This document shows, piece by piece, positions 1 through 61,362 of a DNA stretch of 61,362 nucleotides. This stretch comes from Nitrospirota bacterium. Its GTDB lineage: Bacteria > Nitrospirota > Thermodesulfovibrionia > Thermodesulfovibrionales > SM23-35. Location: positions 1 through 61,362 of the forward strand of contig JBFMCL010000020.1 of the NCBI GenBank assembly GCA_040754395.1, read 5' to 3'. Every line of letters starts with the position of its first letter. The first letter of the stretch is position 1. The position numbers were made by a program, and so were the translations under genes. A model generated the notes under the pieces. The model was not told the DNA's origin and made no database searches. It was given only the letters and a program-made list of their open reading frames with translations.

Positions 1-17
1 TCCCTTTTGGCGTTTGA

Positions 18-72
18 ACTCATAATGCAGTCCCTTTCTATGCATGTTTTTTCGGTAACATGCATTATGAGT
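18..72 (+). promoter_or_regulatory. Inverted repeat upstream of rplU
   Basis: A perfect 12-base inverted repeat (ACTCATAATGCA at 18-29, TGCATTATGAGT at 61-72) encloses a 31-base loop containing TTCGGTAACAT, a string that recurs at about 95-105. The arms extend further if one bulge is allowed. It lies upstream of the likely rplU promoter, so it may be a binding site or the 3' end of a neighbour outside the window rather than an mRNA leader. The function is unknown. Confidence 0.35.
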
Positions 73-140
73 CAACGATGTCTCCCTAGTCTTTACTTCG
101 GTAACATTTTTTGTGATGCAATTCGCGAAGATTTATAAGG

Positions 141-170
141 TTGTTTTCCTGAAATATTTTATGATAATAT
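141..170 (+). promoter_or_regulatory. Putative sigma70 promoter of rplU-rpmA
   Basis: TTGTTT at 141-146 followed by GATAAT (163-168, spacer 16) or TAATAT (165-170, spacer 18) resembles a housekeeping promoter. It would give a short leader before the rplU ribosome-binding site GGGAGG at 182-187. The call rests on sequence pattern only. Confidence 0.4.
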
Positions 171-197
171 ACAAATTTTACGGGAGGTAAGAAAGAA

Positions 198-515
198 ATG
201 TATGCGATAGTTGAAAGCGGAGGAAAACAATACAAGGTCTCGCCCGGACAGCTTATCAAAGTCGAAAGCCTCGGGAAAGAGACAGGCGCCGATGTGACGA
301 TTGAACGGGTCCTGATGATACACCGGGATGACAAAGGGGTTTATGGGGCCCCGTATATCGACGGTGCGAAGGTGATCGCATCGGTCGAGGGCAATGACAA
401 GGCCCGCAAGGTCATTATCTTCAAGCAGAGACCGAGAAAAGTGTACAGGAAACTGAACGGGCACCGTCAGCAGTTCACCGCACTCAGGATCAAAGAAATA
501 GTTTATGGAGGATAA
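198..515 (+). CDS. rplU: 50S ribosomal protein L21
   Basis: This is ribosomal protein L21 of the large subunit, which binds 23S rRNA. The 105-residue product begins [14 protein letters not shown], the signature N-terminus of the family, and has the basic C-terminal stretch [17 protein letters not shown]. Length matches the usual 100-105 residues. The ATG is preceded by GGGAGG at a normal distance. It lies two bases before rpmA, the almost universal L21-L27 pairing, and obgE follows as in many bacteria. Confidence 0.97.
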
Positions 516-517
516 CC

Positions 518-778
518 ATGGCACATAAAAAGGGAGTAGGAAGTTCAAGAAACGGACGTGACAGCGAGTCAAAACGGTTGGGGATTAAACGCTTCGGGGG
601 TCAGTTTGTCCGGGCAGGCAGCATACTCGTCAGACAAAGGGGAACGAAGTTTCATCCCGGAACAAACGTGGGAAAAGGATCAGATGATACGCTCTTTGCA
701 AAAACTGACGGAATCGTCAATTTCGAACGCAAGGACAGAACGCGGCTGCAGATAAGCGTGTATCCGCAGACTCAGTAG
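518..778 (+). CDS. rpmA: 50S ribosomal protein L27
   Basis: Ribosomal protein L27 has an N-terminus that reaches toward the peptidyl transferase centre. The 86-residue product starts [16 protein letters not shown] and contains the conserved [15 protein letters not shown] segment. It starts directly with the mature-type MAHKKG sequence, without the cleavable extension found in Firmicutes. It is co-transcribed with rplU (two-base gap), and a rho-independent terminator follows the stop codon. Confidence 0.97.
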
Positions 779-804
779 AAAAAGCTGATTGCGCAGTAAT
801 CACG

Positions 805-831
805 AGGCGGGCAGGAAAGCCCGCCTTTTTT
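805..831 (+). terminator. Rho-independent terminator after rpmA
   Basis: A perfect 8-bp stem AGGCGGGC / GCCCGCCT with a 6-base loop (AGGAAA) is followed by a run of T residues. It lies 27 bases after the rpmA stop and should end the rplU-rpmA transcript, separating it from obgE. Confidence 0.85.
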
Positions 832-906
832 ATTGATATCAGCGTTAACAGGTATAAAAAAGCATAAATACAGTATACAATTGAATGAATAATATCAGGA
901 ATGCAT

Positions 907-1014
907 ATGAGAAATCCCCTGCGCAAGAGGGACGTGCGCCGGGCCGTTGCTTTTTTCGGTGTTTTTCTGTTTCTGCGGTTTTTCGCTCTTCTTGCGGAGA
1001 AAGGTGATGCATGA
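907..1014 (+). CDS. Possible 35-aa membrane peptide upstream of obgE
   Basis: An ATG six bases after AGGA (897-900) opens a short frame reading MRNPLRKRDVRRAVAFF and then a hydrophobic run (GVFLFLRFFALLAE), ending KGDA. A basic N-terminus plus one hydrophobic segment would fit a small membrane peptide. An in-frame ATG at 901 is also possible but lies too close to the AGGA. No family is recognised, and a chance ORF is quite possible. It fills the gap between the rpmA terminator and obgE. Confidence 0.22.
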   Translation: MRNPLRKRDVRRAVAFFGVFLFLRFFALLAEKGDA

Positions 1015-1036
1015 ATAATCGTGATGAGGAAATAGC

Positions 1037-2065
1037 ATGCAGTTTGTAGATTATGTAAAGGTGCATGTGAAGGCCGGTGACGGGGGAAAAGGATGTGTAA
1101 GCTTCCGGAGGGAAAAATATGTGCCGAGAGGGGGCCCTGACGGCGGCGACGGCGGCAGGGGAGGCCATATCATATTCAGGGCATCCGACGAATTGAACAC
1201 GCTTCTTGACCAGCGATACCGGCGGGAATACAGGGCAAAAAAAGGTCACCACGGGATGGGAAAAAAAATGCACGGAAAAAATGGCGAGGATCTTGTAATT
1301 CCTGTCCCCGTGGGTACGATCGTCAGGGATGCAGAGACTGGGGAGTTGATCATTGACCTTAATGAGCACGGCAAGGAATCGGTTATTGCCACGGGGGGAA
1401 GAGGGGGGCTGGGAAACTCACATTTCGCCACTCCTGTGAGACAGGCCCCGAGGTTCGCGCAGCCTGGTGAACCGGGCGATGAGAAATGGCTGGTGCTCGA
1501 ACTCAAACTCCTTGCTGATACAGGCCTGATTGGGCTCCCCAACGCCGGGAAATCCACTCTCCTGTCCGTAATTTCTTCTGCAAAACCGAAAATTGCCGAC
1601 TATCCGTTTACGACCCTCACCCCAATGCTCGGTGTCGTGAAGCTCGAAGATTTCAGGAGCTTTGTGGTTGCGGATATCCCGGGACTGATTGAGGGAGCAC
1701 ACAGGGGTATTGGCCTTGGTTTCCAGTTCCTCAGGCATATTGAACGCACTTCCATGCTTCTTCACCTTGTTGATGTATCTGACATGAACCCGGGTGATCC
1801 GGTTGAGGACTTTGAAAAGGTGCAGGAAGAAATCGCACTTTACAGCAGCGAACTCCTGAAAAAGCCGATTGCAGCCGTTGGAACAAAACTTGATATCGCG
1901 GTGCAGAAAGAAAGGCTTGCGAAATTGGAAAAATACTGTAAAATGAAGAAAATAGAGTTCTTTCCGGTGTCTGCAGTGAACGGTACCGGAATAAAGAAGC
2001 TCTTGTACTATATTGCAGAGAAGCTCGAGGCGTCGAGAAAAGCCCGCAGTGCCTCACAGGAGTAA
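1037..2065 (+). CDS. obgE: GTPase Obg/CgtA
   Basis: Obg is an essential P-loop GTPase that associates with the 50S subunit and acts in ribosome assembly and stress control. The 342-residue protein has the glycine-rich Obg fold (roughly residues 1-158, with GGPDGGDGGRGG and GHHGMGKKMHGKNGEDL), then the G domain with P-loop GLPNAGKST near residue 166, G3 DIPGLIEGAH and G4-like GTKLD. It stops soon after the G domain, so the variable C-terminal OCT extension is absent, which is common. GAGGA lies seven bases before the ATG. Position after rplU-rpmA is a conserved bacterial arrangement. Confidence 0.96.
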   Translation: MQFVDYVKVHVKAGDGGKGCVSFRREKYVPRGGPDGGDGGRGGHIIFRASDELNTLLDQRYRREYRAKKGHHGMGKKMHGKNGEDLVIPVPVGTIVRDAETGELIIDLNEHGKESVIATGGRGGLGNSHFATPVRQAPRFAQPGEPGDEKWLVLELKLLADTGLIGLPNAGKSTLLSVISSAKPKIADYPFTTLTPMLGVVKLEDFRSFVVADIPGLIEGAHRGIGLGFQFLRHIERTSMLLHLVDVSDMNPGDPVEDFEKVQEEIALYSSELLKKPIAAVGTKLDIAVQKERLAKLEKYCKMKKIEFFPVSAVNGTGIKKLLYYIAEKLEASRKARSASQE

Positions 2066-2126
2066 TTGCGAGGGGTGAAAAAGAAGGGTGTAATGCTTGG
2101 AAAAAAACTCTGAACTGAATTAGCCC

Positions 2127-4274
2127 ATGCAGGAAGAGCAGGAAAAAATTCCGCTGGATGCCCGATTACTCAGCGATGTCATCATCGAATTAAATATCTC
2201 ACGCCGCAACGTTTCTATTTACCCGAAAGATCACCCTTCCGTAGAGAAATCCTTGCGGCGCGCCTATGAACTCCTTCAGAAACTCTTTGAATTGAGGCCG
2301 GAAGTCACACTTGCCGTCGCCAAAGACACGCTTATCATTGATGATTATTACCTTGACAGGAAGAATCCTGTGTACAGAGAGTTTGCCCTCCACCTGAACA
2401 AAATGAATATGGCATATGTCACATTCATTATTGGCCTGTCACAGGACGAACTTTATGAATTTCACCGCATCATATCGCAGAACATAAAAGAAATCCTTCC
2501 TGAGACATTCCGGGCTATGTTTCATGATCTCAACCTGATCCATATTAAAGCCGGATTTATTGATTATGGTGCATTTGCCTTTGAAGAGGGAAAGACACTG
2601 AAAGAGACTTCCGGCACACAGCTCTGGGAGCGCTATGTATATGGTTTGCTGGAGGGTACGCTGCAGAGTGACGATGCGGGGGAGGGACTTAGTGGAATCC
2701 CGCCGGAGTTGCTCGCAGGGCTGTTAAACAGGAAAGCAGCGGATGACATCAGGGAAGAGGCATATGACAAAGTAATCAGCTCGTATATCAGAAGGTCTTC
2801 AGAATCCACATTTTCAGGCAGGGACCTGAAGAGAATCATGGATTTCATCAACGAACTGAAGCCCGAACTGAAGAAGCAGTTTCTCTCCTCTGCGGTAAGA
2901 ACTGTCTCCAGAGATATGGACTCCGCGTATAAAGCGCTCGGAGGGATATCGGCAGACGAAATCATTGAATTGCTCGGGACGATCAATGAGCAGAGGCTCG
3001 TAATTCCGGAAGCCCTGAAAAATCTCCTTGACAGACTGTCAAAGCTGCCTCATGAAGGTACAGAACAGCTTTCGCTCCACGGGAATCTCATAGTGGATGA
3101 TATATTTATCTCACCGGATATCGTGAATCTCTTCAGCGGCAATTTTGAATCATTTGTCTCAGCCACCTACAGCAGGGAAATCCAGAAGCTGTTGGATTTC
3201 AGTCCCGCACGGATTACTATCACAGAGCCGGGTGGACTGGGGCGGGCGTTCAGCGATGATTATATCGAGAGTGATTTCAACCATACAATCCTTGAACTCA
3301 TGTCATCCGATATCCTTACTGAAAGGGATGAATACGCATTATTTATGCGAGTCCTGAAAGAACAGACTGAACAGTTTCTCTGGACTGCTAGATACACGCA
3401 GGTGCTCAAAACACTGAAAGTGTTACGGGCAAACAGGGAAAACGGCAGATTTGCCGATGTGACCGCAGAGATACTGGAGTTTTATCATTCTGAGGAATTT
3501 ATCTCAAAGCTTGTTGATTCTCTGAGACTGCTGGGAAGACAGATGCGGGAAGAGGCACAGCTTCTCTGCGAGCATTACGGGGAGGAGATCATCTCACCGC
3601 TGATGGACGCATTGACTGTAGAAGCCTCGCAGACGGTCAGGAGGTTCCTTATGGGACTGCTCCGGCAGTTTGGAGACAAGGTGATCCCCGAAACCGTAAA
3701 ACGGCTGGGTGACAAACGGTGGTTTGTGAAAAGAAATATGCTGTATCTCCTCGGTGAATGTGAAAGCAAGGAAGTGCTTCCGCATGTCAGGCCGTATTGC
3801 AGGCATGAAAACCGCAAGGTAGGTTTTGAAGCGATCAAATGCCTGCTGAATGCGGGAGATGAGTATGGCATTTCGGCAGTGAAGGATTATCTTCATTCCG
3901 ACTCCCGGGAAGATGTTGAACTGGCCATTGCCATGTCCGGCTCATTCAGGATAAAAGAGGTTGTTCCCGATCTTATCCGGATGCTCAGGAAGAGGGGGAT
4001 AAGCGGAGCAGACTTCTATGACAAGATCCCGGTTGTGAAGGCTCTGGGTGAGATTGGCGACCCCCGCGCGGTCGAGACATTGAAGGATTTGCTTGGGGGA
4101 AAGAGCTTCCTTTACAAGGGAGCCTCTGAGAGGCTCAAGGAAGAGCTCTACAAATCACTGAAGAATTACCCCTGCCGGGATATCGAAGAGATCATCAGGG
4201 CAGGACTGAAATCCAGAAATGACGTAATAAGGCAGGAATCACGCCGGTTAAAAGAACAGATATCGGATCAATGA
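2127..4274 (+). CDS. HEAT-repeat protein with N-terminal module shared with downstream HD-GYP protein
   Basis: A 715-residue soluble protein without signal peptide or membrane segment. The C-terminal ~230 residues form HEAT-like helical pairs (for example SPLMDALTVEASQTVRR, RWFVKRNMLYLLGECE, PVVKALGEIGDPRAVETL), a scaffold for protein contacts. The first ~110 residues (ISRRNVSIYPKDHPSVEK... TLIIDDYYLD... VTFIIGLSQDELYEF) resemble the N-terminus of the next gene. Its stop overlaps the next start by four bases, so the two are translationally coupled and probably act together, perhaps in a c-di-GMP pathway. The exact function is unknown. Confidence 0.8.
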   Translation: MQEEQEKIPLDARLLSDVIIELNISRRNVSIYPKDHPSVEKSLRRAYELLQKLFELRPEVTLAVAKDTLIIDDYYLDRKNPVYREFALHLNKMNMAYVTFIIGLSQDELYEFHRIISQNIKEILPETFRAMFHDLNLIHIKAGFIDYGAFAFEEGKTLKETSGTQLWERYVYGLLEGTLQSDDAGEGLSGIPPELLAGLLNRKAADDIREEAYDKVISSYIRRSSESTFSGRDLKRIMDFINELKPELKKQFLSSAVRTVSRDMDSAYKALGGISADEIIELLGTINEQRLVIPEALKNLLDRLSKLPHEGTEQLSLHGNLIVDDIFISPDIVNLFSGNFESFVSATYSREIQKLLDFSPARITITEPGGLGRAFSDDYIESDFNHTILELMSSDILTERDEYALFMRVLKEQTEQFLWTARYTQVLKTLKVLRANRENGRFADVTAEILEFYHSEEFISKLVDSLRLLGRQMREEAQLLCEHYGEEIISPLMDALTVEASQTVRRFLMGLLRQFGDKVIPETVKRLGDKRWFVKRNMLYLLGECESKEVLPHVRPYCRHENRKVGFEAIKCLLNAGDEYGISAVKDYLHSDSREDVELAIAMSGSFRIKEVVPDLIRMLRKRGISGADFYDKIPVVKALGEIGDPRAVETLKDLLGGKSFLYKGASERLKEELYKSLKNYPCRDIEEIIRAGLKSRNDVIRQESRRLKEQISDQ

Positions 4275-5383
4275 ACATGATAGTCAGATTTATTTCCACA
4301 TTAATGTCTGCGGTCTCGAACTGTGCGCTCTACTCGAAAGAGCACTCTTCTGTTGATGATCTTGCAAAAAAGGCTCATGCAGTACTGAGTGAAATTTTTC
4401 AGGAATCTGACAGCCTGGAAATCATGATTGTTGATAATGATCTGGTCGTAAATAAAAGCCCGGTCAGGGAGGCCGGCGTGCAGGCGATCAACTTCATGAA
4501 GCGCCTTAAAAGAAAAGGTCTTTCCCGGGTCGACTTCCTGAAGGGCATCCCCTTTTCTGAGATGAAACAGTTTGCGGTAGACATGTCTTTGCCTGATAAG
4601 GACCCCGGGGTTTACCCGCATATCAGGACCGGCGTGGTTGATGTGAAATCCGGCGGACTGAAACTGGATACGGATCTGAATCTCGATAACCTTTCCGGGT
4701 TTACTCTTGATCAGATCGACAAGGTAAAGGAGGTGTACCATACGATATCACCTTACAAAAAACTGAATGTAACCGGGCTTGAGGAAATCGTTGTGAACTT
4801 CATCATTACATTCAGGAGAGAGGTGAATATTCTCAGACTGATAAGCCCGGTGAAATCCTACAGTGAATACACCTATACCCATGCCACGAATGTTGCGGTG
4901 CTTTCGATGTTGCAGGCAGAGTCTCTGGGGCTGAAGGATGACCTCATGCGCGATATCGGCATAGCAGCCCTTTTGCATGATGTAGGGAAGTTATTCATAT
5001 CAAATGAAGTGCTTGAAAAGAAAGGTGCGCTTGATGAAAAGGAATGGAGCGAGATAAGAAGTCATCCTTTGTTCGGCGCGAGGTACCTTGCAACGATGGA
5101 CGGAATTTCCCGCCTTGCACCCGTCGTGGCGATGGAACATCACCTCAGGTTTGACGGTAAGGGGTATCCGAAGCAGGCGGTGGACGGGAAGAAGCAGCAT
5201 TTTTGCAGCCAGATCGTTGCGATTGCGGATTACTATGACGCGCTGAGGAGCAGAAGGCCGTACCGGAGAGAGCTCGAAATCAGGGAAGTGCTATCGGTCA
5301 TGAAGAAAGAAGGACCGGGAGTCTTTAACATCACGCTGCTCGATAATTTTTTGCGGATAATGCATACGGCAATGTCGGAGTAG
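4271..5383 (+). CDS. HD-GYP domain phosphodiesterase-like protein
   Basis: A 370-residue protein whose C-terminal half is an HD-GYP domain, the family that hydrolyses cyclic di-GMP. Visible residues are the HD pair in LLHDVGK (about residue 235), HPLFGARYL, the HH pair and GYP triad in HHLRFDGKGYP (about 290-300), and IADYYDALRSRRPYR. The N-terminal ~110 residues (CALYSKEHSSVDDLAKKAH... MIVDNDLVVN... VDFLKGIPFSEMKQF) match the N-terminal module of the preceding HEAT protein in pattern. No receiver or transmembrane segment is seen. It overlaps the upstream gene by four bases (ATGA), and the downstream regulator follows after four bases. Confidence 0.88.
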   Translation: MNMIVRFISTLMSAVSNCALYSKEHSSVDDLAKKAHAVLSEIFQESDSLEIMIVDNDLVVNKSPVREAGVQAINFMKRLKRKGLSRVDFLKGIPFSEMKQFAVDMSLPDKDPGVYPHIRTGVVDVKSGGLKLDTDLNLDNLSGFTLDQIDKVKEVYHTISPYKKLNVTGLEEIVVNFIITFRREVNILRLISPVKSYSEYTYTHATNVAVLSMLQAESLGLKDDLMRDIGIAALLHDVGKLFISNEVLEKKGALDEKEWSEIRSHPLFGARYLATMDGISRLAPVVAMEHHLRFDGKGYPKQAVDGKKQHFCSQIVAIADYYDALRSRRPYRRELEIREVLSVMKKEGPGVFNITLLDNFLRIMHTAMSE

Positions 5384-5387
5384 CAAT

Positions 5388-5726
5388 TTGAAAAAAAGAT
5401 TCAGAGAACCTGCTGTGCCTGTCGAACGCAAGGAGACTGTCCGGCAGCGGATACTGTCCCTGCTTGAGGGGGATACCCTGACTGCAAAGGATTTGTCAGC
5501 AGAAATCAGCGTTTCCGAGAGGGAGATATACGGGCATCTCGAGCATATCCAGAAGACGGTCAGCAAGTCCCGCCATAATTTCTCCATTGTCCCTGCAGCA
5601 TGCAAAAAGTGCGGCTTTGTCTTCAGAAAAAGAGACAGGCTGACAAAACCGGGCAAGTGTCCTGTATGCAGAAGTGAATCGATACAGGAACCGCTGTTTT
5701 CGATAAAGAGCAGGGGTGAGGGATAA
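5388..5726 (+). CDS. Predicted transcriptional regulator, HTH plus zinc ribbon
   Basis: A 112-residue protein with a winged-helix-like N-terminus (RQRILSLLEGDTLTAKDLSAEIS, VSEREIYGHLEHIQ) and a C-terminal zinc ribbon with two Cys pairs (CKKCGFVF and CPVC). This is the architecture of the small HTH/Zn-ribbon regulators assigned to COG3357. The start is TTG at 5388, with GGAG upstream overlapping the previous gene's end. It is the last gene of the HEAT/HD-GYP operon and may regulate it. The target is unknown. Confidence 0.75.
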   Translation: MKKRFREPAVPVERKETVRQRILSLLEGDTLTAKDLSAEISVSEREIYGHLEHIQKTVSKSRHNFSIVPAACKKCGFVFRKRDRLTKPGKCPVCRSESIQEPLFSIKSRGEG

Positions 5727-5770
5727 ATCCCCGGAATGCGCTGTCTGCCATTCCTTTCAAAGGGTTGGGC

Positions 5771-7405
5771 TTATCTTGCATTCCCGAGCGCTTCTCTCGT
5801 GATCTTTTCAGCGGTCTCGAACACGGCCTTCTTCCCTTCTTCAGTTCTTGATTCGATATAGAATCTTACCTTGGGTTCTGTGCCGGATGGCCTTATCATC
5901 AGCCATGAACCGTCGTCGAACACAAGTTTGATCCCGTCAACGGTGATCACATGTGCGACGGTTCTTTCCGCTCCGTGTATTGTCACGGTGGTGCCTTCCT
6001 TGTACTGTTCTCTGATACCCGAGAGTCTTTTCAGCAGCGGCTCGCCGACAAGGTCAGGATCTACGGATATCCCTGAACGGTCCGGATAATAATACCCGTA
6101 TTCATCCATAACCGAGATGAGGTATTCGCGCAGATTCATGCGCGTAACCGCCATCATTTCTATGGCAAGAAGCAGACCGAAGATGGCGTCCTTTTCGAGC
6201 GTGTGATTATAGGCCGAAATGCCGTCAGACTCCTCGAATGCGACTATTGCACGTTCATCGGAATCCTTCAGCATATATGGTCTGAAATTCTTGAACCCGA
6301 CCATCGTCTCTTTCACAGGGATACCGTGTTGTGCAGCGATGGCATTGACGAGATTGCTCGTGCCAACAGATTTTGCGACCACTCCGGATATCTTCCTGTA
6401 GACATGGAGGTAGTGCAATGCCATTGCACCAAAATAGTTCATCGGGATCTGCATATGGCCATCTGTGTGCCTGATCCGGTCTCCGTCAGGGTCCATGATG
6501 ACCCCAAGCCTGTAGCGGGAGCTGCTCTCCCCCAGGCACTTTTCGACCTGAATCATATTTTTCTCGGAAGGTTCGGGGGCAACACCACCGAAAAGGTAAT
6601 TGTCCTCTGTTCTCAAGTACCGTATCCTGTCACTTGTTCCCAGGATCCTCTCGAGCCGGCCCCGTGTAGAGCCATGCACGTGGTCGATACAGATGATACA
6701 ATCCTCCCTGCTGATGAAATCCCTGATTTTCTGAATATCCAGTGTCTTTCTCTCTGCAACGAACTTCATGTACAGGTCTGTCAGATCGATTTTTTCGATC
6801 TTTTCGGGTTTTGTCCCGGCAGGGACAGCCCTTTCCTTCATCAGCCTGTTGGCTATCGCTTCGATTCTTGTGGTTATCTCGGTGCCTGCGGGACCTCCGT
6901 CAGAAGGATTGAACTTGAACCCGGCGTAGTTGGCGGGATTGTGAGAGGGCGTAAGATTCACCGAACAGGCGGCATTCATCATCTCTATCCCTGCGGAGAA
7001 CTCGGGTGTCGGCGCTTCGCCTGCATACCATGCCCTGATCCCTGCTTCCTGGAGGAGCCCGATAACCTCCATGGAAAATTCTGGACCGAGAAACCTGTTA
7101 TCATGTCCGACTATCATGCCTCTTTTCTGTATCTCCTGAAAGTCCGATACGCCGATCGCATCCATGACAGTGCGGTCATTGCTTCTGCACATCTCTATGA
7201 TCGCTGAAGTGACAATGCGGACATTGTGAAAGGTAAACCCGGTCCCGATTTCTCCCCTCCAGCCTGATGTGCCGAACACGATATCTGACGGTTCTGTATT
7301 CTCGCGTGCGAATTTCTCGATTTCTGCAAGGAATTGCCGGTTTTTCGAGACATCCGACAGAATCGCCTTCCAGCAGGCAGAGGCATTCTCAAATTGCTGT
7401 GCCAT
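5771..7405 (-). CDS. Phosphoglucomutase/phosphomannomutase family protein
   Basis: An alpha-D-phosphohexomutase, which moves phosphate between C1 and C6 of a hexose and feeds sugar-nucleotide and glycogen pathways. The 544-residue sequence has the phosphoserine loop TPSHNP (Ser about 154), metal-binding DPDGDR (305-310), sugar-specificity loop FEESDG and the phosphate-binding RPSGTEPKVRFY near the C-terminus. Which sugar (glucose or mannose) cannot be told by eye. The ATG follows GGAGG. It is convergent with the regulator upstream, and only ~45 bases separate their stops. It could supply precursors for the glycan locus at 45-60 kb (inference). Confidence 0.9.
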   Translation of the reverse strand: MAQQFENASACWKAILSDVSKNRQFLAEIEKFARENTEPSDIVFGTSGWRGEIGTGFTFHNVRIVTSAIIEMCRSNDRTVMDAIGVSDFQEIQKRGMIVGHDNRFLGPEFSMEVIGLLQEAGIRAWYAGEAPTPEFSAGIEMMNAACSVNLTPSHNPANYAGFKFNPSDGGPAGTEITTRIEAIANRLMKERAVPAGTKPEKIEKIDLTDLYMKFVAERKTLDIQKIRDFISREDCIICIDHVHGSTRGRLERILGTSDRIRYLRTEDNYLFGGVAPEPSEKNMIQVEKCLGESSSRYRLGVIMDPDGDRIRHTDGHMQIPMNYFGAMALHYLHVYRKISGVVAKSVGTSNLVNAIAAQHGIPVKETMVGFKNFRPYMLKDSDERAIVAFEESDGISAYNHTLEKDAIFGLLLAIEMMAVTRMNLREYLISVMDEYGYYYPDRSGISVDPDLVGEPLLKRLSGIREQYKEGTTVTIHGAERTVAHVITVDGIKLVFDDGSWLMIRPSGTEPKVRFYIESRTEEGKKAVFETAEKITREALGNAR

Positions 7406-7471
7406 TACGTCCTCCCATGAATATGATGTTGTATAAAATGCCGTGCAAGGTTTGCTGCATAAAAGAACTAT

Positions 7472-8689
7472 TCAAAAGAGGCACTGAAAAACCTCATCCG
7501 TTTTCCTGAGTTCCCGAATTATGCCGGACGCCTCGGACGGATTCAGATTGCGGGCATTTGCTGAGGAAAGTATCCTGAACAAACCGTCAAACGCACCCTT
7601 CACATCCAGGTCATTATCCATATGTTCAATAAAGGTTTTCTTCAGATCCCGGGAGATTCCGGAGACTTTGCCGGTTCCCCTGTACGCGTTATTCCGGATA
7701 TTTTTTACGATTCCCCGGAAGCTTTTCAAGTGCTCTGCTGTTTTTTTCATTCGCGCACCGGAGTAATTTAGCTTTAGGCGGTAGTGCCCGTAGATCAGGA
7801 AGAAACGGATTTCTGCCATGGCATATCCCTGTTTTTTCAGCATATCCGTATACAGGATGTTTCCCCTGCTTTTTGACATTTTCCTGCCTTTGACATGAAG
7901 ATGATGGCAGTGGAGCCAGAACTTTGCCATGGGATACGGCCTCACCGATTCAAGAATTGCACAGGTGTAATCATGATGACGGAAAAGGTTGTCAATCCCT
8001 CCGCAGTACACCGACAGCGTTTTATCGAAATGCCTGCTGATCATTCCCGGATCCTGGATATTCCATGCGGGCCGTCCTTTTCCGATAACGGTATCCCAGC
8101 AATATCTGTCTCCCTTATTGCAGCCGTGCCAGAGGATGAAATCTCCCTTATTCCACCGGGTTCCGGGATAGGTATCCTTGTGGAATCTCCTCTTTTTCGG
8201 TGGCCATGCAGATGTGTCAAGACCGTAGATTTTTCCGAACCCGGGGAATTTCAGGGCGTCAAAATAGACGTTTCCTCCGTGACGGTACGCGATTCCGCGA
8301 TCAAGCAGTACTTCCAGTATTGCCACTGTTTCACTAATGCTCTCTGAAGCCTTCGGAAGGAAATCCGGAGGCTTCATCCTCAGCGCCTTCATCTCCCTTT
8401 TGAACTCTTTGATGACCTGCCCGGTGAGTCTGTTTACCGAAATCTTCTTCTTTTCGGCTTCGATGATCGCCTTGTCTTCAATATCGGTGATGTTCATGCC
8501 CCTTTTTACCCTGAACCCGGAATATTCCAGATACCGGGCGAGAATATCTTCGAAGAGGAATGTCCTGAAATTGCCGATGTGTGCCCTCTGATAAACGGAA
8601 GGGCCGCAGGTGAAAATCGTGACCACATTCCTGTCAGCCGCATGAAAAACTTCCGTTTTTTTTCCGAGTGAATTGAAAAGGCTTAACAT
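7472..8689 (-). CDS. Cysteinyl-tRNA synthetase-like paralogue lacking two zinc ligands
   Basis: A 405-residue class I synthetase-like protein. It keeps the adenylate-forming motifs HIGN (37-40) and KMSKS (270-274) and the CysRS signatures FTCGPSVYQRAHIGN and MNITDIEDKAI. In true CysRS the zinc that selects cysteine is held by Cys28, Cys209, His234 and Glu238 (E. coli numbering). Here Cys28 and the His (238) remain, but the second Cys is Asp213 (WNIQDPGM instead of WHIECSAM) and the Glu is Thr242 (HHDYT instead of HHENE). It is also shorter than normal CysRS, with a trimmed C-terminal anticodon region. Cysteine recognition is therefore unlikely to be standard. It may ligate another amino acid or act in small-molecule synthesis. 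Confidence 0.82.
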   Translation of the reverse strand: MLSLFNSLGKKTEVFHAADRNVVTIFTCGPSVYQRAHIGNFRTFLFEDILARYLEYSGFRVKRGMNITDIEDKAIIEAEKKKISVNRLTGQVIKEFKREMKALRMKPPDFLPKASESISETVAILEVLLDRGIAYRHGGNVYFDALKFPGFGKIYGLDTSAWPPKKRRFHKDTYPGTRWNKGDFILWHGCNKGDRYCWDTVIGKGRPAWNIQDPGMISRHFDKTLSVYCGGIDNLFRHHDYTCAILESVRPYPMAKFWLHCHHLHVKGRKMSKSRGNILYTDMLKKQGYAMAEIRFFLIYGHYRLKLNYSGARMKKTAEHLKSFRGIVKNIRNNAYRGTGKVSGISRDLKKTFIEHMDNDLDVKGAFDGLFRILSSANARNLNPSEASGIIRELRKTDEVFQCLF

Positions 8690-8708
8690 GCAATATCCCT
8701 CCGGACTG

Positions 8709-10082
8709 CTATTCCCATTGTAATGTTTTCCAGTGCCCTTTGTGAAATCTCCAGATCATTAGCATCCCCTGCATGTTCATGGAGATTACCATGGCTATCC
8801 ATGCACCGGTTGCCCCGTAATGCAGGATGATCGAGAAAAAATATGCAAGAGGAAGACGGATAACCCACATCGCGATGATGATGATCCACATCGTGCCCTT
8901 GGTGTCGCCTGCTCCCTGAAGGCCACCTGCCAGGATCACACTGAATGCCATAAAAGGCTCCGACAGCATGTTTATCCTGAGATAACGCACTGTTTCCTCA
9001 TGAACCGCCGGGTCTTTTGTCAGGAACGACGAGAATTCCCGCGCCCAGATAAATATGACAAGCGCTATCAGGCTTATGAGCATGACTCCTGTCAGAGCGA
9101 TTTTCCATCCGAGCCTTTCCGCCCTGTCAGGGTCCTTTGCCCCAAGGTTCTGGCCGATGAGTACGGACGCAGCCATATTTAGGGCAAAAGCGGGAAGAAA
9201 TATGATCGCTTCGATTCTAAGGCCGTTTGTGATGGATGCAAGTGCGGTGATGCGTTCCTCCCCGAGCCTTCCGAGAATATTGTACAGCACAATGCTTCCT
9301 GCGTTCCATGCGATCTGGAGAAGCACGGAAGGCCATCCGATGCTGAGAATCCTGCGCAGAGTCGATTTCACTATTGTAAAAGGGCCTTCATACATCGGCC
9401 TCCATCGGCCGGAGAGAAAAAAAAGGGAGTTCATGACCATTCCTGCGGAAACCGAAATCGCCGTGGAGATGGCTATGCCGATATACCCTAATCCGGGCAT
9501 GCCGGACATTCCGAACACGAGAATGAAATCGCCCAGGATATTGAGCACGCTGACGACAGCCATGGTCATGAGCGGCTTCCGGACTTCGCCGCTTGCCCGG
9601 AAGACCGCATTGGAAACTATCAGAATATAATTGGGACCGAGCGCCAGAGCGAAGACCTTCAGGAATTCTTCCGAGATTTCTTGTATTTCACCGGGGAAGC
9701 CGGACAGGGAGAGTATTTCCCTGCTGAACAAAAGCCCTGTAATGGTCAGGACTATTGCCGCCAAAACACTGAATAGCAAAGACTGCCTTGAAACTTCTAT
9801 AGCTTCCTGGTCTCTTCCTGATCCGCTTGCCCTTGAGACCATGGCCAGGGTGCCGATACTGATTGCATTTGCGATGATAATCACCAGGAAGTATATCTGG
9901 CTTATAAAGCCTACGGCTGCCTGGACTTCAGGGCTTATAAAGCCCGCAACATAAATATCGGTCAGGCCGACAAGGAAATTGAATATCATAATAAGCATCA
10001 TCGGCCATGACATCTGCCATATATTCATCCAGATATTTCCTGATGTCAGGGCTGGCGCCGGGGATTTGTGTGAGACAGACAT
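8709..10082 (-). CDS. MATE family efflux transporter
   Basis: A 457-residue integral membrane protein of the multidrug and toxic compound extrusion family, using Na+ or H+ gradients to export substrates. It has about twelve hydrophobic segments in two related halves, with typical MATE text such as SWPMMLIMIFNFLVGLTDIY near the N-terminus and GLQGAGDTKGTMWI in the second half. Length is normal. No clear ribosome-binding site precedes the ATG. It ends 20 bases before the CysRS-like gene, so the two may share a transcript, hinting that the transporter could export or import the product of that enzyme (speculative). Confidence 0.9.
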   Translation of the reverse strand: MSVSHKSPAPALTSGNIWMNIWQMSWPMMLIMIFNFLVGLTDIYVAGFISPEVQAAVGFISQIYFLVIIIANAISIGTLAMVSRASGSGRDQEAIEVSRQSLLFSVLAAIVLTITGLLFSREILSLSGFPGEIQEISEEFLKVFALALGPNYILIVSNAVFRASGEVRKPLMTMAVVSVLNILGDFILVFGMSGMPGLGYIGIAISTAISVSAGMVMNSLFFLSGRWRPMYEGPFTIVKSTLRRILSIGWPSVLLQIAWNAGSIVLYNILGRLGEERITALASITNGLRIEAIIFLPAFALNMAASVLIGQNLGAKDPDRAERLGWKIALTGVMLISLIALVIFIWAREFSSFLTKDPAVHEETVRYLRINMLSEPFMAFSVILAGGLQGAGDTKGTMWIIIIAMWVIRLPLAYFFSIILHYGATGAWIAMVISMNMQGMLMIWRFHKGHWKTLQWE

Positions 10083-10237
10083 TGTCTGATAATTCTATCA
10101 TAAAAAAGAGATCTGTCAGATGATTCTTTCTCTGTCCATAACGGGAATAAAGCATTCCGGCATGGCGTTGCATTTTCAGGGTCTTTTCAGTAGAGTTATT
10201 ATGAGGAAACCCGAAACGGGTGAACAGTCAGACGTAT

Positions 10238-10284
10238 TGTGACTGGTCATCGCGAGCGACCAGCGGGAGCGCGGCAATCTCATT
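10238..10284. repeat. Single palindromic repeat unit (CATCGCGAG...GGCAATCTC type)
   Basis: The string CATCGCGAGCGACCAGCG followed by GGAGCGCGGCAATCTC is one isolated copy of the dispersed palindromic family that fills most gaps of this window. It lies between the divergent MATE and thioredoxin genes. Confidence 0.75.
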
Positions 10285-10306
10285 GTGTACCCCTTAAGAG
10301 GTGAAT

Positions 10307-10753
10307 ATGTCAGAACATCAGGCGCTGCTGAGATGTCCGGCATGCGGAGCAGTGAACCGTGTGTCTGCTGACAGACTGAGGGATCAACCGAAATGCGGGA
10401 AATGCAGTAATCTGCTCGAGGTTACTGGAAAGCCTGTTGATGTCTCTGCCACGGGCTTTGAGCGGGAGGTTCTGCAATGGCCCGGGGCGGTATTGGTGGA
10501 ATTCTGGGCACAGTGGTGCGGGTATTGCCGGATGATCGCTCCGGCAATTGATGCGCTGGCGCGTGCGAAAGCAGGTCTTGTGAAGGTGGTCAGGGTCAAT
10601 GTCGATAAAGCTCCTGAACTCGCGCAGAGGTTTGGTATCCGCGCAACTCCGACGTTTCTGCTTTACCGGAATGGCAATAAGGTCAATGAGATTGGGGGCG
10701 CCCTTCCAGGGGATCAGCTTGAGATCTGGATAGAATCCTCCTTAAAGAGCTGA
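10307..10753 (+). CDS. Thioredoxin 2-type protein with N-terminal zinc ribbon
   Basis: A 148-residue thiol-disulphide oxidoreductase with a TrxC-like layout: an N-terminal zinc ribbon (CPACG at about 10-14 and CGKC) followed by a thioredoxin fold. The active site reads WCGYC instead of the classic WCGPC. The cis-proline loop is RATPTF. AAGAGGTGA at 10296-10304 points to the ATG at 10307 rather than the GTG at 10301. No signal peptide is present, so it acts in the cytoplasm. A tyrosine in place of the active-site proline should alter redox potential. Confidence 0.88.
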   Translation: MSEHQALLRCPACGAVNRVSADRLRDQPKCGKCSNLLEVTGKPVDVSATGFEREVLQWPGAVLVEFWAQWCGYCRMIAPAIDALARAKAGLVKVVRVNVDKAPELAQRFGIRATPTFLLYRNGNKVNEIGGALPGDQLEIWIESSLKS

Positions 10754-10762
10754 AGGCCCTGC

Positions 10763-10786
10763 GCCGGCTATTGTCCTGAAGCCGGC
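10763..10786. terminator. Possible shared hairpin between convergent genes
   Basis: GCCGGCT (10763-10769) pairs with AGCCGGC (10780-10786) across a 10-base loop between the convergent thioredoxin and SPOR-domain genes. It overlaps the stop of the minus-strand gene and lacks a T tract, so termination is uncertain. Confidence 0.3.
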
Positions 10787-12141
10787 TGATGATACACGAG
10801 TGTCTCTGTCTTCTCTTTTGTACGGATTCTCTCAGCCATCGTGACAGCCTCTTTCCTGTTCGGAAAACTGCCGATCAGCACCCTGAATACCACACTGTTA
10901 TTTTTTGTCCTGCTTTCATGGATTCGGGGAGCATATCCCTTCGCCTGAAATGCCTTCATGACAGACAACGCGTTCTGCTTATTCCGGAAGACTCCGATCT
11001 GTACCGCGTAGCCGGCTTTCTGCGGTGATTCGGCTACCGCAGGTTTTGGTGTGGAGACCGGTCTGGATGCCGGCCTGATTGTCTCAGTTTTCTGCATGGT
11101 TGTTTTCCTGATATGCTGCGGTGTTTCTTTTGACTTCTTTTCCGCAGGAACCTGAGGTTTTACCATGGATGGCTGCGGGACAGATGTGGTCTGCACAGGA
11201 GGGGCAGGGGGAACCGGCAGCTGGATTTCTGCACCCGGTTTTTCGGATGGCATCGAAGGCTTTTCTGCAATGGGGGGGAGGGGTTTCTGCATCTGCAGGT
11301 CATCTTTGAAGAGGAAAAAGCCTGCAGCTCCAAGCATCACGATTGCGACAAGAATAACGGGAAGGTACATTTTTATTTTGCTCTTCGGCTCAGCTATCCC
11401 CCGGAATGCAGCAGATTCGCGCTCGTTCCCGTGCATGGCATAGGCCCGGATATCCTCTTCAGCCTGTACGTCAGCAGACGGTTCAGTCTTTTCAGATTCT
11501 TTCTCCTGTTCCTGCTCTGCAGGCTTCATGCCTGACCAGTCATCCGTATCCGGACCCGCATCCGGCGATGTCTGCGCATCTTCCTTGCCCATTTGCGCAG
11601 GTGCCTTATCCGGCGGTTTTTCCTCTGTCTGAGCAGTTTCTGTCAGCACTTCTCCGAATTGTACTGCGGTGTCTTCCTCAGGAATGTGTGCTGTCACCTG
11701 CTCTTCAGGAATATCTGCTTCATGGGGATGCTCCGGGACATTTTCCTGTTCCCTGTCATCAGGCAGGGCCGAACCGGAGAGGATATCCTCTGTTTTCCTG
11801 ATAAGTTCTTCGCGACTGAAAGAGGTTTTCAGAAAATCAACAATTCCGTAAATTGAGGTATACCGTGATTCGACTCTTCCTCCATGAGGGGTAAGGATGA
11901 CGATAGGGATATCCCTGAGGGCCTCATCATCATGGATTGTCTTGCTTATGTCCAGTCCGCTTGCGCCGGCCATCCCGATATTAATGAATATCAGTGAGGG
12001 ATTGACTTTCCTTGCAACATTTATACTGTCGTTCTTGTTTAACGCGCTGAATACAAGATAGTCCGCTGATTCGAGTGTTGAGATCATTTGCTGGATCATC
12101 TCCCTGTCGGTATCGATTATGAGTATCGTTTTCCCGCTCAT
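10768..12141 (-). CDS. Degenerate receiver domain - transmembrane - SPOR domain protein
   Basis: A 457-residue protein of unusual layout. Residues 1-125 are a response-regulator receiver fold (KTILIIDTDREMIQQMI ... DIPIVILTPHGG ... DFLKTSF), but the phosphoacceptor position is Asn54 (IFINIGMAGASG) instead of Asp. A long acidic, Glu/Asp-rich linker follows, then one transmembrane segment near 257-279 (YLPVILVAIVMLGAAGFFLF), a Pro-rich stretch, and a C-terminal SPOR domain (GYAVQIGVFRNKQNALSVM ... FRVLIGSFPNRKEA), which binds septal peptidoglycan. AAGGAG precedes the ATG. It probably links a cytoplasmic partner to the division site without phosphorylation (inference). Confidence 0.82.
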   Translation of the reverse strand: MSGKTILIIDTDREMIQQMISTLESADYLVFSALNKNDSINVARKVNPSLIFINIGMAGASGLDISKTIHDDEALRDIPIVILTPHGGRVESRYTSIYGIVDFLKTSFSREELIRKTEDILSGSALPDDREQENVPEHPHEADIPEEQVTAHIPEEDTAVQFGEVLTETAQTEEKPPDKAPAQMGKEDAQTSPDAGPDTDDWSGMKPAEQEQEKESEKTEPSADVQAEEDIRAYAMHGNERESAAFRGIAEPKSKIKMYLPVILVAIVMLGAAGFFLFKDDLQMQKPLPPIAEKPSMPSEKPGAEIQLPVPPAPPVQTTSVPQPSMVKPQVPAEKKSKETPQHIRKTTMQKTETIRPASRPVSTPKPAVAESPQKAGYAVQIGVFRNKQNALSVMKAFQAKGYAPRIHESRTKNNSVVFRVLIGSFPNRKEAVTMAERIRTKEKTETLVYHQPASGQ

Positions 12142-12278
12142 AGCGTTTCTCCTTTAAATAGAATCAATTTACCAGTATATTGTGAAAAATTCAACCGGCA
12201 TCATCCGGCTTTCCATTGTACAAAGCCCATTCAGCATGCTGACCTCCGGAAGCCTCCGAATGGCACCCGGGGGTGTGT

Positions 12279-13349
12279 CTACCGAAGATATCCTTCGATC
12301 AGGAAATCCTCCCCGAGGCGTTTCATTACAGTGACGGTTATCCTGAAAGCCTCTTCAAGTGTCTGAAAGGATTTTCCGCCTACCGCGGGAAAGGACTCCT
12401 TCCCGCCGATAATTTTCGGGGCAATGAAAAAGATCACCTTGTCAACAATCCGGTCCTCCAGAGCATGTGCATTCAATGACGAGCCGCCCTCAATGAGCAC
12501 TGAAGTGAAGTGCATTTCGCCGAGCTTCCGTATCAGCCAGTTCAGGTCCAGTTTTCCCTCATAATTGAGGATTTGTATGCCCTTTTTTTCAAGAGAGTCC
12601 GTCCGTGAATCATTTGCCTGTGTGACAATGACCGTCCCGGGCGGCGTAGTGAGTATTCTTGCGCCAGCGGGAATCTCGAGTTGGGGATCAATAACAATCC
12701 GGAGAGGATTTTTCCCTCCCCTGATCCTCGCCGTAAGCCGGGGATCATCCGCCTTTACCGTCCCTATCGCGGTAATTACCGCATCTGCGCTGCTCCTCAG
12801 GCGATGCACTGCCTTTCGTGCCTTTTCGCCGGTTATCCATTTCGACTGTCCTTCCGGGGTGGCGATTTTTCCATCAAGAGTCATGGCTATTTTCAGCGTC
12901 ACAAAGGGTATTCCTGTGGTAATGAATTTTATATACGCCTCATTCAGTCTTTTTGCCTTGTCCTCAAGCACGCCTGATACGACCTCAACCCCGGCCTGCT
13001 GGAGTTCGAGAAAGCCCATGCCGGAAACCTTCGGGTTGGGATCCCTCATGCCTGCGACTACTTTTGCAATTCCGGCATCGATAATCGATTTTGTACAGGG
13101 AGGGGTTCTTTTCCCGGTATGGCAGCAGGGTTCGAGGTTGACGTAAAGAACCGAGCCCCTTGCCCTATCTCCGGCTTTTCGTATTACGAGTGCCTCAGCG
13201 TGGGGTGTGCCCGGTTTTCTGTGGAAATCTTCTGCGAGTATTTCACCGTATTTTACGATAACCGCACCGACCATAGGGTTCGGACTCGTCATACCTCGTG
13301 CCTTCTCCGCAAGTCTGATGGTGCGTTTTATAAAAAACCCGTCATCCAT
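12279..13349 (-). CDS. ribD: Bifunctional riboflavin deaminase-reductase RibD
   Basis: RibD carries out the deamination and side-chain reduction that follow GTP cyclohydrolase II in riboflavin synthesis. The 356-residue sequence has a cytidine-deaminase-like domain with zinc ligands His50 (HAE) and two cysteines (PCCHTGKRTPPC, about 74-85), then a reductase domain with TLKIAMTLDGKIAT, ADAVITAIGTVKADDPRL and LIEGGSSLN. Length and order are normal. It is isolated from other rib genes here and read in the same direction as the SPOR protein. Confidence 0.95.
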   Translation of the reverse strand: MDDGFFIKRTIRLAEKARGMTSPNPMVGAVIVKYGEILAEDFHRKPGTPHAEALVIRKAGDRARGSVLYVNLEPCCHTGKRTPPCTKSIIDAGIAKVVAGMRDPNPKVSGMGFLELQQAGVEVVSGVLEDKAKRLNEAYIKFITTGIPFVTLKIAMTLDGKIATPEGQSKWITGEKARKAVHRLRSSADAVITAIGTVKADDPRLTARIRGGKNPLRIVIDPQLEIPAGARILTTPPGTVIVTQANDSRTDSLEKKGIQILNYEGKLDLNWLIRKLGEMHFTSVLIEGGSSLNAHALEDRIVDKVIFFIAPKIIGGKESFPAVGGKSFQTLEEAFRITVTVMKRLGEDFLIEGYLR

Positions 13350-13404
13350 TAAACAATTACTATATCATAAGAAATGCCCCAGTGGAATACCGTGGTCCCG
13401 TATT

Positions 13405-13768
13405 TGCACATCCGGCGATAAGGATTGTCATTGCGGAGAGTCCTTTGCGTGTCATTGCGATGCCTCCTTCCCTGTCATTGCGAGGAACAGAGTGACGAAG
13501 CAATCTGTCGTTGAATCCCAGCGGCGAGATCGCCACGGACTCATTGCATTCGGCCTCGCGATGACAAAACCTGGAGAGTCATTGCAGGGAGCGAATTGAC
13601 AAAGCTGTCTTGTCGCTGGCTCCCTTTACCGTCATTGCGAGGAGTGTAACGACGAAGCAATCCCGTCTTTTTCATACGCGTGGGTTGAATTCAGTATGAA
13701 AAACCCTGTCTGTGCAGCAAAAAAGCGCTTTTTGTTTTTAACTCGCTGATTAATCTGCTATAATACAG
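13405..13768. mobile_element. MITE-like composite repeat element (copy 1)
   Basis: The left end reads ACATCCGGCGATAAGGAT and then GTCATTGCGG, matching the left terminus of the other elements (consensus core ATCCAGCGATA). The interior holds several palindromic units (GTCATTGCGAGGAAC..GTGACGAAGCAATC, then GATCGCCACGGA..CTCGCGATGAC). A weak right end, GCTGATTAATCTGCTATAAT, lies just before the next gene and may supply its -10 box. It fills the 422-base gap between ribD and the next gene, and no coding region is seen in it. Confidence 0.5.
13737..13764 (+). promoter_or_regulatory. Putative promoter of the envelope-protein/hyp operon
   Basis: A perfect TATAAT at 13759-13764 with a weak TTTAAC at 13737-13742 (spacer 16). 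The expected transcription start falls at about 13770-13771, immediately before the ATG at 13772, where no ribosome-binding site is seen, so the first message may be leaderless. Confidence 0.45.
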
Positions 13769-13771
13769 AAA

Positions 13772-14164
13772 ATGGATCAGATCTGGCTCATAATCCTTGC
13801 AGTTGCGGTTGCAGTAACAGCCGGGTATGTCATCTCGCTGATTATTGAACTCAAGAAGACTATCCGTACGCTGAATGAACTTATGAAGACGACGGAGGAA
13901 TCGCTGAAACCCACACTTGCCGAACTCCAGGAAACCCTTAAAAGCCTCAGGAACGTTACGGATGATATTAATGAAGTGACGACCGACGTAAAGACATTGT
14001 CCGGATCGGTGAGGGATGTCGGCCTGAATATCCGGCATGTCAGCGAGATGATTGATGAAGTCACGACATCGACCGCGATTAGGGCATCAGGGTTGAAGGC
14101 CGGGATCAAAACGGGATTAATGGTTTTATTGAGCAATATTTTTTCAAAAAAGGGAGGAGAATAA
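13772..14164 (+). CDS. DUF948-like small membrane protein
   Basis: A 130-residue protein with one N-terminal transmembrane segment (IWLIILAVAVAVTAGYVISLII) followed by a long amphipathic, probably coiled-coil region (LKKTIRTLNELMKTTEESL ... LRNVTDDINEVTTDVKTL) and a short hydrophobic C-terminus. This resembles DUF948/YtxG-type general stress proteins. It overlaps the YtxH-domain gene by one base, the usual partner of such proteins. The role is unknown but likely envelope-associated. Confidence 0.72.
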   Translation: MDQIWLIILAVAVAVTAGYVISLIIELKKTIRTLNELMKTTEESLKPTLAELQETLKSLRNVTDDINEVTTDVKTLSGSVRDVGLNIRHVSEMIDEVTTSTAIRASGLKAGIKTGLMVLLSNIFSKKGGE

Positions 14165-14484
14165 TGAGAGAAGAAGGCGGATACAGCATGGGAAGCGTGT
14201 TCATGTCGTTTTTACTCGGTGGTCTGGTGGGTGCGGGTTTTGCCTTGCTCTTAGCCCCCCAGTCAGGACGTGAAACAAGGCAGAAGATCAGAGAGCTTAC
14301 CGATGACGTGAAGGAAAAGGCGGTTGAATATGCCGGTGACGTGAAAGAGAGAATAACGAGCGGTATCGATAAAAGCAAGGACGTATATGAGGACAAGAAG
14401 AGCATGATCTCGAGCGCCATCGATGCAGGCAAAGCAGCGTATGAACATGAGAAAGAGAGGTTGTCAAAAGAGCCGAATGCATGA
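14164..14484 (+). CDS. YtxH domain-containing protein
   Basis: A 106-residue protein with the YtxH signature: a glycine-rich hydrophobic N-terminus (SVFMSFLLGGLVGAGFALLL) followed by APQSGRETRQKI and a charged coiled coil (DDVKEKAVEYAGDVKERI). Such proteins are stress-related and often annotated as gas-vesicle-like. It overlaps the upstream gene by one base and hypA by eight bases, so it forms the head of the hyp operon. Confidence 0.82.
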   Translation: MREEGGYSMGSVFMSFLLGGLVGAGFALLLAPQSGRETRQKIRELTDDVKEKAVEYAGDVKERITSGIDKSKDVYEDKKSMISSAIDAGKAAYEHEKERLSKEPNA

Positions 14485-14821
14485 GGTGTCGATTGCGCAG
14501 GGAATGCTCGATATCGCTATCGACAACTGTAAGAAGCAGGGGTATGGAAGTATTGAATCCATAAAGGTCAAAATAGGAAGGGCATCCGGTGTCGTGCCTG
14601 ATTCACTCCATTTTGCCTTCGAAGCATTAAAACCCGGAACAATTGCGGAGAAGGCTGTGCTCACCATAATTGAAGTGCCTGTCAGTGGCTTCTGCAAGGG
14701 ATGCGGAAAACATTTCACTGTCGAAGAAAAATACGTTATTGAGTGTCCCTTGTGCGGAGATCCGTCATTCCAGGTTGAGACCGGCCGGGAGCTGAATATC
14801 GATGAGATGGAGGTTGTCTGA
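14477..14821 (+). CDS. hypA: Hydrogenase nickel-insertion accessory protein HypA
   Basis: HypA delivers nickel to the large-subunit precursor of [NiFe] hydrogenases together with HypB. The true start is the ATG at 14477, giving the obligatory MHEVSIAQG N-terminus, where His2 binds nickel. The longer in-frame start upstream would bury it. The 114-residue protein carries a zinc site with CKGCGKHF and CPLCGD. It overlaps the YtxH gene by eight bases and hypB by one base, a tight operon. Confidence 0.95.
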   Translation: MHEVSIAQGMLDIAIDNCKKQGYGSIESIKVKIGRASGVVPDSLHFAFEALKPGTIAEKAVLTIIEVPVSGFCKGCGKHFTVEEKYVIECPLCGDPSFQVETGRELNIDEMEVV

Positions 14822-15465
14822 TGAAAGTGAAGGTTGTCACTAATATTCTTGAGGCGAATGACAGGATTGCCGCGGAAAACAGGAAGCTGTTCAGCGATGC
14901 AGGCGTCTTTGTAATGAATATCATGAGCGGGCCGGGTGCAGGAAAGACCTCACTCCTGGAGAGGACGATTCAGGCACTGGCCGGTATACTACGGATCGGC
15001 GTCATAGAAGGCGACATCGCCGGATCGGACGATGCGGAGAGGATAGAAAAGCACGGGGTCCCGGTTGTCCAGATAAATACCGGCGGCGGCTGCCATCTTG
15101 ATGCGAATATGATACGTGAGGTTCTTGATGAATTCCCGCTGAAAGAGCTTGATCTGCTGATCATAGAGAATGTCGGGAATCTTGTGTGCCCGGCTGAATT
15201 CAATCTGGGCGAGAACATGAAGGTGATGCTGCTCAGTATTGCGGAAGGACATGACAAGCCGCTCAAATATCCTCTGATGTTTCAGGAGTCCTCTGCACTG
15301 GTTTTGAACAAGATCGACCTTGCCCCCTATACTGATGCGGACCTCGGAAAGATCAAAAAGGATTCGCTTTCCCTCAACCCGAACCTGAAGATATTCGAGG
15401 TGTCATGCAAGACCGGGGACGGCATCGGTGAATGGACAGCCTGGCTTCAGACTCTGGTGAAGTAA
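14821..15465 (+). CDS. hypB: Hydrogenase nickel-incorporation GTPase HypB
   Basis: HypB is the SIMIBI-class GTPase that powers nickel transfer to the hydrogenase active site. The 214 residues contain the P-loop GPGAGKTSLL (about 40-49), the metal/dimer segment GGGCHLDANMI, the switch region LLIIENVGNLVCPAEF and the guanine-specificity motif NKIDL. The N-terminal CxxCGC motif and the His-rich stretch of some HypBs are absent, so it probably does not store nickel. It starts within the hypA stop codon. Confidence 0.95.
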   Translation: MKVKVVTNILEANDRIAAENRKLFSDAGVFVMNIMSGPGAGKTSLLERTIQALAGILRIGVIEGDIAGSDDAERIEKHGVPVVQINTGGGCHLDANMIREVLDEFPLKELDLLIIENVGNLVCPAEFNLGENMKVMLLSIAEGHDKPLKYPLMFQESSALVLNKIDLAPYTDADLGKIKKDSLSLNPNLKIFEVSCKTGDGIGEWTAWLQTLVK

Positions 15466-15521
15466 TCCTGCATGCAGTCCGGGAACTGATACGCAAACAA
15501 TGTGATATTGAAAGATGATTC

Positions 15522-15600
15522 GCTGTTGAGGAGAACTCTCCTCACCCCTTCTCAACATTACCTCGGCGAATCCGCCTGAGGCCGGGAGAGAGGTCTTGCT
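15522..15600. repeat. Palindromic intergenic repeat between hypB and hypF
   Basis: The gap holds nested inverted repeats: GAGGAGA/TCTCCTC around 15528-15543 and GTTGAG near its start pairing with CTCAAC about 30 bases on. Similar C/T-rich then G/A-rich text occurs in frame inside hypF (about 16653-16690), so this is probably a second dispersed repeat family. Confidence 0.45.
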
Positions 15601-15664
15601 GCATCCCAATGACATATCAGGTTGCATACACACTGGGATGGAATTACGGGACTTGAGAAACTGA

Positions 15665-18091
15665 ATGGAACCTGTCAGAACAAAGATACTCGTGAAAGGC
15701 ATAGTCCAGGGAGTCGGTTTCAGGCCATTCGTCTACAACCTCGCGACATCGCTTGACCTCAGGGGCTATGTAATCAATTCTTCACGGGGCGTCACGATCG
15801 AGATCGAAGGGGAAAACAGTCCCGTCTTTGTCGACAGGCTTGCCAGGGACGCACCTCCCCTATCGCAGATCATGAGCGTTGACATCATTCCTCTGCCATA
15901 TCACGGATATGAAGATTTTCAGATCATGGAGAGTGAGGACGAGGGGAGTTTCACCCTCATTTCCGCCGACGTCTCGGTCTGTGAGGACTGCTTCCGGGAA
16001 CTTCTGGACGCGGGGGACAGGAGATATCTGTATCCGTTTATCAACTGTACCAATTGCGGACCAAGGTACTCGATCACGAAATCAATACCCTATGACAGGC
16101 CGAACACCACCATGGCAGTCTTCAGGATGTGCCCTGACTGCGACGGGGAATATCATAATCCGTCGGACAGGAGATTTCATGCCCAGCCAAACGCCTGTCC
16201 CGTGTGCGGGCCACAGGTGAGCCTGGTAATGGGCAGAAAGAAAGCTGCAAAAGCGAAAAATCCTGTGCAGGAAGCAATTCGGCTTCTTAAGGAAGGAAAG
16301 ATCGTCGCCATTAAGGGATTGGGAGGATTCCATATCGCCTGTGACGCTACGAATAAAGCAGCGGTAAAGCGTCTGAGACTGGAAAAAAGGAAAAGCAACA
16401 AGCCTTTTGCCCTGATGTCCCCGGACATACAGACAATAAAAAAATACTGCAACGTCTCCGAAGAGGAAGAGAAGATTCTCCTGTCCAACAGAAGGCCTAT
16501 TGTCCTTTTGCAAAAACTGCCGAATAATCTGCCGGAAGAGGTTTCGCCAAAGAATCCCTGCATTGGATTCATGCTGCCCTATACGCCGTTGCACTACCTG
16601 CTGTTCTCTCATCCTGTGAAAGAAAAAAAGCACCTGAAAAACAGACATGCGCTCTCCTCTTCCTCACCGGGTGATGGGGGAGCAGGGGAGAGTAAGCCCA
16701 ATTTCGAGGCGCTGGTCATGACGAGCGGAAACATTTCAGAGGAGCCGATTGTGGTGGACAATGAAGAAGCGGTCTCGAAGCTCTCGGGGATTGCCGATGC
16801 GTTTCTTGTCCATAACCGGGACATCTTCATGAGGGTCGACGATTCGGTCATGAAGGTGTTTAACCGCAGGTCTCTGCTCGGGACTCAGGAAAAGAGTTCT
16901 TCGTCGTCCGGTTCCGTGCCTTTCACCTATTTTTTCCGCCGGTCAAGGGGATATGTCCCCGACCCCGTACTGCTGCATGACGAGGGGCCGGAAGTCCTCG
17001 GATGCGGAGCGGATATCAAGAATATATTTACCCTGACAAAGGGCAGTTATGCGATTCCGAGTCAGCATATCGGCGATATGGAAAACTACGAAACGCTCCT
17101 TTTCTACGAAGAAAGCCTCCGGAATCTGAAGGAGGTATACCGTGTGGATCCCGTGGCGCTCGCATATGACCTGCATCCCATGTATCTGTCGACACAATGG
17201 GCCTTGCGGCAGGAGGGAATACACAAAATTGCCGTCCAGCACCACTATGCACACGTCGCATCTGTCATGGCGGAAAAGGGGCTGAAGGACAAGGTAATCG
17301 GCGTCTCTTTTGACGGGACCGGCTACGGCACCGACGGGACACTCTGGGGAGGAGAATTCTTAATCGCTGACCTCCAGGGGTTCAGAAGGGCGGGGCATCT
17401 GAAATGCATTCCCCTCCCGGGAGGCGAAGGGGCGATAAAGGAACCGTGGAGAATAGCAGTCAGCCACATTAAGGATATCGCGGGGAAAGACACGCTCCCG
17501 TATCTCAAATCCATAGGATTTATTGACCGGTATGGAGAGGAAAGGATCGGGGCCATCCTTCAGGTTCTCGATAACAGGCAGTTTGCTCCTCTTTCATCCG
17601 GCGCGGGAAGGGTTTTTGATGCGGTCTCAGCCATCATGGGCGTGTGTGATACCAATACCTTTGAAGGAGAAGCGGCGATTGCCCTTGAAGCGATCGCGCT
17701 CCCTAACGTGCAGGATGATTACCCGGTGAATATCATATTCAGGGAGAAGATGGAAATAGACTTTGCCCATACAATTTTAGGTATTACCGGAGATCTTGCG
17801 AAAGGGGTAGACAGGGGCATTATTTCATCCAGATTCCATAATACCGTTATTACGGCCATTGCAAGGGTAGTGGAGAAACTGTCGTCCCTCCATCTGATCG
17901 ATGATATCGTCTTATGCGGCGGGGTTTTTCAGAACGTCTATCTCCTGGAACGAACCATCCAGCGGCTCCGGTCTCTTGGTCTGGAGGTCCATATACATGA
18001 GAAAGTGCCGACCAATGATGCCGGGATTTCCCTCGGCCAGGCATATATCGTGAGGGAGCGAATGAAATCGGTCAGCGGGTCTCAGACCTGA
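15665..18091 (+). CDS. hypF: Carbamoyltransferase HypF
   Basis: HypF converts carbamoyl phosphate to carbamoyl-adenylate and loads HypE for cyanide-ligand synthesis. Domains in order: acylphosphatase (VQGVGFRPFVYNLA), two zinc-finger pairs (CEDC..CTNCGPRYS; CPDC..CPVCGP), a YrdC-like domain (KGLGGFHIACDATN ... VMTSGNISEEP) and a Kae1-like domain (VQHHYAHVASVMAE, SFDGTGYGTDG, LCGGVFQN). The 808 residues are slightly long because of two low-complexity inserts, one Ser/Gly-rich around 317-348 just before VMTSGNISEEP and one Ser-rich around 403-422 before RRSRGYVPDP. The catalytic motifs are intact. Confidence 0.95.
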   Translation: MEPVRTKILVKGIVQGVGFRPFVYNLATSLDLRGYVINSSRGVTIEIEGENSPVFVDRLARDAPPLSQIMSVDIIPLPYHGYEDFQIMESEDEGSFTLISADVSVCEDCFRELLDAGDRRYLYPFINCTNCGPRYSITKSIPYDRPNTTMAVFRMCPDCDGEYHNPSDRRFHAQPNACPVCGPQVSLVMGRKKAAKAKNPVQEAIRLLKEGKIVAIKGLGGFHIACDATNKAAVKRLRLEKRKSNKPFALMSPDIQTIKKYCNVSEEEEKILLSNRRPIVLLQKLPNNLPEEVSPKNPCIGFMLPYTPLHYLLFSHPVKEKKHLKNRHALSSSSPGDGGAGESKPNFEALVMTSGNISEEPIVVDNEEAVSKLSGIADAFLVHNRDIFMRVDDSVMKVFNRRSLLGTQEKSSSSSGSVPFTYFFRRSRGYVPDPVLLHDEGPEVLGCGADIKNIFTLTKGSYAIPSQHIGDMENYETLLFYEESLRNLKEVYRVDPVALAYDLHPMYLSTQWALRQEGIHKIAVQHHYAHVASVMAEKGLKDKVIGVSFDGTGYGTDGTLWGGEFLIADLQGFRRAGHLKCIPLPGGEGAIKEPWRIAVSHIKDIAGKDTLPYLKSIGFIDRYGEERIGAILQVLDNRQFAPLSSGAGRVFDAVSAIMGVCDTNTFEGEAAIALEAIALPNVQDDYPVNIIFREKMEIDFAHTILGITGDLAKGVDRGIISSRFHNTVITAIARVVEKLSSLHLIDDIVLCGGVFQNVYLLERTIQRLRSLGLEVHIHEKVPTNDAGISLGQAYIVRERMKSVSGSQT

Positions 18092-18119
18092 AATACTTTT
18101 GGACAGTGACCAGCCGGGA

Positions 18120-18280
18120 TATTTATACTCAAAACCAGCGATACGCATAGTCATTGCGAGTGTAGCGAAGCAATCTCGTCGTATCAGCTGAGATTGCCAC
18201 GTCCCGAATTCGTTCGGGACTCGCAATGACTGTTTGCTACACGTTTGAGTTATTTATTGCTGGATCTGGGTTATAATTAG
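18120..18280. mobile_element. MITE-like composite repeat element (copy 2), between hypF and hypD
   Basis: The left terminus TATACTCAAAACCAGCGATA and the right terminus TTGCTGGATCTGGGTTATAA form imperfect terminal inverted repeats about 160 bases apart. Inside are a GTCATTGCGAG..GAAGCAATCTC unit and its mirror GAGATTGCCACG..CTCGCAATGAC. The element fills the position where hypC often lies. The right end carries TATAAT-like sequence that could serve as the -10 for hypD. Confidence 0.65.
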
Positions 18281-18317
18281 GGAAACAGCACTATTACTCA
18301 GGATAAGGAGCCACATA

Positions 18318-19385
18318 ATGAAAAATGTCATTGAAAGAATAAGAAAGCTTATGGACGAGATAGGAAGGCCGATCAAGCTTATGGAGGTGTGCGGCACACA
18401 TACGGTTGCCATATTCAGGCATGGCATCAGGGATGTTATTCCGAAGGCCATAAGCCTCCTGAGCGGCCCTGGCTGCCCTGTCTGCGTGACGCCGATAAGG
18501 GACGTGGATATCGCGATAGCGGTTTCAAGGCTCGACAACTGCATCCTCTCGACCTTCGGCGATATGATGCGGGTGCCGGGACATAAACAGTCGCTCTTTC
18601 ACGCGCAGGCTGAAGGAGCGCATATCAGCATAGTCTATTCCCCGATGGATGCCCTTAAACTGGCAACCGAGAACAGGGACAAAAATGTGATTTTCTTTGC
18701 AACAGGGTTCGAGACCACATCCCCTTCTGTGGCCGGGACACTTTCCGAGGCCGAACGGCTGGGCATAGAGAATTTTTTCATTTACTCCGCGCACAAGATC
18801 GTCCCTCCCGCCCTCAGGGCGCTTCTTGATTCTCCTGACCTGAAGATCGACGGGCTTATCCTGCCCGGACATGTCAGCACCATCATCGGCACCGGCCCGT
18901 ATGAATTCATCGCTTCTGACTACAGAATCCCTTCTGTTGTCACAGGGTTTGAGGCTGACGATATCCTCAGCGCCATTTTGATGCTCCTTGAGCAAACCGC
19001 ATCCGGAAGGGCCGAGGTCGAGATTCAGTACACGCGCGTCGTGAAAAAAGAAGGCAACCAGAAGGCAATGGCCCTCATCGAAAAGTATTTTGAGCCGTGT
19101 GATGCGAACTGGAGGGGCATCGGGGTGATTCCCATGAGCGGATTGAAACTGCGGGATACTGTCAGCAACTGGGATGTCAGCCGCATACTGACCGTTGAAG
19201 TTCCGGACGCCCAGGAACCCAAAGGATGCCAGTGCGGCAGCGTGCTCAGGGGCATTAAGATACCGACGGACTGCCGCCTCTTCGGCAAGGGATGCACGCC
19301 GGAACACCCTGTCGGTGCCTGCATGGTGAGCACAGAGGGAAGCTGTGCAGCCTATTACAAATATTCCGGGGTGATAAAGACGTAA
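18318..19385 (+). CDS. hypD: Hydrogenase maturation factor HypD
   Basis: HypD is the Fe-S scaffold on which the Fe(CN)2CO group of [NiFe] hydrogenases is built, normally in complex with HypC. The 355-residue protein carries MEVCGTHTVAIFRHG (catalytic Cys), GPGCPVCVTP, FFATGFETTSP and the C-terminal [4Fe-4S] ligands (CQCGSVLRG, CRLFGKGC, PVGACMVSTEGSCAAY). AAGGAG lies before the ATG. Without a HypC in this window its partner must be encoded elsewhere. Confidence 0.96.
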   Translation: MKNVIERIRKLMDEIGRPIKLMEVCGTHTVAIFRHGIRDVIPKAISLLSGPGCPVCVTPIRDVDIAIAVSRLDNCILSTFGDMMRVPGHKQSLFHAQAEGAHISIVYSPMDALKLATENRDKNVIFFATGFETTSPSVAGTLSEAERLGIENFFIYSAHKIVPPALRALLDSPDLKIDGLILPGHVSTIIGTGPYEFIASDYRIPSVVTGFEADDILSAILMLLEQTASGRAEVEIQYTRVVKKEGNQKAMALIEKYFEPCDANWRGIGVIPMSGLKLRDTVSNWDVSRILTVEVPDAQEPKGCQCGSVLRGIKIPTDCRLFGKGCTPEHPVGACMVSTEGSCAAYYKYSGVIKT

Positions 19386-19386
19386 T

Positions 19387-20010
19387 GTGTCTTCGGCAGA
19401 TTTATATTTAGACAGAATCGATTTCCGGAGATACCTTTCCCCTGACGAGTGTATGCAATGCGGGTTTCCTTCCTGTGAAGAATTCATTGCTGCGGTCCGA
19501 ACCGGAACAAAAAACCCCCGGGACTGTTCTTTCATCAGCAGAAACAGGGCCTATGCGTTTGAGGCGGTTCAGAAAATGGGCGAATTGTGGCCCGAGGTGC
19601 CGCTTCTGTTCCATCCGAGGCCGGGCTTTACCGGGCTTCTTGCGCTGAATAATCCGGATGATACGTCCATGGTTATCGTTACCGGGAACAATGAATATAC
19701 CGAACAGGTACTCATGACTGTCTTCAGCACCACCGAATGCCCGTTTTTTCTTCTCTTTATCGATACCGGGGGAAACACGGTGGACATGTCGATGGTGTAT
19801 CAGACCTTAACTGCCGAGAGGATTTCCAATGGACTGGAACACGCAGGAATAATGAAAAGAAAATCCACGGGAACATTAATCATCCCGGGCCTTGCAGCCT
19901 CACTCGGGCCCGATGTCGAAAAACTGACCGGATGGCGCATAAATGTGGGGCCGGTATGCGCTGCTGAACTGCCCCTGTTTCTTTCTGATATCTGGATTCC
20001 CCCGTTGTAA
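19387..20010 (+). CDS. AcsC/CdhE-like Fe-S and corrinoid-domain fragment protein in the hyp operon
   Basis: A 207-residue protein, not a known Hyp factor. The N-terminus has CMQCGFPSC (about 22-30), like the [4Fe-4S] motif of the corrinoid iron-sulphur protein large subunit (AcsC/CdhE). The rest (TSMVIVTGNNEYTEQV, FLLFIDTGGNTVDMSM, GTLIIPGLAASLGPDVEKL, NVGPVCAAELPLFL) resembles the C-terminal corrinoid-binding region of the same family. The TIM-barrel between them is missing. It starts at GTG two bases after the hypD stop and precedes hypE, so it is probably co-expressed with hydrogenase maturation. A role in maturation or in one-carbon/CO chemistry is inference. Confidence 0.62.
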   Translation: MSSADLYLDRIDFRRYLSPDECMQCGFPSCEEFIAAVRTGTKNPRDCSFISRNRAYAFEAVQKMGELWPEVPLLFHPRPGFTGLLALNNPDDTSMVIVTGNNEYTEQVLMTVFSTTECPFFLLFIDTGGNTVDMSMVYQTLTAERISNGLEHAGIMKRKSTGTLIIPGLAASLGPDVEKLTGWRINVGPVCAAELPLFLSDIWIPPL

Positions 20011-20123
20011 TCATCGGTTCTGCGTTAATTACAAGGTTAAGACCCGTAATCTGCAATGAACGCTGCCTATCTTATCACAGCAGGCATATGGTAAAATATT
20101 CAGGAATAAAGGAGGGTTAGGGC

Positions 20124-21122
20124 ATGGAAAGGATACTTCTCGGTCATGGCAGCGGCGGAAGGCTGATGTATCAGCTGATTAAAGAGCATTTTGTACCGGA
20201 GTTCCACCTGAAGGTACTGAACGACTCAGCGGTGCTGGGAGTGGCCAAACAGGGGAAAATCGCCTTTTCGACAGATTCATATGTCGTGTCCCCCATCTTT
20301 TTCCCCGGGGGAGATATCGGCGAGCTTGCAGTGTACGGCACAGTGAACGACCTTTCCATGGTGGGAGCAAAACCTCTGTATATGACCGCAGGTCTGATTC
20401 TGGAAGAGGGTTTCCCTCTTGATGACCTGAAAAAGATCCTCGGTTCCATGGCGGATGCAGCCAAAAAGGCAGGAATAAAAATTGTCGGCGGAGACACGAA
20501 GGTTGTCAATAAAGGCAAGGCAGACGGCATATTTATCAATACCTCGGGGGTCGGGGTGATAGGAAAAGGTGTGAATATCTCACCCCTGAAGGTACGGCCA
20601 AAAGATAAGGTCATTGTGAGCGGGCCGATCGGCAATCACGGGATATCTGTTATTGCCAAGAGAAACGGGCTGACATTCAATCCACCCGTTCTCAGCGATA
20701 CCGCACCCCTCAACGGACTTGTGAGCGAAATGCTCAGAAAGACCAAGAAGATACATGCCATGCGGGACCCTACAAGGGGAGGTCTGGCGACAACACTCAA
20801 GGAGATAGCCGTGGATTCAGGGTACTGCATTGTGCTGGAAGAGCGCGCTATCCCTGTTCCGCCGGGAGTGAAAGGCGCTTGCGAACTGCTCGGACTTGAT
20901 CCGCTCTATGTGGCAAATGAAGGGATACTGATCGCAATCGTAGACCATTCGGTTGCAGATTCCCTCGTCCAGACCATGAAAAAACATCCGGTCGGCAAAG
21001 GGACCCGCATCATCGGAGAAGTGCAGAAATCTCCCACGGGCATGGTATTGCTGAAAACTGCAATCGGCGGGACGAGGATTGTCGAGATGCTTTCAGGCGA
21101 CCAGCTTCCGAGAATCTGCTGA
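20124..21122 (+). CDS. hypE: Hydrogenase maturation factor HypE
   Basis: HypE receives the carbamoyl group from HypF on its C-terminal cysteine and dehydrates it to a thiocyanate that donates CN to iron. The 332-residue PurM-like protein begins with ILLGHGSGGRLMYQLI, contains DSYVVSPIFFPGGDIG and TRGGLATTL, and ends in the essential PRIC tail (GDQLPRIC). GGAGG precedes the ATG. The operon order is hypD, Fe-S protein, hypE, pdxJ. Confidence 0.96.
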   Translation: MERILLGHGSGGRLMYQLIKEHFVPEFHLKVLNDSAVLGVAKQGKIAFSTDSYVVSPIFFPGGDIGELAVYGTVNDLSMVGAKPLYMTAGLILEEGFPLDDLKKILGSMADAAKKAGIKIVGGDTKVVNKGKADGIFINTSGVGVIGKGVNISPLKVRPKDKVIVSGPIGNHGISVIAKRNGLTFNPPVLSDTAPLNGLVSEMLRKTKKIHAMRDPTRGGLATTLKEIAVDSGYCIVLEERAIPVPPGVKGACELLGLDPLYVANEGILIAIVDHSVADSLVQTMKKHPVGKGTRIIGEVQKSPTGMVLLKTAIGGTRIVEMLSGDQLPRIC

Positions 21123-21134
21123 TAAGAGATTATT

Positions 21135-21857
21135 ATGATATTGGGCGTGAACGTTGACCATGTGGCAACCCTGAGGCAGGCAAGGGGGGGTATTGAACCT
21201 GACCCGGTCATGGCGGTAACCCTCGCAATTCTCGGTGGCGCAGACGGGATTACGGTGCATCTCCGGGAAGACAGGCGTCATATACAGGACAGGGACCTCA
21301 GGCTGCTGAAAGAGTTTGTGCCTGTTGAACTGAACCTTGAAATGGCCGCAACAAAGGAGATGATCAACATAGCGGTGAAAACAAAACCCGGGATGGTTAC
21401 GCTTGTACCTGAAAAAAGACAGGAACTGACCACAGAAGGCGGCCTTGACATGAAGTCGCAGAAAAACCATATCAGGGCAGCGGTCAAAAAGATTCAGGGA
21501 GCGGGCATTCCGGTCAGCCTGTTCATCAACCCGGATGCCGGCGATATCGAGCTCTCGAGACAGACAGGCGCTGACATGGTCGAGATTCATACCGGGATGT
21601 ATGCAAATGCACAAGGGAAAAAGCAGGAAAAGGAACTGGCGCGTGTCATGAATGCGGTTCAGCATGGATTGAACGCCGGTCTTCAGGTCAATGCAGGCCA
21701 CGGCCTGAATTATTTCAACGTGGGGAATATTGCTGCCATTCACGGACTCAGGGGGCTGTATATCGGGCACAGCATTGTATCACGGGCGATGCTTGTGGGA
21801 ATGGAGAGCGCGGTAAGAGAAATGAAAGAACTGATAAAGGAGGCTTCAAGGAGCTGA
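21135..21857 (+). CDS. pdxJ: Pyridoxine 5'-phosphate synthase
   Basis: PdxJ makes pyridoxine 5'-phosphate from 1-deoxyxylulose 5-phosphate and the aminoacetone phosphate made by PdxA. The 240 residues form a TIM barrel with [17 protein letters not shown] at the start, [24 protein letters not shown] and [11 protein letters not shown] near the end. Length is normal. It sits 12 bases after hypE and one base before the protease-like gene, so it is carried in the hyp transcript. Confidence 0.96.
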
Positions 21858-21858
21858 T

Positions 21859-22314
21859 ATGACAAAGAAAATTCTTATCCTCTGTTGCGGATATATGTAT
21901 GGATGCGATAATGCGTTTGGATATCATGTCTTTAAAGTTTTGGAAAAGATGCCCTTGCCTCAGAACGTGGATTTGATGGAAGTCGGTTTGTCAGCATGTA
22001 TGATCCCGCATGTCATGGTAGAGAAGGATAAACTGGTCATAGTTGATGTCTTTGATCATAGTAAAGAGGCCCCGGGAACCATTATGCGCCTGAAAACGGA
22101 AGAGTTGCCGCTGAAATTCGATCTCAAGAAAGATCCCGCGAAGGTACATCTTGTTGAAACTCTGGAACACATGCAGTTAACCGGATACTGTCCCGAGACT
22201 GTCTTTATCGGTGTTGTCCCTAAAAATATGCAAATTGAATCTGAACAGTTGACCCATGAAATTCAGAGTAAAATCCCTGAAGTTATCGATTTGATCTTAA
22301 AGGAAATCGATTAA
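21859..22314 (+). CDS. Hydrogenase maturation protease-like protein (M52 family, divergent)
   Basis: A 151-residue protein with the fold pattern of nickel-dependent hydrogenase maturation endopeptidases: KKILILCCGYMYGCDNAFGYHVF, LVIVDVFDHS and an invariant-type His in VHLVETL. In HybD-type enzymes nickel is sensed through Glu16, Asp62 and His93. Here the Glu position appears to be Asn (CDNAFG instead of DEGIG), while Asp and His are kept. It may be a protease for another large subunit or a non-proteolytic relative. AAGGAG precedes the ATG, and the gene ends the hyp operon. Confidence 0.7.
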   Translation: MTKKILILCCGYMYGCDNAFGYHVFKVLEKMPLPQNVDLMEVGLSACMIPHVMVEKDKLVIVDVFDHSKEAPGTIMRLKTEELPLKFDLKKDPAKVHLVETLEHMQLTGYCPETVFIGVVPKNMQIESEQLTHEIQSKIPEVIDLILKEID

Positions 22315-22329
22315 CATGAACGGCTTTAT

Positions 22330-22635
22330 TATAAGCCAAAGCCAGCGATAAGAATGGTTCGATTCCAGTTGCGAGACAAACTGAAGCAACCCCGTCCTTC
22401 TGCCCTATTCCGTCATTGCGAGGAACGCAGTGACGAAGCAATCTTGTCGTTCGGAACAACAATGAGATCGCCACGCTTCGCTCGCGATGACAACCAATGA
22501 AAAAAAGCGTCACAGCCTCATTTCCATTCAACGTCGCGATGAAAAAAGGACAGATTGCCGTGCTCCCGCTGGTTGCTCGCAATGACCGGTTTGCCAAACG
22601 TGTGAGTTATTTCTTGTTGGATCAAGGTATAAATT
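22330..22635. mobile_element. MITE-like composite repeat element (copy 3)
   Basis: Left end TTATAAGCCAAAGCCAGCGA; right end TTGTTGGATCAAGGTATAAA; these are imperfect inverted termini. The interior (22403-22586) is ~96% identical to 24078-24260 by eye (about seven differences in 184 bases) and contains palindromic GTCATTGCGAGGAACGCAG units. No gene is seen. Confidence 0.62.
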
Positions 22636-22654
22636 AATTCTGGTTAATCTCTGT

Positions 22655-22700
22655 CTTGGTCCTGGGCGCACACAGACCAAGGTATATCAGAGTGCCCAGG
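22655..22700 (+). promoter_or_regulatory. Overlapping mutually exclusive stems upstream of the TPR gene
   Basis: CTTGGTC (22655-22661) can pair with GACCAAG (22675-22681), while CCTGGGC (22661-22667) can pair with GCCCAGG (22694-22700). The arms interleave, so the RNA can form one stem or the other, or a pseudoknot if strained. It lies 58 bases before the TPR gene. I do not recognise it as a known riboswitch class. Confidence 0.4.
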
Positions 22701-22757
22701 AGAGGATTATATTTAAAACGTTATCCGGGTCAGAACTGACATGATTCTTATAGATAC

Positions 22758-23861
22758 ATGGATACTGATAAATTAATACAACTATCATTTCAGTATTATC
22801 ACGCAGGGAATTTTGAAGAAGCTCAACAGACCTGCCTGGAAATACTGAAAGATCAACCAGACAATGAACAAATAATATATCTTCTTGGAATTATATACGT
22901 TCAGCTTGAAGAATATGATTTGGCAGAGCAGTATTTCGAGAAGCTGCTTCAGGTTGATAAAGATAATGCTGACGCCTATCTCGCATTGGGAGCGATTTAT
23001 CACAAACAAAGGCTTTTTGACAAAGCTGTTAGTTGCTACAGAAAGGTAATCGAGAGTGATGCTGAATGTGCTGAAGTACATGAAAACCTAGGTGATATCT
23101 TCAGGGAGACACAGTATTTTGATGAAGCTATCAACTATTACAAGAAAGCTCTTCACCTGAACCCCAACGCTCCTGAAGTATGGTGCAGTCTGGGGGATAT
23201 TTATAAAGCGAGGAAACAGTTTGATCTCGCGACTTTTCATTACCGGTCTGCGTTAAGATATAAATCTGATTATGCCGAAGTTTATAGCAATCTTGGAAGC
23301 ATTTTTCATGAGCAAAGACGATTGGATGAAGCGATACGTTATTATCAGAAGGCCCTGGAAATTAATTCAAACCATATTGATGCCGGTATAAATCTCCAAA
23401 ATGCTTCTCTTGAGAAAAAAGAGCTTGAAGAGACACTGCGATTTTATCAATATTGGTTAGACGTTGCTATGACGCTGGGATTCTTGAAAGTTGAAATGCT
23501 GATTAATGCCTTTATCAACAAATTCTATTTCAAGATATTACACGTGCAATACTATCCTGATCTTTTCTGCTATGACAAATCTCCTTTTAGCTTAAAACGC
23601 CGAATATTAGAAAGTATCCTCAAAGACAATGAGAAGATTCGTGATGTTGACAATTTATTAGGAGACTTAGATCGGCTCTCCACGATCAGAGAATATCATG
23701 AAAAAAACACGGTTACTCTTATATCCCAATACCATAAAAATAGCGCAAACACTAGTTATAGAATATCTCATGCAATAAATGCCTTTGAAAAAATGCACCG
23801 TGAATTTATGATAATTGCATCAAGAATTGAAAATGAGCTTGTAAATGCCTTAAATTCTTAG
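22758..23861 (+). CDS. TPR repeat protein
   Basis: A 367-residue protein with about six consecutive tetratricopeptide repeats in the first ~215 residues (for example LGAIYHKQRLFDKAVSCYRKV, split at LGDIFRETQYFDEAINYYKK), then a C-terminal helical region of no known family containing a Tyr/Phe-rich stretch (FKILHVQYYPDLFCYD). No signal peptide is seen, so it is probably cytoplasmic. The TPR units resemble those of the giant glycosyltransferase at 45-52 kb. It is isolated between two related repeat blocks and is AT-rich compared with the hyp genes, so it may have been moved as a cassette (inference). Confidence 0.82.
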   Translation: MDTDKLIQLSFQYYHAGNFEEAQQTCLEILKDQPDNEQIIYLLGIIYVQLEEYDLAEQYFEKLLQVDKDNADAYLALGAIYHKQRLFDKAVSCYRKVIESDAECAEVHENLGDIFRETQYFDEAINYYKKALHLNPNAPEVWCSLGDIYKARKQFDLATFHYRSALRYKSDYAEVYSNLGSIFHEQRRLDEAIRYYQKALEINSNHIDAGINLQNASLEKKELEETLRFYQYWLDVAMTLGFLKVEMLINAFINKFYFKILHVQYYPDLFCYDKSPFSLKRRILESILKDNEKIRDVDNLLGDLDRLSTIREYHEKNTVTLISQYHKNSANTSYRISHAINAFEKMHREFMIIASRIENELVNALNS

Positions 23862-23900
23862 TCGGATTCAAAAGACGAAGTAACACATGAAAAATCTTCC

Positions 23901-24422
23901 TAAATCCAGCGTCAAGAATGGCCATTGCGCATGTAGTTGCGAGGCAGAGCCGAAGCAACCCCATTCTTCCGAACTACCCCCAGTTGTTGTGCAACGCATA
24001 ATTAGAGTATTCGACGCCACTGACTATCCCCCGAAAACTATGCCACTTTTAGGTTTAGTGTTTTTCCCTGTTGACCTCCCTATTCCGTCATTGCGAGGAA
24101 CGCAGTGACGAAGCAATCTTGTCGTTCGGAACAACAATGAGATCGCCACGCTTCGCTCGCGATGACAACCAATGAAAGAAAGCGCCACAGCCTCATTTCC
24201 ATTCAACCTCGCGATGAAAAAAGACAGATTGCCGCGCTCCCGCTGGTCGCTCGCAGTGACTTCCATCGCGATGACTTCCATGGTTGTCATTGCGAGGTGC
24301 GAAGCGACGAAGCAATCCCCTTTATTAAAGCAAAATAACAACGTTTTGTATGCTCCTTGCAGATGCTCGAAACCGACCTGTTTAGCGATCATTTGAGTTC
24401 CTTATCGCTGGATTTAGATAAT
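23901..24422. mobile_element. MITE-like composite repeat element (copy 4)
   Basis: Left end TAAATCCAGCGTCAAGAATG; right end TTATCGCTGGATTTAGATAA; a good terminal inverted repeat (core AAATCCAGCG / CGCTGGATTT). The interior carries the second copy of the ~184-base direct repeat (24078-24260) plus a GTCATTGCGAG..GACGAAGCAATC unit near 24285-24320. The right end abuts the stop codon of the cytochrome gene at 24425. It accounts for the 563-base gap. Confidence 0.66.
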
Positions 24423-24424
24423 GA

Positions 24425-25522
24425 CTAATCTATTCGAGTTGGTTGCTGACTTGCCGGATAAGATGATGGGTTGTGGTCTCTTCCATGACAGGTAAGATAA
24501 CACTCGCCAGCCTTGCTGCCCAAATCGATAAATTCGAGCCTGCCCCCGCTTGACTGTGTGATTGAAATATTATCAAAATCCATAAGATGGGTATATACAG
24601 TGCTGCCATGAGGTGTATGGCATGTCCTGCAGGAAGTTCCAACTGTTGCAATATGAATATTATGATAAATAAAGCTTTCATTCCCGAGAATGCTCTCCCG
24701 TCTGTGGCAACTGTAGCAAAGTTCGTATTGAAAAGGGCCCTCAGTTCCGTCTGAAGTAGTAAAATTTTTGGATAATATCATGCTGTAGATGGAAGCATGA
24801 GGACCTTGTGGCCCCAGGGGATCATCATTGTTATGGCATGCTGAACATTTAATCATGTCAGATGTGGTTAAAGGCGGAATCAGGCTTGGCACGTCCATAT
24901 TTTTCCCCTGGGAGATGACAGGGTGATAGGAGGGATTCGCCACTGAAAATATTTCTGCAAGGTTTCTCTGATTGCCCGGAAGATTCGCACTGTACGAATG
25001 GCATTTGAAGCAGAGCTCGTATTCGAACGTAATCTGGTCGATAATGAGCCCTTGAGCATTCACTCCTTTAATCCCTGCAGTTTTATTTTCAGTCTGGACA
25101 TAATGATGGTGATGACAATCCCCGCATTCTGAATGCCTCTGCGCAGAGGGATCATTTTCGGGCATGATCTCACCGTATTTATGAATGCCTTTATTTTCAA
25201 CCGGATGACGGTAGGATTTCAGGAATTCCCTCTGGAGATTTGCTGCTTTGGTATTCTGGGCAAGGTCTCCTTCGTTCCTGGTAGCTTCGACATTAGCGCT
25301 TTCCCCATGGCAGCGGAAGCAGAACAAATCCCTTTCAACAGAGAGCATAGGAGTATTCAATATGCCGTGTCCTTTATGGCAGCTGTTGCATCCCTTGGGC
25401 AGTTTGCTTCTGTCACCATGAGGACTTGTGGTTAAGGATTCTGAACGAAGAAAAGTTGGTACTGTTACCAGAATGAGGCACACAACAATAATTATTCCGA
25501 GATATTTTTGAGTCCTTTTCAT
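24425..25522 (-). CDS. Multihaem c-type cytochrome (7 CXXCH plus 1 CX3CH)
   Basis: A 365-residue exported cytochrome. The N-terminus (KRTQKYLGIIIVVCLILVTV) is a signal peptide or anchor. Haem sites in order: CNSCH, CFRCH, CGDCH, CFKCH, CSACH, CYSCH, CRTCH and a final CYLTCH with three residues between the cysteines. Doubled-CXXCH spacing is typical of multihaem electron carriers. It is the last gene of a minus-strand operon with NHL proteins and a beta-barrel, so it is probably periplasmic or surface-exposed in an electron conduit. The CX3CH site could bind haem through a special lyase or be inactive. Confidence 0.88.
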   Translation of the reverse strand: MKRTQKYLGIIIVVCLILVTVPTFLRSESLTTSPHGDRSKLPKGCNSCHKGHGILNTPMLSVERDLFCFRCHGESANVEATRNEGDLAQNTKAANLQREFLKSYRHPVENKGIHKYGEIMPENDPSAQRHSECGDCHHHHYVQTENKTAGIKGVNAQGLIIDQITFEYELCFKCHSYSANLPGNQRNLAEIFSVANPSYHPVISQGKNMDVPSLIPPLTTSDMIKCSACHNNDDPLGPQGPHASIYSMILSKNFTTSDGTEGPFQYELCYSCHRRESILGNESFIYHNIHIATVGTSCRTCHTPHGSTVYTHLMDFDNISITQSSGGRLEFIDLGSKAGECYLTCHGRDHNPSSYPASQQPTRID

Positions 25523-25591
25523 ATCTTATGTATCGAATATCCAGATAAAATATTCAAATTCAAAAAGGAGGTATACAACGGACGCCGGTCA

Positions 25592-26308
25592 TTATGGCAT
25601 ATGACAGACCAGGCATACCTCATCATATGTTGTTTTGCGCCAGAAAGGCGGTGCATCGGGATTGCCCTTTCCTCCGTGAGGATCATGGCATGAAGTGCAC
25701 TGCACACCGAAATCACCCTGAGTGGGGTACAGCCTGACATCAGGATCTGTGCCGCTGCTTTGATCTCTACCCCTTCTTATCGGCCAGTTCAGATGAAGGA
25801 GATCTGTTTCCCTGTTTCGTTCATTTACCAACGCCAGATCATAAACAATTGAAACAGGATGTCCGCCCGACAGATCTGTGCCAAGATAGCCTGCGTCTCC
25901 TTCTGTAATAAAATCCGGCGTAGTTTCTATCTGGTCTTCCTTGCTTATGACTGATCCTATGGCAACTGTTCCATCATGGCAGCTGAGGCATAATTTTGAG
26001 AACCCATCCACAGGCGGGGCCTCTTCACGTGAAGAATATGATCTCAGGGTCGGACTCCAGTAGTTGATATAATTCTGAACCTCCGTTAATGAATGATTCC
26101 ACAGGGGCGAAGCAGGACTTGCATTGTGAGGAGTATGACAGAAAATGCATATGCGGGTTTCTGAGCCGGCAGATGCCGGACCGGGCCCTGTGACAGACAG
26201 ATTATGTTTGGTATTGCTGATACCCGCAGTTGCATGCAGTGGACATAGCAATGTTGTAAAAATTCCCCAGAATATCAGAAAAAGATGAAAGCAATTGTGT
26301 TTGATCAT
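25592..26308 (-). CDS. Tetrahaem c-type cytochrome
   Basis: A 238-residue protein with an N-terminal signal peptide (HLFLIFWGIFTTLLCPLHATA) and four haem motifs: CIFCH, CLSCH, CTSCH and CLVCH. The layout CxxCHTPHN, then a central CLSCHDG, then a late pair separated by PFWRKTTYDEVC matches the tetrahaem cytochrome of the hydrogenase operon (42974-43729) in general form. It lies 69 bases from the downstream cytochrome and 58 from the NHL lipoprotein upstream, in the same operon. Confidence 0.88.
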   Translation of the reverse strand: MIKHNCFHLFLIFWGIFTTLLCPLHATAGISNTKHNLSVTGPGPASAGSETRICIFCHTPHNASPASPLWNHSLTEVQNYINYWSPTLRSYSSREEAPPVDGFSKLCLSCHDGTVAIGSVISKEDQIETTPDFITEGDAGYLGTDLSGGHPVSIVYDLALVNERNRETDLLHLNWPIRRGRDQSSGTDPDVRLYPTQGDFGVQCTSCHDPHGGKGNPDAPPFWRKTTYDEVCLVCHMP

Positions 26309-26366
26309 ACAAACTTTTTAGTGCAATTTCCGCTGTATTTGTGCATATGTTATTATAGCATTCATA

Positions 26367-27443
26367 TCAATTCTTTTCTTTCAGATATTGAAATATCTGC
26401 ACTCTTCTGTTATAGGAATCCGCGACATAAATCCTGTCCCGAGTGTCGATATACACACCGGCAGGAAGGGACATCTCTCCTTTCCTCCTGCCTGATTTGC
26501 CTACCACCAGGAGGAGTCTGCCGGTGCGATCAAAAATCTGCACATTGTCAAAGTGTGCATCAGACACGTAAATATGTCCTTCAGAATCAACCGCGACTCC
26601 CTTGGGTTTTGACAGATCACCTGTACCGTCCCCAAGCTTTCCGAACGACGATACAAAAGAGCCATTTCTATCAAAAATCTGAATGCGGAAATTGAGAGAA
26701 TCGGTGACATAGATGAATCCGTCCCGCCCGGCAAAGATATGTGTTGGATAATGGAACTCACCTTTGGCGGTGCCATTTTTTCCGAACTGGAACAGGAATC
26801 TCGCATCTTTCACAGAAAATACGAGAACTTTGTGGCCGTGAGTATCGACTATGTATATTCTCTCGTCATCAATCGCGATGCCGGCAGGTCTTGCGAAATA
26901 TTCGGGTGACCCTATCTCGTACAGATACTTCCCCTCCCTGTCACAGATTATGACTCTCCTGAGGAGAGAATCGCTGATGTATATATTCCCGGTTTTGTCT
27001 GCTGCGATTCCTATCGGAGAGATGAACCTGTCTTTTTGAAATGAGGCAATCTGCATAACCTGTCTGTTCAGTAGGTCAAAAACGTGAACTGAAGAACTCC
27101 CGGGGTCGGTTACATACACTCTGTTAAGGTCAGCATAGACACCATGAGGTCTCAGCATCTCCTGTGCATCTTCCTTTCCGAGAAGACTGTCAAGGGCTTT
27201 CATGAGCCAGGATTTGCTCGCACCCATATCTCTTGAGCCTGATAAGGTTTTTACCATCTGAATCCGTGGTTGCTGCGGAGGAGATGGCCAGAACAGACTT
27301 GAAGCTTGATAGTTTTTATTGATATTTTTAGTACTGTTCTCAGTGCCTGCACAGGAAACGCACAGCAAAAGAGAACAAAGCAGAACATACAGATAGCTTT
27401 TCGAACGTAATATTAAACCAGTAACTAAATACCTTGATGTCAT
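26367..27443 (-). CDS. NHL-repeat beta-propeller lipoprotein
   Basis: A 358-residue protein starting at the ATG at 27443. Longer in-frame reading upstream runs into dispersed repeat sequence (TTCCGACGGGCTTC region) and is unlikely. The N-terminus is hydrophobic with a possible lipobox (LLLCVSCAG, not ideal). About six NHL repeats follow, such as RPHGVYADLNRVYVTDPG, PAGIAIDDERIYIVDTHG and KPKGVAVDSEGHIYVSDA, forming a six-bladed propeller. The nearby gene at 29642-30673 encodes a close relative. Such proteins accompany outer-surface cytochromes and probably serve as scaffolds. Confidence 0.82.
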   Translation of the reverse strand: MTSRYLVTGLILRSKSYLYVLLCSLLLCVSCAGTENSTKNINKNYQASSLFWPSPPQQPRIQMVKTLSGSRDMGASKSWLMKALDSLLGKEDAQEMLRPHGVYADLNRVYVTDPGSSSVHVFDLLNRQVMQIASFQKDRFISPIGIAADKTGNIYISDSLLRRVIICDREGKYLYEIGSPEYFARPAGIAIDDERIYIVDTHGHKVLVFSVKDARFLFQFGKNGTAKGEFHYPTHIFAGRDGFIYVTDSLNFRIQIFDRNGSFVSSFGKLGDGTGDLSKPKGVAVDSEGHIYVSDAHFDNVQIFDRTGRLLLVVGKSGRRKGEMSLPAGVYIDTRDRIYVADSYNRRVQIFQYLKEKN

Positions 27444-27535
27444 TCCCGCAAGTGAAGCCCGTCGGAAACAATTTAGAATACATCTGCGTTTATTCAAGAT
27501 CCGCAGAAGAATGCCGGACAAGCCGGAATAGCAGT
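27440..27535. repeat. Dispersed CATTCCCGCAAG-type repeat
   Basis: GTCATTCCCGCAAGTGAAGC at the left and GAATGCCGGACAAGCCGGAA at the right resemble the common genomic repeat family whose translated form contains FAGMT. It lies between the NHL lipoprotein start and the barrel gene and creates a false N-terminal extension on the minus strand. Confidence 0.45.
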
Positions 27536-27574
27536 ATTGTATATCTTTCATCTATTCTATTTTCTCATGTTGCA

Positions 27575-29437
27575 TCAAATTATTCTTCTAAGCTTCAGAA
27601 ACAGTCTTCTTTGGTAACTTTCTCTTTTTCCATAATCTGTTTTCATAAGACGGCTCTCAAGGGTAAAGATTAATTTTCCTATCCTGTATTCTGTGTTCAA
27701 TTCAATTTGATCAGTTCTCTTTGTGGGATTATTCTCAATCTTATCCCATGTTTCCTTAAATTTTATTAAAATAATAAGATTTCTGAAGAGAGGATATTGT
27801 ATAGTCTCCTCGAAGAAGAATCTCCTGAGGCTTCTGGAATTTGTTTCTCCAGCAAAGAAACCGGAATGTGCTGTGATAGTTGCCCAACCAACAGGATAGG
27901 AAATGGTACCGGTAACGCTGTAACGGGTTGTTTCTAATGTTATCTTTTCTTTTTTGGGTAATTCCGGGTCAAATTCATCATCAAAAGCAGATATTCTTCT
28001 GTCTCTCTCAATGTCTGCTTTCGAAAATAACAGTTCACCCTCTATAGTCCATTGTGCTCTTGATAATCTTCTTCCTATTCCCCTTCCCCGTATGCCGGTC
28101 CTCAGCGAATGGGAAATCCTGTCTATTTTTGTCTCCCTTTTCTCCAAAGTCTCCTCATCACCGAAAAAATCTCCTTCCAGTGACGTAAAATATATTTGTT
28201 TCTCGTTAATAAGCAAAAATGAATAATTTGTGTACCATACACCGAATTTCAGTTTTCTTGTAGTTAGAATAAGTTCTACCGCATTTTGCAAGGAGTATCC
28301 GCTATCTTCATCGTCTTTATATCGTATATTGTATCTTGGTGAGAAATCGAAACCCCAAAAGGGCCTTCCATAACTCAGACTGGCAGATATCCCGTAAAAA
28401 TTCGCTTTTCGGTTATTTTCCTTTCTCAGTCCGTAATTCAGTGAAAGACTGCTCCGCAGTCTATTGGTAAATCTGTAGCCCCATGTGCCGTTTACCGTGT
28501 GAATATCCTTTTTAATGTCCGTTGCAGTGACACCCTGGAGTTTTAGTCCGGGGAAGTTATATTTATATTGAGTGTAGGAATATGTATAGTACTGATCGAA
28601 TATTTTTCGTTCTCTAATAAAAAGATTTGATGTGAAAGATAGAAGGCTCAGATAATCAATGTCTGTATAGCTAAAGAAATTATAAAAATCGAACCTTTTA
28701 ATGATACTGGTTCTCGTATTTATACGGACATATCTTCCTTTGTAACTGGTTGCTGGGCTGGAGAAGTCTGTATACTGTGCAAAGATTTGATAACTAGTAT
28801 TGAGAAACTCGAGCGAGCCTCTTACGTCAAGTGTATACGTCTCCGATTCTATTTTGCCGGATGCTCTTTCAAATTGCAGCAAATCCTGATAGAGGTGGTT
28901 ATATTCAAGTCTTATTAATGGGAAATTCCGAAATCGTGAGATCCTTAGACGGGCTCCGTAATTGTACTCTGTCCAGTGAAAATCCCTATCCGCTGTTACT
29001 ATCACTCCGGCGGGATCAAGGGTGTGATTTAGTTTCCTTCCAAAGATATCCAGCGAGATCGGTCTGTAGGGAAGAAAAGTGAGAGAGAAATCATACCCGA
29101 TAAAATGGGATTTCCAGGTATCATCACTATAGCCAGCTAATTGGCGAAAATCATTATAAAGAACTGTAGCAGTAAAAACTGCAAGCCTTGGGTGATAAAT
29201 ATATCCTCCGCCATCAAGCCTGTAGTTCTGCTCAAAGTAGGATAAAGTGGATTTGAATTCTTTATCGCCTGTTGTATAAGAAGTAAAAAAATCCTTGTAA
29301 GAGAGTTCAATGAGGCCTTTGAGATAGAATCTTTTTGGATAAAGGATTGTCATCTGGGCTGAAGCTTCTGAAGGTAGTAGGAGAGAGAAATAAATACTTG
29401 ACAAAAAAATAAGTATAAAGAACCTCTGATGGTTCAA
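27575..29437 (-). CDS. Predicted outer-membrane beta-barrel protein of an electron conduit
   Basis: A 620-residue protein with a cleavable signal peptide (ILIFLSSIYFSLLLPSEASAQ) and then alternating polar/aromatic strands typical of a large beta-barrel (FTSYTTGDKEFKSTLSYF, RYVRINTRTSIIKRFDFYNF, FGVWYTNYSFLLINEKQIYF). No haem motif is present. The position between two NHL lipoproteins and multihaem cytochromes suggests it is the porin that sheathes cytochromes through the outer membrane, as in porin-cytochrome conduits of metal reducers. I cannot assign it to MtrB, OmbB or ExtD by eye. Confidence 0.75.
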   Translation of the reverse strand: MNHQRFFILIFLSSIYFSLLLPSEASAQMTILYPKRFYLKGLIELSYKDFFTSYTTGDKEFKSTLSYFEQNYRLDGGGYIYHPRLAVFTATVLYNDFRQLAGYSDDTWKSHFIGYDFSLTFLPYRPISLDIFGRKLNHTLDPAGVIVTADRDFHWTEYNYGARLRISRFRNFPLIRLEYNHLYQDLLQFERASGKIESETYTLDVRGSLEFLNTSYQIFAQYTDFSSPATSYKGRYVRINTRTSIIKRFDFYNFFSYTDIDYLSLLSFTSNLFIRERKIFDQYYTYSYTQYKYNFPGLKLQGVTATDIKKDIHTVNGTWGYRFTNRLRSSLSLNYGLRKENNRKANFYGISASLSYGRPFWGFDFSPRYNIRYKDDEDSGYSLQNAVELILTTRKLKFGVWYTNYSFLLINEKQIYFTSLEGDFFGDEETLEKRETKIDRISHSLRTGIRGRGIGRRLSRAQWTIEGELLFSKADIERDRRISAFDDEFDPELPKKEKITLETTRYSVTGTISYPVGWATITAHSGFFAGETNSRSLRRFFFEETIQYPLFRNLIILIKFKETWDKIENNPTKRTDQIELNTEYRIGKLIFTLESRLMKTDYGKRESYQRRLFLKLRRII

Positions 29438-29641
29438 AATAATCTTTTCTCCATAAATCTTTTTCCTCAGATTGTTTAAATCCCAATCACGTACTCATAT
29501 TATAAAATTCGTATATAGCAATAAATAATAATATGTAAGGCAGTATCAGAAAAAAGAAGAAAAAAATTTCTTAACTAGTTCTGTTATGTAACTAGTTCTG
29601 TTATGAATACAATATAGTCACTTGATCGATACAATGCATTA

Positions 29642-30673
29642 TTATTGCGGTTGTTTTCCGCTCACATACTGAAAAACCTGCACCCGACGGTTAAATGTAT
29701 CTGTGATATATATCCTGTCTTTATTATCGATAAACAAGCCTGTGGGTAAATAGAATTCACCTGGCTTCTTGCCCGGGTTCCCCACCCACAAAAGAAGCTT
29801 TCCTTCCTCGTCGAATATCTGAAAGTTATTGAATGCGGTATCAACGACGTATATATGCCCCTCGGAATCAATGCCAATTCCCTGGGGTCTTGTAAAATAC
29901 CCTGATGAATCGCCTAACCTGCCGAATTCTTTTATGTATTTCCCATCGGGATCGAATATCTGTACCCTAAAGTTGAATGAATCGACCACAAAGAGGCGGC
30001 CAGATTGGTCAAGTGCCAGATAGCTTGGAAAATTGAATTCACCTTTTTCACTGCCTCTTTCCCCGATTGTAGACATAAGACGACCATCGTTGTTAAAAAC
30101 CTTTATCATGTGATTCTGTGTGTCAGCTACATAAAGTTTTTCTCTCTGTTCATCATACGCGAGACCCGCCGGATTCTTAAACTCTCCCGGGGAACCGATC
30201 GACAGCAAAAGATCCCCTGTTACTTTATTGAATGCAAAAACCTTATCGAGCCGTGAATCTGAAACAAACAGAATATTTCGCTTATTGTCTGTCGCGAGTC
30301 CTACAGGTCCGGCAATCGTTCCCATGCCCAGAAATCTGAGAGATGTCTTTTGTACGTCAAAAACAAAAATTGTGCGGATTTCCGGATCGGCTACATAAAT
30401 GTTTCCTGCATTATCTACAACAACTCCGCTCGGCCTTCTTAATTTTTCGACTCTTTCCTTTCCGATTAGAAACTCCATTACCTGACTCGGTTTGCCAAAA
30501 TCATACCTGTCAGACCATTGCTTCACCCATTTGATTTTTGGAGATGCGGGAGGCGGGGGCCAGACATACTCTCCGGAAGGTTTTTGTATTGAGTCAGGAA
30601 CTGGAGCATTGGCAGCACATCCGAAGAGAACGGCTAAAGACAGCAATAGAAAAAAAAGATAGATTTTACGCAT
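29642..30673 (-). CDS. NHL-repeat beta-propeller lipoprotein
   Basis: A 343-residue lipoprotein. The ATG at 30673 is preceded by GAGGAA and gives a clear lipoprotein signal (RKIYLFFLLLSLAVLFGC, Cys19). Six NHL units follow (RPSGVVVDNAGNIYVADPE, NPAGLAYDEQREKLYVAD, LPTGLFIDNKDRIYITDT). It is paralogous to the lipoprotein at 26367-27443 throughout, including the motif PPPPASPKIKWVKQWSD compared with PPQQPRIQMVKTLSGS. It lies between the 11-haem cytochrome and the barrel gene. Confidence 0.88.
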   Translation of the reverse strand: MRKIYLFFLLLSLAVLFGCAANAPVPDSIQKPSGEYVWPPPPASPKIKWVKQWSDRYDFGKPSQVMEFLIGKERVEKLRRPSGVVVDNAGNIYVADPEIRTIFVFDVQKTSLRFLGMGTIAGPVGLATDNKRNILFVSDSRLDKVFAFNKVTGDLLLSIGSPGEFKNPAGLAYDEQREKLYVADTQNHMIKVFNNDGRLMSTIGERGSEKGEFNFPSYLALDQSGRLFVVDSFNFRVQIFDPDGKYIKEFGRLGDSSGYFTRPQGIGIDSEGHIYVVDTAFNNFQIFDEEGKLLLWVGNPGKKPGEFYLPTGLFIDNKDRIYITDTFNRRVQVFQYVSGKQPQ

Positions 30674-30701
30674 TATGCATTCCTCTTCCTTATTAAAGAA
30701 A

Positions 30702-31631
30702 TTAATAGTATTTATGGCATCTTGTGCAAATGTTTGGTTGTGTAAAGAGCTTCTTGTTGTCTGAACTGTGGGGATCATGGCAGGTAACGCAGTCAAAATC
30801 CTTGCCAGGATTATCGGGGTCTATGATTTCAATTTCTTTCCCTGGATTCTTTGGATCAGGCACGCGTATTATCTTGATGGTTGATGGGTCTTTGCCCTTT
30901 ACTGGGTGAATTCTTCTGCCGGGAATATTCACGATATGTTTTCCATCTGACTTGCCCACATGGCAGGTCAGACAAAGCTCTTCTATACTGCTGTTTATGA
31001 GGAGGGAAGGGTTATTGTTTGCATGCGGAGTATGACAAGAGCTGCAGCCACCTGCAGGAATAATCCCATGAACATTTTTTTTGTTGAATTGAGCCTTCTC
31101 ATGACAGCTAAAACAGAGATTCGGCTGCGTTGTTTTCAGTATCCTGTCAGATTCTGAGCTATGCGGATTGTGACAGCCTGTGCACATTCCTAAATTTGTA
31201 TGGCCTGACTTGCCTTTAAATTTCGATTCATCATGGCAGTTGTAACAGAGTCCCGGAACATCTTTCAAAAGAATCTTGGGATAATTTGACTGATGCGCAT
31301 CATGGCATCCGGTGCACATGCCAGCCGGTATTGGCTGATGTACAGATTTCCCCTTGAATTTCGATTCATCATGGCAGCTGTAACAGAGTCCCGGCATGCT
31401 CTGGGTGAGCACGATACTGCCTTTTTGTCCTGGATGCGTCTTGCCTTCTACGGGTTTATGGCATGCTGAACAGCCGAGGGCAATCGCTGCATGCACACTT
31501 TTTGCCGGTTTCTGTAATTTTGCATGGCAGGTGATGCATGGGTTGGCCTCTGCAGCATCGGCCTGAGAGGATATGAAAGCAATAGCTGCGCACATCGCCA
31601 GATAGCAAAAGATTATCTTTATAAATCTCAT
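30702..31631 (-). CDS. Undecahaem c-type cytochrome (11 CXXCH)
   Basis: A 309-residue exported cytochrome with signal peptide (IKIIFCYLAMCAAIAFISSQADA). Eleven haem motifs are visible: CITCH, CSACH, CYSCH, CTGCH, CYNCH, CTGCH, CFSCH, CSSCH, CLTCH, CVTCH and CTRCH. Internal repeats such as PGLCYSCHDESKFKGKS and PGLCYNCHDESKFKGKS show duplication of a two-haem unit. It is the first gene of the operon running to 24425, with a promoter and an upstream palindrome at 31666-31738. Confidence 0.9.
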   Translation of the reverse strand: MRFIKIIFCYLAMCAAIAFISSQADAAEANPCITCHAKLQKPAKSVHAAIALGCSACHKPVEGKTHPGQKGSIVLTQSMPGLCYSCHDESKFKGKSVHQPIPAGMCTGCHDAHQSNYPKILLKDVPGLCYNCHDESKFKGKSGHTNLGMCTGCHNPHSSESDRILKTTQPNLCFSCHEKAQFNKKNVHGIIPAGGCSSCHTPHANNNPSLLINSSIEELCLTCHVGKSDGKHIVNIPGRRIHPVKGKDPSTIKIIRVPDPKNPGKEIEIIDPDNPGKDFDCVTCHDPHSSDNKKLFTQPNICTRCHKYY

Positions 31632-31665
31632 CGTTTCCTCTCCATATGTAAGTTTTAACTATAAT

Positions 31666-31695
31666 AGTTTAATCATAATACGAGAAGCTTGTCAA
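31666..31695 (-). promoter_or_regulatory. Putative promoter of the 11-haem cytochrome operon
   Basis: On the minus strand TTGACA (31695-31690) is followed after 18 bases by TAAACT (31671-31666). It lies 35 bases before the start of the 11-haem cytochrome gene. The -35 is perfect and the -10 is weak, as in activated promoters. Confidence 0.5.
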
Positions 31696-31716
31696 CGTTG
31701 CTAAAGGTTATAAATG

Positions 31717-31738
31717 TTTTGCAACTTAAGTTGTAAAA
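31717..31738. promoter_or_regulatory. Operator-like palindrome TTTTGCAACTTAAGTTGTAAAA
   Basis: A 22-base inverted repeat with a single mismatched pair, centred about 33 bases upstream of the -35 box of the cytochrome promoter. The placement suits a dimeric activator. The regulator is unknown. Confidence 0.5.
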
Positions 31739-31807
31739 TACCGACAGAAAAGGGGAGCGCTCTGCAAAAAAACACGTTTAAAGGATGGATTGCTCTGTCA
31801 CAGGTTT

Positions 31808-32250
31808 CTCGCAATAACGGGGATAGGTGGCAGCACAGAGACTTCCTTGGTTGTCATCGCGAAGCCGAATGTAATGAGGCTGTGGCGATCTTGCCGTTGG
31901 CATAGAAAGACGAGATTGCTTCGTCACTCCGTTCCTCGCAATGACAGAAATTAAGCCTTTGAGGATAGATTCTTTCGCACCTATGCTCCTCTCAATGATG
32001 GGGAGTCCAATGGCGGCAAAGGTTTTTTATTGCATGACCTTGGTGCCTTGTCATTGCGAGCGACCATCGGGAGCGCGGCAATCTGTCTCTATTGGCTGTC
32101 ATGGCGAACGAAGCGTGGCGATCTCGCTGTTGTCATTGTACAACGAGATTGCTTCGTCGCGCTGCTCCTCGCAATGACTGGAATGGGAGGCATCACAATG
32201 GAGTCCAACTGATAGATTACTTCGTTCCTCGCAATGACAAAAGTTAGTCT
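31808..32250. repeat. Block of dispersed palindromic repeats
   Basis: Several units of the GATTGCTTCGTC..CTCGCAATGAC, CATTGCGAGCGACCATCG..GGCAATCTGTC and CATGGCGAACGAAGCGTGGC types occupy most of the 777-base gap between the two cytochrome operons. Short open frames here are repeat-derived. No gene is supported. Confidence 0.75.
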
Positions 32251-32355
32251 TCTTGCAATGACCAGGAATAGGAGGTATCGCAATGATACGCAAAGGGGTT
32301 TTTCGGACAGGGACGGAAAGTCACATATTAGTCAGCAAAATCGTGAAGTCTTCAG

Positions 32356-32394
32356 AAAAGCCTTCCCCGGGGGTACGCGTTACCCCCGAGGAAG
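32356..32394 (-). terminator. Rho-independent terminator of the 12-haem cytochrome operon
   Basis: CTTCCCCGGGGGTA (32362-32375) pairs with TACCCCCGAGGAAG (32381-32394) with one mismatch and a 5-base loop. On the minus strand the stem is followed by GGCTTTTCT. It lies 15 bases after the stop of the gene at 32409. Confidence 0.75.
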
Positions 32395-32408
32395 ATTATG
32401 GAAAAATC

Positions 32409-33329
32409 TTATTTCTTAGAGCCTTTTGAAGGCAGGTCATGTACGTCGACATGGCACTGCAGGCAGTTCGGAAATTTCTTGAGGACCACTTCGCCATGCG
32501 GCTTTCCGTGGCATTCCTCACACTTTGGAATGTACTTGTGCGAGGTATGGCATTTTGCACATGCGACCTGGCCGTGCTTGCTTGCGGTTGTCTTGATCTT
32601 GTCGTTGACCGCGCTGTGGCATCCGCCGCAGACGTTGTTTGCCGTGGTGTCAGGATATTTGATGATCAGAGGTGTATGAACCGGATGGCATACCAGGCAA
32701 TCCTTTACCTGCTGTTCAGGTGTGTGAGGCTTGTGGCATTCCATGCAGGAAGGGATATAGCCGTGTTTCTGGTGGTGACACTGGGCGCACTGGACTTTTG
32801 TGTGCTTGCTCGGATTCTTCTGAAGCTGCTGGCCGACCTTCGCGTGGCAGTCGCCGCACACCTTCGCGAAATCCGCGCTCATTGCCATTTGCGTCTTCGG
32901 TGCATGGGGATTGGAATGACATGATGCGCAGGCCGCAAATTTGTCTCCGTGTATCAGGCCGTGGCATGTCTTGCATTTCGGCATAATCTCATCCCAGTTC
33001 TGTTTCTTGGGATTATATGCGTGAAACTTCGTGTGACAGCTTACGCAATCGATTTTGTGCTTGCCACCTTCCTTTTTGATCTCGTTGAACACGGATGAAT
33101 GGCAGCGGGCGCATTCGGCAGGAGTTAACGGCTTGACTTCCATGTCGTAAAAACTTGCCGGTTTTGCCTCTTCCTTTGGCGGGGGAGGGGCAGCTTCGGC
33201 CTTCTGCACCGGAGCAGGTTCCGGTTTTTCCGCTACAGGAGCAACTTGCTGTGATGCACATGCCATGATGGCAAACAGCAGCAGTATGCACCCTGTAATG
33301 AGTATAGTAGCTCTTTTTTTGCTCTCCAT
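32409..33329 (-). CDS. Dodecahaem c-type cytochrome lipoprotein (12 CXXCH)
   Basis: A 306-residue protein with a likely lipoprotein signal (ILITGCILLLFAIMAC) and a Pro/Ala/Glu-rich tether, then twelve haem motifs: CARCH, CVSCH, CKTCH, CASCH, CGDCH, CAQCH, CMECH, CLVCH, CGGCH, CAKCH, CEECH and CLQCH. It is paralogous along its length to the upstream gene (same motif order, HSNPHAP and CLVCHPVH blocks). The first base of its start overlaps the last base of that gene. It is probably membrane-tethered in the periplasm or on the surface. Confidence 0.9.
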   Translation of the reverse strand: MESKKRATILITGCILLLFAIMACASQQVAPVAEKPEPAPVQKAEAAPPPPKEEAKPASFYDMEVKPLTPAECARCHSSVFNEIKKEGGKHKIDCVSCHTKFHAYNPKKQNWDEIMPKCKTCHGLIHGDKFAACASCHSNPHAPKTQMAMSADFAKVCGDCHAKVGQQLQKNPSKHTKVQCAQCHHQKHGYIPSCMECHKPHTPEQQVKDCLVCHPVHTPLIIKYPDTTANNVCGGCHSAVNDKIKTTASKHGQVACAKCHTSHKYIPKCEECHGKPHGEVVLKKFPNCLQCHVDVHDLPSKGSKK

Positions 33330-34165
33330 TACTTCTTCGCCTCCTTTCCTAAACTATGTGCACTTATGTGACACATGTTGCATTTCGGAAATTTCTTGAT
33401 CATGCCCGGCGGATGCGGGGACCCGTGACAGGTTTCGCAGGCAGGGACATTCTTGTGTTTTTCTTTATGGCAGAACACACATGTCAGCTTTGAATGCTTC
33501 GTATCGGTGCCGTCCAGTGTGTGGGAGATGCTCTTGTGGCATGCAGCGCAGTTCTTGTTCGGCATATCAGCGCCGTAGGTGATCGTGAGCGGCTGATGCG
33601 CAGGATGACAGACCAGGCAGTCCTTGTTGACCATTTCAGGGGCATGGGCCCGGTGGCATTTCAGGCATTCAGGGACATCTCTGTGCCCCTTATGGCAGGT
33701 AGTGCAGAAAAGTTTTGAATGCCGTGTCTGATGGTCTTTCATTTCCTTCCCCTGAGTGCCGTGGCAGGAAAGACAGGGTGCGGTAAGGTTTGCAGCCAGT
33801 TTCATATCGAGCGGTGCATGGGGATTGGAGTGGCAGGTATTGCAGCCGCCGATCTCATAATGGGGTTTCCCGGCATGGCATTCGGCGCAGGCAGGGATGA
33901 TTTTTTCCTTTGCGACCATCGGAGGGTGTCCCTTATGGCAGCCCAGGCAGGTGATCGCTGTCTTGTGCTTTGCTCCCTTGCTGTCCACTATCCCCTGCAC
34001 GCCTGAATGGCATTTCACACAATCAGCATTTGAGAGCTGGGCTTTTTCCTGTGCAAAAACCTGATCCTGGAAGATGCCGGCAAGGCAGATCACGGTGAGC
34101 ACTGCAAAGAAGAGAAGCAACAGAGAATCAGACCTTTTCTTCGTCAACAACTGCGCTAATCTCAT
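33329..34165 (-). CDS. Dodecahaem c-type cytochrome (12 CXXCH)
   Basis: A 278-residue protein with a signal peptide or N-terminal anchor (SLLLLFFAVLTVICLAGIF) and no lipobox. Twelve haem motifs: CVKCH, CLGCH, CAECH, CNTCH, CLSCH, CTTCH, CLKCH, CLVCH, CAACH, CVFCH, CETCH and CNMCH. It pairs with the lipoprotein paralogue downstream in a two-gene operon with its own promoter and terminator. AAGGGGG precedes the ATG. One copy free and one tethered would allow electron hand-over within the periplasm (inference). Confidence 0.9.
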   Translation of the reverse strand: MRLAQLLTKKRSDSLLLLFFAVLTVICLAGIFQDQVFAQEKAQLSNADCVKCHSGVQGIVDSKGAKHKTAITCLGCHKGHPPMVAKEKIIPACAECHAGKPHYEIGGCNTCHSNPHAPLDMKLAANLTAPCLSCHGTQGKEMKDHQTRHSKLFCTTCHKGHRDVPECLKCHRAHAPEMVNKDCLVCHPAHQPLTITYGADMPNKNCAACHKSISHTLDGTDTKHSKLTCVFCHKEKHKNVPACETCHGSPHPPGMIKKFPKCNMCHISAHSLGKEAKK

Positions 34166-34270
34166 ATCTTACCCCCTTGTGTATTTTGACCAATTTGATG
34201 GAATTATCCTCTGATTACAATCAGTAACAATATATTACTGTCTAATGTGAAAATATTTAATCAGCATACA

Positions 34271-34300
34271 CTTATATCATCTTTTTGATTTTTCTGTCAA
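34271..34300 (-). promoter_or_regulatory. Sigma70 promoter of the 12-haem cytochrome operon
   Basis: A perfect TTGACA (34300-34295) and TATAAG (34276-34271) with an 18-base spacer on the minus strand, giving a leader of roughly 100 bases before the start at 34165. The leader is AT-rich and includes small inverted repeats such as CTGATT/AATCAG. Confidence 0.7.
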
Positions 34301-34382
34301 GGGAAAAATGACAGCCAAATCAGACCGAAAGCTATGCGGAGGTGCCTTTATTCGATGCTGATTTCTCATATTCCACAGGCCT

Positions 34383-34972
34383 GCATGACGGGATTGCTTC
34401 GGACTATGCCCTCGCAATGACAAAAGTGCTTGCATGACGAGATTGCTTCGTCACTCCATTCCTCGCAATGACAAAAGTGCTTGCATGACGGGATTGCTTC
34501 GGACTATGCCCTCGCAATGACAAAAGTGCTTGAACGACGAGATTGCTTCGTCACTCCATTCCTCGCAATGACCTTTTTGTGTCGTCATCGCGAGCGAAGC
34601 GTGGCGATCTCGCTGTTGGCGTTGAACGGCGAGATTGCTTCGGGCTATGCCTTCGCAATGACGGGAATAGGAGGTATCGCAATAATGCGCAACGTGTTTT
34701 CCAGCATAGCTTTTTTGTTTGTCATTGCGAGCGACCAGCGGGAGCGCGGCAATCTGTCTTTTTTGGGCTGTCATCGCGAGCTGGAGGCGTGGCGATCCCG
34801 TTGTTAGCTTTGGACGATGAGATTGCTTCGTCGCTCTGCTCCTCGCAATGACGGAAGGGCTTGAACGGAGAGATTGCTTCGTCGCTCTGCTCCTCGCAAT
34901 GACGGAAAGGGTCATTGAAGTGAATTCCATAGTCGTCATCGCGAGCTGGAAGCGTGGCGATCTCGCTGTATC
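34383..34972. repeat. Large array of palindromic repeats
   Basis: About ten units alternating GATTGCTTCG...CTCGCAATGAC and CATCGCGAG...GGCGATCTCG types. The segment from 34383 recurs directly from about 34491 (GACGGGATTGCTTCGGACTA then TGCCCTCGCAATGAC), a tandem duplication. It fills the gap between the cytochrome operon and the membrane-protein gene. Open frames across it are by-products of the repeat. Confidence 0.8.
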
Positions 34973-35018
34973 AATAACTATGTTGACAGTGTAAAGTGTA
35001 ATCGTTGCCTGAGACACA

Positions 35019-36902
35019 TCAATAGCCGTAAGAATGCAGGAGATCCAGTCGTTTCCGGGCAATGTCGTTTCCCGGGTCTATTTCCAGCGCTTTTACAAAA
35101 GCCTGTTTTGCATTCGGATAATTGCGGCTTGCCAGCAGCGCCTCGCCCATCGTGAGATGATAATTTACATTCCATCCGTAATCCTGTGCTTTCAGGCCTG
35201 CTTCCACAGCCACTTCGTTCCAGAGCCATTCCTTCGGCATGCCGAACCGCTGTATCAGCTCTTCATTTGCAGGCGCCTGTTTTACGAATATCAGGGAGAT
35301 GTTGTCCATGAATACGAGATGCCATTCCGGATCATTCAGGAGCGCAGGAATAAGGGGGACAAGCCGTCCGGTGAAATTCCCTACAGAGAAGGTCAGAATG
35401 AAATCGACATTATACGCATTCAGCATGGCCTTCCATTCCGGGATTCCCTCGAACTTTTTCGGGGATGCCTCCAGAATCCTGACTTCCTGGAAAAACACCT
35501 CTCCTATTAATCCCCTTCCGTCCAGAAAGACCCTGTAATCCGGATAGAGTTCCCATATCAGGTATCCTCCCCAGACATACGGGTTGAACATATTCCCCGA
35601 TATCCTGTGTGCCTTGAGAAATTTTGCCGCCCCTTCCGGGTATTTGTTGGCCCTTATGCCATTCTTGAAGAGGTCGGCATTATTAATCAGGATAACAAGC
35701 GCGACCGAAAGGATGATGGTAGCGGGCAGGGCAGCTTTTTCCCCTATAGCCCTCATTTTCACGGATATTTCATTTTGCAGGGGGCGCCTGAGAATGCCCG
35801 GCGCATACCGGGCGGTCAGAAGGAGAGCCAGGGGCACAAAAAAGGGGATCAGCCGTGATGCGTACAGGCTCATGAAGGCAAAGCCGGTGAATAGCGCGGC
35901 AACAGTGAGGTCAAATTTGTTCAGGTGCAGCAGCAGAAGCAGGAAACCCAGTGCCAGCAGGAAAAAATAGATCATGAACTGAGGTTCATAAAAACCTGCG
36001 CGTATCAGGGAAACAGGCGACATTGCTTCGATAATCATGCCTTTATATGCTCCGCTCTCAAGCTCAAAGAGAAACGGGACGACCTTGTACGTATTCGGGT
36101 TAATGAGCGAGGCGAGAATAGCGGTTACGCCAGTCACTATAAAAAATTTGTATGCCCGTGCAGGAAGGGAAGGGCCGAGTTTTTTTGAAAACAGCTTGAG
36201 ACTTTCGGACGAGAGGTATGCCAGCAGGATCACGATCCCAAGGATAAACCCGCCGTGCATATTTGCCCACATGAGCATGATAAAGGGGATGGGGGCGAGA
36301 TAAAAAAGGACGGAGATGCGGAAGTGCCGGCAGAAAAACGAGACTCGTTGAGACCCGTTGAGATTCAGGGGTTCCCGGGATTGCGCGGGACCGGTTGAGA
36401 CCGCTGTTACCCTGCGGAAGCCTTCGAGCAGGAATATGAGGAGAAAAGAGAAAAGAAAGGAAAAGAGCTGGGGCCTCTCCCCCATGAACGTACGGAACAG
36501 CATCACTGCCGGAACAAGAAAGACAAGGGAGAGCGCAACGCCAATCCCTTCCCTCCTGATGGCCCGGTATATCAGGAACATCAGCAGGGTGAGGATGGCA
36601 GCCCTAAGGTAAATGATCCCCTGGAAACTGAAAAGCGCATATGTCTGGGAGAAGAGAATCTGTGCAAGCCAGTACTGGGTGAGAATAAACCTGATCCTTT
36701 CCGATTCCGGATTCACAGGGTCCTTCTGCAGCGATGTGTAGGCAAACGGGTCTGTTTCGGGCAGAGCCCCTTTCTGGTAAATATATTCACCTGTTTTCAG
36801 ATGCCACCAGAAGTCCGGGTCCCGTATCTCGGCAGAGAAAAGACCGAAGATGAGAATGAAGAGGAGGGTAAGAAATATATACCGGGTGATTCTGCGCATC
36901 AT
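35019..36902 (-). CDS. Polytopic membrane protein with C-terminal TPR (GT-C-like)
   Basis: A 627-residue protein with about eleven to thirteen hydrophobic segments and a soluble C-terminal part ending in a TPR-like unit (GEALLASRNYPNAKQAFVKA). The first loop EIRDPDFWWHLKTGEYI with TDPFAYTS is a conserved signature of bacterial GT-C-fold or O-antigen-type membrane proteins of uncertain function. The start is set at the ATG at 36902, because further upstream in-frame sequence is tandem repeat. It may act in protein or lipid glycosylation together with the 45-60 kb locus. Confidence 0.7.
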   Translation of the reverse strand: MMRRITRYIFLTLLFILIFGLFSAEIRDPDFWWHLKTGEYIYQKGALPETDPFAYTSLQKDPVNPESERIRFILTQYWLAQILFSQTYALFSFQGIIYLRAAILTLLMFLIYRAIRREGIGVALSLVFLVPAVMLFRTFMGERPQLFSFLFSFLLIFLLEGFRRVTAVSTGPAQSREPLNLNGSQRVSFFCRHFRISVLFYLAPIPFIMLMWANMHGGFILGIVILLAYLSSESLKLFSKKLGPSLPARAYKFFIVTGVTAILASLINPNTYKVVPFLFELESGAYKGMIIEAMSPVSLIRAGFYEPQFMIYFFLLALGFLLLLLHLNKFDLTVAALFTGFAFMSLYASRLIPFFVPLALLLTARYAPGILRRPLQNEISVKMRAIGEKAALPATIILSVALVILINNADLFKNGIRANKYPEGAAKFLKAHRISGNMFNPYVWGGYLIWELYPDYRVFLDGRGLIGEVFFQEVRILEASPKKFEGIPEWKAMLNAYNVDFILTFSVGNFTGRLVPLIPALLNDPEWHLVFMDNISLIFVKQAPANEELIQRFGMPKEWLWNEVAVEAGLKAQDYGWNVNYHLTMGEALLASRNYPNAKQAFVKALEIDPGNDIARKRLDLLHSYGY

Positions 36903-36924
36903 GCGAATTGCCACTCCCTGGGAC

Positions 36925-37052
36925 TGATTGAGATACATAAAGATACACAGATAGAGAGAGAGACACTTGGAGATACATGGAGACACACGGAATCACATGG
37001 AGATTTATGGAAACACACAGAGATGCATGGAGATACACGGAGATTCATAGAG
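36925..37052. repeat. Imperfect 11-12 base tandem repeats (GGAGATACACGG type)
   Basis: About ten degenerate copies of GGAGATACATGG / GGAGACACACGG run head to tail upstream of the membrane-protein gene. The opposite-strand relative (ATCTCAATAAATCTCAACGT) appears at about 37680-37735. Confidence 0.7.
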
Positions 37053-37081
37053 CTTTTCTTAGATTCCTTGTGGAATTAATT

Positions 37082-37612
37082 ACCCAAATCCAGTGATACG
37101 TATAATCATTGCGAGTGCAGTTGCAAGGGCACAGCACGACACAATATAGAGCTAATGAGGCGTTTCCTGTCCCTGCGAGGAGCCCCTTTTCTGTCATTGC
37201 GATGCCCCCTGTTCTATCATTGCGAGGGCGCAGCCTGAAGCAATCTTGTCGTTCCATGCCAAAAACGAGATCGCCACGCTCCGCTCGCGATGACAGCCCT
37301 AAAAAAGCAATTGCGGAAAACACGGTGCGTATCGTTGCGAGTCCCTCTTTTCCTGTCATTGCGAGGAACAGAGTGACGAAGCAATCTCTTCGTTCAAGCC
37401 CTTCTGTCATTGCGATGCCCCCTGTTCTATCATTGCGAGGGCACAGCCTGAAGCAATCTCTTCGTTTTGCCCTAATCCGTCATTGCGAGGAACAGAGTAA
37501 CGAAGCAATCCCGTCCCATGCCAACAGCCAGATTGCCACGCACCTTTTATGTGCTCGCAATGCCCCGTATGCCAAACTCGTGAATTGGTTATCGCTGGAT
37601 CTGGGAACTATA
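37082..37612. mobile_element. MITE-like composite repeat element (copy 5)
   Basis: Left end CCCAAATCCAGTGATACGTA; right end GGTTATCGCTGGATCTGGGA; these are inverted relative to one another. The interior carries repeated GTCATTGCGAGG..GACGAAGCAATC units and three copies of GTCATTGCGATGCCCCCTGT-type text. It accounts, with tandem repeats on both sides, for the 840-base gap. No gene is seen. Confidence 0.68.
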
Positions 37613-37742
37613 TTTTTCAACTTAACAAACAATTCCTGAATATCCTGAAGCACATTATCTATATTATCACTTCTCTTCATTCTCCATCTATCTCAATAAA
37701 TCTCAACGTATCTCAAGGCATCTCTATCATCTCTATCAGTTG

Positions 37743-38255
37743 TCAGGGCTCTTCAGTTGAATCCTTGGCTCCTTTGCCCCTTGAATCCTCGGTTTTTTCC
37801 AGTTCTTTCATCACCAGATTGATCAGTACGGGGATATTCTTCTCCATCAGCGGCGAAAGTTCCATGCTGGCGTTAAGGCTTTCCGGCTCAATGCCATAGA
37901 AAATGATTTCCGGGGGTTTGGTGCCCAAAAAGGAGGTAATCTGCACCACATCAGTGAAATCAATGCCGTGGGCTGAGCGCATTACCCCCTTTTTCCCGGC
38001 AAGGTCTTTATCGGTAAAACGGAACAGGGTTCCCGGTGGCGCATCTGCCTTTACCGCATCTACCACAATGACCTTTTTCCTTCCCTCGATACAGTATACG
38101 AGGTCAAGACCGCCAGTGCCACCGTCAATCACTTCGACATCAGGAGGCAGAGACATTTGCTTCATTTTTTCGGCCACACGGACGCCGATTCCTTCATCGG
38201 TGAGAAGGATGTTGCCGATGCCGAGGACGAGAATTGGTTTCAAAGGTTGTTCCAT
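37743..38255 (-). CDS. Hydrogenase maturation protease (HyaD/HybD family)
   Basis: An M52 endopeptidase that removes the C-terminal tail of the [NiFe] large subunit once nickel is in place. The 170 residues show ILVLGIGNILLTDEGIGVRV (Glu about 22 as nickel ligand), VIVVDAVKADAPPG (Asp ligand) and the His in RSAHGIDFTDVV. The C-terminal tail (DSRGKGAKDSTEEP) derives from a repeat-like sequence. It is encoded downstream of the hydrogenase operon on the same strand and is the best candidate to process the large subunit at 39580-41364. Confidence 0.92.
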   Translation of the reverse strand: MEQPLKPILVLGIGNILLTDEGIGVRVAEKMKQMSLPPDVEVIDGGTGGLDLVYCIEGRKKVIVVDAVKADAPPGTLFRFTDKDLAGKKGVMRSAHGIDFTDVVQITSFLGTKPPEIIFYGIEPESLNASMELSPLMEKNIPVLINLVMKELEKTEDSRGKGAKDSTEEP

Positions 38256-38290
38256 AGCATGGTTATACCTTTCTGTCTTTAATATTGAGA

Positions 38291-38810
38291 CAACGGGATT
38301 GCTTCGTCATTTCATTCCTCGCAATGACGGAACAGGTGGCATCGCAATGACTCCCATAGTCGTCATCGCGAGCCGGAGGCGTGGCGATCTCGCTGTTGTT
38401 CTGAAGTATGAGATTGCTTCGTCACTTTGTTCCTCGCAATGACGGAATAGGTGGCATCGCAATGACTCCCATAGTCGTCATCGCGAGCCGGAGGCGTGGC
38501 GATCTCGTTGTTGGCGTTGAACGACGGGATTGCTTCGTCATTTCATTCCTCGCAATGACGGAACAGGTGGCATCGCAATGACTCCCATAGTCGTCATCGC
38601 GAGCGAAGCGTGGCGATCTCGCTGTTGTTCTGAAGTATGAGATTGCTTCGTCACTTTGTTCCTCGCAATGACGGAATAGGCGAATGCAAAGATGGCACAA
38701 GGTTGTTATTGCATGACCTTGGTGCCTTGTCATTGCGAGCGACCAGCGGGAGCACGGCAATCTGTTTTTTTTAGGGTTGTCATCGCGAGCGGAGCGTGGC
38801 GATCTCATCA
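38291..38810. repeat. Palindromic repeat block with 231-base tandem duplication
   Basis: A segment beginning GGGATTGCTTCGTCATTTCA at 38295 recurs at 38526 (offset 231) and continues nearly identical to about 38692. It contains alternating GACGAAGCAATC-type and GGCGTGGCGATCTCG-type units. No coding region is supported. Confidence 0.8.
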
Positions 38811-38830
38811 ACAGTGAATGCCTGTAATCC

Positions 38831-39118
38831 TCATAATTCATCATATAAATCCTTCCATCCAGGATTTACCGAATTCACCAATTCAAATTTCTTCTTTCTC
38901 GATCCACCCTTGATTTGCTTTTCGCGCTGAATCGCATTGAGAGAATCCATGAACACTTCATAATACACAAGTTTTGTAACATTGTAGTTTCTTGTAAACC
39001 CTTTGATCACCTTTTCCCTGTGCTCGAAGACTCTTTTCTTCAGGTTGTTTGTCATGCCTGTATAAAGGACACTGTTGTTTTTGTTCGACATTATGTACAC
39101 GTAAAAATAAGTGTCCAT
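38831..39118 (-). CDS. GIY-YIG domain protein
   Basis: A 95-residue GIY-YIG superfamily protein (UPF0213/YhbQ type). It has the modified signature VYIMSNKNNSVLYTGMTNNL (Y...YTG), the Arg in KKRVFEHR, and the Glu/Lys pair in AIQREKQIKGGSRKKK. Such small proteins are putative single-strand or structure-specific nucleases. It is sandwiched between two palindromic repeat blocks with no other partner, so it may travel with them or act on the hairpins they form (inference). No clear ribosome-binding site precedes the ATG. Confidence 0.85.
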   Translation of the reverse strand: MDTYFYVYIMSNKNNSVLYTGMTNNLKKRVFEHREKVIKGFTRNYNVTKLVYYEVFMDSLNAIQREKQIKGGSRKKKFELVNSVNPGWKDLYDEL

Positions 39119-39154
39119 ATGACATTATGTCATCAATGAGAGACGTGAAGCAAC

Positions 39155-39299
39155 CCAAAACGACGAGATTGCTTCGGGCTATGCCCTCGCAATGACGGTA
39201 TAGGTGGCATCGCAATGACTCCCATAGTCGTCATCGCGAGCGGAGCGTGGCGATCTCGTTGTTGGCGTTAAAGTATGAGATTGCTTCGTCATTCCATTC
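39155..39299. repeat. Palindromic repeat units downstream of tandem array
   Basis: Two or three units (GAGATTGCTTCGGGCTATGC, GTCATCGCGAGCGGAGCGTG, GAGATTGCTTCGTCATTCCA) of the dispersed family, continuous with the 24-base tandem array that starts at 39300. Confidence 0.75.
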
Positions 39300-39404
39300 C
39301 TCGCAATGACGGGTATAGGGGGACTCGCAATGACGGGTATAGGGGGACTCGCAATGACGGGTATAGGGGGACTCGCAGTGACGGGTATAGGGGGACTCGC
39401 AGTG
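39300..39404. repeat. 24-base tandem repeat, four full copies plus a partial
   Basis: Copies at 39300-39323, 39324-39347, 39348-39371 and 39372-39395 share CTCGCAATGACGGGTATAGG + GGGA (the fourth has one A-to-G change), followed by a partial copy to 39404. The unit is half of the dispersed palindrome plus a spacer, so it arose by slippage from that repeat. It is translatable antisense as PIPVIAS repeats but is not a gene. Confidence 0.9.
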
Positions 39405-39530
39405 CAGGGAAATGGCGTATGTAAACCGTGAAATGGCGAGTGTAATGACAAAATTGCGGTTCTTTTATGTGCTTTCGGTAGTGCATGGGCGTAATGTCCG
39501 GTATCCCTTCAATGCACATATCCACTCGCC

Positions 39531-39563
39531 AAAAAAAAGGGGAGGTCATCCCTCCCCTTTAAA
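39531..39563 (-). terminator. Rho-independent terminator of the hydrogenase operon
   Basis: GGGGAGG and CCTCCCC form a G/C stem across a short loop, followed on the minus strand by eight T residues. It lies about 17 bases after the stop of the hydrogenase large-subunit gene. Confidence 0.88.
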
Positions 39564-39579
39564 AGGCCTTAGCCTTAGC

Positions 39580-41364
39580 CTACTCGACTTTTTCGATATT
39601 TGCCGGCCTTCCGTCAGGACCGATAGCAAATTTCAGCTTCTCTTTGCCGTCAGGACCCACGACGTGTACTGCGCAGGCGATACAGCAGTCAAACGGATGA
39701 ACGAGCCTGAGAATATTCAGGACCTTTTCTTCATCAGTTGTGCCGATGTAGGAGCCAACTAGTGACTGTTCCACAGGACCAGAAGTGCCGTTGTTGTCCT
39801 TCGGAGAGAAGTTCCATGTGGAAGGAACGACACACTGATATTTCGCGACCTTGCGGCCTTCGATCTTGATCCAGTGGCCCAATGCACCTCTCGGCGCCTC
39901 GCAGAGGCCAACGCCTGTGCTGATCATCTTCGAGATCTTCTTGTAGGTGAATGCTTGGCCGTTATCGACGAGCGCGCCGTTCCAGACAGCGCAGGCATCA
40001 GCAAGCAGTTTTGCCTCCAATGCCCGTGCAGCGTGCCTTCCGAGAGTGCTGATAAGGTCACTTACTGGTCTGTTTAGACCACCTCCAGTTCCTCCCATAA
40101 CAGCGTTAATCAGTGTCCGAACGCTGTAAGGACTTCCGCCCGAAATACCGAAGTTTGTCATGAAGGTATTTGTGACCGTTTGTCCAGTATCACTCGAGAG
40201 GTAGGATACAAACATGCGGGCCAGTGGACCGACTTCAAGGACCTGTGCGGCTGTACCATATCTCGGAGCCTTGAGCCAGCTGTACTGTGCATCTGCAGAA
40301 GACTTCATGTTCGGGACGGTCACACCGTCAAACGGATGGCGTCCATTGGTCTTAAGCACCGCATCCAGCGCGGGATAATCGTACCAGGAATTACCGACAT
40401 GCTCCACAATATTGGCCTGATCAAACGCACCTACGCTTGTACTTGCTGATGTCGCAATGCCTCTCTTGATGAGCAGGACATTACCAGTAGCGTTCATCGG
40501 GAAATCGCCATAGGAGAGGAAATTCCCGCAACCAAACCCCTGAGTCCAGAAAGAAACAAAGTTCGGAGTGGTTGATGTTGCGACCGTCACCACATTCGGT
40601 ATGTAGGTGTTGTCGATAAAGTCCCTGATCTGGTTCAGAATGTTAGTGAATTTAGTCTTTGTTTCTGTCAGATTGAACGGACCCCATGCATCGTAATCAG
40701 TCCCTACCTGATAAGGATTCGGATACGTTGTAGAGGTAAGGGTTGATACGCCACCGGGAATGATCGCGTTCTGGATCGGATGTCTGCCGCTGAATAAAGC
40801 ACTTGCCGTATGCGCCAGTCTCCTCATTTTGAGTGCCGTTACATAATTCACAATGAGCGCCTGTCCAAGAACAGAGCTGCCTGCAATGAGATCTGAAGTG
40901 GTATAGGACGGAGTCCATGGTGACATGTTCACAAGACCTGTCGAGAAGTTGATGAAGTCCGGTGCAGACAGATGGTAGAAGTGGGTAATGTGGGACATGA
41001 CCGTATCCATTCCATGAATGATGTTCCTGATCAATCTTCCATTCGTTGGGATAAGATACGTATTGTACGGAGCCGTATTGTCAATATCTCCATCTGAAGT
41101 ATTTTTTCCGGAATCAGTAACATACCCTAATGCATTGTCTAAGCTTCTAACTGAAGCTAACCCATGTGCGGTGGGTCAAACCGCTCATATACGCTGGGCA
41201 ATGACGGGTGCATCCCTCGGATCCCTCCTGTTCATGATGAGTTCGAAGCCCCTGAACAGATTGCCTGTACATTTTGCACTGGTAATAGTGCCGGCAGTCT
41301 CTGAAACAACCACTTTCAAATGTCCTTCAATCCGGCTTACAGGATCAATCGTAATTGTTGCCAT
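39580..41364 (-). CDS. [NiFe]-type hydrogenase large subunit with two in-frame TGA (selenocysteine) codons at the L1 cysteines
   Basis: Large subunit of a group 1 periplasmic uptake hydrogenase. The reading frame starts at the ATG at 41364, preceded by GGAGGT (41380-41375), giving MATITIDPVSRIEGHLKVVV and FRGFELIMNRRDPRDAP, the classic N-terminus. It then reads QRI-TGA-A-V-TGA-PTAHG. The TGAs (41187-41185 and 41178-41176, residues 60 and 63) replace exactly the two cysteines of L1 (RxCGxC), and the Gly is Ala. Reading on gives RNIIHGMDTVMSHITHFYHL and, at the C-terminus, L2 as FDCCIACAVH (C561, C564, H567; Pro replaced by Cys), followed by a 27-residue tail for protease removal. Read through, it is 594 residues, a normal length. 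Stop-free reading alone begins only at the TTG at 41034 and lacks L1, so it could not bind nickel. Selenocysteine is inferred. A double nonsense pseudogene is the alternative. Confidence 0.85.
41142..41158 (-). promoter_or_regulatory. Candidate bacterial SECIS hairpin for both TGA codons
   Basis: In the mRNA AGCUUC-AGUUA-GAAGCU forms a perfect 6-bp stem with a 5-base apical loop containing G then U at positions two and three. The loop begins 23 bases after the second TGA and 32 bases after the first. Bacterial SECIS models ask for a short stem, an apical loop with G in its first two positions and roughly 16-37 bases between UGA and loop, so one hairpin could serve both. A second small hairpin (GCGGU/ACCGC) starts directly after the first TGA. 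No folding was computed. Confidence 0.6.
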
Positions 41365-41384
41365 ATTTCTTTACACCTCCTTCC

Positions 41385-42749
41385 TTAGATAAATGTATAG
41401 AATTTTCCGACTTTGTCGGGGAACGTAGGCTCAGTGCAGCCATGGCAGTTGCCTCTGCTTCCTACGCACCAGTTAACACCATACTGTTCGGCTGTATCTG
41501 TATTCCATCTTCTGCGGGAACAGTCAGCCTTCGTCTTCCTTCCCTTGCAACCGAGAATTCCGAGACATCCGAGGGCATCAGACTTCCATTTCTCCCTTCC
41601 GAGTCTCTTGCTGTCGCCGGTTGGCCACCTGTAACTGTAGTCCGCATCGCCGGTGTAATTAATGTTCGGCGGGTAGGTGCCAGGAGGACCACCTACGCCA
41701 GGTGTAGTCCAGTAAGCTGGATCAGTATTTGGTGGAATTGGTGTGCCGGTCCATGGAGTGGTATACGGATCGGTATTGAGCGCCTTTTTCGGAATATTGT
41801 TATACCTCCATGGGCATGGCCCAGCGTTACACTGGTATTCACGATACCCATAATCCAACGGACGGCGATAGTTGGTCAGTGTTGGAATCGCAGCCGCAAG
41901 CCTTGCTTTAACACCATCTATGTCGCCATTATTGATTAAGTCTATCACTGGCTGTAATCCGCCGAGGGTACTTACGATATGGGCGATGGTGCCGACGATC
42001 CAGTCCGCATGTGGAGGACAGCCCGGAATGTTGATCGTTGCCTGTTCAATGGGCATTCCCAGAATGTTTGTCACCGGAGCAGCATCTACGCCAAGACTAT
42101 TGTCGAGCAGCGCACCAGCTCCGTATGTGGCTCCCTTATACAGCGCACCCCTTGCATCTGTGGCATTTCCCCTTGCTCCCGGAATTCCTCCGAAGGACGC
42201 ACAGGTGCCTACCGCAAGGACCGCGAGGGCATGTCTTGCAAGACGGCGTGCATTATAGAGCATGGTCTCATTGCTACCTCCGGTCAAATCGCCGACATGG
42301 CAAAAATCTCCGCGTGCTCTTCCGGTACCTTCAGGCGACGCGCACTGGATAGCACCCTCAAGCACAAGGACATACGGCAAATTGACTGATGCGGGATTAG
42401 CACCAGGAACCAATGCGTTATACAAAGACTCAACATAGGCTACTGATGATTTGGGTCCTGCGACTGTGCCAATCTCTGAACCGGCAGCGGTCATGATGGT
42501 CTTGTGGTATTTGAGGTCGAGGGTGTTGATCAGCAGATCGTCCGCCGTGGTGTAGAAAACGGAATTCAGCAAGCTCACGGAACAGCCGGTACATGCTGCG
42601 CCATCGAGCCAGATAACGGGTATACCGCCGCTCAGATAATCCTTCGCAAGCGCTTCATCGAGCTTCATTAATGTTGATGCCGAGAGCCCGAGCGCGCCTG
42701 CTGCAACGGAGCAGTATTTCAAAAACTCTCTACGAGTAATACGAAGCAT
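41385..42749 (-). CDS. [NiFe]-type hydrogenase small subunit, Tat-exported
   Basis: Electron-transfer subunit with three Fe-S clusters. The 454-residue precursor has a twin-arginine signal (RITRREFLKYCSVAAGALGL). Proximal cluster ligands appear in GAACTGCSVSL, VGTCASFGG and IPGCPPHADW. The C-terminal cluster region reads LGILGCKGRKTKADC, RRRWN, NWCVGSRGNCHGCTEPTFPD. A Pro/Thr/Tyr-rich insert of about 80 residues (around 300-380) separates the halves. Where most enzymes have a His three residues before a Cys for the distal cluster, this one has REYQC. It lies 20 bases upstream of the large-subunit start and follows the 71-aa gene by five bases. Confidence 0.92.
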   Translation of the reverse strand: MLRITRREFLKYCSVAAGALGLSASTLMKLDEALAKDYLSGGIPVIWLDGAACTGCSVSLLNSVFYTTADDLLINTLDLKYHKTIMTAAGSEIGTVAGPKSSVAYVESLYNALVPGANPASVNLPYVLVLEGAIQCASPEGTGRARGDFCHVGDLTGGSNETMLYNARRLARHALAVLAVGTCASFGGIPGARGNATDARGALYKGATYGAGALLDNSLGVDAAPVTNILGMPIEQATINIPGCPPHADWIVGTIAHIVSTLGGLQPVIDLINNGDIDGVKARLAAAIPTLTNYRRPLDYGYREYQCNAGPCPWRYNNIPKKALNTDPYTTPWTGTPIPPNTDPAYWTTPGVGGPPGTYPPNINYTGDADYSYRWPTGDSKRLGREKWKSDALGCLGILGCKGRKTKADCSRRRWNTDTAEQYGVNWCVGSRGNCHGCTEPTFPDKVGKFYTFI

Positions 42750-42754
42750 ATTTC

Positions 42755-42970
42755 TTATCCCTCCTTTCCATTCTTATTCACGTGATGCGAATTTAGTCTC
42801 TGCACTTTTTCAAAGAGACTTTTTTGGTTCGGTTTCATGTCTTTCTTTTTCTCTCCGGAGAGTGGCTGGGTAAAACTGTACCAGGCACCTGCTACCTGCC
42901 TGAACGTGTCCTTCGACACCATCTCTCTGAAAAGCTCTCTTCGTGTTAATAATTTTTTGCCAGATTCCAT
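42755..42970 (-). CDS. Conserved-looking 71-aa protein of the hydrogenase operon
   Basis: A short charged protein starting at the ATG at 42970 (MESGKKLLTRRELFREMVSK, then DTFRQVAGAWYSF). It begins right after the tetrahaem cytochrome stop and its end contains the ribosome-binding site of the small-subunit gene, so it is part of the operon. TRRELFREM looks like the start of a twin-arginine or NapF-like leader, but no hydrophobic core follows. It may be a small assembly factor or the remnant of a ferredoxin-type protein. No function is assigned. Confidence 0.6.
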   Translation of the reverse strand: MESGKKLLTRRELFREMVSKDTFRQVAGAWYSFTQPLSGEKKKDMKPNQKSLFEKVQRLNSHHVNKNGKEG

Positions 42971-42973
42971 CAA

Positions 42974-43729
42974 CTATAACCTGTTCACATGGCAATCTGC
43001 GCACATCTTCGATCCGGAGTTATCGGATCTCAGGAAAAACACCTGCGAACCGACTGATTTGCCTCCAACCATCTGCTTGCCGGGATATGCCACGGTATCA
43101 TGGACAGCATGGCATGTTGAGCACTCAAACTGATCAGTTGCTGCAGTGGTATCTGCACCGTATAACGGATACTTAGCACCGTTTGCTCCGAGAATCCAGT
43201 ACCTCCATGGTGCTGTAGGACACTGGGTCGCGATAGGAAAACCGTTGTTGTCCTGAAGGTTATCCCTGCTCGGATCATACGTGAAGCTGATCGGATGCTC
43301 ATTGCTGAGGTCCATGTCAAGCATTGCCCAGAAAGTCGGGTTCATCTCGTAATCGTAATTCTCATTTGAGTGAGAGCCCGGCCCGGGATAGTTCACAAGT
43401 GAACTGAATACGCCGTTATGGCATACCAGACAAAGTGATGAGGGTTCCGCAGGACCTGATTGCGCATCCACGGCCATATCGAAGGACGGGCTTCTGTACA
43501 TGGTGTATGACTGAGGGCCCTGATCCCTGTTCCAGAGCGGATACTGTCCTGTACCTGAGTGCGGTGAATGACACATTGCGCAGGGCTCAAGACCGGCCTC
43601 ACCGGTGATCACCTGCACATCATGCGGAGTTCCATAGATTCCGGGGGTTCCACCTTCTCTTGCCCAGAGGAATGTGACAAGACCCAAAATCAGTGTAAGT
43701 GCAGTTACGAGCACTAAGGTTTTCTTCAT
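42974..43729 (-). CDS. Tetrahaem c-type cytochrome, hydrogenase partner
   Basis: A 251-residue exported cytochrome with signal peptide (TLVLVTALTLILGLVTFLWA) and four haem motifs: CAMCH, CLVCH, CSTCH and CADCH. It is first in the operon before the small and large hydrogenase subunits and probably accepts electrons from the distal Fe-S cluster. The arrangement of haems and the phrase SLCLVCHNG near the middle match the cytochrome at 25592-26308, so the hydrogenase and the conduit operon use related carriers. GGAGGTG lies before the ATG. Confidence 0.9.
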   Translation of the reverse strand: MKKTLVLVTALTLILGLVTFLWAREGGTPGIYGTPHDVQVITGEAGLEPCAMCHSPHSGTGQYPLWNRDQGPQSYTMYRSPSFDMAVDAQSGPAEPSSLCLVCHNGVFSSLVNYPGPGSHSNENYDYEMNPTFWAMLDMDLSNEHPISFTYDPSRDNLQDNNGFPIATQCPTAPWRYWILGANGAKYPLYGADTTAATDQFECSTCHAVHDTVAYPGKQMVGGKSVGSQVFFLRSDNSGSKMCADCHVNRL

Positions 43730-43848
43730 TGTTTTTTCACCTCCATCTTTTTAAAATATTGTTTTACAGCCAACTGCTGATACTTCAAACCGAAGTCCCT
43801 TGCGCTCTGTGAAATATACGAGAGCGCCAATTTGCTCTTTATCCTCAC
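43726..43848 (-). CDS. Possible 40-aa upstream ORF coupled to the tetrahaem cytochrome
   Basis: A GTG at 43848 opens a 40-codon frame (MRIKSKLALSYISQSARDFG then LKYQQLAVKQYFKKMEVKKQ) whose TGA overlaps the cytochrome ATG as ATGA. A perfect ribosome-binding string AAGGAGGTGA overlaps its first codon, which is too close for that start, so either another codon starts the frame or this is a standby ribosome site. A leader peptide is possible; evidence is weak. Confidence 0.3.
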   Translation of the reverse strand: MRIKSKLALSYISQSARDFGLKYQQLAVKQYFKKMEVKKQ

Positions 43849-44170
43849 CTCCTTTCGCTGAAGATGCCGGAAAGCCTGATGATGCTAATGATGATCGGTT
43901 CCGCATGAGGAGCCTGGTGACGGATGCAACGCATAGTGGAAAAGACGGTTGTCGTTGGCGATAACAGGCTTTCGGATCTGGTTTTTCTCAAAGCTCCCTC
44001 CCTCCTCTGGAGTACCTGAGCTTTATGCCCATAAATTTGCTGCCCTGATGTCCTGTAATTATTCTGAGGCTGGTTTTTCTGCTCTGACTAAATTTTATAC
44101 CCATACATAATATCATTGCAATGACAAAAAGGTTTGAATTCGCAAGTCTAAAGGTTGTAATTCTAATTAA
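43849..44170. other. Upstream region of the hydrogenase operon, no gene seen
   Basis: This stretch between the hydrogenase operon and the LuxR-type gene holds no convincing ORF and only a weak CATTGCAATGAC repeat remnant near 44118. A promoter for the hydrogenase operon should lie here, but I could not recognise a clear -35/-10 or -24/-12 pair. Confidence 0.5.
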
Positions 44171-44202
44171 TACTAAAGTTTACAAAGCACTAAACTTTAG
44201 TA
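44171..44202 (-). terminator. Inverted repeat at the end of the LuxR-type gene
   Basis: TACTAAAGTTT (44171-44181) and AAACTTTAGTA (44192-44202) form a perfect 11-bp stem that includes the stop codon of the regulator. The T tract is poor, so it may be a terminator or a protein-binding palindrome in the hydrogenase upstream region. Confidence 0.45.
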
Positions 44203-44843
44203 TTATATTCAGAGATTTTATGCGAATAAAGGGCAAGCTGGAGCCTGTCTGAAACCCCGATTTTTTTATAAATCCTGTTACAGTGGGACTTCACCGTCTG
44301 TTCACTGATATGGAGTTTCTGGGCAATCTCCTTGTTTCTGTACCCCTGGCAGACGAGAAGGACGATTTCTTTCTCTCTTTTGGCCAATGTCGTCTTTTTC
44401 TCCTGATTTCTCATGGAATTGATGATTTTCATGAGGGCATTCCGGTCGAGCCAGAGTTCTCCTGACTTGACCGCCTTCAGCGCTTTTTTCAGTAGAACCG
44501 AATCGGCGCTCGGGGGGAGAATTCCCACAACCCCCCTGAGAATCAGGTCTTTCAGATGCTTATTGGTCATGTGGCGTATCATCCGGTCGCCGATAAGAAG
44601 AATTTTCAGGCGGGATAATGTTGTATAGTCGTCCGGAAGATTCCAGAGGACGTCAAGATCAGAATTGTAGTCGGCGAGTATCACATCAGGCTTCATTTGA
44701 GAAAGCCAGTCAGTGTCTTTCCTTGTATCGGGGCTGACAGGAAACACCCCGATTATTTCAATATCGCGCTCATCTTCGAGAAGTTTTTTGAGGCCCTCGC
44801 CGAAAATTGTATTGCTGCACCCTATGAAAAGTCTCAACGCCAT
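44190..44843 (-). CDS. LuxR/NarL-type response regulator with degenerate acidic pocket
   Basis: A 217-residue protein. The N-terminal ~125 residues follow a receiver fold (LRLFIGCSNTIFGEGLKKLL, DVILADYNSDLD, LKILLIGDRM), with an Asp near 54-57 at the phosphoacceptor position, but the usual Asp-Asp/Glu pair after strand 1 is replaced by GCSN. The C-terminal LuxR helix-turn-helix is standard (LAKREKEIVLLVCQGYRNKE, IAQKLHISEQTVKSHCNRIY). It is transcribed toward the hydrogenase operon from just upstream, so it is the likely local regulator. Phosphorylation may not be its trigger. Confidence 0.88.
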   Translation of the reverse strand: MALRLFIGCSNTIFGEGLKKLLEDERDIEIIGVFPVSPDTRKDTDWLSQMKPDVILADYNSDLDVLWNLPDDYTTLSRLKILLIGDRMIRHMTNKHLKDLILRGVVGILPPSADSVLLKKALKAVKSGELWLDRNALMKIINSMRNQEKKTTLAKREKEIVLLVCQGYRNKEIAQKLHISEQTVKSHCNRIYKKIGVSDRLQLALYSHKISEYNTKV

Positions 44844-44899
44844 TAAATGTAATTATACCTGATTATCCCCAATCGGGCAAAAAGAATTGCAAATATTTA

Positions 44900-45182
44900 C
44901 TATTCTCAAATCCAGCGACAGAAATAGTCATTGCAAGCGACAGAAGGAAGGGATTGCTTCGTCACTTTGCTCCTCGCAATGACCTTTTTGTGTCGTCATT
45001 GCGAGCGACCAGCGGGAGCGCGGCAATCTGTCTTTGGTCGTCATCGCGAGCCGGAGGCGTGGCGATCTCGCTGTTGGCATGGAACGACGGGATTGCTTCG
45101 TCGCCCTGCTCCTCGCAATGACAGAATAGAGCAGAACCAGCGGGATTGCTTCGTCACGGCGTTCCTCGCAATGACGGAATAG
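44900..45182. repeat. Palindromic repeat block with a left MITE-like terminus only
   Basis: Begins TCTCAAATCCAGCGACAGAA, the left terminus of the composite elements, followed by units GTCATTGCAAG..GATTGCTTCGTC..CTCGCAATGAC, CATTGCGAGCGACCAGCGGG and CATCGCGAGCCGGAGGCGTG. No matching right terminus is visible before the coding region at 45200, so the element seems truncated. No gene. Confidence 0.65.
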
Positions 45183-45199
45183 GGGCGGAAGAAGGGTTT

Positions 45200-48100
45200 T
45201 TATGTCCCATCGGCCTTATTTGGGTTGCCCCCTTTGCCCTTTGCATCCCTATCCCCCGATGCTTTCATCTTCTTTCTGCACTCCACAAGGAGCTTCTGCG
45301 TATCCGCAGTGAAGTTGCCTGTTTCAATTGCTGCTTCCAGTAACGATGCCGCGTACTTATATAAATGAGTGTCGATAAATTGCCTGGCAAAAAATGAAAA
45401 ATAGGTTGCAGGGCTGAAATTCATCTCTCTCAATGCATTGATATATGCGAACCCCTTTTCTTTTTGCCCTGTACAGATAAGTACCATTGCAAGGGCAGTC
45501 ATCGCTTTCGGATATCCGGGCTCTTTTTGCAGCAATGCTTCAAGACGGGCAATGGCGTTTTCTACGGCACCGGTAAAAACTTCACAGGTTGCATAATGGA
45601 CAACTGTATCTCTCGACACAGGTGAAATCTGCATTGCCCGGTTATATGCCGAAATCGCTTCTGCATAGCGGCCAAGATTATAATTAACATTTCCCATGCT
45701 TTCAAGGGCATTCGAGAAATCGGGCTTTTTCGAGACAGCTTTCTCCAGGTATTCCAGTGCCTCCGGATATTTTCCGATTCCGGATGCCTGGACAGCAAGA
45801 TCAAAGAGAGCCTTTGCATCATCGCCGCCTTTTTGGACAAGTCTTTCCTTTCCCAGCATGAAGTAGTACTCGTGCTTGGCTGCCATTTTTTCTTCATCAA
45901 GCAGTCCGTAATGGTGAACGGGTATTTCACTGCGCTGCACAGAAATCCCCAGTGTAGTGAGCGATGGTTCGATCCGCTCATGCACAGGGTCCTCAAAACG
46001 AATGCGAGGATCATTCGGAAATAACCGTACCTTCTCGCCGTGGAACCATCCTGTGCCCGCTTCCTCTGACGCGTATGCCCCATCATTTTTAATCCATCCT
46101 GAAGTATTCACTGGTACGACATAATTACGGCTGACGAGTGTATAGGCGACAGCGGCAGGATTTAATGATTCCGGAGATTCAGGGTCTGCATGCTCTTCAG
46201 AGTCATCGTGGGCCGGAGGCGTGGCGATCTCTCTGTTGGCGTTGACCGACGAGATTGCTTCGTCGCTTCGTTCCTCGCAATGACCTTTTTGTGTCGTCAT
46301 CGCGGGTGACCGGAGGGGGTGAGGCAACCTGTCTTTTGTCGTCATCGCGGGCGGAGCGTGGCGATCTCGCTGTTCTGAGTGAGATTGCTTCGTCACTGCA
46401 TTCCTCGCAATGACGGGGGAAGAGGTCCTCCTCGCAATGACTGTCTGTTGAAGTTTACCCAAATCCTTGAATCCTCGACCCCTCGACCCCTCTGTAATGA
46501 GTTCTCTGAGCCTTCCATAGTCAGAGGAAGAAATAGCTTCATCCGCGTCCAGAATCAGTATCCATTTGCCGGTAGCCTTCGAGAGCGAAAAATTCCTCGC
46601 ATCAGAGAAGCTGTCAGTCCACGCAAAATCATATACCTTAGCGCCGAGGGCTGTTGCAATATCTTTTGTCCTGTCTGTTGAGCCTGTGTCAACAACGATC
46701 ATCTCATCTGCAAGGCCTTTTACGCTCATTAGGGCGCGGGCAATGTTATCCTGCTCATTCTTTGCGATCATGCATAAAGAGACAGAGAGTGATGGAGCCT
46801 CATTGAGATTGGGGGATTGTGAATCAGAGATCGTTTGAGACCGGCGGAGATCTGAGACAGTGTGAGATTCGTTGGAAGAGGAGCGAAACGGTCTGTCTTC
46901 TTCCTCTTGTAAGTCATCGCGGATGGAGCGTGGCGATTGCGGTGTTGTTCCGAACGATGAGATTGCTTCGTCGCGTTGCTCCTCGCAATGACTCCCATAG
47001 TCCTCATCGCTGGCGACCGGAGGGGGCGAGGCAACCTGTCTTTTGTCGTCATCGCGAGCCGGAGGCGTGGCGATCTCTCTGTTGGTGTTGAACGACGGGA
47101 TTGCTTCGTCACTGCGTTCCTCGCAATGACTCCCATAGTCCTCATCGCGAGCCGGAGGCGTGGCGATCTCTCTGTTGGCGTTGAACGATGAGATTGCTTC
47201 GTCACTGCGTTCCTCGCAATGACGGGGGAAAAGGTGCTCCTTGCAATGATCTTTTTGTGTCGTCATTGCGGGTGACCGGAGGGGGTGAGGCAACCTGTCT
47301 TTTGTCGTCATCGCGGGCGGAGCGTGGCGATCCCGCTGTCGGCATTCCGCGAGCAGACGGCGCGTTTTTTCAGTCGCAAGACCCAGCATCACTGTTGCCT
47401 CAAGCAGCCGGGAGGCATAATCAAACCGTTTCAATGAGATTAACTGTTCCGCCATATTTGTAAAATATGGTCCCGGATTGAACATGGAGTCCTGTGACTT
47501 TTTGGCATATTCAAATCCCTCATCTTTTCTGTCAGAGCAGAAATATGATACTGCGAGCAATTGCACTACCAGCGGATTATCAGATTCTATTGCATGGATA
47601 TTTTTGAGAGCACGGATAGCTGCATCAGGATTGCCGGCATAGAGTTCACAGGTTGCATACATAAAACTTGCATCTATGGAATCAGGGGATAGCTGGAGAG
47701 CCTTTTTGTAAGACGAGAGGGCTTCCTCATACCTCCCGAGGCTGTAGTATGATGTCCCTAACCCATAGTAGGCTTTTCCAATATCAGGCCTGATAGCAAT
47801 AAGTTGTTGCCAGTATTCCAGAGCTTCATCAAATTTCTCGAGTTCTGAAGCCTGTACCGCTAATTCATACAGAGCAACCGGATCTTTTTCACCCTGCTTG
47901 GAGAGTTTTTTTCTTCCCATTTGATAATACAGCTCACCTTTTGCAAGCACATGGTGCTTCATTAATTTCCCATAATGGTGGATGGGTATTTCTGTTGGCT
48001 TGATATCTATGCCGATTTTTTTCAGAGAATTTTCAACCATTTCGTGAACGGGATTTTCGAACCGGATGCGGGAGTCATTCGGGAACAGCCTCACTTTTCT

Positions 48101-51100
48101 GCTCGGGAACCATCCTGAGCCGGCCTCTTCCCGGTATTTCCCGTCGTTGGGATACCAGTTTACGCAGACTTCACCGACATAGTTCCTCGAGACGAATGAA
48201 TAGGCTACGGAAGGTTTGGAGGTTCCCTTTTTGTCATCGCGGGTGAACGGAGGCGTGGCGATCTCTCTGTTGGCGTTGAACGGCGGGATTGCTTCGTCAC
48301 CGTGTTCCTCGCAATGACGGAATGGGTTGGAGGACGGAATTGTATCGTCGCGCTGCTCTTCGCAATGACCTTTTTGTGTCGTCATCGCGAGCGGAGCGTG
48401 GCGATCTCGCTGTTCCAAGTGAGATTGCGTTGTCGCTTCGCTCCTCGCAATGACGGGGGAAGAGGTGCTCCTCGCAATGACTGTCTGTTGAAGTTTGTCC
48501 AAATCCTTGAATCCTCGACCCCTCGACCCCTCTGTAATGAGTTCTCTGAGCCTTTCATAATCCGAAGCAGCGATCACCTCATCGGCATCAAGAAGCAGTA
48601 TCCAATCTCCTGTTGCCTTTGAGATAGAGAAATTACGCGCGTCGGAAAAGTTGTCTGTCCACGGGAAATCATGTACGGTTGCGCCAAACACCCGTGCAAT
48701 CTTCTTTGTCCTGTCTGTGGAACCTGTATCTACCACTATCATTTCGTCAATAACAGGTTGAACACTCTGAAGCGCGTGCATGATATTTTGCTCTTCGTTT
48801 TTTGCGATCATGCATAAAGAGATAGTGCCCTCTTTTTTGACGTTGCGATCCGCCTCAGACGGAGTGGCAATCTCTTCCGTTTCGATGTCACTATGAGATT
48901 GCTTCGTCGTCCTGTCCCGACGCATGTCGGGATCGGCATTCCTCGCAATGTCAGCATTTTCTCCCTCAATTGACCCCATTTCCCCTTGCATCCTATTAAA
49001 TGAACCCCTTGACGACCTTATCTCCATCACTCCCACCTTCTGCCTCAGCTTCAGCGCAAGATTGAGTGTATCGTCATCGATCCCGAAGGCAATCAACGCC
49101 TTTTGTATCTCGTCCATTGCCTGTCGGAAGAGCCCCTGCTGAAGGAGGTTGTCGATAAGGATAAACTGCAGTTTTCTGCAGAATGGATAAAGCCCAATTG
49201 CCTCACGGAAGCGTTTTTCTGCTTCAGGCAATTTCCCGAGATCTACCGCAGCAGAATAGTAGTTGATCACTATGTCTTCAGACGTAGAGGAGAGAACAAA
49301 TGCCTTTTCGAACAGGGTGAATGCATCCTCTTTTTTCCCGTGACTCCATTTAAGCGCACCAAGATTTGAATAGGATTCACCATATCCCATGTCGGCATCC
49401 AGCGCCTTTTGAAAAAATCTCTCCGCGTCAGGATACAGGAGTTTCGCAAAAGCGAGAGTTCCCTTGAGATTCAGGGCTCCGGCAGAGGTGCGCATATTCA
49501 GGACTTCATCGGCATACTGCTCAGCTTCAGTCAGCTGACGCAACCCTTCCTTACAGTAGCCCATAAGCTCAAGCGCCATTACGTCATTCTTTATTCCCTC
49601 CGGCAAGTGTTCCAGGACATTAAGGGCCTCTTTGAATTTGCCGTCATCGATCAGTAATTCTGCGAGGGCGAAGTAGAGTCTTTTGTCATCAGGATATGCG
49701 TCGATCCCCTGCCTGAGCGTAACGACTGCGTTCCCTTTTTCTCCCTTTTGCCTCAATTCATCCGCAAGAAAAAGGCTGTCCATGCTGAACCGTTTCCTTG
49801 CGTCGGCTTCAGGACCGCCCTGATGTATCCATTGCTCGATAAAGACTCGTCTGTCTTTATTGAGGAGAGAGGCAATGTCTGCAGTCCGGCTGTCAGGTCT
49901 GTGATGGCCATGGAAATGCACAAATACATCACCGGCGATCATATTCCTGTACCCTTCCTCTGAAGCTCTGAAACAATAATCCTTATCCGCATATTTAGGC
50001 ATGTCATACCGCTCATCGAAGAGACCGATCTTCTCCGCCATCTCGTGACTGAAGAGCATGCAGAAACTGTCCACGTTTTTTACATACACACGACGGTATC
50101 TGTTCCTGTCCCTGAATTCCTTTGCAAACGCTTCAAGGGCTGTTCCGTCCGCGTTTCGTTCCTCACAATGCCCCGTCTTTTTGTCATTGCGAGCCGAAGG
50201 CGAAGAAATCTCGTTGTTGAGCTTGATGCGGGAGATTGCTTCGTCGTCCGTCTTGGCGGACTCCTCGTAATGACGAGAAGAAAAGGTGTCATTGCGAGCA
50301 GATTCTTTTTTTGTCATTGCGAGCCCGGAGGGCGTGGCAATCTTAACTCCCTGCCGTCCTTCCATGTTTACCGTCATGGGCCCGACTATCCCGATATCGT
50401 CAGCACTGCTGTGGCATTCAAGCAGACCCGTAAGCCAGTCTTTCGTGACTTCAACCGCATCATTCAGAAGAACGATGTGCTCACCCGATGATTCAGCCAT
50501 CCCCAGGTTGCAGGCTTGGGAAAAACCCAAAGGCTGTGATGAAAGATTCAGGGATTCGAGGGTTCGAGGATTCGAGTCCATTGACCCCTTGACTCCTTGA
50601 CTCCCTCCCCCCTCAATGTGAGAGGGTACTTTTATCAATCTGCAATTCCTGTTTTCCTTCAGAAGCCTCCGGAGCCATTTCGGCGGGGCAAACGAGGCAA
50701 TAAGGGGAACAAATATCAGTTCATATGACTCTCTGGTATGTTTCAGAACGCTCTCCACGCACTTTCTTGAATACTGCCGCTGACCTGAGAGAAGGATAAC
50801 GATGGAAACCAATCCTTCAGTCCTGAATTGATGCGGGGCAGGATCAGTTTCCTGTTCAACAGGGTGCATCATCTGCGTGTCACTTAATATATTCATGGGC
50901 TCTTTCAGTTCCGGCGCGGAACCAGTATATACTAAGTGTTTAATCTCCGAAGGTTCAGGAACGGGGATATAATGTTTTTTTGGATCAAAGGGCTGGGCCA
51001 GAATATCCGACAACATCTGTGGTGAATTATGATGTCCATATGGCAGGTCTTTGGGCAAATTCCACTTACTCTTGTATCTTTCCCATGCCTCCCACAATTG

Positions 51101-52648
51101 TCTGTTATACTGCATGTCGCCACGGCCCTGTGGTCCTCCCGTGTGATGGATAAAGACATCATTTGCGATATACGTCTTGAACCCGGCGATATTTGCCCGC
51201 CAGGTATAGTCATCGTCCTCAAACCCGAATTTTCCGAACGATGCATCAATGCTCCCGATCTTATCAATGACTTCTCTCCGGATGCACATGCAGAATCCGA
51301 CAAGCCGGACAGAGGGCGTTAGTTGACCGTGATGCTGTTGCGTAAACAGTGACGCGAAATTTTCCAGTTCATCGATGTTCTGGTATGAAACATTTGGCAC
51401 AATCTGCGCTCCAGAGACATAATTTGAGCGGGGACCCAGCACCCCAATGTAAGGATGAGACGTCATATGCGCGATGAATCTTGTCACCCATCCTTTTGTA
51501 ACGATCGTGTCATTGTCCAGCAGGATAACGTAATTACCTTTTGCGAGCGACATCGCCTGGGCGCGGGCAGGCGGGCAGCCGACATTTGTCGGATTTTCAA
51601 TCAGTATGATATCCGGCAACGAACGCAGGTACTCGAGCGAACCGTCTGTTGAAGCATTATCCACAACGATAATCTCATGCCTCTCAGGAGTATTTTTCCG
51701 TATTGATTCAAGGCAGGCTTTTATATTTTCAAGTCCATTGTAATTCAGAATGAGAATGGATACGAGTGGAGCCTCCTCGTGTATCACAGGAGAAGGAACA
51801 AATGGCTTCCCCGACGCGTCAATAAAGCTCAGCTCAACTTCCTGATGGCAGGCATTTGGGGTAAAATGCATGAATTGCCTGAGATCGATCCTGTATCCCT
51901 TCTCGAAGAGTTCAGTCAGTTTCTCAGGGCTGTATTCCCTCTTATTACTTGCCCTGTTTGTCCACGATTGCTGGACAATATTTGCCGGCGTGCAAAAAGC
52001 AGCAGACTGCTCAAAACACAGAAGGAAGGGTTTTTCTTTTTGAAATATGGATTTGTTGGCGTCAATGAATGCTTCAAGAGTATTTGGATTACGGAACGGA
52101 AATTGAGCGATAAAGGGCAGGATATCTTCTGTCCTATAAACAGAACTCGAGACCTCAAGTGGATAGCCAAAGTCACATTCACCCTTTGACCAATCGTACT
52201 TCAGAATGCCCTTGCCTACGGCTTCAAAATCGGGAAGTCGCTGATCCCTGTTCAGAGAATAGCAGTATTGGGTATTTCTTCCCAGACGAAGAGAGAATCC
52301 AAGAGCGTCAGTGTGACTTTCCAGACTTTGGAGAACCTCAAACATGCTGAAATCCCTTACAAATAAGCTGTTATCACGAAGAAATAGAACATGGTGAAAA
52401 GGAGCCAGTAGGGCACACATATCGCTTCGGAAATCCTGCTCACGAATAAACTGAATGGATGTATGCTGTCTGTACTCTTCAGCAAGTTTCTCATATTGTG
52501 TGGTATGCAAGGTAGCTGAAGTAGTATATAAAATGCGGATTTGAGTTGTTTCGATATCTCGACCATATAAGAGAAAGGAACGCAGTACTGCATCAAGCTT
52601 TAGAGCGCGGTCTTTACTGAATATCAGAACGATGCAAGAGAATTCCAT
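45200..52648 (-). CDS. Giant multi-domain glycosyltransferase/TPR protein with in-frame repeat insertions
   Basis: A 2482-residue cytoplasmic protein. Order: an N-terminal glycosyltransferase-like region (1-285), GT2 domain A (from ~294; SILILNYNGLENIKACLESI, LLDNDT), GT2 domain B (from ~610; VSIVILLSGQRQYSRKCVES), a TPR stretch (~960-1210), GT2 domain C (from ~1271; ISLCMIAKNEEQNI, LLLDADE), TPRs, GT2 domain D (from ~1958; VSLCMIAKNEQDNI, LILDADE) and C-terminal TPRs. C and D are duplicated modules of the SunS/O-glycosylation type. Five tracts encoded by dispersed palindromic repeats (such as HCEERSDEAISS and RDRHAPPAMTT) interrupt domains or linkers without breaking the frame. It probably builds surface glycan or glycosylates proteins. 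Confidence 0.85.
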   Translation of the reverse strand: MEFSCIVLIFSKDRALKLDAVLRSFLLYGRDIETTQIRILYTTSATLHTTQYEKLAEEYRQHTSIQFIREQDFRSDMCALLAPFHHVLFLRDNSLFVRDFSMFEVLQSLESHTDALGFSLRLGRNTQYCYSLNRDQRLPDFEAVGKGILKYDWSKGECDFGYPLEVSSSVYRTEDILPFIAQFPFRNPNTLEAFIDANKSIFQKEKPFLLCFEQSAAFCTPANIVQQSWTNRASNKREYSPEKLTELFEKGYRIDLRQFMHFTPNACHQEVELSFIDASGKPFVPSPVIHEEAPLVSILILNYNGLENIKACLESIRKNTPERHEIIVVDNASTDGSLEYLRSLPDIILIENPTNVGCPPARAQAMSLAKGNYVILLDNDTIVTKGWVTRFIAHMTSHPYIGVLGPRSNYVSGAQIVPNVSYQNIDELENFASLFTQQHHGQLTPSVRLVGFCMCIRREVIDKIGSIDASFGKFGFEDDDYTWRANIAGFKTYIANDVFIHHTGGPQGRGDMQYNRQLWEAWERYKSKWNLPKDLPYGHHNSPQMLSDILAQPFDPKKHYIPVPEPSEIKHLVYTGSAPELKEPMNILSDTQMMHPVEQETDPAPHQFRTEGLVSIVILLSGQRQYSRKCVESVLKHTRESYELIFVPLIASFAPPKWLRRLLKENRNCRLIKVPSHIEGGGSQGVKGSMDSNPRTLESLNLSSQPLGFSQACNLGMAESSGEHIVLLNDAVEVTKDWLTGLLECHSSADDIGIVGPMTVNMEGRQGVKIATPSGLAMTKKESARNDTFSSRHYEESAKTDDEAISRIKLNNEISSPSARNDKKTGHCEERNADGTALEAFAKEFRDRNRYRRVYVKNVDSFCMLFSHEMAEKIGLFDERYDMPKYADKDYCFRASEEGYRNMIAGDVFVHFHGHHRPDSRTADIASLLNKDRRVFIEQWIHQGGPEADARKRFSMDSLFLADELRQKGEKGNAVVTLRQGIDAYPDDKRLYFALAELLIDDGKFKEALNVLEHLPEGIKNDVMALELMGYCKEGLRQLTEAEQYADEVLNMRTSAGALNLKGTLAFAKLLYPDAERFFQKALDADMGYGESYSNLGALKWSHGKKEDAFTLFEKAFVLSSTSEDIVINYYSAAVDLGKLPEAEKRFREAIGLYPFCRKLQFILIDNLLQQGLFRQAMDEIQKALIAFGIDDDTLNLALKLRQKVGVMEIRSSRGSFNRMQGEMGSIEGENADIARNADPDMRRDRTTKQSHSDIETEEIATPSEADRNVKKEGTISLCMIAKNEEQNIMHALQSVQPVIDEMIVVDTGSTDRTKKIARVFGATVHDFPWTDNFSDARNFSISKATGDWILLLDADEVIAASDYERLRELITEGSRGRGFKDLDKLQQTVIARSTSSPVIARSEATTQSHLEQRDRHAPLAMTTQKGHCEEQRDDTIPSSNPFRHCEEHGDEAIPPFNANREIATPPFTRDDKKGTSKPSVAYSFVSRNYVGEVCVNWYPNDGKYREEAGSGWFPSRKVRLFPNDSRIRFENPVHEMVENSLKKIGIDIKPTEIPIHHYGKLMKHHVLAKGELYYQMGRKKLSKQGEKDPVALYELAVQASELEKFDEALEYWQQLIAIRPDIGKAYYGLGTSYYSLGRYEEALSSYKKALQLSPDSIDASFMYATCELYAGNPDAAIRALKNIHAIESDNPLVVQLLAVSYFCSDRKDEGFEYAKKSQDSMFNPGPYFTNMAEQLISLKRFDYASRLLEATVMLGLATEKTRRLLAECRQRDRHAPPAMTTKDRLPHPLRSPAMTTQKDHCKEHLFPRHCEERSDEAISSFNANREIATPPARDEDYGSHCEERSDEAIPSFNTNREIATPPARDDDKRQVASPPPVASDEDYGSHCEEQRDEAISSFGTTPQSPRSIRDDLQEEEDRPFRSSSNESHTVSDLRRSQTISDSQSPNLNEAPSLSVSLCMIAKNEQDNIARALMSVKGLADEMIVVDTGSTDRTKDIATALGAKVYDFAWTDSFSDARNFSLSKATGKWILILDADEAISSSDYGRLRELITEGSRGRGFKDLGKLQQTVIARRTSSPVIARNAVTKQSHSEQRDRHAPPAMTTKDRLPHPLRSPAMTTQKGHCEERSDEAISSVNANREIATPPAHDDSEEHADPESPESLNPAAVAYTLVSRNYVVPVNTSGWIKNDGAYASEEAGTGWFHGEKVRLFPNDPRIRFEDPVHERIEPSLTTLGISVQRSEIPVHHYGLLDEEKMAAKHEYYFMLGKERLVQKGGDDAKALFDLAVQASGIGKYPEALEYLEKAVSKKPDFSNALESMGNVNYNLGRYAEAISAYNRAMQISPVSRDTVVHYATCEVFTGAVENAIARLEALLQKEPGYPKAMTALAMVLICTGQKEKGFAYINALREMNFSPATYFSFFARQFIDTHLYKYAASLLEAAIETGNFTADTQKLLVECRKKMKASGDRDAKGKGGNPNKADGT
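46195..46450. repeat. In-frame repeat insertion within GT2 domain D
   Basis: Palindromic units (GTGGGCCGGAGGCGTGGCGA, GATTGCTTCGTC..CTCGCAATGAC) split domain D between LRELITEGSRGRGFKDL and VAYTLVSRNY. Encoded text includes HCEERSDEAISSVNANREIA. The frame stays open. Confidence 0.8.
46905..47345. repeat. In-frame repeat insertion between TPR region and GT2 domain D
   Basis: About six palindromic units occupy ~440 bases between the last TPR before domain D (LLEATVMLGLATEKTRRLL) and the start of domain D. Encoded text includes two HCEERSDEAI copies. The frame stays open. Confidence 0.8.
48230..48500. repeat. In-frame repeat insertion within GT2 domain C
   Basis: Palindromic units lie at the same place in domain C as the insertion in domain D, after ELITEGSRGRGFKDLDKLQQ. 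The ~80 bases on the plus-strand right side (about 48480-48550) are nearly identical to 46420-46510. Confidence 0.8.
48835..48960. repeat. In-frame repeat insertion before GT2 domain C
   Basis: GCAATCTCTTCCGTTTCGAT, GAGATTGCTTCGTCGTCCTG and GGCATTCCTCGCAATGTCAG encode NADPDMRRDRTTKQSHSDIE ahead of domain C. The frame stays open. Confidence 0.7.
50150..50350. repeat. In-frame repeat insertion within GT2 domain B
   Basis: Units GTCATTGCGAGCCGAAGGCG, GAGATTGCTTCGTCGTCCGT and CATTGCGAGCCCGGAGGGCG lie between GIVGPMTVNMEGRQGVK and ALEAFAKEFRDRNRY of domain B. The frame stays open. Confidence 0.75.
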
Positions 52649-52685
52649 AATTTTTTATAATAAATAATTCAGAACAACAATGTCA

Positions 52686-55208
52686 CTAATGCAGTTTTTC
52701 CCATAGTGACTTTGCTGCAATATTCTGAGGTTCTAAGGTTAGAGCTGCAATAAGATAATTTTTTGCTTTTTTGAAGTTTGAACGATGTAGTTCGAATGAT
52801 GCAAGTCCTGTCAGCGCTTCGACATTACGGAAATCGCTTTGAAGTAAGTTGAGAAGCTTTTCCTCCTCGGGAGTCGGTCCTTTTATTATTGTAGCCATTT
52901 TTTTGATAAAAATTTTCCCAATATCTTCTTCCATTTTGTTTTCTTGATTTTTTATAAATTTTCTGTATCCGTCAAAGTCCATAATTTTCACATCATAATT
53001 ATCAATACATTCCTTAATTTTAGAACAAATACTATTGATGTTACTGAAATCAAATTTATATTCTTCAGGTATAGGCATATCGTTATAATAATTAGCTGCT
53101 CCTATTTTACCCACAATCACACAGCATCCATTTGATGCTGTTTCTCGAGGGATTCTATCCATGCCTGGATGATTACCAAAGTCAATATAAACCTTACTCA
53201 TGTTATAAAGATGTACTAATTGACTAGTATTGAATCCCTTGAGAGGTATAAATTCTATTGAATTATTTTTGCAGTTATTTATAATTTGAACAGTTGTTTC
53301 CAAACCTTTGGCAGGATTGAATAAAACAATATTTTTCCTATGAGCTACTCTGATATTTCTATCTAAAAATAAATGATTCAAATATTCGCCAAGATAAAAA
53401 TTTCTACCTCCATTATTTTCAACATAATTTTGGGCAAAATTAGACTGGCAAAGATGATAGATATTTGAATCACTCCAATTGCTAAACTTTCCCTCAGAAG
53501 ATCGTAAATTATTATCAACACTCAACCACCAAATGCATTTTCTAATTTTTGAAAATTTATCCAATAGCTGTGTCCAGACCTCAGGGACTATTAAAATATT
53601 ATCCTTTTGATCTTCTATATGAACAGTTTCTCTGGTAATATATTGATCATATATGCGAGAGGAAGGTTTCCCATTACATAAAATATCGCCAAAAGCGCTT
53701 TCTTTGTAAGCAACGTAACAATTATAGCCTAATATATTAAATTTATGAGAAAGTTGATGTAATGCTTCAGGTCCGCCTGTTTCGCTTTTAAAGGGGATTA
53801 CTATATATATTTTGCTATTGTGCTGTAAAATTATATGTTGATACTTCTCCTTAACATAATTATGCTCCTTTTGTCTTAACTCTTCGTTTACGATTTTACT
53901 GAGCTGATAGTCCCATGTTCTATTTACCACATTGATTTTGTTCAACATCAAAGGTTCACCATACTTATCATGCAATCTCTTGTAATAATCGCAATCCATC
54001 AACCAAATTAGATTCTCATCAAATAGCAGAATATTCTTATTACGAATTGTAAGTACACTGGGTGAACTAATTGTATTATTTCCTAAGTAGATGTTTCTAT
54101 TATATTGGGGATAAAATGGACGATAAAATCTAATGCTATCATTGCTGTGTTCACATGCAGTAACTAACCAAGAGGCCTGAGGGTTTTGAGAAAATGCCTC
54201 AACAATTTCTTTTATGCTGTTATCAGAAAAGAGAAAATCATCTTGGAATAAAATCTTGATTAAATGACCTGTACAATTGATCAAGGCGTTATTTAAATTT
54301 GCTGAAGAATTGCCTCGTTTATTCTCATTTCTCAGATATTTTAAATTAAGAAAGCTTTCCCATTTTTTATATAGATTATAAATGTTATCATCCGTGCTAT
54401 GGTCAGAAATTACTACTTCAATATTTTTATATGTCTGTTCATAAATTTTGTTCAAACTGAAATCCAAAAACTCCACTCCATACCCATGCATTTCATAGCA
54501 AGGAATTGCTATAGAAACTAAAAGGTGATTATCTTTTTTTCTCCCAAAATACTCGATATGTATATCTCTATAAAAAATATCTATTTCTTTGAACCCAGCA
54601 TAATTCATCATCTCACGCACTATATATAAATCAAAAACATGATAGTGAGTATAAATTTGGGGATTTGATAAATAGTTCTTATGCCAAATATCAAAATTAT
54701 TAAAACAAAAATCTTTTGTTATATCGAAATTCATTAAGAATTCTTCTGTATGTGATTTATCATCAACCCCGACGTTATTATTTAGGTCCTCTATTAAATG
54801 GCTTAGCGTTGTAACACATCTTTTATGATCGAAAGTCTTTTGATAGTGTGGAATACATGCATATATAATTCCATCTTCTTTTAATATTCTTTTCCATTCT
54901 AAAAGAGCTTTTAAAGGATTAGTCAAATGTTCGATTGTGTGAGAAGATATTACCAAATCAATACTACTATCAGAAAGCATAGGCAGAGAATGAGCGTCAG
55001 CTTGGATGTCAAGTCTATATTCAGTATTGATATAACTTGAACTAATATCAACACTAATAATCTTATTATTTTCTACTATTTTTTCAATTATTGAATTTAC
55101 TGCACCACCAATTCTTAAAATAACTTTGTCTTTATTCCATTCATTTTTATGAAACAAAGCCTGGCAATTAAAAATAAAACGTTGCTGGTTATAGTCGTTA
55201 CACATCAT
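52686..55208 (-). CDS. Methyltransferase - glycosyltransferase - TPR fusion protein
   Basis: An 840-residue multidomain protein. The N-terminal ~230 residues are a class I SAM methyltransferase of Methyltransf_11 type (VILRIGGAVNSIIEKI, DLVISSHTIEHLTNPLKALL, WKRILKEDGIIYACIPH). Next comes a GT2 domain (LLVSIAIPCYEMHGYGVEFL, VVISDHSTDDNIYNLY, ILFQDDFLF), then a GT4-like region (IYIVIPFKSETGGPEALHQL, VYIDFGNHPGMDRIPRETAS) and a final TPR-like hairpin. It is strongly AT-rich relative to upstream genes, consistent with transfer. It lies 37 bases downstream of the giant gene's start codon and is read in the same direction. Confidence 0.85.
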   Translation of the reverse strand: MMCNDYNQQRFIFNCQALFHKNEWNKDKVILRIGGAVNSIIEKIVENNKIISVDISSSYINTEYRLDIQADAHSLPMLSDSSIDLVISSHTIEHLTNPLKALLEWKRILKEDGIIYACIPHYQKTFDHKRCVTTLSHLIEDLNNNVGVDDKSHTEEFLMNFDITKDFCFNNFDIWHKNYLSNPQIYTHYHVFDLYIVREMMNYAGFKEIDIFYRDIHIEYFGRKKDNHLLVSIAIPCYEMHGYGVEFLDFSLNKIYEQTYKNIEVVISDHSTDDNIYNLYKKWESFLNLKYLRNENKRGNSSANLNNALINCTGHLIKILFQDDFLFSDNSIKEIVEAFSQNPQASWLVTACEHSNDSIRFYRPFYPQYNRNIYLGNNTISSPSVLTIRNKNILLFDENLIWLMDCDYYKRLHDKYGEPLMLNKINVVNRTWDYQLSKIVNEELRQKEHNYVKEKYQHIILQHNSKIYIVIPFKSETGGPEALHQLSHKFNILGYNCYVAYKESAFGDILCNGKPSSRIYDQYITRETVHIEDQKDNILIVPEVWTQLLDKFSKIRKCIWWLSVDNNLRSSEGKFSNWSDSNIYHLCQSNFAQNYVENNGGRNFYLGEYLNHLFLDRNIRVAHRKNIVLFNPAKGLETTVQIINNCKNNSIEFIPLKGFNTSQLVHLYNMSKVYIDFGNHPGMDRIPRETASNGCCVIVGKIGAANYYNDMPIPEEYKFDFSNINSICSKIKECIDNYDVKIMDFDGYRKFIKNQENKMEEDIGKIFIKKMATIIKGPTPEEEKLLNLLQSDFRNVEALTGLASFELHRSNFKKAKNYLIAALTLEPQNIAAKSLWEKLH

Positions 55209-55227
55209 AGATTGATCAGGTTATCAA

Positions 55228-56322
55228 TCAAGCGCTTAATTTATTTTCAAATAAATTAAGCGCTTGGGCTATACATTGATCCATATTTAAATATTGGTAT
55301 GTTCCAAGCCGTCCACAAAAATAAACATTTTGCAGCTTGTCAGCTGTCTGCTGATACAATTTATATCTGGCTCTATTTTCATATGATGGTACAGGATAGT
55401 ATGGCTCATCATCGTTCCAGCAAGGATACTCTTTACTGATAGTAGTGTTCGAAATCTCTTGTTTATAAAGATATTTATATTCAACAATGCGTGTAAATTC
55501 ATAATTGTTTGGATAATTGATAACGCCGGTATGCTGATGATATTCTTTGGCATATCTTTCAAATTGGAAGTTTAAACTTCGGTAAGGAAGTTGACCGAAG
55601 TAATAATTAAAAAAGGAGTCAATGGTACCCGTATACACAAGTTTATCAAAAACTACTTCGTTAACGATATTCCTAAAGTCTGTATTTAGCAAAATATGAA
55701 TGTTGTGATGATCAAGCATCCTTTGAAATATTTTGGTAAAGCCTTCTTTCGGTAAGCCTTGCCATTTGTCTGTGAAATACCTCTTGTCATTGTTCATTCT
55801 GATTGGCAAGCGAAGAGTTACAGAAGCATCTAACTGTATAGGATCTATCCCCCATTGTTTCTTAGTATAATTTTTATAGAATGCGTTATATAAATCCCAT
55901 CCAACTTTACTAACAATTGCTTCTTCTGAATTTTGGGGATTGACAATTGGTTCTCTAATCTTATTCAGAAATTTCGGTAGTTCCTTTGAAGATAACTTTT
56001 TTTTAAAAAAATCATTTATTGTATTTATATTAAGCGGTAATGCATAAAATTTTCCCTCGACAAAGGCATCTACGTAATGAACATAGTCGTTGAACTCTGT
56101 AAATTGTGATATATAATTCCAAACACTTTTATTATTAGTATGAAAAATATGCGGGCCATATTTACTAATAAGAACTCCATTATTATCATAGTGATCATAA
56201 GCATTTCCACCTATGTGATTTCGCTTGTCAATAATTAATACCTTTTTATCCAGCTGACTTGCTATTCTCTCAGCTAATGTAGAGCCAGAAAAACCACAAC
56301 CGACAATCAGAAAATCATACAT
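55228..56322 (-). CDS. glf: UDP-galactopyranose mutase
   Basis: Flavoenzyme that converts UDP-galactopyranose to UDP-galactofuranose for cell-surface galactofuranan. The 364 residues show the FAD-binding start YDFLIVGCGFSGSTLAERIA, NHIGGNAYDHYDNNGV, KYGPHIFHTNNKSVW and the C-terminal FCGRLGTYQYLNMDQCIAQA. Length is typical. It overlaps the GT10-like gene by eight bases. It indicates galactofuranose in the surface glycan. Confidence 0.95.
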   Translation of the reverse strand: MYDFLIVGCGFSGSTLAERIASQLDKKVLIIDKRNHIGGNAYDHYDNNGVLISKYGPHIFHTNNKSVWNYISQFTEFNDYVHYVDAFVEGKFYALPLNINTINDFFKKKLSSKELPKFLNKIREPIVNPQNSEEAIVSKVGWDLYNAFYKNYTKKQWGIDPIQLDASVTLRLPIRMNNDKRYFTDKWQGLPKEGFTKIFQRMLDHHNIHILLNTDFRNIVNEVVFDKLVYTGTIDSFFNYYFGQLPYRSLNFQFERYAKEYHQHTGVINYPNNYEFTRIVEYKYLYKQEISNTTISKEYPCWNDDEPYYPVPSYENRARYKLYQQTADKLQNVYFCGRLGTYQYLNMDQCIAQALNLFENKLSA

Positions 56323-57151
56323 TTTTCAAAAATGGGAAAAAATGCTCGTTTATTACTTCTTTTAGTCGTATAGCTATCTCAATACAATATTTTAAACATA
56401 TATTATAGTTAAACTCAATACTAGCAACCCTATGATGATAATATGCTGGATTTAATGTGTTACAAATATCGATTATTGCTTGAACGCTTTCAGCAAATAT
56501 CATTCCATATGGATCAAAATAATTAGAAATATTGGGACATCCCCAATAAATAGGGATGGTTTTCGTAATAAAACAATCTAGAAGCTTTTCAGTGAACCAA
56601 TTATTAACCTTTGCATTTTCTATTGCAATGTGGAACTGAGAACTCATCATTAATAGTTTGCTGGAAGGAGAAATCGGTAATATGGGGTTATTGTCGATAC
56701 TTTCAACTGGGAGCGCACCGCTGATCCAGAAGGACTTTGGCATTTTAATTTCTTTTTGGCGGAACCAGATTTTTTGTCTAAGCAAATGGCCTTCCGTAAA
56801 TTTTTTAGCACCACATATGAATGAAACATCAAATGTTTTTTTCGTAGGCTCTATTTGTTGAGCATCTGACGGGTCTATCCATGACGTGCCAAATACAAAA
56901 AGGCGCGAATTGCTGCAAGCGGTCAGAATTTCTTCATCATGAGCGAGAATGAGATCAAACAAATCCCTATTTCGAATTACTTCAGCATTCGGAATACGAA
57001 AAGGTTGCACTTCGGAAAAAACGGTTAATATTCTGAGAACATTAGAAGGCGGTTCAAAAGGAAGAATATTGTTATAGATTACCACCGGTTGGGGGAAAAC
57101 TAATTTCCTTTTATCCATCCAGTCACAGTTAATAATGTCAGCTTGATACAT
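56315..57151 (-). CDS. Family 10 (alpha-1,3-fucosyltransferase-like) glycosyltransferase
   Basis: A 278-residue glycosyltransferase with the GT10 C-terminal signature FHIAIENAKVNNWFTEKLLD followed by CFITKTIPIYWGCPNISNYF, which binds GDP-sugar. The N-terminal part is a divergent acceptor domain. No membrane anchor is seen. GT10 enzymes transfer fucose, and the neighbouring GT11 and GDP-deoxysugar genes support a GDP-fucose or related donor. It is AT-rich like its neighbours. Confidence 0.8.
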   Translation of the reverse strand: MYQADIINCDWMDKRKLVFPQPVVIYNNILPFEPPSNVLRILTVFSEVQPFRIPNAEVIRNRDLFDLILAHDEEILTACSNSRLFVFGTSWIDPSDAQQIEPTKKTFDVSFICGAKKFTEGHLLRQKIWFRQKEIKMPKSFWISGALPVESIDNNPILPISPSSKLLMMSSQFHIAIENAKVNNWFTEKLLDCFITKTIPIYWGCPNISNYFDPYGMIFAESVQAIIDICNTLNPAYYHHRVASIEFNYNICLKYCIEIAIRLKEVINEHFFPFLKNV

Positions 57152-57263
57152 TTTTGCTAAAGAAATAAATTCTGTAGTCCGTTATGTTCCCGGTATATCT
57201 AAATCTAACATTCTGTTTCTTATCTCAAAACGTAATATCCCGCAAATAGAGTTTTTCTCGATA

Positions 57264-57418
57264 CATATATCTGAAATCCAGCGATAACGACAGAGAATAC
57301 TTGATTTATCAGTCATTACAAGCACCTACAGGGAGCGCGGCAATCTCCTCAAAATAGGCGAGATTGCTTCGTTGTTACTCGCAAAGCCATTCTTATCACT
57401 GGATTTTGATATATAATA
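57264..57418. mobile_element. MITE-like composite repeat element (copy 6), cleanest copy
   Basis: A ~155-base element with clear inverted termini: left ATATATCTGAAATCCAGCGA, right TCACTGGATTTTGATATATA. The inside holds one degenerate pair of palindromic units (GGGAGCGCGGCAATCTCC and GAGATTGCTTCGTTGTTACT). It fills the gap between the GT10 and GT11 genes. Confidence 0.75.
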
Positions 57419-57479
57419 ACACTTATTTCTCCTGAAGTTATGGAATAAATGTTCAGAGACAGTGCATCTGGCAAGAAAC

Positions 57480-58295
57480 TTAAAGTCTTTGCCACGATTC
57501 GGGAATAAGATCCTTCGGATCTAATTCTTGCGATGCAAACCATTTTTTCGGAGAAATAACGATTTTTTCAGGATTAGCAGACAACCATGCCCCCCACCAA
57601 CTGAAAGTACTGTTGGCGGTAATATGATGCTTGCATAAACTCATAAGCCACAAATCTTCATAATTTCTGTCAGGGCCATTATTGGTCATATAAGACGTAG
57701 GATATTCGAGTCGCAGATTATTGAACGCCCATGCCGGATCATCTGAAAAAACGAAAAAGCAAGGTTTGTCTATTATTTTGGTAACCTTCTCTATGGCACT
57801 GTAATAGTAATCTGCAGGGCAGATACCATGCACTCTGTTTGTATGAGGATTACTGACATAGTCACATCTCCGAATATGTACAGATACCGCATTCACACTC
57901 AGAATCTCTTGTGCCATTTTTTCATTAACAGCATCTGGGGCGCTTCTTAAAGTGAATTCATGCCGAATAACATTCTCTATGTCGTCAAAATACTTGGCGC
58001 TCTGCCAGTATCCTTCAAGATAGACGTCTTTGGGTACTTGCAGCATATCAGGATCAAAATAATATGCTTTTTCTCTTACAATGGAACCGGAACCGCGAAT
58101 ACTCATAATATCGTTTATGGATGCAATATCCTCAATAATATTGAAGTGCTGAAGAGAGTATCTATGTAAACGGTAGCTTTGAAACCCGGAGATATCAAGT
58201 TTCAGGGGAACTTCATTCATATAGGCGATTTTGCGGGCAAACGCATATTGAAATAATTGATTGCCCAGTCCGCCGATTAAAAAAACAATAACCAC
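57480..58295 (-). CDS. Family 11 alpha-1,2-fucosyltransferase
   Basis: A 271-residue GT11 enzyme that transfers L-fucose from GDP-fucose to a galactose 2-OH. It has the N-terminal GGLGNQLFQYAFARKIA, the GDP-binding motif VSVHIRRCDYV, FFVFSDDPAW and ITANSTFSWWGAWLS. Length fits the family. Read in the same direction as the rest of the glycan locus. Confidence 0.92.
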   Translation of the reverse strand: MVIVFLIGGLGNQLFQYAFARKIAYMNEVPLKLDISGFQSYRLHRYSLQHFNIIEDIASINDIMSIRGSGSIVREKAYYFDPDMLQVPKDVYLEGYWQSAKYFDDIENVIRHEFTLRSAPDAVNEKMAQEILSVNAVSVHIRRCDYVSNPHTNRVHGICPADYYYSAIEKVTKIIDKPCFFVFSDDPAWAFNNLRLEYPTSYMTNNGPDRNYEDLWLMSLCKHHITANSTFSWWGAWLSANPEKIVISPKKWFASQELDPKDLIPESWQRL

Positions 58296-58375
58296 TTGGC
58301 CTTTAACCTTGGAGAATCACTTAATGGAGAACTTGATATGAAAGTGTTGGACTTGCTCATGCAAGCATTCATTGA

Positions 58376-59551
58376 CTATTGCGCTCTTAAGCAACTGGAT
58401 ATGACTTCCAGATCAGTTTCGGTCAGTTCCGGGTAGTTTCCTGAGTAAAAACCGCAATTATGAATGAAATCCGTTTCTGGCAAATCATATTTATTTTGCA
58501 CATATTTATTGTAAAAAGGCTGATTCTGCATATTACCTGCAATCATGGGACGGATTTCAATACCAGCGCCACTAAACTGAAACAGATATTTTTCTCTTAA
58601 TGTTGGTGTCTTGCACAACACCGGCAGACAAAAACTGGACAATCGGGATATGTGTGAATGATCCAATGGCAAAAGATCAGCGTTAGACTCGATAATTTTG
58701 TTCAAGCGCCTGTAATTTTTTTCACGTCTATCTATTGCTTCCTCCAAAAACTGTAATTGCCGAAGCCCCAAGAAACCTGTTATCTCGGTGGGTCTGAAAT
58801 TAAAACCCAAATCATAAAAACTGTATTTTGCATCAAATTCGCTGCGTATATGCATTTTCTTGCGCCACCTGAATTGCTGTTCAGAATTGAGATTTCTGTC
58901 CCAGCCATTAGCCCGGACAATAGTTAGCATTTCTGCGATATTCTCATCGTCGGTACAAACCATACCACCTTCGATTGTAGACATATGATGGGCAACATAA
59001 AATGAAAAACTCGATACAATCCCGAAGTTACCGGTCTTTCCAGCCGGCAATTCAGTCCCAAGCGATTCACAATTGTCTTCAATTAAAATGATACGGTGCT
59101 CATTGCATATATTTCTAATCACATCCAGATCCCCCGCAAAACCAAGGGCATTTGTAATAAACAAAGCTTTCAATTCGACTGAGCTCAACCTTTCCTCTAA
59201 ATTATATGACATCATATTCAGTGTTTTTTTCTCACAATCGATGGGGACAGGTACAAAGCCCAACTGGATTATCGGCATTACGTTAGTCGACCAGGTTAAA
59301 GCCGAGAATCCTATTTTGTCATCTTTCTTTAACAGACCAAGGTTTGCCAATGTCTGTATAATCGCAAGATTGGCACTACCACCACTGTTGAATAATACAG
59401 CGTATTTGCGGTTCTGATAGCTAGCAAAGGCTTTCTCAAATTCAAAGCAGTGATGGTCCATGCTCAGTCGCTGGGCCTTAACTATAAACTCCGCAAGTGC
59501 TTGTTTCGTTTCATATTCATTAATAAACGCATTTTTCATGAGTGGGATCAT
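58376..59551 (-). CDS. ColD-like PLP-dependent GDP-4-keto-6-deoxymannose 3-dehydratase
   Basis: A 391-residue DegT/DnrJ/EryC1-family enzyme. The usual PLP-lysine position is occupied by His (SFSFYVAHHMSTIEGGM), a hallmark of ColD/RfbH-type 3-dehydratases, which remove the sugar 3-OH instead of adding an amino group. Other motifs: FNSGGSANLAII, WSTNVMPIIQLG, EDNCESLGT, FNFRPTEITGFLGL. It overlaps the GDP-fucose-synthase-like gene by one base, and this pairing matches the colitose pathway (ColD then ColC). The exact product sugar is inference. Confidence 0.82.
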   Translation of the reverse strand: MIPLMKNAFINEYETKQALAEFIVKAQRLSMDHHCFEFEKAFASYQNRKYAVLFNSGGSANLAIIQTLANLGLLKKDDKIGFSALTWSTNVMPIIQLGFVPVPIDCEKKTLNMMSYNLEERLSSVELKALFITNALGFAGDLDVIRNICNEHRIILIEDNCESLGTELPAGKTGNFGIVSSFSFYVAHHMSTIEGGMVCTDDENIAEMLTIVRANGWDRNLNSEQQFRWRKKMHIRSEFDAKYSFYDLGFNFRPTEITGFLGLRQLQFLEEAIDRREKNYRRLNKIIESNADLLPLDHSHISRLSSFCLPVLCKTPTLREKYLFQFSGAGIEIRPMIAGNMQNQPFYNKYVQNKYDLPETDFIHNCGFYSGNYPELTETDLEVISSCLRAQ

Positions 59552-60495
59552 TATGATAGTCCTTTGTTATATTTTTGGTCTCGATACTCTTTAATCACCC
59601 GGTCTATACCGTCATCCAGTGTTATGGAAGGCTTAAATCCTAATGAGTCCAACTTGGAAGTATCAAGACATTTTCTCAACATTCCATCGGGCATGCCATT
59701 ATCCCAATATATCTTCCCATAATAATTAACTTTTTCTGATATTATTTCAGCTAATTCCTTGATTGATATATCAGTTCCCCATCCAACATTAATTATTTCA
59801 GGTGAATTCCAATTCTTTGTTAGGAACAGTAATGCAGAAGCAAGATCATCCACGTGCATGAACTCCCGTCTTGCAATGCCACTTCCCCAGAGTACCACTT
59901 TTTTTTGATTTTCATCAATAGCATCAACAAATTTTTTGACTAACGCTGCAAGAACATGTGAATTCATTGGATCAAAGCTGTCATTAGTCCCATAAAGATT
60001 ACATGGTATAGGATTCAGACATTGCAACCTATACTGCTTGTGATAATACTGTGTCAAACGCAAACCCGCTATTTTCGCAAGTGCATAACCTTCGTTGGTT
60101 GGTTCGAGAGGACCTGTCATAAGATATTCTTCTTTCATGGGTTGAGGGCATTCCCTCGGGTAAATACAAGAACTACCCAGAAATACAAGTTTTTTTACGC
60201 CGACCTTGAGGCACTGATGAATGATATTACTTTGAATCATGATGTTATCGTAGAGAAAATCTCCCGGAAATTCCCTGTTTGCCTGAATCCCTCCGACCCT
60301 TGCAGCAGCTAAAAAAACGTAAGCCGGATGTTCTTGCGCAAAAAAAAGTTCAACATTTCGTGTGTCCCGTAAATCGAGTTCCTGTCTGCTAACGGTGACA
60401 ATTCTATTGTAGCCCTCACTCAGTAAGGCTCTCATAATCGCGGAGCCGACCATTCCATTGTGACCGGCTACAAAGATGGTATCGTTTTTATTCAT
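59551..60495 (-). CDS. fcl: GDP-L-fucose synthase / ColC-like epimerase-reductase
   Basis: A 314-residue short-chain dehydrogenase (extended) that epimerises and reduces GDP-4-keto-6-deoxymannose. NAD(P) motif FVAGHNGMVGSAI, LAAARVGGIQANR, FLGSSCIYPRECPQP (Ser), and the YxxxK pair YALAKI, then NPIPCNLYGTNDSF. Next to a ColD-like gene it could instead act as ColC, making GDP-L-colitose. A GDP-mannose 4,6-dehydratase is not in the window. Confidence 0.9.
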   Translation of the reverse strand: MNKNDTIFVAGHNGMVGSAIMRALLSEGYNRIVTVSRQELDLRDTRNVELFFAQEHPAYVFLAAARVGGIQANREFPGDFLYDNIMIQSNIIHQCLKVGVKKLVFLGSSCIYPRECPQPMKEEYLMTGPLEPTNEGYALAKIAGLRLTQYYHKQYRLQCLNPIPCNLYGTNDSFDPMNSHVLAALVKKFVDAIDENQKKVVLWGSGIARREFMHVDDLASALLFLTKNWNSPEIINVGWGTDISIKELAEIISEKVNYYGKIYWDNGMPDGMLRKCLDTSKLDSLGFKPSITLDDGIDRVIKEYRDQKYNKGLS

Positions 60496-60587
60496 AAGTC
60501 CGCATACGAAAAAGGTCGAGTATCAGCATTATTAATATAATAACATTTTTCATTTCTCTACATTATTTGTACTCCACATACTCCGCA

Positions 60588-60646
60588 ATCTCGTCTTATC
60601 ATCTGAGATTGCCACGCACCTTTCAGGTGCTCGCAATATATTAGGG
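60588..60646. repeat. Palindromic repeat unit
   Basis: CGCAATCTCGTCTTATCATC followed by TGAGATTGCCACGCACCTTT and GCTCGCAATA is one pair of units of the dispersed family, close to 18164-18233 in layout. Confidence 0.65.
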
Positions 60647-60670
60647 ACGTTGGTTCTCAGAGTGCATTAC

Positions 60671-60862
60671 TCATTGAACCACCAATTTTTCAACTCTGGC
60701 TATAGCCCTGTTAACGCTTGATGTGTTCACTTTAAGATGACGTGCAATCTCCGCACCGGAAAGTCCAAGTTCTTCACTGCTCCGCCGGGCGATTATGTTT
60801 CGGGTTTCGCTTACCTTGCGTCTCTTGCTGCCGTGCTTCAGTTCCTCAGGATTTATTTTGCT
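60671..60862 (-). pseudogene. C-terminal remnant of a RAYT/IS200-like (Y1) transposase
   Basis: A stop-bounded fragment reading EELKHGSKRRKVSETRNIIA, RRSSEELGLSGAEIARHLKV, NTSSVNRAIARVEKLV. This is the DnaA-like helix-turn-helix tail found at the C-terminus of REP-associated tyrosine transposases. The catalytic Y1 domain is missing and a stop codon (60863-60865) cuts the frame. RAYTs are the enzymes thought to move REP-type palindromes, so this remnant may belong to the family that spread the repeats here. Confidence 0.7.
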
Positions 60863-60910
60863 CTACCTGCATTCCTGTCGGAGTCATGTCAATAGGTGTG
60901 TAAAAAGCAT

Positions 60911-61114
60911 TTAGGCGGCCATCCTTTCAAGCACCTTGGTTTCCTGCTTCAATACACCATCGACAAAAGTCCTTCCTTTATAAACATCAGCCAATAACCA
61001 GTATCCTTTTAAGGCACGAAAGTTCTTTTCTGCTATCTGGAGAAGTTTCCAGATCATCGCCGTTGCATTCTGAACCTTCTTAAATCTTTTTGCTGCATCA
61101 GTTCTCAGTGTCAC
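60911..61114 (-). pseudogene. C-terminal fragment of an IS256-like transposase
   Basis: A 67-residue fragment beginning at GTG with a stop codon two codons upstream (VTLRTDAAKRFKKVQ, ATAMIWKLLQIAEKNFRALK, LLADVYKGRTFVDGV). It matches the terminal helix region of mutator/IS256-type transposases as I remember the family. The catalytic part is absent. It lies beside the RAYT remnant, so the region is a graveyard of insertion elements. Confidence 0.55.
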
Positions 61115-61167
61115 CTCTTACATTAAGCTAACCTAAAAACCTATCTTTTTCTTACAATCTTTTGTAT

Positions 61168-61231
61168 AAAAGAAATCCTGGTTCAGAATCAATTAACCCA
61201 AAGGAAAAGGGATAACCAGGAGATTTCTTTT
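61168..61231. repeat. Long inverted repeat near the window end
   Basis: AAAAGAAATCCTGGTT (61168-61183) pairs with AACCAGGAGATTTCTTTT (61214-61231) with a two-base bulge. It may be the terminus of the IS whose transposase tail lies at 60911-61114, or a terminator. The remaining bases to 61362 show only a weak palindromic repeat at the very end (CAGATTGCCCGCAATGCA). Confidence 0.5.
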
Positions 61232-61362
61232 GGCGAGAACCCCCTCCTGATCATCCCCCCAAAACATTTTATTGATACTACATTTTGCTATAGATGTAAA
61301 GAGGCTTTTTGAGTTCGGGAAAAGATATCCGTGGCCGAAGCCGGCAGATTGCCCGCAATGCA

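Follow-up and report, generated by a model that had tools for sequence, protein, structure and literature searches.

A putative group-1 [NiFe]-hydrogenase with UGA codons at both L1 nickel ligands in a Nitrospirota genome

One gene in the analyzed stretch of Nitrospirota DNA (61,362 nucleotides in total, hereinafter the window) most probably (about 0.88) codes for a functional group-1 [NiFe]-hydrogenase of the periplasm, in which both L1 nickel ligands, residues 60 and 63, would be selenocysteine (Sec). The predicted enzyme combines features of [NiFe]-hydrogenases and of bacterial selenoproteins, yet does not have the Sec position that defines [NiFeSe] enzymes. There is also good reason to think that it represents a natural class of [NiFe] enzymes with two L1 selenolates, one of them bridging, which would have arisen more than once via CxxU, is widespread within a single class of Nitrospirota but rare among Chloroflexota, and would use one SECIS hairpin for two Sec residues nine nucleotides apart. 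No natural hydrogenase with L1 Sec or with two Sec residues was found in the literature searched, which excluded preprints and most subscription papers. In that literature, L1 Sec occurs only in engineered single variants of E. coli enzymes, in accordance with the statement in the preliminary description of this DNA that no described enzyme with Sec at both L1 positions was known.

The large-subunit gene and its operon

The frame of the large subunit runs on the minus strand from ATG (41364–41362) to TAG (39582–39580) and comprises 594 codons, among which TGA codons 60 and 63 are the only in-frame stops. The L1 region reads AQRI-TGA-AV-TGA-PTAHG (RI-U-AV-U-PTAHG with Sec), and both TGA codons align with the two L1 cysteines (RICGVC) of the D. 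vulgaris [NiFeSe] large subunit (5jsu). Re-reading of the minus strand confirmed the coordinates, start, length and L1 motif that had been given for this double-TGA gene, as well as the claim that its only two stops are TGA codons located at the L1 cysteines in an otherwise open 594-codon frame. The chance of two random nonsense codons falling on exactly these two of 594 positions is about 1/176,000; this agrees with the previous opinion that such mutations are unlikely, the decisive point being the recurrence of the codons in other genomes.

According to profile analysis, the large subunit matches PF00374 with 375 bits (cut-off 25.8), and it aligns end to end with 5jsu (2–572). The AlphaFold model, which superseded an earlier one built from 10 sequences (pLDDT 52), has a pLDDT of 79.5 and finds its best PDB match in 3ze7, the D. 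vulgaris [NiFeSe] hydrogenase (TMt 0.87). The group-1 motifs RxCxxC (L1) and DPCxxCxxH (L2) are recognizable only if both UGAs are taken to stand for Cys-like ligands. The first L2 position, where HysA has its defining Sec, is Cys here (codon 561, TGT), and the scores against the HysA-type NCBIfam models are below the cut-offs (NF033181, 454 bits vs. 600; NF045518, 352 vs. 780). In the hydrogenase homologues compared, neither the Glu of the RIEGH motif nor the APRG Arg varies; therefore, the proton path and the second shell look intact. The L2 motifs of the window (39685–39690) and of the genome G013 have the form D-C-C-x-x-C, in which an extra Cys replaces the usual Pro beside the terminal nickel ligand; in the genome G007, this site is occupied by Phe.

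The operon contains, in this order, the genes for cytochrome c, the small subunit, the large subunit and the maturation protease (Table 1). The same order, following a LuxR-type regulator, was found in the nearest relative, G013, in which the cytochrome c gene and the regulator upstream of the operon occupy the same places as in the window. The partner small subunit and the maturation protease of a group-1 hydrogenase are thus present, and their identification by profiles, the latter as an endopeptidase of the HycI/HupD family, upheld the earlier statement that operon and protease are intact.

A dispersed repeat of the CGTCATTGCGAG type is present in the window in 60 copies vs. 0.35 expected. 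Several copies are located inside a 2482-codon glycosyltransferase/TPR-like open frame (45200–52648), where they are translated in frame as HCEERSDEAIS-like peptides. The same repeat family also forms tandem arrays just downstream of the hydrogenase gene, at 39300–39401 and 38297–38680, with units of 24 bp (4.2 copies) and 115 bp (3.3 copies).

Table 1. Features of the hydrogenase locus in the window
Feature	Position	Strand	Remarks
[NiFe]-hydrogenase large subunit	39580..41364	−	594 aa with both TGAs read through; stop TAG
TGA codon 60	41185..41187	−	First L1 ligand position, predicted terminal Ni ligand; putatively read as Sec
TGA codon 63	41176..41178	−	Second L1 ligand position, predicted Ni-Fe bridging ligand; putatively read as Sec
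L2 motif D-C-C-I-A-C-A-V-H	39664..39690	−	Codons 561 (TGT) and 564 (TGC), both Cys
SECIS-like hairpin AGCUUC-AGUUA-GAAGCU	41142..41158	−	6-bp stem, compensatory changes, invariant loop GU
Hydrogenase small subunit	41385..42749	−	Tat-type leader; PF01058, PF14720, TIGR01409
c-type cytochrome	42974..43729	−	Doubled CXXCH motifs; likely electron acceptor of the operon; PF09699, PF14522
Hydrogenase maturation endopeptidase, HycI/HupD family	37743..38255	−	TIGR00072 (146.7 bits), PF01750
LuxR-type response regulator	44190..44843	−	PF00196; upstream of the operon

Recurrence and descent of the L1 UGA codons

A search for homologues in 60 related genomes revealed genes with two TGA codons or one inside the frame. 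Its first batch consisted of 39 translated rows representing 36 distinct genes, and the L1 motif was UxxU (TGA, TGA) in 25 rows, CxxU (TGC, TGA) in seven and CxxC in seven. Both TGAs, or the second alone, were consequently found at L1 in 32 of the 39 rows (29 of the 36 distinct genes). UxxC at L1 was not seen among the homologues, although the search patterns permitted it. In each full-length UxxU locus checked (more than 30), the ~541–557 codons from RIEGH to L2 include precisely two TGAs, and L2 has Cys at both ligand positions in all UxxU homologues. The in-frame UGAs thus align with Cys of homologues, as in selenoproteins. The comparison with relatives proposed in the preliminary description gave aligned TGA/TGA or TGC/TGA at exactly the two codons; scattered nonsense mutations, which had been named there as a counter-indication, were not seen in the relatives, TGAs being confined to the L1 codons.

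The exact double-TGA L1 pattern at the DNA level was detected in 56 of 396 genomes of the phylum, the genome of the window included, and in 43 of its 170 genera, all belonging to the class of the window. The reversed control pattern gave 0 matches in the same 396 genomes. The double-UGA gene is not a private accident of one genome. A contig search with a single protein gave no matches, and the same search with an alignment (A2) found named relatives. In Nitrospirota, UxxU genes belong to Bacterium BMS3Bbin08, Nitrospirae bacterium DBS2-1.bin112 and Nitrospirota bacterium M_MetaBat.199; outside the phylum, UxxU was found in Chloroflexi bacterium 626A.7 and an uncultured Anaerolineae, and CxxU in an uncultured Leptolinea. 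Another UxxU gene lies in a genome assembled as one contig of 2.37 Mb (G030), possibly that of a cultured species. The trait is rare in Chloroflexota (3 of 400 genomes).

Downstream of the UGAs, the sequence evolves under strong purifying selection. In close pairs, dN/dS past the TGAs is ~0.02–0.09 (for example, dN 0.040 and dS 2.06 for the pair L058/L060), and the same region of the window and G013 gives dN 0.37 and dS 1.73.

On the phylogenetic tree, a minimum of 10 changes is needed to account for the distribution of CxxC, CxxU and UxxU. The clade formed by the window and G013 is nested in the CxxU relatives G007 and G011, apart from the main UxxU clade; owing to the long branches, its exact placement is less sure than this separation. 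When all UxxU rows were forced together, the log-likelihood was 305 lower and the constraint was rejected (AU p 3e-75, quick tree), and with it a single origin of UxxU. The nested position of the UxxU clade of the window in CxxU relatives suggests that Sec was acquired earlier at the bridging position than at the terminal one. In addition, a CxxU clade of four sequences (L064, L065, L078 and L079) has its own, stronger hairpin, GCACUG-GCUU-CAGUGC, with a different spacing from the UGA, in line with a separate origin.

Decoding of the UGA codons

The distance to the start of the apical loop of the SECIS-like hairpin is 23 nt from the second UGA and 32 nt from the first. Counted from the first base of UGA 60, the stem is formed by columns 30–35 and 41–46, and the loop GU (columns 37–38) is present in 42 of 42 UxxU sequences. 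In the twelve sequences of the 6-bp register, a set picked for this one register, 72 of 72 cells pair, both partners have changed in four of the six pairs, and covariation scores 0.62 vs. 0.21 in shuffles and ≤0.09 when slid. Other members use a second register, ACCGC-CUC-GGU-GAG-A-GCGGU; since two registers occur, RNAalifold finds no consensus structure in the mixed alignment. With the fold anchored on the loop, the hairpin reaches −6.5 kcal/mol or better in 42 of 42 UxxU sequences vs. 16 of 42 CxxC sequences. The stability of the hairpin exceeds that of synonymous codon shuffles modestly, with a mean z of −1.02 for 42 UxxU and −0.09 for 42 CxxC sequences (Mann–Whitney p 1.4e-6, not corrected for descent). 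Unconstrained minimum free energy gave no signal for UxxU, whereas the loop-anchored test did.

The genome of the window contains a tRNA-Sec (UCA anticodon, G73, CCA) and SelD (G000:C11:63923–64846), itself with an in-frame UGA (SCSGUASKFSP); both are expected of a bacterium that makes selenoproteins. Together with the aligned codons in relatives, they support the initial proposal of a candidate double-selenocysteine hydrogenase. The suggested check for selA, selB, selC and selD was positive in part: tRNA-Sec and SelD were found, and SelA and SelB were not detected over the cut-off in the assembly, which is rated 99.96% complete. Taken by itself, the latter result would amount to the counter-evidence named in the preliminary description. 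SelA is over the cut-off in 56 of 61 genomes and SelB in 58 of 61; SelB was found in each of the five named L1-UGA genomes tested and was absent in one CxxC control. In eight genomes of the same family, selB, aminopeptidase-like, purF-like and selA genes adjoin, and the block is often flanked by ispF-, PIN/TRAM- and htrA-like genes (names read from sequence). None of the four purF-, ispF-, PIN/TRAM- and aminopeptidase-like genes was found in the genome of the window, where the sole match to the block is a distant one (26%) to the glutamine-amidotransferase part. The tRNA-Sec gene, which is convergent with selA in a relative, is separated here by transposase-like ORFs from a contig end 1.3 kb away. 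Because the neighbors of the block are also missing and tRNA-Sec is close to a contig end, an assembly gap is the likely and simplest, though not proven, account of the missing selA and selB. Their absence is weakened as an argument against Sec, since the conserved neighbors are missing too and both genes occur in nearly all relatives.

A second tRNA-Sec-like gene of the same genome (C16:80860–80959; L010:1501–1600) has the GCA anticodon and U73 and fits the selC* tRNA-Cys known in Nitrospirae and other phyla, which has its own SelB in some deltaproteobacteria (PMC7609411). In the genomes G013, G011, G018, G007 and G003, a selC*-type tRNA gene is located directly upstream of a second SelB gene. 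This pair occurs in three of four same-family genomes with an L1-UGA hydrogenase, and the genome of the window has the tRNA.

The existence of such a tRNA in this family, with its own SelB, raises the question of whether both UGAs are read as Cys, by the selC*-type tRNA-Cys or through reassignment, giving an ordinary CxxC hydrogenase. Some selC* tRNA-Cys of other bacteria even have a UCA anticodon (PMC7609411). However, the selC*-type tRNA found here combines GCA with U73 and would therefore read UGC/UGU and not UGA, while the tRNA with UCA ends in G73-CCA like a true tRNA-Sec. G73 was found in 29 of 29 UCA tRNAs inspected in relatives, and many UxxU genomes have a single tRNA-Sec-like gene. 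The misfit of anticodon and discriminator base speaks against UGA decoding by the selC* tRNA-Cys, and reassignment is rejected since TGA remains a stop, ending several of the hydrogenase genes themselves. Reading as Cys is thus very improbable as a whole. A sequencing error, an assembly artefact or a pseudogene might be suspected in a single draft genome with in-frame stops, but the same codons in dozens of independent genomes (56 of 396, control 0) and the strong purifying selection past the stops practically exclude these explanations.

The gene may be dead or decaying in the genome of the window after a loss of selA and selB and encode a true selenoprotein in relatives; the lack of SelA and SelB in so complete an assembly speaks for this. 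Such decay seems improbable, because the neighbors that adjoin these genes in the eight same-family genomes, including purF- and ispF-like ones, are missing as well, tRNA-Sec (beside selA in a relative) lies near a contig end behind transposase-like ORFs, SelD retains its in-frame UGA, the large-subunit frame is intact, and the operon and protease are retained. It is also unlikely, though worth considering, that efficient decoding is limited to one of the UGAs; the enzyme would then be a mixture or mostly truncated, with little of the double-Sec form. In favor of this, the second UGA lies 9 nt closer to the hairpin, CxxU is common and UxxC was not seen; moreover, the 32-nt spacing of the loop from the first UGA is long, which counts against the double-Sec reading. 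Nevertheless, both UGAs have been kept over long evolution, and the pair arose more than once, neither of which would be expected of a first UGA that is read poorly.

Proposed enzyme and comparison with known systems

In the preferred reading, a double-Sec hydrogenase, the Tat-exported large and small subunits would pass electrons from H2 (or to protons) to the multiheme c-type cytochrome. Both UGAs would be decoded by tRNA-Sec with SelB, and in the simplest view the one hairpin downstream of the second UGA would direct both insertions. By homology with D. gigas-type enzymes, in which the first of the two L1 ligands binds nickel terminally and the second one links it to iron, residue 60 would be terminal and residue 63 bridging. 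Nickel would then probably be held by two L1 selenolates and two L2 thiolates. The presence of Sec in the protein, the geometry of the ligands, the reaction with H2 and any improvement in activity or oxygen resistance are predictions from sequence. Two L1 selenolates would alter the nickel-iron electronics and the oxidation products; effects on oxygen sensitivity and kinetics are conjectural, and protection against irreversible oxidation is one candidate benefit of L1 Sec. In E. coli Hyd-2, placing one Sec at any of the four positions gives variants that mature and are active, and only the L2 terminal variant was reported to differ markedly in voltammetry (PMC11212049), so the benefit of L1 Sec cannot be deduced from them.

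Why Sec evolved at one nickel ligand and what effect it has elsewhere has so far been approached via engineered single-Sec E. coli hydrogenases. The natural matched CxxC, CxxU and UxxU enzymes of related genomes, including those with a putative bridging selenolate, offer a ready comparative series for studying oxygen resistance, catalytic bias and product inhibition. They also raise a question of translation, namely how two UGAs nine bases apart would both be read as Sec. As ordinary gene callers cut or split UGA-containing genes, annotations of this lineage probably miss part of its hydrogen metabolism.

Known [NiFeSe] hydrogenases contain one Sec, at the first L2 position. HysAB of Desulfovibrio vulgaris and Desulfomicrobium baculatum share with the window enzyme the group-1 fold and a nickel site with UGA-recoded Sec, and are the closest in sequence and structure; however, their single Sec is the terminal L2 ligand facing the catalytic Glu and their L1 has Cys, whereas the window gene has UGA/UGA at L1 and Cys at L2. 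The CxxC group-1 enzymes (D. vulgaris Miyazaki, E. coli Hyd-2, homologues L042 and L043) are similar in fold, operon parts and residues around the site, but have four nickel cysteines and lack UGA. FrhA and MvhA/VhuU of archaea and bacteria are also selenoproteins among hydrogenase large subunits, with the difference that each has one Sec and that their UxxC is the L2 motif (PMC13188914). The same 2026 review mentions hydrogenase large subunits only as single-Sec UxxC, in agreement with the earlier remark that [NiFeSe] enzymes have one Sec at L2, and states that [NiFeSe] enzymes are exclusive to sulfate reducers and methanogens (PMC13188914). Sec at L1 positions is shared with the engineered Cys-to-Sec variants of E. 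coli Hyd-1 and Hyd-2 (Evans et al.; PMC11212049); unlike the window gene, these are laboratory-made, UAG-encoded and have one Sec each, no double L1 variant being described there. Two UGA-encoded Sec residues separated by two residues are likewise present in the UxxU Prx-like oxidoreductases and a metal-binding/MerA-like protein (PMC13188914), but those are unrelated thiol-redox or metal-binding proteins without a bimetallic catalytic site.

Follow-up and report, generated by a model that had tools for sequence, protein, structure and literature searches.

A SECIS-type hairpin predicted to serve two UGA codons in a [NiFe]-hydrogenase large subunit gene of a Nitrospirota bacterium

A hairpin within the coding sequence of a [NiFe]-hydrogenase large subunit is, in all likelihood, a bacterial SECIS element that gives selenocysteine (Sec) at two in-frame UGA codons, here called UGA1 and UGA2, and hence a UxxU form of the N-terminal L1 motif. 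This reading is drawn from sequence alone, and both the binding of SelB and the insertion of Sec are inferred. A first-pass annotation had proposed a single SECIS hairpin for the two TGA codons, and the proposal is supported by a conserved and covarying stem in UGA-bearing homologues and by the absence of the strict form of the hairpin from CxxC homologues. That the same hairpin serves both codons is an inference from the absence of a second element, and is the best-supported reading of the data. The gene lies in a 61,362-nt stretch of contig JBFMCL010000020.1 (assembly GCA_040754395.1), referred to below as the window (Table 1).

Table 1. Features of the window discussed in the text.
Feature	Position	Strand	Remarks
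Multihaem c-type cytochrome	42974-43729	minus	CXXCH motifs; upstream of the hydrogenase genes
Hydrogenase small subunit with TAT signal	41385-42749	minus	Just upstream of the large subunit, co-directional
[NiFe]-hydrogenase large subunit gene	39580-41364	minus	594 aa; two in-frame TGA predicted as Sec (U60, U63)
UGA1 (predicted Sec60)	41187-41185	minus	First L1 ligand position, in place of the first Cys of RxCGxC
UGA2 (predicted Sec63)	41178-41176	minus	Second L1 ligand position, in place of the second Cys of RxCGxC
Alternative hairpin GCGGU/ACCGC	41184-41180 with 41172-41168	minus	Overlaps UGA2; present in the window, not conserved
Bacterial SECIS-type hairpin	41142-41158	minus	Conserved and covarying across UGA-bearing homologues
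HycI/HupD-type hydrogenase maturation protease	37743-38255	minus	

A hydrogenase large subunit with two in-frame TGA codons

The large subunit matches PF00374 with 375 bits (cut-off 25.8) and, in a phmmer comparison, the HysA structure 5jsu with E=1e-79, U60 and U63 aligning with the cysteines of RICGVC. Its L1 motif reads R-I-U-A-V-U-P-T-A-H, compared with R-I-C-G-V-C-P-T-A-H in the HysA structures. The two UGAs are in the same frame, 9 nt apart, and the frame remains open for 531 codons past UGA2, with 61% identity to relative G013. All four Cys/Sec ligand positions are present, as the L1 pair of RIUAVUPTAH and the C-terminal pair of DCCIACAVH, and the C-terminal ligand motif D-C-C-I-A-C is all cysteine. 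An odd residue stands beside the Ni-Fe site in this motif: in place of the usual D-P-C-x-x-C, the window and G013 have D-C-C-x-x-C, and G007 has D-F-C-x-x-C. By inference, the multihaem cytochrome is a likely electron partner of the hydrogenase.

Elsewhere in the window, repeats of the RHCEEQSDEAI / CEERSDEAI type occur in many reading frames (37045-39451, 44931-45182 and inside 45200-52648), and a large glycosyltransferase/TPR gene (45200-52648) seems to have been invaded by this intergenic repeat family.

Homologues with UxxU, CxxU and CxxC motifs

Homologues with two, one or no TGA at the L1 motif were all recovered from a search of 61 genomes of the same family and order. A DNA pattern scan of named genomes for the UxxU motif gave at least 120 stretches, at least 105 of which pass an IEGH filter, a few further real ones being cut by contig ends; the remaining stretches were rejected as off-target matches. 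The UxxU motif is thereby found in at least 105 hydrogenase genes from Nitrospirota, Chloroflexota and a few records under other labels, and the merged set holds 110 distinct UxxU, 7 CxxU and 11 CxxC sequences. Within the order, 57 of 149 genomes have a UxxU match. CxxU occurs in 20 of the 395 genomes of the phylum, always in the L1 motif of a hydrogenase, and no UxxC hydrogenase was found in the same 395 genomes, where none of the three UxxC matches is a hydrogenase. An internal TAG or TAA close to the end of the match appears in some homologues (L035, L048, L049 and others); these are most likely gene ends that the search read through and not recoding.

UGAs fall exactly at both L1 cysteine positions in more than 100 homologues, and the exact swap of both cysteines in many lineages is the signature of Sec. 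As far as sequence comparison can decide the matter, the homologues settle that the UGAs are read as Sec. The phylogenetic tree requires at least seven changes among CC, CU and UU and puts the window gene with G013 (UU), G007 (CU) and G011 (CU), on long branches that leave the placement unsure. It fits a path from CxxC through CxxU to UxxU, in which the second ligand was converted first.

The hairpin and the bacterial SECIS rules

The hairpin consists of six base pairs between a 5' stem AGCUUC (41158-41153) and a 3' stem GAAGCU (41147-41142), enclosing the loop AGUUA (41152-41148), which has G at position two and U next; the loop lies 32 nt from UGA1 and 23 nt from UGA2. On the minus strand, this is exactly the stem, loop and spacing that the first-pass annotation had described. 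In-register hairpins of at least 6 bp arise by chance in 1.5% of synonymous codon shuffles of the window gene and 0.8% of those of its nearest relative, each with the gene's own codon usage, and the in-register hairpin is more than chance would give.

Bacterial SECIS elements are described as having a loop of 3-9 nt, a stem of 4-16 bp, a minimum free energy (MFE) of -7.5 kcal/mol or lower, a distance of 16-37 nt from the UGA to the apical loop, and a G at loop position one or two, frequently with G or U next (PMC13188914). We applied these published bSECISearch rules by hand to the hairpin for each UGA. The 5-nt loop and 6-bp stem satisfy the size rule, both distances fall inside the spacing range, as had been claimed, and the loop is NGU in all 117 UGA-bearing sequences. 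The MFE is -7.8 for the 31-nt element with flanks and -6.7 for the bare 21-nt stem-loop. The rules on loop, stem and spacing are satisfied for both UGAs; the energy threshold is just reached with flanks and missed by the bare stem-loop. An Rfam scan of the window at gathering scores gave no match, and the fold energy is unremarkable (z about -1.6 for 61-nt stretches and -0.12 for 106 nt). Position and covariation, rather than fold energy, carry the argument.

Conservation and covariation of the stem

For comparison across homologues the helix was indexed from UGA1 (index 0), its in-register pairs running from 34-40 to 29-45. Five or more consecutive in-register pairs form in 60 of the 110 UxxU and 3 of the 7 CxxU sequences, and in none of the 11 CxxC sequences; when one bulged base is allowed, five pairs are reached in 94% of UxxU and 36% of CxxC sequences. 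The mean number of consecutive pairs is 4.71 in UxxU genes against a synonymous-shuffle expectation of 1.63, and 1.36 against 1.08 in CxxC genes.

Among 56 distinct UGA-bearing sequences, 86% of cells are paired, compared with 73.4% after shuffling and at most 55.7% when the helix is slid. Double-change cells number 48 against 16.7 in shuffled sets (0/500), and the covariation score of 0.329 falls to 0.139 on shuffling and to no more than 0.093 on sliding the helix. Facing stem codons occur as GCT/AGC, GCC/GGC, AGC/GCT, TGC/GCA and GCA/TGC; since these triples change together, a silent site tracks a partner that alters the amino acid. The loop valine is encoded by GTG in 114 of 117 sequences, although GTG makes up only 31% of downstream valine codons. 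A missing stem in homologues that keep their TGA codons had been named beforehand as the outcome that would refute a SECIS; compensatory changes are instead what these homologues display. Phylogenetically independent contrasts on supported branches number 3-4 per stem position, too few for significance, and none among those listed runs in the opposite direction.

A different, longer hairpin is found in the CxxU homologues G031, G042 and G060 (more weakly in G024) and in the UxxU homologue L174. With its loop placed 18 nt downstream of UGA2 and 27 nt downstream of UGA1, this hairpin also obeys the spacing rule.

One hairpin or two elements

Three CxxU genes, G007 and G011 from the clade of the window gene and G059 from the main clade, have the same hairpin in the same place and only UGA2. 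When all helices in the first 75 nt were scanned, covariation was strongest for this helix and for its sub-helices or shifted versions, and no other helix there was found to covary. The hairpin in CxxU genes and the lack of a second covarying helix together make a single SECIS for both UGAs the best-supported explanation. Two other helices (index 9-13/18-22 and 19-23/36-40) pair well in main-clade sequences yet covary little or not at all; the T-T-V-H and V codons account for them, the window gene forms neither, and both were rejected.

Each UGA might instead have an element of its own, the hairpin acting on UGA2 only and UGA1 depending on another structure such as GCGGU/ACCGC. UGA2 is indeed closer to the middle of the usual spacing range, and this 5-bp alternative hairpin does exist in the window, with four of its pairs also in G013. 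However, no more than 2 of the 110 UxxU sequences form its fourth pair (index 4 to index 18, counted from UGA1), which fails in the other 108, and its one freely varying pair does not covary (0.63 paired observed, 0.61 expected), so that we rejected it as a conserved element. The suggestion that it tunes readthrough consequently finds no support. With no further covarying helix at hand, and with the loop of the main hairpin at a permitted distance from each UGA, separate elements appear improbable.

Under the preferred reading of one hairpin for both codons, SelB carrying Sec-tRNA-Sec would bind the G-U apical loop and deliver Sec as each UGA enters the A site, the hairpin refolding or staying bound in between; this single element would act over 23 nt for UGA2 and over 32 nt for UGA1, both codons lying upstream of the loop. 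The predicted product is a [NiFe]-hydrogenase large subunit with UxxU instead of CxxC in its N-terminal L1 motif. Both Sec residues would be ligands of the Ni-Fe site, one terminal and one bridging, as inferred from known structures of related hydrogenases, on which the ligand roles given here rest.

Selenocysteine machinery of the genome

The genome encodes a tRNA-Sec (71 bits, UCA anticodon, G73, encoded CCA), located 1.3 kb from a contig end beside transposase-like frames, and a SelD (338.6 bits) whose gene has an in-frame TGA of its own. No match to selA and no selB over the cut-off were found in the assembly, which is rated 99.96% complete. Among relatives, selB exceeds the cut-off in 58 of 61 genomes and selA in 36 of 41, and the two lie close together with an aminopeptidase-like gene and purF between them (both named from sequence by eye). 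The aminopeptidase-like gene was not found in this genome either.

These absences could mean that the Sec machinery has been lost, the UGAs being plain stops and the large subunit a recent pseudogene. A precedent may exist in relative G012, whose selA and selB are present in fragments only, which suggests that this lineage lost its Sec system recently. Such a loss is at odds with an intact tRNA-Sec and an intact UGA-containing selD, with the long open frame past UGA2 and its identity to G013, and with the prevalence of selB in the group. The joint absence of selA, selB and the gene between them is also what one gap would give. We therefore give loss of the machinery little credence and regard the absence of selA and selB as probably an assembly gap, with some doubt remaining.

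A second tRNA-Sec-like tRNA in this genome, with a GCA anticodon and U73 (L010:1501-1600, G000:C16:80860-80959), matches the selC* tRNA-Cys described earlier (PMC7609411). In G013 (L230) a second SelB gene has its start overlapped by such a selC*-like tRNA, and several genomes of the window's family (G003, G007, G011, G013 and G018) each have two SelB-like proteins over the cut-off, which may form selC*/SelB* pairs beside a normal Sec system.

Coding constraint and cysteine insertion as alternatives

The hairpin might also be a mere by-product of encoding the conserved peptide (A/S/C)-S-V-R-(A/S), with Sec insertion relying on something else. Any-hairpin energy does not discriminate the window gene from its synonymous shuffles (p = 0.31) and is thus ordinary for this peptide, and for many of the bulged main-clade stems the synonymous-codon null is not rejected sequence by sequence. 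What coding constraint does not account for is the lack of the strict hairpin in every CxxC homologue, the covariation of a silent third base with its stem partner, the GTG bias of the loop valine, and the loss of signal when the helix is slid; we consider a coding by-product distinctly unlikely. Least tenable, to the point of being hardly credible, is that a selC*-type tRNA reads the UGAs as cysteine or some other amino acid: selC* tRNA-Cys/SelB* pairs have been described, including ones that carry a UCA anticodon (PMC7609411), and this genome does have a tRNA-Sec-like tRNA with cysteine features, but the one found here has a GCA anticodon and reads UGC/UGU, and the sole UCA tRNA above the family score has the G73 and encoded CCA of tRNA-Sec.

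Comparison with known systems

As in the bacterial SECIS of the E. coli fdhF type and the bSECISearch consensus, the window hairpin is a stem-loop within the coding sequence just 3' of the UGA, with a small apical loop carrying G then U and a spacing within 16-37 nt. It differs in being placed for two UGAs 9 nt apart, whereas proteins with a single Sec are the usual case in a selenoproteome review. Two close Sec codons are nevertheless not unique, since that review includes a few UxxU families of bacteria (Prx-like, mercury-binding and FmdB-like).

The closest solved relative is the [NiFeSe] hydrogenase HysA of Desulfovibrio vulgaris (PDB 5jsu), which belongs to the same large-subunit family and has a Sec-containing Ni-Fe site. 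HysA has Sec at its C-terminal motif and Cys at L1, whereas the window protein is predicted to have Sec at L1 and has only Cys at the C-terminus. The Sec of D-P-U-x-x-C that defines HysA is not present, a Cys-Cys pair standing in the C-terminal motif, and scores against the NCBIfam HysA models NF045518 and NF033181 are below the curated ones (352.2 vs 780 and 454.1 vs 600 bits); membership of the HysA family was rejected on both grounds. The VhuU/FrhA-type Sec hydrogenases of methanogens and deltaproteobacteria likewise have Sec at a Ni-Fe ligand but are reviewed as UxxC only, unlike the UxxU of the window. Group 1-type CxxC [NiFe] hydrogenases (e.g. G020, G028, G040 and G058) are of the same family, come from the same bacterial order and are adjacent on the tree; they lack both the UGAs and the strict hairpin at that place, and the window gene has both.

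Recent reviews place Sec in hydrogenase large subunits solely in the UxxC motif of the FrhA/Vhu types and record none at L1. The selenoproteome reviews of 2022 and 2026 yielded no hydrogenase large subunit with UxxU or CxxU, and no N-terminal Sec hydrogenase was found in the literature searched, which was restricted to open-licence papers and does not prove absence.

Implications for hydrogenases of Nitrospirota and Chloroflexota

Two features are predicted to be new: the use of one bacterial SECIS by two UGAs, and the ligand position that Sec occupies in a [NiFe] hydrogenase. More broadly, and with moderate confidence, we propose that these genes represent a widespread, undescribed group of Nitrospirota and Chloroflexota [NiFe] hydrogenases with Sec at both N-terminal ligands, terminal and bridging, inserted through one SECIS; the bridging position may have been converted first along the path from CxxC to CxxU to UxxU, and the SECIS then reused for the upstream UGA. 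Standard gene callers likely truncate these hydrogenases at the first UGA, so we infer that hydrogen metabolism in these groups may be under-counted. If the prediction is true, the genes would provide a natural case for studying the reach of a bacterial SECIS and the use of one hairpin by two UGAs, and the CxxC, CxxU and UxxU homologues a natural series for asking how selenium affects O2 tolerance and catalytic bias. Natural Ni-Fe sites in which selenium replaces the bridging sulfur, a ligand set unreported in the open-licence literature searched, would then occur across many uncultured bacteria of the subsurface and of sediments.

Follow-up and report, generated by a model that had tools for sequence, protein, structure and literature searches.

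In-frame repeats at four homologous loop and linker sites of a giant glycosyltransferase from a Nitrospirota bacterium

The giant glycosyltransferase (GT) described here carries palindromic and other repeats in frame at a few homologous loops and linkers, termed S1-S4. It is encoded within a window of 61,362 nt, meaning the whole stretch of DNA that was analysed (contig JBFMCL010000020.1 of a Nitrospirota bacterium). The explanation that we hold to be likely is that repeats land or are copied widely, that stop-free and frame-keeping inserts survive in permissive loops, and that intragenic recombination spreads them. Under this explanation, short palindromes of the REP type, together with one or more other repeats, would insert or be copied across the chromosome region regardless of genes, and selection would remove the insertions from most genes. 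A few loops and linkers per GT2-TPR module would tolerate extra residues, such that openable inserts persist there. Since the modules of the protein are duplicates of one another, an insert could be copied by recombination from one loop to the paralogous loop. Translation of the inserts is probable, and the resulting peptides would form disordered loops that contribute little or nothing functionally. S1-S4 have the look of landing pads at which repetitive DNA is tolerated, rather than of places that house one useful insert.

Architecture of the giant glycosyltransferase and its insert sites

An earlier note on this DNA had described a 7.4-kb reading frame that stays open through five palindrome tracts. 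All five tracts are present, the coordinates of the frame are exact, and it contains no internal stop. The domains are arranged in the order N-terminal domain, GT2-A, GT2-B, TPR, GT2-C, TPR, GT2-D, and TPR, with Glycos_transf_2 and TPR matches above the Pfam cut-offs along the length of the ORF. The GT2-C core resembles the solved structures of GmaR (22ao, E 1.4e-28) and SunS, which are, however, much smaller chains.

The insert sites were defined by pairing the conserved flanks around each tract across homologues. S1 and S2 belong to GT2-B, S3 is the linker from TPR to GT2, and S4 is the loop that follows the DADE helix. Most homologues have approximately 1, 16, 2-12, and 4-7 residues at S1, S2, S3, and S4, respectively, which serve as base lengths below.

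45200-52648, minus strand: giant glycosyltransferase ORF of 2482 codons (2482 aa) without internal stop
50531-50620, minus strand: S1, GT2-B loop; 30 aa compared with a base of ~1; second repeat family (TCGAGGGTTCGAGGATTCGAG)
50117-50341, minus strand: S2, second GT2-B loop; 75 aa compared with a base of ~16; tract 50170-50340
48818-49000, minus strand: S3-C, linker from TPR to GT2-C; 61 aa compared with a base of 2-12; degenerate REP pair 48838-48955
48206-48532, minus strand: S4-C, GT2-C loop; 109 aa compared with a base of 4-7; tract 48225-48490
46787-47347, minus strand: S3-D, linker from TPR to GT2-D; largest REP tract, 46905-47345
46148-46492, minus strand: S4-D, GT2-D loop homologous to S4-C; 115 aa; tract 46197-46450

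Three REP monomers are called at S2 (50183-50342) and seven at S3-D (46961-47332). S4-C, which lies between the DADE helix and the motif VAYSFVSRNY, and S4-D each combine the second repeat family with four called REP monomers. The tract 48838-48955 at S3-C is degenerate and was picked up only with a looser pattern and by eye. Relative to short-loop homologues, ~29, 59, 57, 102, and 108 extra residues are present at S1, S2, S3-C, S4-C, and S4-D. Since the reading frame is the same before and after each insert, the insertion lengths are of necessity multiples of three. The second repeat family (TCGAGGATTCAAGG type, TCGAGG) is unrelated to the REP and lies in frame at 50545-50620, 48480-48560, and 46440-46520. 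Its strict triple form occurs in the source genome at those three places only and has further places in other genomes of the family.

In AlphaFold2 models of GT2-C and GT2-B (six and five sequences, respectively), the inserts score below 50 in pLDDT and most of the conserved N-terminal core between 70 and 90, with means of 56 (GT2-C) and 52 (GT2-B). These weak models are consistent with disorder of the inserts and indicate only the absence of a predicted fold. A role as flexible linkers, as had been proposed for the peptides, agrees with the two tracts between TPR and GT2 domains but not with the other three, which are situated in loops inside GT2 domains.

Repeats in the window and in the genome

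The REP-like palindrome of the window has the form GTCATTGCGAG...GCAATC, with variants. In total, 72 monomers are called, compared with 0, 0, 0, 1, and 0 in five Markov resamples. They are distributed as 53 intergenic monomers, 18 in the giant GT ORF, and one at 20610 in a hypE-like gene; the last probably matches by chance and was discounted, so that 71 credible ones remain. No convincing monomer is found in the other ~37 genes of the window. The claim that the tracts in the ORF belong to the palindrome family of the intergenic gaps is supported.

44952-45175, no strand assigned: intergenic REP tract with five monomers of the same family, just downstream of the giant GT ORF
34392-39310, no strand assigned: region containing the densest intergenic REP tracts (34392-34962, 37216-37564, 38297-38804, and 39167-39310)

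The outer tag of the 72 monomers reads CGTC in 33, TGTC in 22, and CCTC in one. Neighbours at most 70 nt apart are arranged as +- in 21 cases, as -+ in 19, and on the same strand in 14, with spacers of 20-23 nt in 17 of the 21 +- pairs. Upon DNA folding of four monomer types, two beat their shuffles (z -4.1 and -5.0) and two do not; the stems contain internal mismatches. By raw counts, similar copies may favour near neighbours, 15 of 41 similar pairs being at most 2.5 kb apart compared with 19% of all monomer pairs. A 184-nt stretch occurs twice, with 96% identity, on either side of a TPR gene (22403-22586 and 24078-24260 around 22758-23861). At 36925-37053, nine copies overlap one another in a tandem register of 10 nt (ACATGGAGAT type), and this array overlaps the 5' end of ORF 35019-36986 on the minus strand.

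Lone intergenic monomers leave a mean of 4.45 of the six frames open, and the ten intergenic tracts of at least 144 nt leave 8 of 60. All four called tracts in the giant GT are free of stops in the frame that is read. The sense copies are read in two frames (HCEERSDEAI and VIARSEATTQS) and the antisense copies in three (EIATPPARDD, DRHAPPAMT, and LRSPAMT). The peptide HCEERSDEAI, which the earlier note had singled out, does occur but is only one of these readings. The mixture of frames together with the open tracts fits the survival of openable insertions, with no one peptide being favoured. Papers searched for HCEERSDEAI and TCATTGCGAG gave nothing relevant.

The 2.98-Mb genome contains 79 exact TCATTGCGAG matches, of which ~49 are on the contig of the giant GT. 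In 20 other stretches of the genome, mostly picked for containing TCATTGCGAG REP matches, the REPs are sparse and mainly form dispersed inverted pairs of another subtype; the REP-like matches there are mostly intergenic, and those in ORFs L060 and L068 look like chance matches. The region 13474-50342 of the window forms a local REP island, far denser than the 20 sampled stretches and with many pairs at a spacing of 22-23 nt. Around the four Y1_Tnp (Y1 transposase) matches, flanks of 1.5 kb were read and are devoid of REP ends. The involvement of a RAYT was sought and not found, nor was an enzyme found that would move these REPs.

Homologues and history of the inserts

Giant GT2-TPR proteins are present in relatives, and the C-type module occurs in 27 of 176 genomes of the order. 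Homologues with and without inserts were both found, and the inserts occupy homologous sites. Among the modules read, S4 exceeds seven residues only in five genomes of four genera (G000, G004, G006, G007, and G017), and all modules read from other genera have 4-7 residues there. The expanded S4 loop of G017 contains no recognised repeat. REPs are also present in the giant GTs of G004 and G006, which represent two further genera of the family. Across three genera, four ORFs contain called REPs—18 in the window, 11 in two ORFs of G004, and five in G006—and all of these REPs are at S1-S4; the second G004 ORF has one clean pair at S4. Part of the reason for examining these ORFs closely was that they contain repeats, so that the position of the repeats counts as evidence and their frequency does not.

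An unrelated palindrome (CCCCCCTTTNNNAAAGGGGG type) occupies S1 and S4 of G007 and S1 of G016. Copies of this palindrome number ~127 in G003, 28 in G016, and two in G007, both of which are in the giant GT ORF. The sister species G016 and G003 differ by 54 nt at S1, with a repeat remnant in G003, within a 2.8-kb alignment of 92.7% identity; the difference may be a loss in G003. Permissive sites and turnover are favoured by the recurrence, in several genera, of unrelated repeats at sites that are homologous, and by the short-loop relatives found alongside. The earlier suggestion that the palindromes are selected or tolerated as coding sequence holds in part: tolerance is supported and fits both the insert-free homologues and the surviving open frames, whereas selection for the peptides is not supported, given the several frames, the two orientations, and the unrelated repeats at the same sites.

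The same observations weigh on the idea of a selected function, in which the insert peptides would be retained because they alter acceptor choice or how the GT modules are spaced. S4 does lie between the conserved DADE half and the second half of the GT2 domain, several genera have inserts, and these have apparently been copied between modules. Many homologues, however, manage with only 4-7 residues at S4, and such a function is improbable. Its broader form appears equally doubtful; here dispersed repeats would be a continuing source of new loop sequence, and the S1-S4 inserts, spread by conversion, would persist for the changes that they bring to acceptor specificity or module spacing.

A tree was built from 27 modules with the loop left out. 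The window C module groups with G013/G017 (99/96) and the window D module with G007/G006 (99/95). By parsimony on these 27 rows, the REP state takes five changes for the five REP-bearing rows, and the expanded-loop state takes only five for nine rows. This is compatible with older insertions followed by loss and turnover. A single old insertion at each site, passed on by descent with later divergence, is the history that the authors favoured for the Rickettsia palindromic elements RPE-4/6/7. It would account for every expanded S4 loop being found in one family and for the homology of the sites. However, near relatives of inserted modules are without inserts (G013 beside window C), the REP state changes as often as there are REP-bearing rows, the contents are unrelated between genera, and the present tree leans to the empty modules not being nested losses. 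We regard a single old insertion as unlikely, and survival of repeated insertions in permissive loops as the better account.

The two S4 loops of the window protein share a block of ~180 nt that spans the second repeat and the first REPs.

46351-46530, minus strand: D-module half of the shared block; 87-95% identical to 48391-48570 in the C module

Nearby DNA of these old paralogous modules is 48-73% identical, and the block takes in module codons beside the site (RLRELITEG). We read this pattern of identity as probable copying between modules after their divergence. Two captures of one composite repeat could also have produced the block, as a weaker alternative. A literature search on repeat capture in paralogous loops gave nothing close.

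Comparison with known systems

REPINs are paired short palindromes with a short spacer, and the window REPs are similar to them. Compared with the REPIN/RAYT systems (PMC3116915), the window REPs differ in that no linked RAYT was found in the source genome. A superfamily of CGTC-tagged REPs with stems of 8-9 bp and loops of 4-5 nt, mostly arranged as head-to-head dimers, has been reported from five phyla (Di Nocera et al. 2013, PMC3733652). The window REPs share with it short palindromes with a frequent CGTC or TGTC at the outer end, inverted pairs, intragenic copies, and no adjoining transposase that could be found. The window monomers, mostly 26-41 nt long and with internal mismatches, appear to differ from the published stems and loops. 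In-frame REPs were already published for other bacteria, with clusters coding for 43-82 residues and several inserts per ORF (PMC3733652). What is new is the comparison, namely homologous sites that appear to be filled independently across genera.

The parallel with Rickettsia palindromic elements that the earlier note had drawn is a fair one. RPE-4/6/7 have in common with the window repeats the in-frame insertion at sites common to orthologues and ATGAC at the palindrome end, and they are reported at solvent-exposed positions (PMC3767692). In contrast to them, the giant GT sites belong to modules duplicated within one protein family, these sites are also taken up by unrelated repeats, and close insert-free homologues exist. 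For RPE-4/6/7, hotspots and one old insertion were both discussed, the authors leaning to a common origin and keeping hotspots possible (PMC3767692). The giant GT bears on this question of shared hotspots or one old insertion, and the GT2-TPR family is one in which it is testable with strains and expressed modules.

Targeting at the DNA level, with repeats preferring a sequence or structure at S1-S4, would explain why the same sites recur and why repeats cluster with repeats inside the tracts, but it is very unlikely given that unrelated repeat families occupy the same sites. That the gene is decaying or an assembly artefact is barely credible: the G003 homologue has an in-frame TAA and the contig has unusually many REPs compared with the rest of its genome, but all 2482 codons are open, the GT tracts are open in the used frame while intergenic tracts are mostly closed, the pattern is the same in G004 and G006, and the only obgE above the family cut-off is located on the contig of the giant GT. 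A mis-binned contig, considered for its REP density far above that of the sampled stretches, was rejected on the same obgE result and on the REP pair 18150-18230, which resembles the dispersed dimers of the genome.

The TAA of the G003 homologue (L050, G003:C85) is at 2550-2552 and splits two otherwise collinear ORFs. For the homologue pair G016/G003, dN/dS is ~0.38, the pair being from another genus and the G003 copy being the one with the TAA. In the window, the region 52650-61362 has a G+C of 0.357, compared with ~0.46-0.51 in sampled stretches of the genome; it contains glycosyltransferase and sugar genes and is devoid of REP ends. An in-frame REP, read as SLRAEGEAIS, is located at 9112-9139 in a transglutaminase-like ORF (L076, 8402-10252 on G000:C40), which reaches the contig end and codes for at least 617 aa.
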